Positions 1 through 32,813 of a DNA stretch of 32,813 bases are shown piece after piece. Position 1 is the stretch's first letter, and each line of letters begins with the position of its first letter. The translations under genes and the position numbers were made by a program. Below the pieces are notes generated by a model. That model made no database searches. It saw only the letters and a list, made by a program, of their open reading frames with translations, and had not been told where the DNA came from. The DNA lies in contig JAFAQA010000005.1 of assembly GCA_019246665.1 (NCBI GenBank), forward strand, positions 1-32,813, read 5' to 3'. This DNA comes from Hyphomicrobiales bacterium (GTDB lineage Bacteria; Pseudomonadota; Alphaproteobacteria; Rhizobiales; Beijerinckiaceae).

Positions 1-353
1 AAGTCCGGCGGATTGCACGCATGGACAATATCGAATCCATGCCGGTGCGCCACCTTCAACGAGAGAACGAATTCCCAAAAAAGAGCGACAGCATATTCGA
101 GAAGATAAGTTACGGCGCCCGAGCCTTCCACACCACGTCGATGCCGATAGATGTGCACACCGTCCATCTGCTCGTATGACTTGTCATATTCTTTCTCTTT
201 CGGACAAATGACCGAAACGGTGTAACCAGCCTGGCGCAGCGCTGTGGCCTCCTGCCAAACTCGGCGATCGGCCGGCACCGGCAGGTTTTCGACGATGATA
301 AGGACCGCGCCGGACGCATCACCTCCTGCAGATATGTTGGCCGACAGAACCAT
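1..353 (-). CDS. Glycosyltransferase family 4, N-terminal part (runs off the window)
   Basis: The reverse strand encodes the beginning of a WbuB-like GT4 glycosyltransferase. The frame reads VLIIVENLPVPADRRVWQEA, then AGYTVSVICPKEKEYDKSYE, then a hydrophobic stretch (YLLEYAVALFWEFVLSL) and DIVHACNPPDL at the window edge. These are the usual first Rossmann strand, the DRRVWQEA helix and the H-x-CNPPDL segment of this family, which transfers sugars from nucleotide donors to lipid-linked glycans on the cytoplasmic side of the membrane. Only about 117 residues are inside the window. The start is doubtful. The in-frame ATG at 353 has no clear ribosome binding site, whereas a strong AGGAGG (about 321-327) sits next to an ATG at 319-317 in another frame. 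A two-base surplus in the CGCG run near 305-310 would reconcile them, so the gene may be frameshifted. It is divergent from the deacetylase at 508. Confidence 0.72.
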   Translation of the reverse strand, partial: MVLSANISAGGDASGAVLIIVENLPVPADRRVWQEATALRQAGYTVSVICPKEKEYDKSYEQMDGVHIYRHRRGVEGSGAVTYLLEYAVALFWEFVLSLKVAHRHGFDIVHACNPPD

Positions 354-507
354 TGCGCCTACGTCGGTCAGTGGAAATCTGACAACCTCTGGTATAAAAC
401 TCCCCAACGAGGAGCACAATGTCGAGGTCACGGACGATCCGCAAGGATGACCCGGTGGCCTTGCCGCCGAAGGACGATGCGACAACCCCATACGGCACGC
501 CGACACC

Positions 508-2262
508 ATGGACACGTGCTCTTCGATCGCGCTCCTGCTCCGCAGCGGCACTCCATCGCCCAACGATCGTAACCTGGCGGAAATTCTCGATTTTTTCGGA
601 ATTCCATGGACGGCGCTGACAGTCAGCGAAGCGAGAGCGGGTAATGTAGCCTCGCTGACCGCAAGTCATTCGCAGTTCTCGATCCTCACTTCCGCGCCCT
701 GTCTTGCCGAGGCCGTGCAGCCCTGCAAGGCCGGAGCGTTTCCAACCTGGTTGACCGCAGCCGCTTCCGTGTTTGTCTATGGATTTCAAGCTGCGGATCC
801 CTGCAGGGCTCTGCTGCGCCAGATCACGGGAGACCCGGAGGCGGACATTCACGGCATCGACGCGCGGCCGATAACCGTGTCCGTCACTGATGCTTTTCCA
901 GGTATGTGCGGCCCCATGTCGGCGCTGCGGATCCAACTGGCGCCCGGCGCCGTGGATGCGGCGCTTGTCATCCGGCGTGGGGGAGAATTGCAGAGTATCG
1001 TCGCGGCGCCCGAGGGACACCTGTTCGCCGGCTTTGCTTATTCGGGTGTGCGCTTTTTTGCGGATGCGTCACTGGCGATGGTGGACATTCGCGAACGCGC
1101 CGCGACCTATTTTGATGTGAGGAAGCGTTTTGCCGGCGCGGTGCCGGTCGTGATGTATCTCAAGTGGTCGTTCCGCGGAGTCTGCTGGACCTCCTCCGAA
1201 ACAAGCGCTTGCCTGATCATCGACGATCCACTCCTGAGGCCACGTTACGGCTGTCTCGATTTTGGCGAACTGCTGCAGTTGGCCGACAAGCAGAGGCTCG
1301 CGACAACCATCGGCTTCATTCCGTGGAACTGGCAACGAACAAATCGCGCCACCGTTGCCGCCTTTCGGCAAAATAGCGGAAAACTGTCCGTCTGCGTGCA
1401 TGGCTGCGATCACACCCGTAGTGAATTTGCAGAGCGTTCAGCCGATCTGCTCGACAGAAAGCTCAAGACCGCCAAGTGTCGCATGCAGTCCCTCCTCAAC
1501 AAGACCGCACTTAATCACGATAACATCATGATTTTCCCGCAAGGGGTATTCTCGCCCGAGGCAGTGTCGGCCCTCAAGCGAAATGGCTTCGTCGCAGCGG
1601 TGAACACGAAAGTCGCACCAGCCGATGACGCGTCGAACGAAACGTCGCTTGCCGATCTGTGGAGTGTCGCCATTGTCCGGTATGGGGGATTCCCGATTTA
1701 TACCCGGCGCTACATTGACCACGGAATAGAAAACTTCGCCTTTGACGGAATCTTGGACAAGCCGTGCTTCATTGCCGGGCATCACGAGCTTTTCCGGGAC
1801 CACGCCCGCGAACTGACGGAGTTCCTCCGACAGCTTGAATCCTTGCGGTGGAAACTCTGTTGGCGGACTCTCGGAGACGCCGTCTGCCGGAGCTATGGCG
1901 TTCGACGCGACGGCGGAACAACCATAGTAAAGATGTTTGCTGGACAACTCCGCATCGAAAACATGGAGGCGGCAACGAAACGGATCTGGGTCGTGAAGCA
2001 AGAACCACAAGTCGTTTCTTTGAAAGAGGTTACAGTCAACCAAGACGTCGTCGCCTACGAATATATGGATGGATGTCTTCGATTGATCGTCGATATCTCG
2101 CCCGGCGGGACGGCGGATATACGGTGCGTTTATCACGAAGAGCCGTATGCTTTTTCGGATTCAGAAACCATCTCATACCGACTGGGGGTGGCGGTTCGAC
2201 GATATCTATCCGAACTTCGTGATAATTACGGGTACTGCCGCCAGTTTCGTTGTCGCATGTAG
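508..2262 (+). CDS. Polysaccharide deacetylase-like protein (CE4/NodB-type fold)
   Basis: The 584-residue protein has no obvious signal peptide or membrane span. Its middle carries weak but ordered CE4 motifs: CLIIDDPLL (about residue 235, equivalent to the catalytic Asp-Asp motif), HGCDHTRSEF (about 300, an HxxxH metal site) and IFPQGVFS (about 345, equivalent to the substrate-groove motif). Near residue 425 it has the sequence DKPCFIAGHHELFRDHARE, typical of long deacetylase-like proteins in exopolysaccharide loci. The first 220 residues are unassigned and may form a separate domain. It would remove N- or O-acetyl groups from a glycan, but the activity is inferred. It is the first gene of the plus-strand block, followed by a decayed wzy copy. 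The ATG at 508 lacks a strong ribosome binding site, so the start is uncertain. The last 15 or so residues may be a frameshifted tail. Confidence 0.62.
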   Translation: MDTCSSIALLLRSGTPSPNDRNLAEILDFFGIPWTALTVSEARAGNVASLTASHSQFSILTSAPCLAEAVQPCKAGAFPTWLTAAASVFVYGFQAADPCRALLRQITGDPEADIHGIDARPITVSVTDAFPGMCGPMSALRIQLAPGAVDAALVIRRGGELQSIVAAPEGHLFAGFAYSGVRFFADASLAMVDIRERAATYFDVRKRFAGAVPVVMYLKWSFRGVCWTSSETSACLIIDDPLLRPRYGCLDFGELLQLADKQRLATTIGFIPWNWQRTNRATVAAFRQNSGKLSVCVHGCDHTRSEFAERSADLLDRKLKTAKCRMQSLLNKTALNHDNIMIFPQGVFSPEAVSALKRNGFVAAVNTKVAPADDASNETSLADLWSVAIVRYGGFPIYTRRYIDHGIENFAFDGILDKPCFIAGHHELFRDHARELTEFLRQLESLRWKLCWRTLGDAVCRSYGVRRDGGTTIVKMFAGQLRIENMEAATKRIWVVKQEPQVVSLKEVTVNQDVVAYEYMDGCLRLIVDISPGGTADIRCVYHEEPYAFSDSETISYRLGVAVRRYLSELRDNYGYCRQFRCRM

Positions 2263-2436
2263 CCGAAAGCAGATCGCTTCCCGACGGACGCCGACGCCTG
2301 ACCCGATACTGTCGGAGAACTCAAAGGATTACCTCCAATTCGCAGAGTTCGCGCAGTATCAGACGTCAAACGGCTCTGCATATAATCGTCAAAAATGAGA
2401 CGGAGAATCCTCGCGCACTAGTCACGTCGAAGGGCG

Positions 2437-2886
2437 ATGACGGCACGCAAAAGGCATTCGACAAAACACGGTCATCGGCAGATGAACGGCTCCCGCTCGA
2501 ATTCCAGTTCCCTTGCGCCGTTGCGAGCAGATACATTGTTCCCTATTCTTATCGGGATATTTGCTCTGATCGCAGGCGGATTGACGGCAATGGTCGGGGG
2601 AGCGATTCCCTTGTTGTTTATTCGTTGGCGTTTGTCGGCGGTGGTTCTCGCCAACTCCCGGGATGGGATCTGGCTGTCGGTGTTACTGTTGCCCTTCGCG
2701 TCAGCCTATCTGGTTCCACGTCAGGTCTTTGGGCTCACGGGACTTGATTCGGAAATTGCCTGCTCGTGTTTCCCCGTCAGGCGCTATTGGCTTATGTCGT
2801 CATCAATTTCGGGCGCAGTGAGCACATACCTGCAGGACAGTTTTGCCAAGCCGCAACCAGTCGGCATGGACCTGGGATGTCGGTAA
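2437..2886 (+). pseudogene. Decayed N-terminal fragment of a wzy-type O-antigen ligase/polymerase (upstream paralogous copy)
   Basis: This reading frame contains two hydrophobic helices and the segment DGIWLSVLLLPFASAYLVPR. It matches NGIWLLALLLPFASTQLVPR in the intact polymerase just downstream, with the same order of helices before it. After LTGLD the similarity breaks. The rest (from about 2770) is a scrambled stretch that also occurs near 7360-7480. The frame stops at 2886, nine bases inside the intact wzy. I read it as the leftover of a tandem wzy duplication that lost its central and C-terminal parts. An intact short membrane protein is possible but less likely. The 170 bases between the deacetylase and this fragment hold nothing I recognise. 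Confidence 0.7.
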
Positions 2887-4394
2887 ACCAACCAATGTCA
2901 ACGAATTCGACACTAGACGATGCCTCCCAATTGAGTGTTAGCATTCTAACGTTAGTATTTGTTGGCATATCTGCGGCAATGATCGGTGGAACGATTGCAT
3001 TTCTCGGCGATGTTGCCTACGCTCTTCTCTATTGCTCTTTTGTGTTCGCACTCATTATTTTTGCTAACTACCGGAACGGCATTTGGCTGCTCGCATTGCT
3101 GTTGCCATTCGCCTCGACCCAGCTTGTTCCACGTCAACTTTTCGGGGTAATCGGATTGAACCCATTCAATATCTTGTTTGTGCTCACCCTCCTATCGTTG
3201 TTCGCAGCTTCCGCATTCAGGCGAGAAGATATTAACTTCGTCAGTTTGCCAACTACTTTTTTGATTTATGTGGGCGTCGTGTCACTTGGCGCCTACGTCG
3301 GCGTGGGTTCGGTGGAAAAGGCGATCGTAATTCCACCTAACTTTGAGCCCTTAACAAAAACCGCATATCTGCTGGAATTTGTGAAGTCACTGATAATGCT
3401 TGCCGTGGCGTGGTTGGCGGCGATTCTTTCCCGAAACGGCAATGGACGCTCTGTAATCTGGGCTTTAGCAGCCGCTTACGTTACCTTTTCCTTCGTGATT
3501 GCCTGTTATCTGGTTGTCAATGGCATTACCCTGGAGAGCTTGGCGACTGGCGAGTCGACGCCGACCGCGTTCGCTCCGGTCGACAGAAACTTTCTAAATT
3601 GGACCGGATTACATGCCAATGAAGTAGGCCTGCTGGCCAACATTGGGTTCGCGATCCTCCTCTACACCGCACTCGCCACCTCTGCACCCTGGTCGCGTGC
3701 AATACTACTGGCATGCGCCGGCGCTGCCGCAACGATGGCCGCGTTGACCTTTTCGCGAGCCGCTTTCGTGGGGATTGGGATCACATTGGGCTATTACGCG
3801 TGGAAACAGCGAAGCATGGGTCGGTTCTTGCTTGCGCTGTCTGCAATCGTGACGGTTGCATTGCTATTGCCCGACGCGTTCCTTGAACGGGCATCGACCG
3901 GCCTGGCAACCTGGGACGAACAGGCGATTACCGCTGGTCGGCTCGACCAAATCTGGCGTCCATTGATAGGGACTTTTTGGGAGGCGCCCATCATTGGTCA
4001 TGGCCTCTATTCGACGCAGTGGGCGACCCCGAATCTCCGTGGCGAAATGCTTCCGGTCGATCATCCGCATAGCGCCTATCTGGCCGTCGCGCTTGACCAT
4101 GGAATAGTGGGTGTTGTGGTTGTGGCGGTTTTCTTCTGGTCGGTATGGCGGACGTTTAGTTATTTATCCAAGCACCACGTCGATCCGCAATGGCGCGGTG
4201 TTTTTGAAGGCTGCATGGTTTGCCTGTTGTGCCTCGCATCCGACGGATTGACGGATGGTCGATTTACCCCGGTTCCCCAGCAGGCGGCCCTATGGCTATG
4301 TTACGGGCTCGCCCTCGGTCAGGCCCAATCAACGGGTTCCACCAAGAACTCTGCCCATTTTTGGAGGAGGTTGGGGGGCTCAGGTCGAGCGTGA
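2877..4394 (+). CDS. O-antigen ligase / polysaccharide polymerase (Wzy_C family)
   Basis: This is a polytopic inner-membrane protein of 505 residues with about ten to twelve hydrophobic segments. It has a large periplasmic loop followed by the conserved VDHPHSAYLAVALDHGIVG motif (about residue 400), typical of Wzy polymerases and WaaL ligases. Such proteins join undecaprenyl-linked repeat units, or transfer the finished glycan, on the periplasmic face. The frame is open further upstream (to 2766), but the preceding residues are not membrane-like. The ATG at 2877 begins MSVNQPMSTNSTLD, a start also preserved in the decayed copy at 7466, so I chose it; the ATG at 2895 is an alternative. It is flanked by two decayed relatives, one on each side. 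Base composition is more AT-rich than that of the GC-rich genes further right. Polymerase rather than ligase is inferred from the wzx, wzz and sugar-transferase context. Confidence 0.85.
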   Translation: MSVNQPMSTNSTLDDASQLSVSILTLVFVGISAAMIGGTIAFLGDVAYALLYCSFVFALIIFANYRNGIWLLALLLPFASTQLVPRQLFGVIGLNPFNILFVLTLLSLFAASAFRREDINFVSLPTTFLIYVGVVSLGAYVGVGSVEKAIVIPPNFEPLTKTAYLLEFVKSLIMLAVAWLAAILSRNGNGRSVIWALAAAYVTFSFVIACYLVVNGITLESLATGESTPTAFAPVDRNFLNWTGLHANEVGLLANIGFAILLYTALATSAPWSRAILLACAGAAATMAALTFSRAAFVGIGITLGYYAWKQRSMGRFLLALSAIVTVALLLPDAFLERASTGLATWDEQAITAGRLDQIWRPLIGTFWEAPIIGHGLYSTQWATPNLRGEMLPVDHPHSAYLAVALDHGIVGVVVVAVFFWSVWRTFSYLSKHHVDPQWRGVFEGCMVCLLCLASDGLTDGRFTPVPQQAALWLCYGLALGQAQSTGSTKNSAHFWRRLGGSGRA

Positions 4395-4404
4395 GGCTAT
4401 TACA

Positions 4405-4506
4405 ATAAGGCGACGCGAGATCATCTCGCTTCTCGGCGCAGCGATCGTGCGGCCGCTCCTGGCGCGCTCGCGCAGCAACCCCGCCAGAAGAGACGGATCG
4501 GTGTAA
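4405..4506 (+). pseudogene. Leftover leader of an ABC-type substrate-binding protein
   Basis: A short open stretch reads IRRREIISLLGAAIVRPLLA and then RSRSN. This closely resembles the twin-arginine-like leader (RRREFITLLGGAAAWPLAARAQ) that begins many substrate-binding proteins of rhizobial ABC transporters. Nothing of the mature protein follows, because the frame ends at 4506 just before the sugar transferase. It is probably a scrap of an unrelated gene left between wzy and the sugar transferase. Its short length limits confidence. Confidence 0.45.
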
Positions 4507-4509
4507 CTG

Positions 4510-5229
4510 ATGGGTGGCTTCGACGAAAGCGATCAGAAAGCGAAGTCCCGGGTCAGGGCGTTCCGGGAAGAACAGCAAAACGCGCCGGTTCTGGGAGATC
4601 CAAGGATCGACCAGCGACGCGGAAAGCGCATTCTTGACTTCGCGGTCGCCTGTCCACTGCTCTTGCTTTGTGCACCACTTATGATCGGATTGACCATCCT
4701 GATCCGGCTTAGCAGTCGCGGACCGGCCATGATTCGGCAGATCCGCATAGGCCAGAACGAGCGACCATTCAAAATGTTCAAGTTCCGAACCATGTACCTC
4801 GACGTTGACGACACGCCTCTGAGGCAAATGAACATCCGAGAGCTATTGGGGTGCCAACCAGGAACCAGCGATGGCGTCTTCAAATTGGAGGCAGACCCGC
4901 GGATTACGAACGTGGGTCGCCTTCTTCGGCGGTTCAGCTTGGACGAGCTCCCACAATTGTTCAATGTGCTGCGTGGCGACATGTCAATGGTCGGGCCTCG
5001 GCCATCATTGCCGTGGGAATTCGAGCTGTTCACAGCCGAGCAACGCAGGAAGCACGACTGTCTCCCCGGCATCACAGGGTTGTGGCAAGTCAATGGCCGC
5101 AACCGGCTATCGATGCCGGAAATGCTGGCGCTGGATCTGGTCTATGCACGATCCCGATCGCTATGGCTCGATCTCTGGATCCTTTGCCGCACTCCTGGAG
5201 CAGTTCTATTCGATCGAACGGTTAGGTAG
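4510..5229 (+). CDS. Initiating sugar transferase (ExoY/PssA/WbaP C-terminal family)
   Basis: A 239-residue bacterial sugar transferase that moves a sugar-1-phosphate from a nucleotide sugar to undecaprenyl phosphate, starting the repeat unit. The hydrophobic anchor is at residues 41-66. It is followed by the family's conserved RIGQNERPFKMFKFRTM (79-95), [20 protein letters not shown] (140-159, with the catalytic Asp-Glu), MVGPRPSLP and PGITGLWQVNGRNRL (186-200). It lacks the four extra N-terminal helices of WbaP and so is the short ExoY-like form. The ATG at 4510 lies four bases after the preceding scrap and gives a normal length. A second enzyme of this family sits at 26230-26946, so the locus has two potential initiators. 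Confidence 0.92.
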   Translation: MGGFDESDQKAKSRVRAFREEQQNAPVLGDPRIDQRRGKRILDFAVACPLLLLCAPLMIGLTILIRLSSRGPAMIRQIRIGQNERPFKMFKFRTMYLDVDDTPLRQMNIRELLGCQPGTSDGVFKLEADPRITNVGRLLRRFSLDELPQLFNVLRGDMSMVGPRPSLPWEFELFTAEQRRKHDCLPGITGLWQVNGRNRLSMPEMLALDLVYARSRSLWLDLWILCRTPGAVLFDRTVR

Positions 5230-5279
5230 ACCGAAGAATGGCAGGAGCGAGGAATTAGCAGGGATGGGGGAGGATATCC

Positions 5280-6314
5280 ATGCTAGAGCATATCGATGGA
5301 CAGCCCGAAATGTGGCGCGCGATTGCGCATCACCCGTTAAATAGCTTGTTCTCCTCGCAGTGTTGGACGGAGGCGGTAGTCCGGACGTACGGTTTCAAGG
5401 TCTCGGCATCTATGAAAGGAGTTCAAAATGACGGCAAGGCAGACGGGGCCATCCTATATTGTCACCTCTCCGATCTGAAGGGCGAGCGGATTGTTTGCGG
5501 CCCATTTTCAGATTACTGCGATCCACTGATTAGTGATGTCGACACTTGGCGCGAGCTTGTAGCCCCGCTGATTTCCTTGGGCCTTCCGATCACGCTTCGC
5601 TGTCTTAGCAATCAATTGCCGGCAAAAGATGAGCGCTTTGTGAAGGTTAGCGAAGCGGCTTGGCACGGCATCGACATCGCTCGCCCGGAGCTTGAAATAT
5701 GGGGCGGCTTCCTGGGGGCAGCTCGTCAGAATATCAGGAAGGCTCAGCGGAGCGGCGTCAAAATCCGTGCGAGCCGCGAGCTCCATGACCTTCATGTCTT
5801 CTATGAGATGCATTGTCACATTCGAAAATCCAAATATCGTCTCCTTCCGCAGCCCTTTGTTTTTTTTGAGAACCTGCATGGTTCGTTTGCAGAAAATAAT
5901 AGCTTGACGGTTCTTCTTGCCGAGGTTGGCGGCTCTCCCGTCGCCGCCACCGTATTTCTCGAATGCGGAGGCACACTGTATTATAAGTTCAACGCCTCCT
6001 TGGAAAGCCGCCTGTGTCCCAATGACCTTCTTGTCTGGGAAGGCATCAGAATTGGACAGAGCCGTGGCCTTAAGCTGCTCGACTTTGGCGCATCCGACCT
6101 CGATCAACCCGGATTGATTCGATTTAAGCGCAAATTCGCTACGGTCGAGCGGAGAATTTTCCGGCTGCAGTTTGAGCCGGAGGGATATCCCGACCGGCGA
6201 GTCTCGGCGGTCAACAAGACTCTGAGTTCCCTTACACATTGGCTCACCGATCCGAGCGTGCCCGATCCGATCACTCAGGCCGCGGGAGCCGACCTATATG
6301 CCGTGTTCTGCTGA
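5280..6314 (+). CDS. FemAB/GNAT-like acyltransferase (BioF2-type acetyltransferase domain)
   Basis: This 344-residue soluble protein resembles the FemAB-related and CelD/BcsL group. The segment FLGAARQNIRKAQRSGVKIR (about 144-163) is the typical NxRKAxR-G helix. It is followed by a GNAT-like core: LLAEVGGSPVAATVFLECGG (about 211-230), LYYKFNASLESRLCPNDLLV and LLDFGASDLDQPGLIRFKRK. FemAB enzymes transfer aminoacyl groups to peptidoglycan. Relatives in exopolysaccharide loci, including those linked to exosortases, have unproven roles and may acylate the glycan. A strong GGGGAGG about ten bases before the ATG at 5280 supports the start. It follows the sugar transferase by about 50 bases, so the two are probably co-transcribed. 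No exosortase is seen in the window. Confidence 0.8.
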   Translation: MLEHIDGQPEMWRAIAHHPLNSLFSSQCWTEAVVRTYGFKVSASMKGVQNDGKADGAILYCHLSDLKGERIVCGPFSDYCDPLISDVDTWRELVAPLISLGLPITLRCLSNQLPAKDERFVKVSEAAWHGIDIARPELEIWGGFLGAARQNIRKAQRSGVKIRASRELHDLHVFYEMHCHIRKSKYRLLPQPFVFFENLHGSFAENNSLTVLLAEVGGSPVAATVFLECGGTLYYKFNASLESRLCPNDLLVWEGIRIGQSRGLKLLDFGASDLDQPGLIRFKRKFATVERRIFRLQFEPEGYPDRRVSAVNKTLSSLTHWLTDPSVPDPITQAAGADLYAVFC

Positions 6315-6396
6315 ATGTGCAGCTTAACCGAATTACTCGTCCGTGAAAATTATCGATTTGATGAACGGGCAACCTTGATCGATCTGAAGAAGCCGA

Positions 6397-6570
6397 TCAG
6401 GAATTAAACAACAAAAGCGTGAGCCAGCGGAGCAGCAGGCGGAAGTTGTAGCCAGCGGGGGCGAGAACAGCATTGATGGCGTCGCCCTGGGGGTGCCAGA
6501 GATAGTTGTGGCCCATGCGGTGCTCGGCCTTGAGATGACCGATGACGGGCTCAGTGGCGGATCTAGAAGC
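6397..6570 (-). mobile_element. C-terminal remnant of an IS5-family transposase
   Basis: The reverse strand reads SATEPVIGHLKAEHRMGHNY, then LWHPQGDAINAVLAPAGYNF and RLLLRWLTLLLFNS before a stop at 6397. This is the standard C-terminal end of IS5-type transposases, including the catalytic Glu region. Nothing of the N-terminal half or of the terminal inverted repeats is visible. Its upstream edge abuts a decayed methyltransferase, so a deletion probably joined the two. The 80 bases between the FemAB-like gene and this remnant hold nothing recognisable. Confidence 0.72.
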
Positions 6571-7111
6571 CGACCTTACGCTCGCTGTGCAGGATGTCGT
6601 GAATGAAAAGATCAAATGTCCGAGGTCGCCAACCGTTTAGTTGAATGTCTCTGCTCGAGCCGAGTATGTACGACCATCGTCGACCCCGAAATATGTCGCC
6701 AACTGCAATTCCAATTTGCTGTTTCCACTCAGGCTCTATTGGCGGCCGATCAATGCTCCACAGGCAACCGTTCCCATTTTTCTCGAGAGCCTCAAGAATG
6801 AAGCGGGAAGAGATGCCAGGGCAACTCCAGTCTCCATAACATTTCTCGGCTTTGGCTCACGGACCGGTACCAAATTGCCCGCACAAACCAGCATCACCGT
6901 CGTTCCAACCCTTGAAGCTCGCCGGACCTGCACGAATTCCTCTCTCCTGCATTTCGGCGATGACAGCGGCCCATAGTACCCAGAATTCAGAAACGAACTC
7001 TCCCGATGAGGACAAGTTAGCAAATGACTGCAGACTCCCAATCCGTGTCACTGCAGGATATATGGCCGAAGATCCAATGGGGCACGCCCTTTTTTGAATT
7101 GCTACGATCAC
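6563..7111 (-). pseudogene. Frameshifted and truncated class I SAM methyltransferase (Methyltransf_24-like)
   Basis: Pieces in different reverse frames join into a family signature. First comes AGPASFKGWNDGDAGLCGQF (about 6870-6930). In another frame there is REPKPRNVMETGVAL (the SAM-binding VVETGVAHG region). Back in the first frame, after a TGA at 6857, come CPGISSRFILEALEKNGNGC, LWSIDRPPIEPEWKQQIGIA, RRWSYILGSSR and FDLFIHDILHSE. The frame ends at 6563 against the IS5 remnant, so the C-terminal third is missing. The intact relatives are found in polysaccharide loci and probably methylate sugars. It is on the opposite strand to the neighbouring intact genes. A similar C-terminal piece lies at about 17590-17800. 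Two frame disruptions and the truncation make it non-functional. Confidence 0.72.
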
Positions 7112-7215
7112 TTAATGGAAGAAGATCCTCATCGTGCGTTCAGTCGAGTAACCGATTTGGGCGTGCGTAGGAACACGGATTATGAGCTACGCTCCTCTGG
7201 GGTACACAGGTAGGA

Positions 7216-7241
7216 GTACCCGCGCGCTTTGCGCGGGGTAC
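7216..7241. repeat. Strong hairpin followed by an imperfect direct repeat
   Basis: GTACCC-g-CGCGC-ttt-GCGCG-GGGTAC forms an 11-pair stem with one bulged G and a three-base loop. It is immediately followed by a second, imperfect copy of its left arm (from about 7238: GTACCCGCGAGCTTCGCCC). There is no T-run, so it is not a classical terminator. It sits between the decayed methyltransferase and the decayed wzy copy. It could be a small intergenic palindrome or an insertion sequence end. Confidence 0.5.
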
Positions 7242-7265
7242 CCGCGAGCTTCGCCCATGATTATT

Positions 7266-7627
7266 ATTGGATCATTTGGCCCAGTCGTGGATTGACCGCG
7301 ATGATCGGGGCGGTATGCTTGGCTTCGCTCCTAAGATCGGTTTCCCCGGCTGGCGCTGGCGCTATTGGCTTATGTCGTCATCAATTCGGGCGATGAGACT
7401 TTGACAGTGAGCACATACCTGCAGGACAGTTTTGCCAAGCCGAAAACAGTCGGCATGGACTTGGGATGTCGGTAAACCAACCAATGTCAACGAATTCGAC
7501 GCTCGACCATGGCCCTCACCGGATGGATAGCGTTCTAACTCTAATATTGCTTGGCATTTCCGTCGTGCTGATCGGTGGCGCCGCGTTGGCCCAGTCAACG
7601 TGTTCCAATAAGAGACCGCCGCTATGA
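7266..7627 (+). pseudogene. Internally deleted copy of the wzy-type polymerase
   Basis: Bases 7359-7505 closely match 2782-2925, including the shared stretch running into ATGTCGGTAAACCAACCAATG. A short open frame at 7466-7627 encodes 53 residues. It starts MSVNQPMSTNSTLD like the intact wzy, continues with part of its first helix (SVLTLILLGISVVLIGG), then jumps in frame to ALAQSTCSNK. That tail corresponds to the intact protein's C-terminal ALGQAQSTGSTKN. It is therefore a wzy copy that lost about 450 codons. Upstream, 7288-7320 also resembles the helix region of the decayed copy at 2575-2605. The frame overlaps the ATG of the glycosyltransferase at 7624. Whether the mini-protein is made is unknown. 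Confidence 0.7.
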
Positions 7628-8790
7628 AGGTGTGTTTCGTCGGTTTCGGAAACCTGCCGGCCCTTGCCCGCGAATACAACCACCATAGCATTGGCGGGCT
7701 TCACAGCATTGGTGGCTCGCAATTACAACAGACGCTGCTAGCGAAAGCACTCGTTGCTCGCGGATACCAGGTTTCCATGGTCGTCGGGGATTACGGTCAG
7801 CCCGATGCAGCAGCGTGGCACGGCGTCACCGCCTACAAAACGTACCGTCCAGATGCGGGTTTGCCGGTACTTCGTTTTGTTTATCCCCGTTGGACCGCAA
7901 CGTGGGCGGCGTTGATGCGGGCCGATGCGGACGTCTACTACACAAGTTGTGCCGGCATGCTTGTCGGCTTGGTCGCGTTGTTCTGCCGCCGGCATGGACG
8001 TGGCCTCGTACACCGATTGGCGCACGACACCGATGCCGATCCGGAGAAGTTGCGGATACACCACACACGAGACAAGAAGCTTTACGAATACGGATTGAGG
8101 CGGGCTGACAGTGTCCTTTGCCAGCACGCCCGCCAGCAACGCACGCTCATGAAAAATTACCAGGTGACGAGCGTGATCGCCGAGCCGCTGGTGGATTCCG
8201 CAGGTCGGCGCCTGGATCGGGATAAGCGCGACTTGGAAATTCTTTGGGTCAGCAACCTGAGTGACTTCAAGCGACCCGAACTCGCAATCGAATTGGCGCG
8301 TCACATGCCCTCCCGGCATGTTCACATGATCGGCGGTCCACAACCGGGTTTTTCCGATCTGTACAGTAAGATCGAGTCTGCCGCGAAGAGACTGCTGAAC
8401 CTGACGTTTTACGGTCAGGTGGCCTATCACGAAGTGGGTGACCTCTATGACCGCGCCAAGATTTTCATCAATACCTCGGAAATGGAAGGTTTTCCCAATT
8501 CCTTTCTTCAATCCTGGCGGCGCGGCGTTCCTGTGGTATCTTTTTTTGATCCTGGTGGACTTATCAGTCGCGAAGGCCTGGGTGCCTCGCCCCAGTCCAT
8601 CGACGAGATGGCTTGCGTTGCTGAACACTTGATTGCCGATGAAACAGAATGGCGAAAGCTGTCAGAGCGATGCAGGAGCTATATGGACCGGATGCATGGC
8701 GATGACGTGGTGCTGAAGCCTTACGTCGCAGCAATCGAGGGAGCGGTTCGCCGAAGGAAGAAAAAACGCGCGTCGAGCAAACCGGCGTGA
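7624..8790 (+). CDS. Glycosyltransferase family 4
   Basis: A 388-residue GT-B fold enzyme. The N-terminal domain opens with KVCFVGFGNLPA and the glycine-rich IGGLHSIGGSQLQQTLLAKA donor/acceptor loop (about 23-42). The C-terminal domain has LEILWVSNLSDFKRPELAIE (about 204-223), MIGGPQPGF and the GT4 signature TSEMEGFPNSFLQSWRRGVP (about 284-303). It would add a sugar from a nucleotide donor to the undecaprenyl-linked repeat unit in the cytoplasm. Specificity cannot be read from the sequence. The C-terminus is lysine/arginine-rich, which may help it attach to the membrane. The start overlaps the end of the deleted wzy mini-frame, and there is only a weak AAGAG ribosome site. Confidence 0.9.
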   Translation: MKVCFVGFGNLPALAREYNHHSIGGLHSIGGSQLQQTLLAKALVARGYQVSMVVGDYGQPDAAAWHGVTAYKTYRPDAGLPVLRFVYPRWTATWAALMRADADVYYTSCAGMLVGLVALFCRRHGRGLVHRLAHDTDADPEKLRIHHTRDKKLYEYGLRRADSVLCQHARQQRTLMKNYQVTSVIAEPLVDSAGRRLDRDKRDLEILWVSNLSDFKRPELAIELARHMPSRHVHMIGGPQPGFSDLYSKIESAAKRLLNLTFYGQVAYHEVGDLYDRAKIFINTSEMEGFPNSFLQSWRRGVPVVSFFDPGGLISREGLGASPQSIDEMACVAEHLIADETEWRKLSERCRSYMDRMHGDDVVLKPYVAAIEGAVRRRKKKRASSKPA

Positions 8791-8835
8791 GGATCACGGG
8801 AATCCAGCAGGAGCTCGGGACGTCCTGCACACACC

Positions 8836-9118
8836 GGCGATATGTCCGCTCGCGGCAGGCCTTCTCGCTGGCTGAGTTGGAAGCTGTGGCGATGTGAAAT
8901 GAGCTACATGGGCTGCGCCTCGGAACAGATCATGAGCGGCCGCAACGGCCTCCTTTATCCGACGCAATGTCGCCGCTCTCGCGAATCCGTTGAAACTTTT
9001 GATTGGCGGCGATGCATGCGACTGCTTTGGCAAGCAAGCGCGTCAGCGCGTCCATGAGCACTTTTGCCTTGCTCCATGCGCAGGAACTACGAAAGCCTGC
9101 TGGAGGAGGCCCGCACAT
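8836..9118 (+). pseudogene. C-terminal remnant of a second GT4 glycosyltransferase
   Basis: Fragments in successive frames give the end of a GT4 enzyme. They are RQAFSLAELEAVAM (about 8857-8895), SEQIMSGRNGLLYPT (about 8920-8964), NVAALANPLKLLIGGDACDC and FGKQARQRVHEHFCL (about 8967-9070), and then MRRNYESLLEEA (about 9076-9111). At least three frame changes separate these pieces. Together they match the usual donor-domain ending (EAMAMG, SEIV-G-NGLL-P, DV-ALA-AL). The N-terminal domain is absent. It lies between an intact GT4 and the flippase, suggesting an old duplication or replacement. Confidence 0.65.
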
Positions 9119-10639
9119 ATGAGGCGCGCACGCGCGGCACGAGGGATGACATCGGGGATTCGCCGCAAGGCAGGATTTCTCGCGGTTGCAGGGCTGCTCG
9201 AATATGTTCTGCAGTTGGGGGTGCCTGTCATCCTGGTCCGCCATCTGACCAAGCAGGACTTTGGGGACTACCGCCTGATGTGGCTGGTCGCCCAGACAGG
9301 GTTGATCCTCTTTCCCCTGTTCCTGCCGCAGTCCCTATTCTATTTCCTGCCGCGCGCCGTTCCCGGAACCCGCCCAAAGCTCGTGGGCAATACGTTCGCA
9401 TGTCTCTTCGCCCTTGGGGGACTCTCGATTCTGCTTTTAGGGCTGATGCCCATCCTGCCGAGTTCGATTGGAGGCCTCCAGCGTCACTCGCCCTTCGTGC
9501 AGATGTTCGTCGGCACCTGGATATTGGCCTCGATCCTTGATGTCTTGCCGACGGCGGACGGCAAGGCGGAGTGGGGGGCCTGCGCAACGATCGGGTTTGC
9601 GATTGTCAGAGCAGCGGCTTTGGCAGGTGCGGCAGTCGCATCTGGAGATATCGGATGGCTTCTGGTGGTGATGTGCGCCCTGGCCATACTGAAGGTCGGG
9701 CTAGCGGTCTTCTATGCCCTGTTTGCCGCGCAGGAACGCGGTCTCGGATTCGATGGCCAGTTGGTCCGCTCGCAATTGAAGTATTCGCTGCCCTTTGCGA
9801 TGGCTGATGGTTTCTTCGCCTTGCGCGCGCAGGTCGATCAATGGGTCGTGGCAGCAAACTTTTCGAGCTCGGCCTTTGCACTCATCTCGATTGCATCAGT
9901 GGTCAAACTTCTCGGAAACTTGACCCGAACGCCGCTCGGTAATGCGCTTCTGCCCAATTTCAGTTCCCTGGTGGGGGAGGGCAACCTCGACGACGCCCGC
10001 AAGCTGGTAACGAAAGCGTATCTGCTGCTGGGATGCGTGCTGCCGCCACTCTACGGTTTGTTGATAGCGACCGCGGATGACCTTGTGGAATTGATCTATA
10101 CACGCGAGTATCTCGGGGCAGTGCCGCTCATGCAAATTTATTCGTTGGGAGAGATCGTAACTGTCTTCGGGGCCGGCCACCTGCTTTGGGCGCTTGGATT
10201 CGGCCGGCAGGCCGCGACGATCGGCGCGATATCGCTTTTGCTGTCAATTGCCTTGAGCGTCCTTTGTCTCCAGTTATTCGGCCTCGCCGGTGCGCTGGCG
10301 GGAAGCATCGGCAGTGTCATTCTTTGGGAGTGGTGGTCCTTGACCAAAACCGCCAAGGCGCTCGGAACCAACGTCGCTAAATTGATACCGTTGGATCAGA
10401 CCTGGAAAGTCGCCTTTGTGGTCGCGGTCGGTGTGCTCGTCGCTCACGCCGTCTCCGCCGAGCTAAGCACATCTGTTTTTCTGCGGCTCGTGGCGAAGTC
10501 TTCGGTTTATATGACGACCGTGCTGCTTGGGTTCGTGCTCACAAAGGTCCATCACTCCGTGATATCTCTCCTTCGCGGCGCGACCGAAGAAGCGCCGCGC
10601 GCGGAAGAGAGTTCCTGCGCCGGCGTGTGCTGGAAATGA
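9119..10639 (+). CDS. Oligosaccharide flippase (Wzx-type polysaccharide transporter)
   Basis: A 506-residue polytopic membrane protein with about 12-14 hydrophobic helices and the MVF/MATE-like pattern of Wzx transporters. These move undecaprenyl-linked repeat units across the inner membrane. The first helix region reads IRRKAGFLAVAGLLEYVLQL, followed by VRHLTKQDFGDYRLMWLV, a conserved family segment. I chose the ATG at 9119 because TGGAGGAGG lies about ten bases upstream. The open frame extends back to 8990, but that part encodes the GT4 remnant. A downstream in-frame ATG (MTSGIRRK) nine codons later is an alternative. Together with the wzy and wzz genes it defines a Wzx/Wzy-type assembly pathway. 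Confidence 0.87.
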   Translation: MRRARAARGMTSGIRRKAGFLAVAGLLEYVLQLGVPVILVRHLTKQDFGDYRLMWLVAQTGLILFPLFLPQSLFYFLPRAVPGTRPKLVGNTFACLFALGGLSILLLGLMPILPSSIGGLQRHSPFVQMFVGTWILASILDVLPTADGKAEWGACATIGFAIVRAAALAGAAVASGDIGWLLVVMCALAILKVGLAVFYALFAAQERGLGFDGQLVRSQLKYSLPFAMADGFFALRAQVDQWVVAANFSSSAFALISIASVVKLLGNLTRTPLGNALLPNFSSLVGEGNLDDARKLVTKAYLLLGCVLPPLYGLLIATADDLVELIYTREYLGAVPLMQIYSLGEIVTVFGAGHLLWALGFGRQAATIGAISLLLSIALSVLCLQLFGLAGALAGSIGSVILWEWWSLTKTAKALGTNVAKLIPLDQTWKVAFVVAVGVLVAHAVSAELSTSVFLRLVAKSSVYMTTVLLGFVLTKVHHSVISLLRGATEEAPRAEESSCAGVCWK

Positions 10640-10737
10640 TCTCGTCGTCAAGGCTGGTGGGCTGGCTTGGTGCTGGCTTAGAGATCGTACTCTGAGCCCT
10701 TAAAAACTTCAGTACAGGCGGGGATGGTAGTTGAGAC

Positions 10738-10880
10738 CGGGGTGGCGCAGGGAGCGACGAACCGGATCGTGCGCGAGTGATACCCTTACAGGTTTTAATA
10801 GTGGACTTTCTCGACCAACAGCCCCTTCTGGCCCTCACTGCTGAAAGAGGAACGGATCAGCATAGTAGCGCTGCCGATCG
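10738..10880 (-). pseudogene. Small frameshifted fragment with a YYADPFLF motif (possible sugar-transferase or formyltransferase-like relative)
   Basis: In the 308-base gap after the flippase, the reverse strand reads LDDRQRYYADPFLF. After one frame shift it continues SSEGQKGLLVEKVHY. The Y-ADPF-x-F...EG-x-x-x-LLVE pattern resembles the start of the conserved domain in glucosamine inositolphosphorylceramide transferase-like and formyltransferase-like proteins found in some exopolysaccharide loci. The match is short and from memory, so identity is tentative. The rest of the gap (10640-10737) holds nothing clear. Confidence 0.33.
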
Positions 10881-10947
10881 TCAAGCACCGCTATAAGCCT
10901 ACGCAGGCAATCGTGGTATTTGAAGTTCATTGGCAGTCGGAGGATGA

Positions 10948-13215
10948 ATGGAAGAACAACGACCGCGTACACTAGCCGTAGAAGCGGCGACAATTCGCGC
11001 TGGGCGGTGCGGTCAAGTCGTGGCGCGAGGCGCTGGTGAGCGGGTCGGAAGATACGTACCCCTGGCTAAGAGCGCCCGGACCGCATGGTGCGTTCATCAA
11101 GCGTGTCTGGGAACGCTGCTGGCCGCCCTGAGCCTCGCAGCCGGGCATGCAGCCGTAGGCGAGAGCGAACCATACGTCTGGACGAACGTGAAGTGGGGTG
11201 GCGGTGGGTACGTCACCGGGATCGTCGCACATCCATCGGCCCCCGACTTGCTCTACATCCGCACCGATGTCGGTGGATGCTACCGGTGGGATGCTGCCAA
11301 ACAGCAGTGGATTCCGTTGCTCGACTCGCTCCCCCTCTCGCTCGAGAATTTATACGGCGGAGAGAGCATCGCTATCGATCCATCGAACCCCAACAACGTC
11401 TACTTCGCTGCCGGGATGTTCAATTGGTGGCCTGGCGGACCGTGGGATGTGCTTAAGTCTGCGGATCAAGGCAAGACATGGAAGCGCACTAATCTGAACG
11501 TCGTAATGAACGGCAACGATTTCCCCGGCGAGCTCAACGGGGAGCGCTTGATTGTAGATCCGAACGACGGCAACGTCCTTTATTTTGGTTCACGCAACGA
11601 CGGTTTGTGGAAGAGCACCAACGCCGCAGCAAGTTGGCAGCGGGTCGAGAGTCTTCCCAAAGGCACGGCCGGAACCGGGATAACCTTCGTGGCCATCGAT
11701 CGCACGACAGGCAGGGCGGGGTCACCTTCTTCAACAATCTATGCCGCTGTACGTGGCCACGGAGTCTACCGAAGCATGGACGCAGGGCTATCATGGGCCA
11801 TCATGGCCGGCAGCCCAGTTGATCCTCACCGCGAAGCTATCGCCTCTGATGGAACGCTCTATGTGACCCACGATGACGGCATCGCGAAATTTTCCGGAGG
11901 CGCCTGGACCAACATCTCGCCGCCGCAGGACAGGCGCAACTATTCTGCCATCAGTGTCGACCCCACCAATCCCAACGTCTTGGTGACGATGGAGAACCAT
12001 TACGGCTGGTACCGCTCCACGAACGGCGGCACCAGTTGGAGCTTTTGGAACGTGAGCGCCACTTCTTCGGTGCCGTGGCTGCCTGACAGCGAGTTTGCCG
12101 ATGGGCCATCGGCGATGGTAATTGATCCTGCCGACCCGAAGCGGGTCTGGTTCACGGACACCGGGGGGGTGTGGCGCACTGACGACATCACCGCGAAGCG
12201 CCAGATCTGGCACAGCTACGTAAATGGGCTGGAAGAGATGGTCGTCTTCGACGTCAAGTCCCCGCCCCAGGGCGCTCCACTTCTCTCGGCTGTAGCTGAC
12301 CATGTAGGGTTCCGAAACGCCTCACTCATCACGCCACCGCCCAACGAATTGGGATATACGCCCTTCGGCAATTCCACCGGAATCGATTTCGAGGAGGCCG
12401 ATCCAAATTTCGTCGTGCGAGTGGGGCATCCCGGAGACACCTCGCCGGCCGGTGGCTACTCCATCGACAATGCGCAGACCTTCACTGCATTTTCATCCAA
12501 CCCGAACGGAAACTTCGATGGCCGGGTGGCGGTTTCGGCCACGTCACGGCGGATTGTGTGGCTGCCGAAAGGAAGCGTTCCCTACTACTCGACCGACCTG
12601 GGGGCCTCGTGGACGAAGTCGATTGGAGCGCCATTGGGCGTCGTCGAAGGAGCGGACTACTGGAGCAAGAACAAGCCACTGGCCTCGGACCGCACAGATG
12701 GGAGCAAGTTCTACCTGTACGACTACAACAGCGGGCATTTCTACCGCTCGACCGATGGTGCGGCGACATTCGAGAGCATCTCCACTATTCCGTCCTTGGG
12801 CTGGCGACAGCAGGTCGTAGAGGCGGCCCCGGGAATGAACGGGGAGGTTTGGATGAGCAACGGTGCCTCGGGCCTTTACCGTTCGTCGAACGCAGGCAAG
12901 ACTTTCGCTAAGGTTGCCAACGTCCAGTACGCCTTCATGTTCAGTTTCGGAGCGCCGCCGAACGGGTCGAAAGTCCCGACGGTCTTTCTGTTCGGCACAG
13001 TAGAAAACACGAAGGGGATATTTCGGTCCGACGACATGGGCACCCGCTGGATTCTGATCAGCGACGTCCAGTACCAGATGAGCGATCTCGTCAACGGAGC
13101 GGGGGCCATGGCGGGAGACCGGCAGGTCTGGGGCCGCGTGTACATCGGGACCGACGGACGGGGCGTGTTCTACGGTGTACCGTCTGATGCAGTCCCAAGC
13201 CCGCCGAGACAGTGA
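10948..13215 (+). CDS. Secreted GH74-like beta-propeller glycoside hydrolase (xyloglucanase family)
   Basis: A 755-residue protein with the two-propeller organisation of GH74. Near the N-terminus, YVWTNVKWGGGGYVTGIVAH and LLYIRTDVGGCYRWD (103-115) match the family's opening blade. Asp107 is the likely catalytic base. LYGGESIAIDPSNPNNVYFA follows. At about 428-460, LEEMVVFDVKSPPQGAPLLS is another family block, and TGIDFEEADPNFVVRVGH (477-494) places Asp480 at the second catalytic position. Several Asp-box (BNR-like) repeats of the type S-x-D-x-G-x-x-W are visible. A hydrophobic signal-like segment (ACLGTLLAALSLAAGHAA, 52-69) implies export. It lies unusually far from the ATG, so a later start, for example GTG at 11020, is plausible. 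GH74 enzymes cut xyloglucan-type beta-1,4-glucans. In this locus it may process the locus glycan or a plant polymer. Confidence 0.86.
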   Translation: MEEQRPRTLAVEAATIRAGRCGQVVARGAGERVGRYVPLAKSARTAWCVHQACLGTLLAALSLAAGHAAVGESEPYVWTNVKWGGGGYVTGIVAHPSAPDLLYIRTDVGGCYRWDAAKQQWIPLLDSLPLSLENLYGGESIAIDPSNPNNVYFAAGMFNWWPGGPWDVLKSADQGKTWKRTNLNVVMNGNDFPGELNGERLIVDPNDGNVLYFGSRNDGLWKSTNAAASWQRVESLPKGTAGTGITFVAIDRTTGRAGSPSSTIYAAVRGHGVYRSMDAGLSWAIMAGSPVDPHREAIASDGTLYVTHDDGIAKFSGGAWTNISPPQDRRNYSAISVDPTNPNVLVTMENHYGWYRSTNGGTSWSFWNVSATSSVPWLPDSEFADGPSAMVIDPADPKRVWFTDTGGVWRTDDITAKRQIWHSYVNGLEEMVVFDVKSPPQGAPLLSAVADHVGFRNASLITPPPNELGYTPFGNSTGIDFEEADPNFVVRVGHPGDTSPAGGYSIDNAQTFTAFSSNPNGNFDGRVAVSATSRRIVWLPKGSVPYYSTDLGASWTKSIGAPLGVVEGADYWSKNKPLASDRTDGSKFYLYDYNSGHFYRSTDGAATFESISTIPSLGWRQQVVEAAPGMNGEVWMSNGASGLYRSSNAGKTFAKVANVQYAFMFSFGAPPNGSKVPTVFLFGTVENTKGIFRSDDMGTRWILISDVQYQMSDLVNGAGAMAGDRQVWGRVYIGTDGRGVFYGVPSDAVPSPPRQ

Positions 13216-13402
13216 TTGATTTGTCGGCATTCAACTTGTTCCGCGTCCGCGGTGTTGGTCTGGACATCGGGCAGATGCTTCTCCTTGGGCTGGCGGATCT
13301 CGTATTTCCAAACCAGCGTCACGATTAGTAATCACCCGGTGAAGCTCGGTGGATTCGGTGAACATCCCGAGACTGCGCGATTGCCTACTAACGGGCTAAA
13401 GG

Positions 13403-13530
13403 TCAGGCACCGAGCTTTTGGACCGAGAGCTTCGAATTCCAGGGTAGGAGTTGGTCGCGAGCCCTTGATGTTATGTCGTTGACGCGGGCGAGGAAGTCTG
13501 CGAGCCAGGCCTGAGGGTCGGACGTGCGTG
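13403..13530 (-). mobile_element. C-terminal remnant of an IS66-family transposase (TnpC)
   Basis: The reverse strand reads SDPQAWLADFLARVNDI, then RDQLLPWNSKLSVQKLGA before a stop at 13403. The DPQAWLADVLARI...LLPWN pattern is the standard end of the IS66 TnpC protein. The rest of the element and its ends are not visible. It lies in the 390-base gap where the two converging gene blocks meet. I recognise nothing else in 13216-13402 or 13531-13604. Confidence 0.72.
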
Positions 13531-13604
13531 TGGTCTACGAGGGCGCTCGCTGGGCGTTACAGGCTGCCATCCCGCTTGCTGAGCCATTTAGGGCGTCCAG
13601 CCTG

Positions 13605-15512
13605 TTAATACACGGGATGTGTACGTCGCGTTCGCCGTTTCAGACGGAGGATCCGGAGCCATTGCTCCAGCACAACGACGCTAAAAAGCATCTTGTGGTG
13701 GTCGGCCCGGCCTGTCGCGTGGTCACCCAGCATGGATTGCACCGCAGCCGGCTCCAGGAAGCAGTAGACCTCTGACTGCGGATCGGCCAGGTATTGCCGG
13801 ATCCGTCCGTCGAGGGATTGACGAAGCCACCCATCGACCACGTTCACCGCAAATCCCCGCTTCTTGCGATGGATGATTTCCGACGACAACAGCCGCTTGC
13901 TCACTTCGCGATGGAGCCACTTGCGAACGCCACGACGCACCTTGAAGGAGGCGCCCAATTGTTGGACGTGCTCGACCACTTCGCGATCGAGATAGGGTAC
14001 GCGAACCTCGAGGGAGTGCGCCATGGACAGCTTGTCGCCAAACATGAGCAACTCGTCCGGCAGCGACGAGCGCAGCTCGAGTAACTGAAAGGCGTTGAGG
14101 TCGTCCAGGTTTTCGAATGCCGGCCGGTATTCCTCCCAGCAGCGGGCCGCCACGGTGGCTTCCCCATCAGCGATCAGCTCGGGGCGAAAAAGCCCCTCCA
14201 TTGCGTTGTTCGAAACCAGTGAGAATACCTGCTGAAAACGATGAAGCCGATCGGGCTCGTGCAGCGAGTAAAGGCCACGCTTCATCGTATCGTTCCGCGG
14301 GAGGGCGCGCGCGAGTGCGGCACCGGGTGTCCGCAACCAGCCGGGCAACGCGCGCCAGGTGGCACCATAGCGCACGCCGAGGTGTCGAGTGTATCCGCCG
14401 AACAGCTCATCCGGCCCCTGGCCGATGAGCGCCACCTTAACGTTTTCACGAGCCCGCTGGCAGACAAAGTACATGGGCACGATCGACGACGAGGCGACCG
14501 GTTCCTCGAGGACGTCCACGATGCGGGGCAGGACGTCTTCAAACGTTTCCCGGGTGAGGTGAACCGCGTTGTGCTTGGCCGCGTAGGTCCGGGCCGTTTT
14601 GGCGGCATCGTCTAGCTCATCATCGGCGAACGACGATCCATACCCGACGCTGAACGTGTGCCAGTCGCGGCCATAGAAGCTCATAAGCGCGAGCAACAGG
14701 CCCGAATCCAGGCCGCCGCTGAGCAGCAATCCGAGCGGAACGTCGCTGATGAGATGCCGCTTCATCGCCGCCTTGTAGAGCTCGAGCAATCTTTCCGTCG
14801 CCTCCTCCGGGCGGGGTTGCGGGGCGAACGGCACGGGGGCGAACTGGTAGTAGCGCGAGACGTGCACCTGGCCGTTTTCGACGACGAGTTTTTCACCCGC
14901 GGCGAGCTTCTGGATGCCCTTGAAAATGGTGCGCGGGGCCGGCGTGTAGCGATAGCGTAGAAAAAGAGCGACAGCTTCGGGATCGACGCCCGGCGGCTCG
15001 CCGAGAGCAACGCAGAGCGGCCGGATCTCCGAACCAAAAGCGAGCGATCCGTTGCGGATCGCGTAATAGACCGGCTTGATGCCCATCGGATCGCGCGCCA
15101 GCAGCAGCCGGCGCTTTTTCACGTCCCAGATGGCAAGGCCGAACATACCGTTGAAGCGGTTCAGCACGGCGTCGCCCCACTGCTTGTAGCCGTGCACGAT
15201 CACCTCGGTGTCGCAGTTGGAACGAAACACGTGGCCGTGCCCCTGCAACTCCTGCCGGAGCTGCTGATAGTTGTAGATCTCCCCGTTGAAGACCACCCAC
15301 ACCGTCTGGGCTTGGTCGGACATCGGTTGGTGGCCGGCGGGTGACAGATCGATGATCGCCAGCCGACGAAAACCAAGGCCGAGATTCCCGTCCAAATGCT
15401 GGCCGGCGTCGTCGGGGCCGCGGTGGATGATCGTGCCCATCATCTCTTCGATTGTGGAAGCGCAGGCGGGCGCACCGCAGCCGAAGTTAAACTGCCCGCA
15501 GATGCCGCACAT
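13605..15512 (-). CDS. asnB: Asparagine synthase-like glutamine amidotransferase (AsnB family), copy 1
   Basis: A 635-residue class II glutamine amidotransferase fused to an ATP-pyrophosphatase synthetase domain. Cys2 of MCGICGQF is the glutaminase nucleophile. HRGPDDAGQHL (30-40), RRLAIIDLSPAGHQPM (49-64) and FNGEIYNYQQL (75-85) complete the glutaminase site. The synthetase domain has SGGLDSG (265-271), which binds ATP, and IGQGPDELFGGYTRH further on. The family transfers glutaminase-derived ammonia to an activated carboxylate. In polysaccharide loci such enzymes are thought to amidate uronic acids (WbpS-like) rather than make free asparagine. AAAGGAG eight bases before the ATG supports the start. 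It is the last gene of the minus-strand block. The symbol denotes the family only. Confidence 0.9.
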   Translation of the reverse strand: MCGICGQFNFGCGAPACASTIEEMMGTIIHRGPDDAGQHLDGNLGLGFRRLAIIDLSPAGHQPMSDQAQTVWVVFNGEIYNYQQLRQELQGHGHVFRSNCDTEVIVHGYKQWGDAVLNRFNGMFGLAIWDVKKRRLLLARDPMGIKPVYYAIRNGSLAFGSEIRPLCVALGEPPGVDPEAVALFLRYRYTPAPRTIFKGIQKLAAGEKLVVENGQVHVSRYYQFAPVPFAPQPRPEEATERLLELYKAAMKRHLISDVPLGLLLSGGLDSGLLLALMSFYGRDWHTFSVGYGSSFADDELDDAAKTARTYAAKHNAVHLTRETFEDVLPRIVDVLEEPVASSSIVPMYFVCQRARENVKVALIGQGPDELFGGYTRHLGVRYGATWRALPGWLRTPGAALARALPRNDTMKRGLYSLHEPDRLHRFQQVFSLVSNNAMEGLFRPELIADGEATVAARCWEEYRPAFENLDDLNAFQLLELRSSLPDELLMFGDKLSMAHSLEVRVPYLDREVVEHVQQLGASFKVRRGVRKWLHREVSKRLLSSEIIHRKKRGFAVNVVDGWLRQSLDGRIRQYLADPQSEVYCFLEPAAVQSMLGDHATGRADHHKMLFSVVVLEQWLRILRLKRRTRRTHPVY

Positions 15513-15655
15513 ACTGGACTCCTTTCAGTTGGAGTTCGAAGCGTCCTGCGCGTCGCGCAGCCGCGGGCAGAGCGGGCGGAACATGTCCGACTGGCCTTAC
15601 TGGTGCGCCCTATGTGGGGTCGTCTACACGCGTCGGTTATCGCACCGATGACATT

Positions 15656-15808
15656 TGTCCGATGGAATATCGAGGTGTTCCACAAAATCATCCGGCTGCA
15701 TAGCCGAGGAGTCGAAGATCAGGACCGTCCCGCGTCTGATTAATTTGATTTCATTGTTTTGCATCCTGAGTTGGCGGATCTTCTGAATCATGATGCTCAA
15801 CCGTCAAG
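15656..15808 (+). mobile_element. Remnant of an IS4-family (Tn5-like) transposase C-terminal region
   Basis: The plus strand reads VRWNIEVFHKI and, after a frameshift, NLISLFCILSWRIF and MMLNRQ. The WRIEVFHKILKSGC...LFCILSWRVFWMTM-NR pattern is characteristic of Tn5-type transposases, and the Glu of IEVFHK is the catalytic one. The frame is broken by at least one shift and one stop (TGA near 15784). It runs directly into an oppositely oriented IS110 remnant. Bases 15513-15655, upstream of the amidotransferase, show nothing recognisable. Confidence 0.65.
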
Positions 15809-16020
15809 GCTGCTTCGCCTATCCCGCGTCGTGGCGATGCATCGCAAAACCTCAAGCAACCGACGAAAATCGCCACCCGCCACCTGATGGTGGCGGATGG
15901 TCTCCCCCTGAACTGAGCCGATAGCGACCAGCCATTTGGATTGGCTCAGTTCCAATGCGACGAAAATTCTGGCCAGCTCCGCTTCGGCGGCGGGCGCGAT
16001 CTGCTCAACAAAACATGAAT
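15797..16020 (-). mobile_element. N-terminal remnant of an IS110-type transposase
   Basis: The reverse strand reads EAELARIFVALELSQSKWLV, then AIGSVQGETIRHHQVAGGDF and RRLLEVLRCIATTRD before a stop at 15797-15799. The FVALELSQSKW-VA start, with a conserved Glu in the first strand, followed by a G-GD-x-x-LL block, matches the DEDD domain of IS110-like transposases. The C-terminal tnp_20 domain is missing. It overlaps the end of the IS4-type remnant, so the junction is probably a recombination scar. Confidence 0.62.
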
Positions 16021-16102
16021 GGTTCCTATGTGCGGGACACGAACGTCACTTTAGGCGCCTTCGCGCCCGTCGCCACAATAGGATCTCTCGCCTCCTGCAG
16101 CT

Positions 16103-17071
16103 TCACGAAAGAATCCGCTCGTACACAGATTGTATTCGCCTTGCGACCTTTGCGAGCGCAAGCTCATCGACCGCGGCATAACCGCCGGAAAGACGCTTTC
16201 CACGGACCAGTACCTCCTTTACGGCTTCCGCGATAGGCGTCGGTTCGTCAGATACGATGTAACATCCTTCGAGCTCTTTGATTCGCTCGGCCACGTCGCC
16301 AACATCCACGGAAACTATCGGCAGGTTGCAGGCAAGAGCTTCTTTGATGATGTTCGGAGAACCCTCATGAGCGGACGTAAGGAGCAAACAATCGACGGCG
16401 TTCAGGAATTGAGCTACTTCTTGTTGAGGTCTTCTATCAAGTGTGACCAATTGGGCCGATGGATTGGATTTTCGAACCAGCTCAAAAGCGGCTTCGGCGA
16501 GCGGGTATCTCTTATAACCCCCTGCTGAGGGCCTGCCTGCAAATAGGACGTGCTGCTCGTCTTCCTTTAGACCCACTTCGCGCTTAGCGACCGTTCTGGG
16601 ATAGAAGATGTCAAAATCAACTCCATTGGAGATAATGGTCGTTGTTTTGGCGCGAAGATACTTTGCAAGGCCGGCATTCTTCGCAACGTTATGAGCTGTC
16701 GCGTACGACAATAAACAGGAGAATAGTCCGTGCAACACCCGATTAGGGAATCGATATTTTCCCCACTCGTTGCAATCTCCATAGACGTCGTTGCCCATAA
16801 AAGACACAACGAGCGGCAGGACAGTAGCCAATCTGGCAGTCCAGCCTGAATACATATAATGCGCATGAACGATGTCGTAACGTCTCGAACGCACAGCCTT
16901 CCGTACTTCGGCAATACCCTTGATATATTTTGCAATGCCAGTGCCTTTGAGCCGGCAAACGTCAACATCAATCCCAAGCCTCGTCAGCGACTCCACTTGA
17001 GTGCAGATGAAAATGCCCTCAGAAGGATTCTGTTGAGTAGGGTAGGCGCCCACAACATGCAGAACCATCAT
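16103..17071 (-). CDS. Glycosyltransferase family 4
   Basis: A short but complete-looking 322-residue GT4 enzyme. The N-terminal half has VLHVVGAYPTQQNPSEGIFI and CTQVESLTRLGIDVDVC (the typical opening of polysaccharide GT4 proteins), then DIVHAHYMYSGWTARLA (about 65-81). The C-terminal half has TIISNGVDFDIFYPR, HVLFAGRPSAGGYKRYPLAE (about 173-192) and the signature LLTSAHEGSPNIIKEALACN (about 231-250). It is slightly shorter than the usual 350-400 residues, with shortened linkers but no obvious frame break. AAGGAG nine bases upstream of the ATG supports the start, and a second ATG follows directly. Donor and acceptor are unknown. The region on its 5' side is full of decayed genes, so it probably has its own promoter. 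Confidence 0.9.
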   Translation of the reverse strand: MMVLHVVGAYPTQQNPSEGIFICTQVESLTRLGIDVDVCRLKGTGIAKYIKGIAEVRKAVRSRRYDIVHAHYMYSGWTARLATVLPLVVSFMGNDVYGDCNEWGKYRFPNRVLHGLFSCLLSYATAHNVAKNAGLAKYLRAKTTTIISNGVDFDIFYPRTVAKREVGLKEDEQHVLFAGRPSAGGYKRYPLAEAAFELVRKSNPSAQLVTLDRRPQQEVAQFLNAVDCLLLTSAHEGSPNIIKEALACNLPIVSVDVGDVAERIKELEGCYIVSDEPTPIAEAVKEVLVRGKRLSGGYAAVDELALAKVARRIQSVYERILS

Positions 17072-17135
17072 CGCGGCTTGCTCCTTGTGGCCTCCGGGAA
17101 TAACAACCCCCTGATAATACGCCGTATAACCTCGA

Positions 17136-17372
17136 TCAACCTTTTAACACTTCGATGGGGCGAGCGCCACGACCGTGCTCCTTGGCCAAGACGCGCATCC
17201 ATAACCTCAGGGAGGACGGATAGCTTGGGGCGTGTGGACTCGCATAGACATCCACGTCAAAATCGGCTTGCAGTCTTGAAATAAGCCTACGATGCCAGGT
17301 CCACGCGCGATTTTGGGGCACGACAACGGCCACATGTCGCCGCCCATCTGAGCACATTCGGCTCTCCATCAC
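17136..17372 (-). pseudogene. N-terminal fragment of an unidentified surface-glycan protein
   Basis: A 78-codon reverse frame reads AVVVPQNRAWTWHRRLISRL, then FDVDVYASPHAPSYPSSLRL and WMRVLAKE before a stop. A basic first strand followed by a TWHRRLI-x-RL helix resembles the beginning of the formyltransferase-like or inositolphosphorylceramide transferase-like proteins tentatively recognised at 10738-10880. No continuation is found downstream. The identity is a weak guess; it could also be a GT N-terminus. Bases 17072-17135 hold only the ribosome site region of the GT4 gene. Confidence 0.3.
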
Positions 17373-17587
17373 CTTGGTTCCCCGCGATCATAGACTCGCA
17401 AGTTCCGCAAACACTCCGAGAGCTCATTTTGACTTGCTATCGGTCCAGCGAAGATCTGCAAATTGAGATTAGTGTCGTGCCGATTTCTGGCATCGTCAAC
17501 GAAGCAGCCATCGGAGCGGAATATTACGGCGGATTAGAATTGTGCAGCTTTGTGAACGAGTCCGAAGATCGGGGTTTTTCGGAGTGA
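17373..17587 (+). other. Unassigned open stretch without a start codon
   Basis: A plus-strand frame is open for at least 70 codons and ends at 17587. It reads DSQVPQTLRELILTCYRSSE, then IEISVVPISGIVNEAAIGAE and LELCSFVNESEDRGFSE. Its composition is protein-like, but it has no ATG or GTG with a ribosome site and I do not recognise a family. It is most likely another gene scrap in the decayed 17.1-17.8 kb gap. Confidence 0.22.
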
Positions 17588-17589
17588 GG

Positions 17590-17800
17590 GCATATGGCGG
17601 TTTCAAGCGACAGAAGATCTTGCGCGAAGCTGGCGAATGATGCGCGCTCATGTCGTCGACAATCATGATGCCCCGGTGTCCAATCTTGAATTGCGTGGTG
17701 CGGACCGTATGCAGACTGTCATAATGAAGGGATCGACCTGAGCGAGTAAATCAGCGCGGGTAGCCGCCTCGATGTACGATCAACGTCGTCTGTGTGAATC
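17590..17800 (-). pseudogene. C-terminal remnant of a class I SAM methyltransferase (Methyltransf_24-like)
   Basis: The reverse strand reads RRLPALIYSLRSI and, after a one-base loss near 17725, YDSLHTVRTTQFKI. It continues GHRGIMIVDDM, and after another shift SFASFAQDLLSLETAICPH. Intact relatives read LLPALL--L--IDLFIHDSLHT-RTT-FE---AW--LRPGGIMIVDDID-N-AFASF. The stretch between FKI and GHRG (the AWRALRPG part) is deleted. It resembles the protein whose N-terminal two thirds survive at 6563-7111; the two pieces overlap slightly at the HDSLH motif, so they are separate decayed copies. Bases 17801-17863 hold nothing clear. Confidence 0.6.
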
Positions 17801-17863
17801 AGGAACCCACTCCAGTTGCTACGATGCAAACATGACGCCGCGCTGCAGATGATCGGCGGAGCC

Positions 17864-19033
17864 TCACGCGACCTCTCCTTTGCCTCCGAGTCCACCAAGC
17901 CGGCTGGCGATGAGCCACAACTCCGCGGCAATCGGGAGCGGGTCGTCCCATGCAGCGATGGGGCCCTCAACGTGCGGCTTCAGCGATCGCAAGTAGGGTC
18001 TGAGCGCCAGCCGACCGGCGGCTATCTCGGCTACCGACGTGGGCACGTCCGTCGACAGGCGAACCCATCGGCACCCAGGCTTGCCGCGCCCCTCGGGGAC
18101 AGGCTTCCCCATGGCGAGCAGCCAGGCGAGGTACGGGAAGTCCACGCCTGCGGCACGACCGAGAGAGTGCCATCCCCAGATCCGAGGATTGACATCGAGC
18201 AGCTTCAATTGGCCATCCCGCGGGTCACGCTGGAACTCGACCTCGACCGGCCCGGACAATCGCAGGTCCCGAAGCAGCATCTCGGCCGCCGCAACGACGT
18301 CGAGGTCCTCGATCGTTTCAACAAAGGTGCTGGCCCTTCCGAAGTCGGCCGGGAACTGGCGCGTGCGTCGGGCAGCGACGGACGCAAGGGGCCGTCCATC
18401 GCTCACAAGAGCCGCGAACGAGAAGCGCGTCTCTCCGCCGCCGGGCAACAGCTCCTGGACCATGATGAGGTCAGGATCGATCTGCGCACTGGCGGCTCGG
18501 TAGAGAGCGAGTAGCTGCTGTCGGTCGTCGACTCTCCATGCCTTTGCGTCGGTGAATGCCGAGGCGATCGGTTTGCGCGCGGGCTTGAGGATCACCGGAT
18601 AGGACAGCTCGAGCTCCTCCAACTCCTCGAGTGTGGACGGGTAGTGTGTGACAGCGCAGCCGATCCCGAGTGCTTCTGCACGGCCGTATGTCAGTCGCTT
18701 GTCGGCTGCGAACCGATGCAACTCCCACGGCGATGTCGTGAGCTTGTAGCACTCCGCAAGCTTGTCCGCCCGCTGCGCGACCAGGGATGCTGTCTCTTCC
18801 CCGCTCGGGAACAATACCCAGTCGCGCAGCCCATGCCGGTCAGCAAGGTCGATGAGGCAGGTGAGCTGCTCCTCCAGTGCCGCTGGCCACACCGTCCGTC
18901 CTGTTGCGTACCGCGACGCCCGCGCCAGCGAGAAGCGCTCTGCAGCAACCCAGACGGGGATGCCGTGGCGGCCGAGGCTCCGCACGACGCCGAGCCCGCG
19001 GTAGTCCCCGCCGATGACCAGCGCGCCGGTCAC
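17864..19033 (-). CDS. ATP-grasp domain protein (carboxylate-amine ligase-like)
   Basis: A 389-residue soluble enzyme. It begins TGALVIGGDYRGLGVVRSLG, a pre-ATP-grasp nucleotide-binding strand, followed by the segment RYATGRTVWP. The ATP-grasp domain has RFAADKRLTYGRAEALGIGC (the first lysine strand), LSYPVILKPARK (about 164-175), MVQELLPGGGETRFSFAALV (about 206-225) and the metal-binding end VEVEFQRD...LLDVNPRIWGWHSLG (about 275-305). Such enzymes join a carboxylate, via an acyl-phosphate, to an amine or other nucleophile. I chose the GTG at 19033 because it overlaps the stop of the upstream flavoprotein (GTGA), indicating translational coupling. The open frame extends 49 codons further, but only as a shadow of that gene. 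Very GC-rich compared with the neighbouring glycosyltransferases, suggesting a different origin. Confidence 0.85.
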   Translation of the reverse strand: MTGALVIGGDYRGLGVVRSLGRHGIPVWVAAERFSLARASRYATGRTVWPAALEEQLTCLIDLADRHGLRDWVLFPSGEETASLVAQRADKLAECYKLTTSPWELHRFAADKRLTYGRAEALGIGCAVTHYPSTLEELEELELSYPVILKPARKPIASAFTDAKAWRVDDRQQLLALYRAASAQIDPDLIMVQELLPGGGETRFSFAALVSDGRPLASVAARRTRQFPADFGRASTFVETIEDLDVVAAAEMLLRDLRLSGPVEVEFQRDPRDGQLKLLDVNPRIWGWHSLGRAAGVDFPYLAWLLAMGKPVPEGRGKPGCRWVRLSTDVPTSVAEIAAGRLALRPYLRSLKPHVEGPIAAWDDPLPIAAELWLIASRLGGLGGKGEVA

Positions 19034-20193
19034 CGTTGGAGGCCTTTGACGAGTGTTCTCGATGCGTACCCGCTGCCCGCAACGAACCGCAGGAGCGGGC
19101 CGTGACTCCACGCCGCAGGGGCGCCCACGATGTGGAGGCCAGGGACGGAGGTCTCGAAGCCACGGGACAGGCGGGGCCATCCTCCAACGGTGTTGATGCC
19201 CGCAAGCACTGATGGGGACAGGAATGAGTAGCGCGATAGGTCGACCCGGTAGCCCGTGGCCAGGAGCACGTGATCCACGGTGCTCTCCGTGCCATCGTTA
19301 AGGACGAGCCGCACGGCGTCGCCCATGCGGCACGCTTCCCGCACCTCCGTGTTGAGCCGGATGGGGACATCGGCGAGGCGGGGGATGAGCCAATTCGCTC
19401 CCGCTGCGCGAATAACGCGCGGTCCCAGCCGCTCCTGCGCGCGGCGAGGGAGGGCGCAGAATGCGCGCGGATGCGCGACGAGGTGGCTAACGCCGGCGGG
19501 ACCGACATCCGGCGGCGCGTACAACATCTGCTTGACCGGCCACTGCTCGTGCAACCAGGGGCGCTTGTGGAGCCACCTGACGAGGGGCGCACGCACCAGG
19601 ATGTCCACCTCAGATCCCGCCTCGTGCAGCAAGGCGGCCGACTCGAGCGCGCTCTGGCCACGGCCCACCACCGTCACCCGATGTCCGACGAACTTCCCGA
19701 GGTCGTCGTGGTCAAAGCTGTGTGAGACGAGGGTTGGGTCGAGCGAATCGAACTGGGGCGGCCTCCAGGCGAGTACTCCAACTCCCGCCGCCACGACGAC
19801 CTTCGCCGCCTCGAACTCATCACCATCCTGAGCCACCAAGCGAAACCGATCGCCGGCCCGCTCGACGGAACGGATCTCTCGGCGGTCCAGGTCCGGAGCC
19901 GCCCGCTGCTGGAACCAAAGCCCATACTCGATGAACTCGTCGGCGGTAACCGGCCGGCTGACAGGGTGGTCACGACCCGCGTCGAATGCCTCGAGCGTCA
20001 GGGGGCCGCTCCAGTCACCGATGCTACTCCCCTCGTACGGCGACCGGAGCAACATGCCCTTGGGAGTTTGCGACCTCCAGAACAGCAAGGGATCGCCGAA
20101 CACCTTTACGGAAAACCCGGCACGTCGCAGGGCTTTCGTCGTTGCAAGGCCGTACGGCCCGGCCCCAACGATCGCAACGTCAGTTTGACTCAT
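19030..20193 (-). CDS. FAD/NAD(P)-dependent oxidoreductase (flavin monooxygenase-like)
   Basis: A 387-residue two-dinucleotide-binding-domain flavoprotein. VAIVGAGPYGLATTKAL (6-22) binds FAD and VTVVGRGQSALESAALLHEA (173-192) binds NAD(P)H. LLATGYRVDL near residue 315 is the ATGY motif of flavin monooxygenases and N-hydroxylases, and GLHIVGAPAAWSHGPLLRFV near the end closes the fold. The family includes lysine/ornithine N-hydroxylases and Baeyer-Villiger enzymes; the substrate here is unknown. AAGGTG upstream of the ATG at 20193 and the MSQTDVAIVGAG start support this choice over the longer frame. Its stop overlaps the GTG of the ATP-grasp gene, so the two form a coupled pair. Base composition is very GC-rich and uniform with that partner. 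Confidence 0.86.
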   Translation of the reverse strand: MSQTDVAIVGAGPYGLATTKALRRAGFSVKVFGDPLLFWRSQTPKGMLLRSPYEGSSIGDWSGPLTLEAFDAGRDHPVSRPVTADEFIEYGLWFQQRAAPDLDRREIRSVERAGDRFRLVAQDGDEFEAAKVVVAAGVGVLAWRPPQFDSLDPTLVSHSFDHDDLGKFVGHRVTVVGRGQSALESAALLHEAGSEVDILVRAPLVRWLHKRPWLHEQWPVKQMLYAPPDVGPAGVSHLVAHPRAFCALPRRAQERLGPRVIRAAGANWLIPRLADVPIRLNTEVREACRMGDAVRLVLNDGTESTVDHVLLATGYRVDLSRYSFLSPSVLAGINTVGGWPRLSRGFETSVPGLHIVGAPAAWSHGPLLRFVAGSGYASRTLVKGLQR

Positions 20194-20431
20194 GATGCAC
20201 CTTGCGGAGCCATGCTCCGAACCATGCCGAGTCCGCTGAGGGTGCTTCCACGACCACGGCGTTCGTCTGCGCTGCAATCCTCTTCGAGGCTACGCTCATC
20301 GACTCGGCTCAATTCAAGGTCGCCCGCTCGACGCCGGCCCCTCCTGCCGAAGGCGCACTGTCCGGTCAGCGATGCGCCCTTGTGTCATGCGCTCTTCTCC
20401 TTGATGCTTCGAGGACAACTTTGATTTCTCC

Positions 20432-20640
20432 TCACAGACCACTCGTCTTGACGAGCAGCTCATGTCGGTCGGCATCGTCCGGGACATAGATCCTGCGCAA
20501 CTGAAGAGCGGTGTCTTTTTTCGTATTGAACCCGCGATCGCCGCTCAACGCGCAGCTGTAACCCAAACGTAGCTCGCGTTCGGAAAAGTCGCCGTTTGGA
20601 TAGCCCAGCGCATGCACCTCGTGTCCAAGCTTTTTCGGAA
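20432..20640 (-). pseudogene. C-terminal remnant of a CE4 polysaccharide deacetylase
   Basis: The reverse strand reads LGHEVHALGYPNGDFSEREL, then GYSCALSGDRGFNTKKDTAL and LRRIYVPDDADRHELLVKTSGL to a stop at 20432. The A-x-YPNGD motif is CE4 motif 3 (xYPxGxY). The CA-x-T-x-xG-N region and the RR-x-x-VPDDA ending are typical of rhizobial exopolysaccharide deacetylases. The N-terminal catalytic half is absent; its place is taken by a decayed GT4 start. Bases 20300-20431, between this stop and the flavoprotein, hold nothing clear. Confidence 0.72.
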
Positions 20641-20938
20641 GATCTGACCTTGATTCTGCGATCTCCGTGTACCGTGATGACGAGCGGCGCCCGCAACCGA
20701 AAAGTTGCAGGATATGCCGAATAACCGTAATGCGCTTGGACGATGTCGTATGCCACCGCGCTCGTCATTCGCATGACATCAAGAGTGCATCTCAGATAGT
20801 TCATCCTTGACTGGAAGCTGAGAATATTGATGACGTCGACCGTGTAGCCGGCGCAGCTGCTCTTGCGGCTGGCACACGCAGGGTCCGTGGCTCGGTCTCT
20901 GGGGACTGGGATGCATATCGGTGACAGAGGATCCTCAC
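20641..20938 (-). pseudogene. N-terminal remnant of a GT4 glycosyltransferase
   Basis: Starting at a GTG at 20938, the reverse strand gives a GT4 opening (VRILC, then TDMHPSPQRP after a one-base loss). In another frame it continues GYTVDVINILSFQSRMNYLR, AYDIVQAHYGYSAYPATFRL and RAPLVITVHGD. The VDV...SRLNYLR...YDIVHAHYGYS pattern is shared with the intact GT4 at 16103-17071. The donor domain is missing and the frame passes into the deacetylase tail at about 20640. It lies directly downstream of the amidotransferase stop at 20953. Confidence 0.72.
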
Positions 20939-20952
20939 GATCCTGCGTTCCC

Positions 20953-22929
20953 TCAGCACTCGGCAGGAATTGCCATCGCATTACTGGCCTGCGTCGGCCG
21001 CCCGTGCAGTTGCTGCGCCCACTGTCTTCGCCACGCCTCGAAGGAAAGAAGGGTCCATAGCTCGGATCCATAATTCTTTTCCCCCGAGATATGCTTCCGC
21101 CAAATCTCTTGCGCCGGCTTTACGTCGAGGATCCCACCGCCGTATCTGGCGGGCGCCAGCAGGTCCTCGGCCCAATCGCGTAACGGTACTCTGAGCCATT
21201 CGTCGATGGGGACACCGAATCCCATCTTCGGCCGTTCGACCAAATGGCGAGGAACGAAACGATCGAGGACGCGTCGCAGCAGCCACTTCGTCTCTCCGTT
21301 CCGCACCAAAAACCGTGGCGGAAGGCGCCACGCAAATTCGACAATCCTATGGTCCAGGAGTGGCGGACGCGCCTCCAAGGCTACGGCCATTGACGCCCGA
21401 TCGACCTTCTGCAGTATGTCGTCCGGAAGATAGGTAACTGTGTCGAGAAAACGAGCGCGGTCCAAAACGGCAAGTCCTGGTGGCGCCCCTCCCAGCCCAG
21501 GCGGATTTTCCCGATCAGTCATGTGAAGCCCCACATCCGGAATCTGGCTGACAAGCCGAGTGTGAAACCCATCAGAATCCAGCGACAGCATATAAGACAG
21601 TTTTCGCACCTTATCTCCAAGTCGTTCGGGAACCATAGCGCCACGAAAGAGGTGCGATAAATGATTTAAGGGGGCGGGTGGCAAGGCGCGCAACATGGCA
21701 CCGGCGGCTTCCCGAAACCGAATAGGCACCGAGCCGGCGTATTGCCAGAACCGCGTCAAAATTTTGTACGTGTCGTAGCCGGCGAACAGTTCATCGCCGC
21801 CGTCGCCGGACAATGCTACGGTGACGTGACTTCGCGTCAGCTTCGACACAAGAAAAGTCGGTATTTGCGAAGAATCTGCCAATGGCTCGTCATACATTTC
21901 AGGGACCAGAGGTACCGTCGCAAGCGCATCAGCGGCCGTAATGACCAGTTCCGAATGTACACTCCCTATGTGATGAGCAACACGGGCAGCATGCGTCGAC
22001 TCGTCGTATCCGAGGTCGGGAAAACCAATCGAAAACGTACGGACCGGCCCTTTCCCAGCTGCAACCATTAACGCCGCAATTGAAGAGGAATCGATGCCTC
22101 CTGACAAAAAAGCGCCCAGCGGCACATCGGAAATCATTTGCCTGCTGACCGCATCGGCGAGCAGCGACGAAAACATTTCTATTGCCTCTGGGTCGCCAAC
22201 TTCCAGCGGCGCTTCGAAGCCTTGTGCGACGGCGTCTTCTAAGCGCCAATACCGCGACCGGGAAATCCGCCCATTGACGCCAATCGATACGATCTCACCC
22301 GGCATCACCTTCTCGATGCCGCCCAATATCGCGCCCGGTGCCCGAACGTAACCAAATTTGAGATAACAGCTTACCGCTGCCGCATCTATCTCCCTTGGCA
22401 CAAACCCCAGTCTCAGCAAGGCCTTTATCTCCGATCCAAACGCTATCTTTCCTCCATGGAAGGTAAAGAACAGGGGTTTAATTCCAAGTCGATCGCGTAC
22501 GAGATGCAGCACCCGCTCTCGTCGATCCCAAAGTGCTATCGCGTACATGCCGTTGAGCGACTTTATAGCCGCCGTTATTCCTTTACTTGCAACGGACTCG
22601 ACCAGAACCTCTGTGTCCGAACGACCGCGCCAATTGACCACGGCAACACTCGGCTCCCGACGAATTTCTTCCGTATTGTATATTTCGCCGTTGTAGCTCA
22701 CGACCCAGCGCCCATCTGCCGACACCATGGGCTGCGCTCCGGCCTCACTGAGGTCAATTATGGCAAGTCGCCGGTGTGAGATCGCGACGCCAATCGCTGC
22801 ATCAATCCACACCCCCTCGCCGTCTGGTCCGCGATGCGCAATTGCATTCGCCATATCGCGCGCCGAACGTTGCAAGGCCTCCGGCCGCGCAGCGAGACAA
22901 GGGTCGATCAAACCTGCAATCCCGCACAT
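20953..22929 (-). CDS. asnB: Asparagine synthase-like glutamine amidotransferase (AsnB family), copy 2
   Basis: A 658-residue two-domain amidotransferase. Cys2 in MCGIAGLIDP is the glutaminase nucleophile. AHRGPDGEGVW (31-41), SHRRLAIIDLSEAGAQPM (51-68), SYNGEIYN (78-85) and RSDTEVLVE (103-111) complete the glutaminase domain. SGGIDSSS (276-283) is the ATP-pyrophosphatase loop of the synthetase domain, and ALSGDGGDELFAGYDTY comes further on. I chose the ATG at 22929 because Cys2 must become the N-terminus after Met removal and GGGGAT lies upstream; the open frame extends 16 codons further. It is clearly distinct from the copy at 13605 in sequence and in linker lengths, so the two may amidate different carboxylates. 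It follows the GT4 gene by about 70 bases. The symbol denotes the family only. Confidence 0.9.
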   Translation of the reverse strand: MCGIAGLIDPCLAARPEALQRSARDMANAIAHRGPDGEGVWIDAAIGVAISHRRLAIIDLSEAGAQPMVSADGRWVVSYNGEIYNTEEIRREPSVAVVNWRGRSDTEVLVESVASKGITAAIKSLNGMYAIALWDRRERVLHLVRDRLGIKPLFFTFHGGKIAFGSEIKALLRLGFVPREIDAAAVSCYLKFGYVRAPGAILGGIEKVMPGEIVSIGVNGRISRSRYWRLEDAVAQGFEAPLEVGDPEAIEMFSSLLADAVSRQMISDVPLGAFLSGGIDSSSIAALMVAAGKGPVRTFSIGFPDLGYDESTHAARVAHHIGSVHSELVITAADALATVPLVPEMYDEPLADSSQIPTFLVSKLTRSHVTVALSGDGGDELFAGYDTYKILTRFWQYAGSVPIRFREAAGAMLRALPPAPLNHLSHLFRGAMVPERLGDKVRKLSYMLSLDSDGFHTRLVSQIPDVGLHMTDRENPPGLGGAPPGLAVLDRARFLDTVTYLPDDILQKVDRASMAVALEARPPLLDHRIVEFAWRLPPRFLVRNGETKWLLRRVLDRFVPRHLVERPKMGFGVPIDEWLRVPLRDWAEDLLAPARYGGGILDVKPAQEIWRKHISGEKNYGSELWTLLSFEAWRRQWAQQLHGRPTQASNAMAIPAEC

Positions 22930-22998
22930 AGCGACCAATCCCCTTTCAGCAGTCTCCAAATATGATCGTTCGATCAACCTGAAGCCCCGGCTCGCAAT

Positions 22999-24138
22999 TC
23001 AAACTTCAAAAGAACGCGCCCTATTCCCGCTTGCCAATCGCCGAAACAGCTCGACGTGCTTCTGCACCATTTGCTCAATCCCGAACTTCTGCTCCACGAG
23101 CGCCCGCCCTGCGCGACCGAACGCGCTTCCAATGTGAGGACTGTCGACAATTTCCCTTATCCGAAGCGCCAGCGCATTTTCATCTCCCAATGGAATTAGG
23201 AATCCATTCTCTCCGTCCCTGACAATTTCGCGATTGCCCGCCGCGTCCGTGGCTATGACCGGCTTTTCCAGTGCCATGTACTCCATAATTACATTAGCTA
23301 TTCCCTCCCCATATTCGCTTACCAACACTCCGACGGAAAACGTTTTTACAATTTCTTCGACTCGTTTTCTGACTCCTAAAATGCGTATATTCGACTGACC
23401 ATCGCTAAAACGCACCCTGAAGCTTTCCAGGTCCGGTCCTTCGCCCACAGCAACGAATGTAATATCCGTCCGCTCATCGCACAGCAATTTTGCCGCTTTA
23501 AAAAACGTGCTATAATCCCTCTCTCGATGGAATCGTCCGACCATGCCGACGACGTGTTTGGTTCTTATATCCAACGAACACTTGACGTCGTCGACCTCTG
23601 GAAGATTATTTAATCGATCAAAATTAAAACCGTTTCGTATACAAAGACCCTTTTTGCCATTAACTCTAAAAGATCTAAGTCCCGCTAGTGAATTGGCCAA
23701 TATTACAGTTGAAAATGGAGCTGTCATAAGTAAACGCCGGTAGCCGCGATCTTTCAGATTCAAAAACAGCGGTGCGTTTTGTATCATCCCGTTGATCAAA
23801 GCCGATCTGAATATCAACGCAATTGGTGACGCATACACTGAACACATCGACTCCCACGAATAAATTATATTCGGTCGGTATTGTCTCGCCAGCCAATATA
23901 GTTTTTTGAGAATACGAAAATCCCATTTCCGGCTTCTTCTGAATATGTGTATTTTTATTCCCAGCGATCTTACCTCATCGTAGTGTATGACATCTGAAAG
24001 GACGACGAGTTCGTTGATGAACCCATCTATTTTGTTGAACCCGCGCAGCAATTCAACCAGTTGTCGCTCCTTCCCTCCGGAGGCCAACGTGTCCGTTATA
24101 TGCAATATCCTGATCGCGGAACTTGACGAATTCATCAT
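22999..24138 (-). CDS. Glycosyltransferase family 4
   Basis: A 379-residue GT-B enzyme. It opens IRILHITDTLASGGKERQLV (9-28), the glycine-rich loop of GT4. The middle has YRPNIIYSWESMCSVYA and LCIRNGFNFDRLN. The donor domain has HVVGMVGRFHRERDYSTFFK (about 194-213), FVAVGEGPDLESFRV and the signature VSEYGEGIANVIMEYMALEK (about 278-297). It probably acts on the lipid-linked repeat unit at the cytoplasmic face. This gene is noticeably more AT-rich than all its neighbours on the same strand, suggesting separate acquisition. Two ATG codons in tandem begin the frame. A short GT-like scrap lies immediately upstream. Confidence 0.9.
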   Translation of the reverse strand: MMNSSSSAIRILHITDTLASGGKERQLVELLRGFNKIDGFINELVVLSDVIHYDEVRSLGIKIHIFRRSRKWDFRILKKLYWLARQYRPNIIYSWESMCSVYASPIALIFRSALINGMIQNAPLFLNLKDRGYRRLLMTAPFSTVILANSLAGLRSFRVNGKKGLCIRNGFNFDRLNNLPEVDDVKCSLDIRTKHVVGMVGRFHRERDYSTFFKAAKLLCDERTDITFVAVGEGPDLESFRVRFSDGQSNIRILGVRKRVEEIVKTFSVGVLVSEYGEGIANVIMEYMALEKPVIATDAAGNREIVRDGENGFLIPLGDENALALRIREIVDSPHIGSAFGRAGRALVEQKFGIEQMVQKHVELFRRLASGNRARSFEV

Positions 24139-24153
24139 TCTATCATTTGACCG

Positions 24154-24222
24154 TTATGACCGTAGTCCCGCGTTTAACTGTTTAGGACTCGGAAACGTGT
24201 TGGTGACACGGAAGATCCTCAC
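24154..24222 (-). pseudogene. Tiny leader remnant of a GT4 glycosyltransferase
   Basis: A 22-codon reverse frame starting at GTG 24222 reads VRIFRVTNTFPSPKQLN. It resembles the M-x-IL-VT-x-x-PSP opening of GT4 enzymes, as in the larger remnant starting at 20938. It stops at 24154, just before the intact GT4 begins. It may mark where a previous glycosyltransferase was replaced by the AT-rich one. Confidence 0.35.
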
Positions 24223-24266
24223 GACTAGTGTTCACTACATCCTTGGTAGAAACTGCTGTCGATTTG

Positions 24267-25013
24267 CTAGTCTACGCCGGTAGTCGCTTTGACCCGCCGG
24301 CGGATCCCCGCCGGGACACCCATCACGAGTGCACCGTCGGGCACGTCCTTCGTCACCACCGCGCCAGCGCCAACGACGGCGTCAACGCCAATTCTGACGC
24401 CTGGCAATAGGTTAGCTCCCACTCCGATCGCCGCGCCGCGCGCGATATGGGGCCCGAGCATGGTCGAACCGCCGTAGCCGTCGCGGCCGATCGCATTATC
24501 GTTTGAAGTGCCGACACAGCCCGAGATGAACACGTCGTCTTCGATCGTCATATTGCCCGCCAGCCAGGTGTGATCCTGCACCCGAACGCGATCCCCGATT
24601 CGCGTGTTGTAATTGACTGTGACGTAACGTCCGATGACAGTCTTCGCGCCGATCCGCGATTGTTCACGGATCGAGGCGCCGTCACCAATCAGAGTCCCCG
24701 CGCCGAGCGAGACGCCGTAAAAAATCACCGCGTGAGGTCCGATAGAACAATCGGCGCCGATATCGACCCATGCCTCGAAACGCGGCGCGCGCGACAACGC
24801 ACCGGCCCCCTTCGGCGGCTTGCCGATATAGGCTCCTGGAAAGATTTCGACGTTGTCCCTGACTATTGCGCCGCTCTCGATCACGACATGCGGGTGAATG
24901 ACCACCCCGTTGCCAATCGTAACATCAGGCCGCACGACGGCGAACTCGGCAATCGCCACGCGCGCACCGATCGCCTCGGTCTCGACCACCGCCCATGCGC
25001 TGATTCGATTCAT
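24267..25013 (-). CDS. Left-handed beta-helix (hexapeptide repeat) acyltransferase
   Basis: A 248-residue protein made almost wholly of hexapeptide repeats ([LIV]-G-x4). Examples are VAIAEFAVVRPDVTIGNGVV at the N-terminus, VDIGADCSIGPHAVIFYGVS in the middle, and AAIGVGANLLPGVRIGVDAV followed by VTKDVPDGALVMGVPAGIRR, the standard ending of sugar N-/O-acetyltransferases. It likely transfers an acyl group from acyl-CoA to an aminosugar. Following the oxidoreductase and aminotransferase genes, it could be the WbpD-like acetylation step, although it is longer than typical WbpD. I chose the ATG at 25013: it overlaps the stop of the aminotransferase (ATGA), indicating translational coupling. The longer open frame is a shadow of that gene. 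Confidence 0.87.
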   Translation of the reverse strand: MNRISAWAVVETEAIGARVAIAEFAVVRPDVTIGNGVVIHPHVVIESGAIVRDNVEIFPGAYIGKPPKGAGALSRAPRFEAWVDIGADCSIGPHAVIFYGVSLGAGTLIGDGASIREQSRIGAKTVIGRYVTVNYNTRIGDRVRVQDHTWLAGNMTIEDDVFISGCVGTSNDNAIGRDGYGGSTMLGPHIARGAAIGVGANLLPGVRIGVDAVVGAGAVVTKDVPDGALVMGVPAGIRRRVKATTGVD

Positions 25014-26188
25014 GGCCAAGCCTTTGCGACATCGGCGGGGAGCGCTGTGCCCGAATACGATGACACCTGCAATTCCTTGTGACCGTCCCGCTCGGCCGCA
25101 GCGCGCGCAATCGCGGCGATATGGCGCGCCTGGTCGCGTCCGAGCTCGGCGAACATGGGTAGGGACAATGATCGATCGGCCATCGCTTCGCAGCACGGCA
25201 AGTCGCCCCGCCTGTAGCCGAGATGGGAGAGAGCAGGCTGTAGATGGAGCGGCAATGGATAGTGGATCCCGGTCGCCACGCCGGCTTCCTCGAGCTTACT
25301 TTGCATTGCGTCCCGCTCGTTCGTGGCGATCACATACAAATGGTAGACGTGCGTCGACCCCCGTCGGACGAACGGCGTCTTGATCCTCGACTGCGCCAAC
25401 TCTGCGGCGTACCACTCGGCGGCGCGCCGCCGATTGGCATTCCATTCATCCAGGCGCTGGAGCTTGATCTGCAGGACTGCCGCCTGGAGGGTGTCGAGCC
25501 GGCTGTTGAACCCGATCTCGGCGTGCTTGTAGTGGGTTGTTCGACCGTGGTCGCGCAGACGTTCGATCCGCTCGGCAATCGCGGCACTGTTGGTGGTGAC
25601 CGCTCCGCCGTCACCATAGGCCCCGAGGTTCTTTGCCGGATAAAACGAAAAGCATGCAGCATCGCCGAGTGACCCAGTTCGGCCCCCCTGATATTCCGCC
25701 CCGTGCGCCTGGGCCGCGTCCTCTACTACATAGAGGGCGCGCCGCCGTGCGATGTCTTTGATCGGATCCATATCAGCCGGCTGGCCGAAGAGGTGGACTG
25801 GGACGATCGCTCTCGTACGAGGCGTTAGGGCGCGCTCGATCATCGTGGGATCGATCGTGTAGGTGTCTGGATCGATATCGACGAACACGGGCCGCGCTCC
25901 CGTCGCAACGATGGCGGCCGCGGTGGCGATGAAGGTATTGGCGGTTGTAATTACCTCGTCGCCACGTCCAATGCCCAAGGCCCGCAGCGCCAGATGAAGC
26001 GCGTCCGTGCCGTTGGCCACACCGAGCGCATAGCGTACCTGGCAATACGCGGCGAAATCTCTTTCGAACGAGACAACTGCCTCGCCACCGATGAACCGCG
26101 CGGAATCGAGAATGCCCCGAATTGCTTCGGCCACCTCGTCCTTCAGCGTCTCATATTGCGCTTTGAGATCGACGAACGGAATGTGCAT
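25010..26188 (-). CDS. DegT/DnrJ/EryC1/StrS-family sugar aminotransferase
   Basis: A 392-residue PLP-dependent aminotransferase that converts a keto-sugar nucleotide to an amino-sugar. It opens MHIPFVDLKAQYETLKDEV, the usual family start. It has GVANGTDALHLALRALG (56-72), EVITTANTFIATAAAI (78-93), VVEDAAQAHGAEYQG (154-168) and SFYPAKNLGAYGDGGA (181-196), with Lys186 the expected PLP lysine. GIHYPLPLHLQPA lies near the end. AAGG upstream of the ATG at 26188 supports this start. An ATG at 26233 that overlaps the sugar transferase stop is an alternative and would add 15 residues. Its neighbours suggest a WbpE-like role after the Gfo/Idh/MocA dehydrogenase. The product sugar is not defined by the sequence. 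Confidence 0.92.
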   Translation of the reverse strand: MHIPFVDLKAQYETLKDEVAEAIRGILDSARFIGGEAVVSFERDFAAYCQVRYALGVANGTDALHLALRALGIGRGDEVITTANTFIATAAAIVATGARPVFVDIDPDTYTIDPTMIERALTPRTRAIVPVHLFGQPADMDPIKDIARRRALYVVEDAAQAHGAEYQGGRTGSLGDAACFSFYPAKNLGAYGDGGAVTTNSAAIAERIERLRDHGRTTHYKHAEIGFNSRLDTLQAAVLQIKLQRLDEWNANRRRAAEWYAAELAQSRIKTPFVRRGSTHVYHLYVIATNERDAMQSKLEEAGVATGIHYPLPLHLQPALSHLGYRRGDLPCCEAMADRSLSLPMFAELGRDQARHIAAIARAAAERDGHKELQVSSYSGTALPADVAKAWP

Positions 26189-26229
26189 TTGTCGAACCTT
26201 AGAGAAACCATCTCTGTCACTCGAGAACC

Positions 26230-26946
26230 TCATCGGGCGCCGCGCCGCCGCAGCACCGCGGGAAATGTCAGGGCAATCAACTTCAGGTCGATCCATAACG
26301 TCCAGTTCATTGCATACTCGACATCCATCTCGAGCATCACGTCGGGGCCGAGGCGACCCCTGCCGCGCACCTGCCAAATTCCTGTCATTCCGGGCCTCAC
26401 CACGTGACGCTTATGGTGCCAGTCTCGGAAGTATTCGAGTTCATAAGGAATTGCCGGCCGTGGACCGACGATGCTCATTTCGCCCCGCAATACATTGACG
26501 AGTTGCGGCAGCTCGTCGAGGCTGGTTCTCCGCAGCCGCCGCCCCACGCGCGTGATGCGAGAATCGTCCGTCAGTTTGTATGGAGCATCGGGGTCGTCCG
26601 AGAGCGGCTCCTTCGCCCAAAGCCGCCGGATCGCCTCTCGGTGGATGCTATCGTGGGCGTTGTGGCGGAGCGTCCGGAATTTGAAGCAGTTGAACGGCTT
26701 CTCGTCTCGCCCGATCCGACGTTGCCGAAAGACCGCGGGTCCGGGGCTGTCGAGACGGATTGCTATTGACACCATCATGAGGACGGGCGCCAGCAGCACG
26801 ATCGCGAGAACGCTGATCGCGACATCAAGCGCCCGTTTGCCGAATTCCCGCGCGATCGCCCTCCGTCGAGTGGTTTCATGCGGCGGCAATTTCGGGACCT
26901 CCCACCGACACGTTCCCCCGCCGAAAAGTCGGTTGATGCTTATCAT
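26230..26946 (-). CDS. Initiating sugar transferase, second copy (ExoY/PssA-type)
   Basis: A 238-residue undecaprenyl-phosphate sugar-phosphotransferase of the short form. The anchor helix is at about 40-66 ([20 protein letters not shown]). The catalytic part follows with [54 protein letters not shown] and [17 protein letters not shown]. The ATG at 26946 overlaps the oxidoreductase by 71 bases and lacks a ribosome site. A TTG at 26889 preceded by GGGAGG may be the true start, giving 219 residues. It sits between the dehydrogenase and aminotransferase genes, which suggests that the aminosugar they make is the first sugar of a repeat unit. That is an inference. Confidence 0.91.
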
Positions 26947-28045
26947 TGCTACGGTGTTTGTGGTTGCGCCGTAGACACGCCGATGCCGCCTCGAGCGCTG
27001 CTACAACGCGCAGCCCACGCAATCCATCCGCGAGCGGCCGTTTCCCCGTCATGATCGCGTTCACGAAGTCGAGCACCTCGAGTTTCAGCGGTTCGCTGTT
27101 GGATATTGCGGGGATGTGAACGTCGCCATGATGATACGCCGACTGGAAGTCCGCGTAGGAGTCGCCATCGATCCGCGGCCTGAAGCGCTTTTGGTAAACG
27201 CGCACTTTCTCGGACGGCTGCACGTCGTCGAACACCAGCATCGCATTGCTTCCGACGATCGTGATCTGGCGCACCTTGACTGGGTCTAACCAGGAAACAT
27301 GCACATGAGCGGCCACGCCGCTCTTGAACCCCATCTTGGCGTAAACAACGTCCTCAACGTCGGGCAGGACGTGCGCGCAACCCCAGGCGCCGATGCTTTG
27401 CGCCCGCTCTTCCAGCAGGGAGAAGATGATCGAGAGATCGTGCGGCGCCAAGTCCCAAAGGACATTGGCGTCCTGCCGGTAGAGACCGAGATTCAGGCGC
27501 CGCGAATCAATGTAGTAAAGCTCGCCTAGAGAGCCGCTCTGGATCATCTGGCGCATAAAACACACCGCCGGGTGATATTCGAACGTGTGCCCGACCATCA
27601 GCACACGCTTGCGCTGTTCGGCGATCGCATTCAACTCGCGGCATTGCGCGCTCGTCATGGCCAGCGGCTTCTCGACAAGCGCGTGCTTTCCGGCCTGGAG
27701 AACCGCGCGCGCCAGTTCAAAATGCGTCACCACAGGTGTGGCGACGATGACCCCGTCTATAGACGGGTTATTCAGTATCGCGTCGACATCACGCGTAACA
27801 GCGACAGTGGGATATTGTGAATGGATATATTCCAATCTGTCAGGGCGCGGGTCGGCGGCCATTGACACCCTTGCGTCGCGTATGTCGCAGCTGACACGGA
27901 TGTGTTTAGCACCCCAGTAGCCGCAACCGATTACGGCGAGCAGCGGGCCGTCCTTTGCGGTCTGAATCTCCGCGTCCTCGGTTTGGTTCGGAGTATCGAA
28001 AAAAAGGGGGACAGGTTTGGAATGCAGTACCTTCGAACGAGACAT
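26876..28045 (-). CDS. Gfo/Idh/MocA-family oxidoreductase (WbpB/WlbA-like sugar-nucleotide dehydrogenase)
   Basis: A 389-residue NAD(P)-dependent dehydrogenase. The Rossmann motif [16 protein letters not shown] is at 35-50, and [20 protein letters not shown] follows at about 99. The family's catalytic EKPLAM is at 125-130, with a second block [20 protein letters not shown] nearby and [10 protein letters not shown] carrying the conserved His-Asp. WbpB-type relatives oxidise C3 of UDP-sugars to a ketone that a DegT aminotransferase then aminates. Both partner genes follow here. The residues before the Rossmann domain (1-33) are longer than usual. GGGAGGGAG just before the ATG at 28045 is a very strong ribosome binding site. 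A 169-base gap separates it from wzz, so it may have its own promoter. Confidence 0.91.
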
Positions 28046-28146
28046 GCTCCCTCCCTAGGTCGCTCTCCTTATTCGAATTGACTACTGCTACAAAATTCTT
28101 TTCTCGAATTTATTACAAACAAACGCAGTGAAGCGCACTATTGAGG

Positions 28147-28165
28147 GCTAATCCCAAAGATTAGC
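28147..28165. repeat. Perfect 7-bp inverted repeat between wzz and the oxidoreductase operon
   Basis: GCTAATC-ccaaa-GATTAGC forms a perfect seven-pair stem with a five-base loop in the 169-base gap. No T-run follows on either strand, so it is not a convincing terminator. It may be an operator or a weak hairpin in the leader of the oxidoreductase operon. Confidence 0.4.
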
Positions 28166-28214
28166 AGCGCGAAATCGCACCGCTCGCAACCGCTAAGTTC
28201 GTGGGGCGGATCGA

Positions 28215-29846
28215 TTAGTCCAAAAAATTTTTTTCGAGGGCATTTGGCAGTTTGACGTTCCTGACATCGTCGACCGCAAGGGGGTCCTGCCCGCAAACTA
28301 TGTCGACGATGCCGGTGGTACCGCCGATAGAGCTTTGTGCGACACCCGTCGCCGGGAGCTTAAACGACGCGGGGTTCCGCGCGGTTTCGGCGCGCGACCG
28401 CACGTCAGTCGCGGCTTCCACGGACCCGCGCGATGCGACATTGTATGTGCCGACGCGAGCCAACGCTTCTGGCAAGAGAGCCGCGGCCGATGCCAAAACG
28501 ATCCCCCCGACCAGGCTCAGCGCCAGGAAAATGCCCAGTTGGGGAAAGGCGGGAAAAACTGGCGGGCTTGCCAATTGCGCAATTCGCAAGCCCAATACGC
28601 GTGCGTTCGCGAGACTCGTGTTGATCCGCTCTTCAGTGGTTCGCTTCGCATAACTCTCGGCAGCGGTCACCGCCAGCGTCAAGTCCCGACTCAGCCGATT
28701 GAATTCCCCCTCTCTCGATGAGAGAGCGGCAAGCTCCTTGTTTACACTGTCGAGCTCTCTGCCAAGGTGTGCCTCCCGGTTCTTTGCGCCGGCAAACTCC
28801 GCGTCAACCTTGAAAAGATCATCCATTGTGTCCTGAAAGACACGGACGAGAAGGAGCGGTGGCGCATCGGTGAGAGATCGCTCCTCCTCGCTCATCCTGG
28901 CAGTCTTTTCAACGTTCTTCGCTCCCAAGCTGTTCACAACCCCAGTGACGAACTCCGATTGCGAGACCGGTTTGAGCCTCAATAGCTCCTCGGTCAGTGC
29001 TTGCTTCCGACCTTGTAGTTCTACTATGGAGCCTCGCGTTGAACTAAGGGATTCGGCAAGGTCATTCGCACGTCTGAGAAGGAGAGAGCGCTGATCGTTG
29101 ATGGAATAGATCGAGACTGCGGCCGAAAAGTTCTCAAGTCTAGAGGCCGCCTTCTGAACCTCTTCCTCCAGCTGTTTCCTCTGCACGTCAAAAAATTGGA
29201 AGGCGCCGGGCACGTTGATAAGCTCCGCCTCCTTGGCGACCAACGCGTCAACGAGCGCATTGACGAACTCGGCCGCGATCACCGGATCGCGGTGAGGAAA
29301 CGAAATTTTCAGAAGGTCGGTTTTGCCCTCTGCTTGCACGGAGATGGAGCGCCGCAGCGTTGAAATCAGGATGGCGTCATTGCGTCGCGCCTGATCAGCG
29401 GGAGGCAAGCGCTCAAAACCAAGCTTAGCGGCCGTTTCGCGCAAGATCGAAATCTGATCAGCGGAAAGCAAGCGCTCGAGAGGTAGCTCAGCTGCCCCTT
29501 CGCGCAAGATCGAAATCAGGTGGCCGCCGTTCATTCTGTCGAAGTCAGGAAAAAGACGCTGAAGACCTACCTTGTTCGCTGCTTTGCCCACAACGTCGTC
29601 CGTCTCGGCAAGTCGGACGAGCGAATTGATACCGGTAGGGTCGACGACGCTGCGGGAATCCAAACGCTCGGTGCGCTCGGTGACACCATTCCCAACCAAG
29701 AGCTGGGCCTCGGCCTCGTAACGCCGACCGACAAGTAGATAGGTGGAAAGGAACACGCCGAGGACCGTCAGAAAGACGGCAAGCGCCACGAATTTGCGGC
29801 GCTGCAGCGCGGCAATCAGAATCTTGGCGGCAAACAGCAGCTCCAC
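28215..29846 (-). CDS. Polysaccharide co-polymerase / chain-length determinant (Wzz/GumC-like, no kinase domain)
   Basis: A 543-residue inner-membrane protein. It has an N-terminal helix (about 18-37, FVALAVFLTVLGVFLSTYLL) followed directly by RRYEAEAQLLVGNG, the Wzz domain start. A long periplasmic coiled region follows (FFDVQRKQLEEEVQKAASRL, about 228-247), then a proline-rich stretch PPVFPAFPQ and a second helix (about 440-465). It lacks the Walker A/B and tyrosine-rich tail of ExoP-type kinases. Instead it ends in an 80-residue tail of unknown role. It would set chain length together with Wzy. The start is a GTG with GGGGGAG seven bases upstream. Residues about 110-155 contain a tandem 21-residue duplication. 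It is the first gene of the minus-strand block. Confidence 0.86.
   Translation of the reverse strand: MELLFAAKILIAALQRRKFVALAVFLTVLGVFLSTYLLVGRRYEAEAQLLVGNGVTERTERLDSRSVVDPTGINSLVRLAETDDVVGKAANKVGLQRLFPDFDRMNGGHLISILREGAAELPLERLLSADQISILRETAAKLGFERLPPADQARRNDAILISTLRRSISVQAEGKTDLLKISFPHRDPVIAAEFVNALVDALVAKEAELINVPGAFQFFDVQRKQLEEEVQKAASRLENFSAAVSIYSINDQRSLLLRRANDLAESLSSTRGSIVELQGRKQALTEELLRLKPVSQSEFVTGVVNSLGAKNVEKTARMSEEERSLTDAPPLLLVRVFQDTMDDLFKVDAEFAGAKNREAHLGRELDSVNKELAALSSREGEFNRLSRDLTLAVTAAESYAKRTTEERINTSLANARVLGLRIAQLASPPVFPAFPQLGIFLALSLVGGIVLASAAALLPEALARVGTYNVASRGSVEAATDVRSRAETARNPASFKLPATGVAQSSIGGTTGIVDIVCGQDPLAVDDVRNVKLPNALEKNFLD
29392..29517 (-). repeat. Tandem 63-bp duplication inside the wzz-like gene
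   Basis: Two adjacent 63-base units (29392-29454 and 29455-29517) share long identical stretches, such as CGCGCAAGATCGAAATC at their ends and TGATCAGCGG at their starts. They encode two copies of a 21-residue unit, the first reading ISILREGAAELPLERLLSADQ. The length is a multiple of three, so the frame is kept and the periplasmic region is lengthened. Confidence 0.8.
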
Positions 29847-29899
29847 CTAAAGCTCCCCCTTGCTCAACAGGCCCGGCTCGCACCCGTCCGCTCTGGCTA

Positions 29900-29918
29900 C
29901 TCGAGGCCGGGCCTCGAG
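29900..29918. repeat. Perfect 19-bp palindrome upstream of wzz
   Basis: CTCGAGGCC-g-GGCCTCGAG has two perfect nine-base arms around one central base, 54 bases upstream of the wzz GTG. Its position fits a regulator binding site or a leader hairpin for the minus-strand block. The rest of the 288-base gap between wzz and the integrase shows nothing else that is clear. Confidence 0.45.
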
Positions 29919-30134
29919 CAGCTCATGCACGCGTGAAGCCTTCTAATGAGATTAGCGCAGCGCAATGCAATTTACGAGGCATTAAAACACGCTGACAAGG
30001 CTCGAAAGGGGTAGACCAGAAGAGGCCATCGCCCCAAACAGCGCTATTGGAGAAGACAAGTTGCGACGCCCGAGCCCCACCCGCGGTGCGCCTCACGATG
30101 CGCCAGCACGATACCCCCAAGGAGGTAACCTGAC

Positions 30135-30884
30135 ATGACCAAGCTCACCACCGAGGCCGTGGTCCGGCTCACGCGGCCAGCGGGCAAGGGTGACAAGATT
30201 TTTTGGGATGACGGGCTCGCCGGCTTTGGCTTATGCATTCAAAGGCCGAAGAAAACGTGGGTTGTCCAATATCGCGTCAAAGGCGCGGGTAAGCAGCGTC
30301 GGCATAGCTTCGCGACCGTCGAGCAACTGTCCGTGACCGATGCCCGCAAGGAAGCTGGCAGGCTGCTTGCCGAGGTCAGAATTGGCGGTGATCCGGCAGA
30401 GGACAAGCGCAAGCGGATCGAGGTTGCTCGCGCGCAAGACAACGCACCAAAGGCGATCACCCTTGGAGAGGCAGCGAAGCGGTTCCTCACGGGAGCCGAG
30501 ACACGTTTGCGGCCGAACAGCCTCCGGGAGGTGCGGCGCCACCTGCTCGGACAATGCGTTGGTCCGAGCTTGATCTCGACAAGGCAGAATGGACGATCCC
30601 CGGCGAGCGGACGAGAACCGGCGTGCGCATCTGGCGCCGCTGTCGGGTGAGGCGCTCACAATCCTGGAACGACGGCGACCGGCATGGCCAAACTGGGAGT
30701 TCAATTGCCGGTGATCGAGCGAGTTCTCAAATACGTCTCGGGCAGCTTCGGCGGAATCGTGGGCGTCTATCAGCGCCACGATTATGCGAACGAGAAACGG
30801 CAGGCTCTCGACCTGTGGGCTCAGCACATTCGCAAGATCACGGGCCGGGCGTCGAATGTGGTCACGATGGTCAGGCGGGGGTGA
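30135..30884 (+). pseudogene. Decayed tyrosine recombinase (genomic island integrase)
   Basis: The first part (30135-30570) encodes the arm-binding domain of P4-type integrases: KLTTEAVVRLTRPA, FWDDGLAGFGLCI, KTWVVQYRVKG and ARKEAGRLLAEVRIGGDP. The core is then broken. MRWSELDLDKAEWTIPGERT appears in another frame at about 30554, HLAPLSGEALTILERRR in a third, and the C-terminus resumes at 30684 with MAKLGVQLPVIERVLKYVSG. GVYQRHDYANEKRQALDLWA holds the likely catalytic Tyr. The stretches with the first catalytic Arg and the HxxR box are deleted, so it cannot be active. AAGGAGG nine bases before the ATG marks the original start. It faces the 3' end of tRNA-His, about 340 bases away, a classical island border arrangement. 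Confidence 0.87.
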
Positions 30885-31219
30885 GATTCCTCGAGGTGTG
30901 AGTGTCAAGCCAGTCGGTCGAGGCAGTGGCGTTGATCTGGACGGCAACCCGAGGGGCATCGGCACGATGCGGGGGGCGCCAGGAACTTTTGAAACGTGCC
31001 CGCCGCTACCCGTATAGCGCCCTACCGTCGCAATGAGCCTCCACGGGGCTGGCAAGTGGGCATGGCGCACGCGGGAGACCGTTGGGGAAGCCTTCAACGT
31101 TCAACGTGGGGAGCCGGGAGAGGCGGTCGAAACCGGTCGGCGCTGCTTCCTATGTGCTTCCTAAGTGCCAATTCTTAGGAAGCAGTGACGGCAAACTTAA
31201 CGTCAAGTCTTTGTCTCAT
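30885..31219. other. Gap between the integrase remnant and tRNA-His; no gene seen
   Basis: This 335-base stretch has no convincing gene. It holds a 10-bp inverted repeat with an extra direct copy of one arm near 31145-31183, described separately. If the island used tRNA-His as its target, the attachment core should lie at the right edge of this stretch or inside the tRNA 3' end. Confidence 0.4.
31156..31183. repeat. Perfect 10-bp inverted repeat with an extra half-site
   Basis: GCTTCCTAAG-tgccaatt-CTTAGGAAGC is a perfect ten-base inverted repeat. A further partial copy, GCTTCCTA, lies at 31145-31152 in direct orientation. It is located between the integrase remnant and the tRNA. No T-run follows. 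It could be an integrase or excisionase arm site, or a tRNA downstream hairpin. Confidence 0.55.
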
Positions 31220-31296
31220 TGGTACAGCCGGGTGGATTCGAACCGCCGACCCCCAGATCCACAATCTGGTGCTCTAACCAACTGAGCTACGGCTGC
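31220..31296 (-). tRNA. tRNA-His (anticodon GTG), CCA encoded
   Basis: The reverse strand gives a full 77-base cloverleaf. The acceptor is GCAGCCG paired to CGGCTGT. The D-arm is GCTCAGTTGGTTAGAGC, and the anticodon stem is CCAGA/TCTGG around TTGTGGA (anticodon GTG). The T-arm contains GGTTCGAATCC and the gene ends in ACCA. The discriminator is A73 and the preceding base is T, not the G-1 that tRNA-His needs in most bacteria. This is the variant seen in many alphaproteobacteria. The 3' end faces the decayed integrase. Confidence 0.96.
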
Positions 31297-31576
31297 ATGA
31301 CGAGGGACGATCGCGTCCGATCAGGGCATCTACCGGGTCTTACGATAGGGGCCAAAGGTTTGCAACCATTCACCATCGTTCCTGTCTCAGGGCGAAACGG
31401 GTTTCCGAGGGGCCTCGTTCCACCTGTCCCATGCGCCCTATGGGAAGCTTGCCCGAATAGCGGACCGCCCTATTTTTGACAGTATCTCCCTTGCGATGGC
31501 AGGACCGATAGGCATGTGAAGCGCGCTAAGCTCGGCGCGCGTCCCATGGAGCTCGGTTCCTGATGGACAAGGCTCG

Positions 31577-32317
31577 ATGATGAGTTGGTTTTTTGTGCTT
31601 CTGGGTTTGGTGACCGCGGCCGCGGGCGGTGCCGCCATGGTGATGGGCTGGCCGCTCGTGCCGCTCGAGCGCGGCTGGACCATGGTGATCGCCGGGGCGG
31701 CTCTCGTATCGGGCGGTCTCGTTTGCGTCTCCATTGGCGCTCTCATCGGCGAAACACGCCGCGCGCGCCGCGCGATCGAGCGCGCGCTCGAGGAGCTTGC
31801 CTGGGCGCGTCCGATCGAGCGGATGAGCGTGACGACGCTTCCACCCGAGCCGGAAAGCGCCACGCCGCGTCCGGCCGAACGCGAATACACGCCTGCGGTC
31901 GCGCCCTCGCCTCACTTCGAGCAGGTCGAGCCCGCCATGCCGCCCATGCCCGTCATGCCCGCCGCCGCTCCTCTCGGCGTCGCCGAGCCTCAGACGCAGG
32001 CAAAGCCGGCCACGGCCCGACAGGAGCCAAGGAAGGAGCCGACACTCGCCCCGCAAGCCGCTCCCGCTCCCGCCGCGAGCCCCCGTGTCGAGACCAGGCC
32101 CCCACCGCCACCCGCGCCGGCGGCTCCCGAACTCGCAACCCCGCCGCTCGCGAAAGAGTCCGAGGATTTGCAACCGGCGCGCAGCTTCAGCGTCGGTACC
32201 ACGACCTTCGTCGTGTTTACCGACGGCACCATCGAGGCACGCACCCCGAAGGGAGCTCGGCGGTTCGATTCGATGGAGGAGGTGCGAAGCTATCTCGAGG
32301 AATCGGCCGCGTCATAA
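31577..32317 (+). CDS. Conserved two-helix membrane protein with a proline/alanine-rich linker
   Basis: A 246-residue protein of unknown function. Two hydrophobic helices (about 4-26 and 35-58) are followed by a basic, charged segment (RRARRAIERALEELAWARPI). Next comes a long Pro/Ala-rich linker (about 90-195) and a small folded-looking C-terminus (about 203-242) with SFSVGTTTFVVFTDGTIEAR, then RRFDSMEEVRSYLEE. I recall similar architecture in hypothetical proteins of Hyphomicrobiales, where it is part of the conserved chromosome. The C-terminal module would sit on the cytoplasmic side if both helices span the membrane. Base composition is very GC-rich. The ATG at 31577 has an AAGG nearby, and the next ATG follows directly. 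It is unlinked in function to the polysaccharide genes as far as can be seen. Confidence 0.75.
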   Translation: MMSWFFVLLGLVTAAAGGAAMVMGWPLVPLERGWTMVIAGAALVSGGLVCVSIGALIGETRRARRAIERALEELAWARPIERMSVTTLPPEPESATPRPAEREYTPAVAPSPHFEQVEPAMPPMPVMPAAAPLGVAEPQTQAKPATARQEPRKEPTLAPQAAPAPAASPRVETRPPPPPAPAAPELATPPLAKESEDLQPARSFSVGTTTFVVFTDGTIEARTPKGARRFDSMEEVRSYLEESAAS

Positions 32318-32366
32318 AGCCGGCTCAGCAAAAGAGAAGCGGCTTTCCCAAGGCCGAGCTCATGCA

Positions 32367-32444
32367 GTGAACTATAATTGCAACTTCGCCCTGGTGCTGC
32401 CGATCTGGGACATCGTTTTCCGGACGGCGCTCTATGGCGAGTAG
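32367..32444 (+). pseudogene. C-terminal scrap of a sterol desaturase/fatty acid hydroxylase
   Basis: A 25-codon open stretch reads NYNCNFALVLPIWDIVFRTA and then LYGE before a stop. It resembles the end of the fatty-acid hydroxylase family (H-x-x-x-NFG-VLP-WD-LFGTA). Nothing of the preceding membrane domain is present. It starts 50 bases after the membrane protein gene. Confidence 0.5.
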
Positions 32445-32813
32445 CCTCGTCCTTGAGGCGTCGATGATCCCGATGTCGACGCGGATAATGAGCGCTCATG
32501 GCTGGGGCAACAGATCGCCGGGTTTGAGCGCTTGTTCAGGGCATTTCGCTCGTCCTGGCTGAGAGAGCCGCGGACCCTCTCGCCGAACGCCGGACGTGGC
32601 TCCGGCTCGGCTAGAGCATGAGCCGCAGAAGTGGGCCCACTTTTGCGATAGATCATGGGAAAAACAAAAAGATCACCTGACGCTGCTGATCTCATCTAAA
32701 CGCAGCGTGTTCCGGCGTTTACATCGGAAAAGGGGAAGCCGCTTTCCTCGATCATGCTCGAGGCGCAAGTCCGCAGGCCCACAAGGCGAAGGCGTGCGTC
32801 AGCGCGAATTCCG
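32445..32813. other. Intergenic stretch, no gene recognised
   Basis: This 369-base right edge has no reading frame I can assign. It contains a long palindrome (32624-32647), described separately, and a smaller inverted repeat CCTCGA-tcatgc-TCGAGG near 32747-32764. Confidence 0.4.
32611..32660. repeat. Rhizobial-type intergenic palindromic element
   Basis: CGCAGAAGTGGG and CCCACTTTTGCG (32624-32647) form a twelve-pair palindrome with one G-T pair. It is flanked by GAGCATGA on the left and GATCATG on the right. The layout GAGCATGA...GAAAAGTGGG...CC-CTTTT-G...GATCATG is that of a palindromic repeat I know from many rhizobial intergenic regions. Its function is unknown. Confidence 0.5.

Follow-up and report, generated by a model that had tools for sequence, protein, structure and literature searches.

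Among the described pathways of surface-glycan synthesis, the nearest in logic to the locus analyzed here is the Wbp/Vim linking-sugar pathway of Porphyromonas gingivalis and Tannerella forsythia in which, according to the part of the published account available to us (PMC7468200), the Wbp enzymes, the amidotransferase WbpS, a putative CE4 deacetylase and a FemAB-family transferase together yield an N-aminoacyl uronamide. Counterparts of the Gfo/Idh, DegT, hexapeptide, WbpS-like AsnB and FemAB/GNAT components of this pathway are present in the window, that is, the whole stretch of 32,813 nucleotides that was analyzed, which is part of a 4.86-Mb draft genome that is 93% complete (Table 1). The homologs of WbpB, WbpE and WbpD are recognizable at the domain level only, below the equivalog cut-offs; nor do the scores of the AsnB, FemAB or Gfo/Idh proteins reach the curated cut-offs. 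In particular, the WbpS-type model TIGR03108 scores 487 and 517 bits on the two AsnB-like proteins, against a cut-off of 817, and the FemAB model TIGR03019 scores 45.7 bits on the VimA-like protein, against a cut-off of 260. A Pfam scan of 14 window proteins revealed no counterpart of the VimE-type CE4 deacetylase of the Wbp/Vim pathway, nor any other deacetylase, and no WbpA UDP-GlcNAc 6-dehydrogenase was seen among the Pfam-scanned window proteins either. An open reading frame on the margin of the polysaccharide locus (508-2259, 584 aa) was suggested by eye to encode a CE4 deacetylase; neither Pfam nor hhalign nor a search of PDB sequences supports this assignment, and the protein lacks any match in Pfam, in NCBIfam or among PDB sequences. 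The window also shares FemAB-like and eps_aminotran_1-like genes with the exopolysaccharide loci of the XrtA/PEP-CTERM type, again with family scores under the cut-off; a search of the draft genome (93% complete) with the exosortase model PF09721 gave no match at E 0.001.

Where the locus departs from the Wbp/Vim pathway is in a pair of adjacent genes, encoding a flavin-dependent oxygenase-like protein (FMO) and an ATP-grasp ligase, that lie between the two asnB-like genes inside the surface-polysaccharide locus; no such pair is described in the part of PMC7468200 available to us. Judging by titles and abstract openings, we found no description of the pair in glycan loci elsewhere in the literature. 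Here, we describe this pair as a conserved two-gene module that has been recruited into glycan loci in several phyla.

The locus and its Bradyrhizobium-type relatives

The preliminary description of this DNA reported the two genes as translationally coupled, and the observation is real: both are open reading frames on the minus strand, the oxygenase gene coming first, with intact cofactor motifs and a GTGA overlap that is confirmed in the sequence and recurs, with the same 4 bases, in the annotation of a Bradyrhizobium barranii plasmid. Elsewhere among the near relatives, a gap that ranges from tens of bases to a few hundred usually lies between the two genes, so that the overlap belongs to the Bradyrhizobium-type copies. 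Beyond the genes already mentioned, the locus of the pair includes sugar-transferase, glycosyltransferase and Wzy-like genes. The gene scraps that were noticed around the pair are also there, in the form of a GT4 relic and, between the ATP-grasp gene and the glycosyltransferase gene, an insertion of approximately 720 bp that holds a scrap open reading frame (17136-17372) and is missing from both B. centrolobii and the B. barranii plasmid. The GT4 relic is matched by B. centrolobii as well (L026, 5927-6460) and is mostly deleted in the plasmid. Elsewhere in the window, a short segment (6420-6552) matches rhizobial plasmids, in one of them under a transposase annotation, and is probably an IS relic.

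Table 1. Positions of the pair and of the neighboring features in the window
Feature	Position	Strand	Basis
FemAB-like/GNAT transferase (VimA-like)	5280..6314	+	Acetyltransf_6 1.5e-13; TIGR03019 4.4e-12, under cut-off; 87% identical to the pBb323S2a orthologue
AsnB-like amidotransferase 1 (WbpS-like)	13605..15512	-	TIGR03108 1.1e-145, under cut-off
GT4 glycosyltransferase	16103..17071	-	Glyco_trans_1_4 8.6e-12; syntenic in L026, L043
Insertion of ~720 bp, with scrap ORF	17101..17821	-	blastn blocks, edges approximate
ATP-grasp ligase gene	17864..19033	-	GTG start, 389 aa; start overlaps oxygenase stop (GTGA)
NAD(P)H/FAD oxygenase-like gene (class B FMO / N-hydroxylating monooxygenase fold)	19030..20193	-	ATG start, 387 aa
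GT4 glycosyltransferase relic, upstream of the pair	20197..20952	-	frame-broken blastx matches to the GT4 gene 16103-17071 and its relatives
AsnB-like amidotransferase 2 (WbpS-like)	20953..22929	-	TIGR03108 8.5e-155, under cut-off
GT4 glycosyltransferase	22999..24138	-	Glyco_trans_1_4 9.6e-28
Hexapeptide acyltransferase (WbpD/NeuD-like)	24267..25016	-	Hexapep 7.2e-26; NeuD_NnaD 1.9e-33, under cut-off
DegT/DnrJ aminotransferase (WbpE-like)	25010..26170	-	PF01041 1.3e-125
Sugar transferase (initiating enzyme)	26230..26946	-	synteny with the annotated sugar transferase of pBb323S2a
Gfo/Idh oxidoreductase (WbpB-like)	26876..28045	-	PF01408 8.3e-26; best NCBIfam model UDP-GlcNAc 3-dehydrogenase 1.9e-45, under cut-off

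The same locus was found on the conjugative plasmid pBb323S2a of B. barranii 323S2 and on one contig of B. centrolobii, and from these matches we take the source of the window to be a probable relative of Bradyrhizobium. The plasmid matches 56% of window positions 1-24900 at 90.3% DNA identity, the two proteins of the pair are 92% and 96% identical to those of the plasmid and 95% and 97% identical to those of B. centrolobii, and the gene order around the pair, including its placement between two asnB genes, is identical in both relatives. Orthologues of the FemAB-like protein (87% identity), Wzy, Wzx, one glycosyltransferase and the second sugar transferase are encoded approximately 3-30 kb away in pBb323S2a. 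No ATP-grasp match was found at E 1e-20 in the three congeners examined. An attempt to gauge the age of the transfer against the core genome was dropped: a 15-kb contig piece of the window's genome gave long matches of 78-86% in congeners but only short ones in B. centrolobii (approximately 64-89% among the matches listed), which left the comparison unusable for dating.

The pair was also said to be of foreign composition, and part of this stands, namely that it is GC-rich (66.7%, compared with 58.4% across the window and 62.5% in a sample of 17 contigs of the same genome, with one all-N contig left out of the mean). The excess resides in codon positions 1 and 2; GC3, calculated for the longest open reading frames, is 0.76-0.78 and thus no different from that of the neighboring AsnB gene 13605-15512 (0.778), so that foreignness is unreadable from composition alone, and composition was ruled out as proof of it. 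A horizontal origin is supported instead by the phylogenetic trees described below.

Folds and motifs of the two proteins

The oxygenase-like protein matches Pyr_redox_2 (9.8e-18), Pyr_redox_3 (3.5e-16) and Lys_Orn_oxgnase (2.8e-8) in Pfam, and an alignment with 15 relatives shows that the GAGPxG, GxGxSA and TGY motifs are invariant (G11, G13, G16; G178, G180, S182, A183; T314, G315, Y316), so the assignment to this family with intact cofactor motifs held up. The FAD-binding GxGxxG, NADPH-binding GxGxSA and ATGY-type motifs are all present, and are common also to other class B flavin monooxygenases. In these motifs and in the near-full-length fold, the protein resembles the N-hydroxylating monooxygenases of the PvdA, SidA, DesB and RhbE type, from which it differs in that no siderophore gene was recognized beside the pair and the structural score is tied with that of SMFMO-type enzymes. 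Specifically, with a structural model of moderate quality (pLDDT 69.5), Foldseek places PvdA, SsDesB and SidA on top, and VIA-align gives a Z score of 24.3 for SsDesB (6xbb; rmsd 4.0, 333 residues aligned), tied with 23.8 for a flavin-containing monooxygenase (4usr; rmsd 3.6, 316 residues aligned); YpdA reductases are close behind (Z 23.2). Sequence profiles place ferredoxin-NADP and thioredoxin reductase-type proteins first among the PDB matches, and the best NCBIfam model is YpdA. By hhalign, the protein matches an IucD/RhbE-like protein of Sinorhizobium meliloti (98.2%, E 3.7e-14), with poor alignment of the middle (substrate) region; the amine-substrate residues of SidA are K107, N293 and N323. 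The match to Lys_Orn_oxgnase (PF13434) was discarded as proof of N-hydroxylation because the same genome contains five such matches, and 12 of 14 control genomes have them too.

The second protein matches ATPgrasp_Ter in Pfam (3.3e-9), its K112, K150 and N282-P-R284 are invariant or at least 90% conserved, and the AF2 model is good (pLDDT 89.5), with structural matches at Z 24-27 to ATP-grasp enzymes including L-amino acid ligase 3vot and PylC, and further matches to PurK and biotin carboxylases; the initial assignment to the ATP-grasp enzymes is thus supported, and the ATP-binding residues are intact. The fold, the ATP-binding lysines and the NPR motif are shared with the L-amino acid ligase BL00235 (3vot), PylC (4ffl) and the carbamoyl-phosphate-synthase-like protein 2pn1, from which the ligase of the pair is distant in sequence (16-21% identity in Foldseek).

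Conservation of the pair, its genomic context and phylogeny

Searches with the oxygenase covered 149 relatives, 385 genomes of the class, 398 of the phylum, 297 in the phylum of an Acidobacteria bacterium (L027) and 201 in the phylum of a Chloroflexi bacterium (L030), and at E < 1e-25 yielded matches in 6/385, 4/398, 7/297 and 22/201 genomes of the last four sets, respectively, counts that take in the genome of the window or of the seed. When the loci were scored with the profile, 48 rows had a score > 300, 47 of them distinct (L106 coincides with L083 and was removed; L071, L072 and L074, repeats of L027, L028 and L030, were removed before the count), of which 38 came from the oxygenase searches; this number omits the window (L044), L026-L031, L043 and L073, which were not found via the open oxygenase search. 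Close relatives that are not independent within the survey are L091-L096 and L089/L090.

An ATP-grasp match was found no farther than 600 bp from the oxygenase in 27 of the 38 loci and within the 1.5-kb flank in 32, the additional five (L048, L050, L066, L081, L099) lying beyond 600 bp and within approximately 1.2 kb, and the inclusion of G1248, in which one gene separates the two, raises the count to 33, all these figures being favored by the fact that some of the loci counted had also served to train both HMMs. The 32 flank matches comprise 21 at 2e-36 or better and 11 weak ones (E 4e-15 to 7e-5). No ATP-grasp match was present in the flank of the other five loci (L070, L076, L077, L097 and L100, the last one at a contig end), two of which (L077, L097) have a match approximately 7-8 kb away in the larger regions. 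Among the 36 rows with a match within 600 bp, the ATP-grasp gene is downstream on the same strand in 27, upstream on the same strand in seven and on the other strand in two. Adjacency was found in one of six lower-scoring oxygenase relatives and was not observed beside any of 12 more distant FMO-like loci used as a control; the pair was likewise absent from 20 control regions of 19 kb that were taken from other parts of 20 of these genomes. The FMO neighbors in G839 and G915 were considered as divergent ATP-grasps and ruled out, given that there is no similarity. The conserved adjacency of the two families, which the preliminary description proposed as a check, is thus supported.

Glycosyltransferase, deacetylase or FemAB-like genes lie beside many of the near relatives. 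Among 20 Chloroflexi-type loci, of which several are short contigs, the genes recorded were FemAB (6), deacetylase c6 (7) and c17 (4), GT families (8 and 12), Gfo/Idh (6), DegT (4) and AsnB (0). When 20 FMO regions were compared with 20 control regions, FemAB was found in 3 versus 0, deacetylase c6 in 4 versus 0, c17 in 3 versus 0 and GT4 c2 in 6 versus 0, all of these being small numbers and biased upward because some of the loci under test had contributed to the context HMMs; Gfo/Idh (3 versus 2) and DegT (3 versus 1) hardly exceed the control, the sugar transferase was seen in 2 versus 1, and AsnB in none of either set. FemAB is also encoded near the pair in the acidobacterial loci L027 and L031. 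In the Chloroflexi-type FMO/ATP-grasp loci, two further protein clusters recur (L108 14109-15116 in 7/20; L105 4336-5850 in 5/20), the scanned members of which have no Pfam match. The distant alphaproteobacterial pairs, for which the comparison was with the window genes, mostly have no match to the glycan genes tested, the exception being G152 (L132), with a sugar transferase and a c17 deacetylase approximately 7 kb away. Thus, the polysaccharide context that was read from this one locus extends to many near relatives, with little sign of it around the distant pairs, and the suggested co-occurrence with FemAB-like genes is seen in part of the near relatives.

The further suggestion, that the pair forms an amide-forming module with the two AsnB-like amidotransferases, is not supported: AsnB is encoded in none of 32 FMO-centered regions outside the Bradyrhizobium-type locus, and the link does not generalize. 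The AsnB-like genes that do occur near relatives lie beside FMO-less ATP-grasp genes (L003, 43-46%, a partial match; L041, 25%, a weak one). ATP-grasp relatives with 32-41% identity are found in sugar-transferase loci, with no FMO in the DNA examined (L033-L036, L038, L040); Pfam confirms a deacetylase in L036 and FemAB in L033, and Wzc-like genes were noticed by eye in these loci. At E 1e-15, neither the genome of L033 nor that of L041 has a match to the FMO.

Both maximum-likelihood trees place the Bradyrhizobium pair, within a well-supported group, mainly among Chloroflexota and Acidobacteriota. In the oxygenase tree, the group otherwise consists of seven Chloroflexi-type and two Acidobacteria rows (fork 98/97), and 12 of the 13 other rows from the same class fall outside of it or, in the case of L069, beside it as an outer branch only. 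In the ATP-grasp tree, the group includes six Chloroflexi-type, two Acidobacteria, one FMO-less Acidobacteria and two rows from the window's order (fork 100/97), and three of the five other same-class rows are outside, this tree leaving out rows that score 80 or less, most of them alphaproteobacterial. This nesting fits transfer of the two genes as a unit, and the pair was probably acquired horizontally in this way.

Possible functions of the pair

We propose, with about even confidence, that the pair is a horizontally acquired two-enzyme cassette that was built into a surface-glycan pathway to which it contributes oxygenation and amide coupling. The Gfo/Idh, DegT and hexapeptide enzymes would produce a UDP-2,3-diamino sugar (a uronic acid, provided that a 6-dehydrogenase is supplied from elsewhere), the carboxylate of which the WbpS-like AsnB enzymes would amidate, and the FemAB-like enzyme would attach an aminoacyl group; the flavin enzyme might then act on the amine-bearing substituent, or on the precursor of this substituent, by adding oxygen to a nitrogen or to some other soft atom, and the ATP-grasp enzyme could activate a carboxylate with ATP and couple it to an amine, giving an oxidized, amide-linked decoration. 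The single shared pathway, the order of the steps, the chemistry and the substrates of the pair are what we infer, and the N-hydroxy or oxidized aminoacyl product that was envisaged from the start is accordingly put forward here as a conjecture of the same kind. As a class, flavin N-hydroxylating enzymes accept amino sugars as well as amino acids, according to the part of the source available to us (PMC7347517). A more specific version, in which the FMO N-hydroxylates an amino sugar or an aminoacyl amine and the ATP-grasp acylates it, so that hydroxamates or other N-oxygenated amides are placed on the surface polysaccharide to make a metal-binding glycan, with the cassette moving between phyla and, among rhizobia, via conjugative plasmids, strikes us as a long shot.

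The pair might, instead, make a diffusible small molecule, such as an oxidized amino acid or dipeptide, and be merely located in a polysaccharide island. The scarcity of glycan context around the distant homologous pairs speaks for this, as do the clusters of other-fold oxygenases with ATP-grasp peptide ligases that, in the part of PMC2922099 available to us, are predicted to yield exported metabolites; we nevertheless find it rather unlikely, given the many near relatives beside glycosyltransferases, deacetylases or FemAB genes and the exact place between two asnB genes that the pair keeps in two Bradyrhizobium relatives. Unlikely, too, in our estimate, is that the flavin protein is a reductase or oxidase rather than a monooxygenase, the pair then making an ordinary, non-oxygenated glycan amide. 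The reductase-type proteins that lead the profile matches, the YpdA model and the occurrence of the ATP-grasp family in glycan loci with no FMO in the DNA examined would all agree with such a role, whereas Foldseek puts the N-hydroxylases first, VIA-align ties these with the SMFMO type, albeit with YpdA close, and the match to the IucD/RhbE-like profile and the invariant TGY point to a monooxygenase. Finally, the GT4 relic and the insertion that flank the pair on either side, together with the methyltransferase of the plasmid locus that is not seen in the window, could be taken to mean that the pair is a decaying passenger without current function; the intact reading frames, the 92-97% protein identity to two relatives and the retained motifs make this very improbable.

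If the cassette reading is correct, an oxygenation and amide-coupling step is added to the known aminoacyl-uronamide glycan pathways, two uncharacterized protein families acquire a role at once, and the plasmid-borne case in B. barranii, a soybean isolate, makes the unusual surface chemistry testable. In this plasmid (L043 19317-20084), a Methyltransf_24 methyltransferase is encoded between asnB and a BNR-repeat protein, in the place of which the window has only approximately 390 bp (13216-13604). The BNR/Sortilin-type repeat protein of the window itself (10948-13215), the counterpart of which is annotated in the plasmid as belonging to the sialidase family, looks like a secreted glycan hydrolase.
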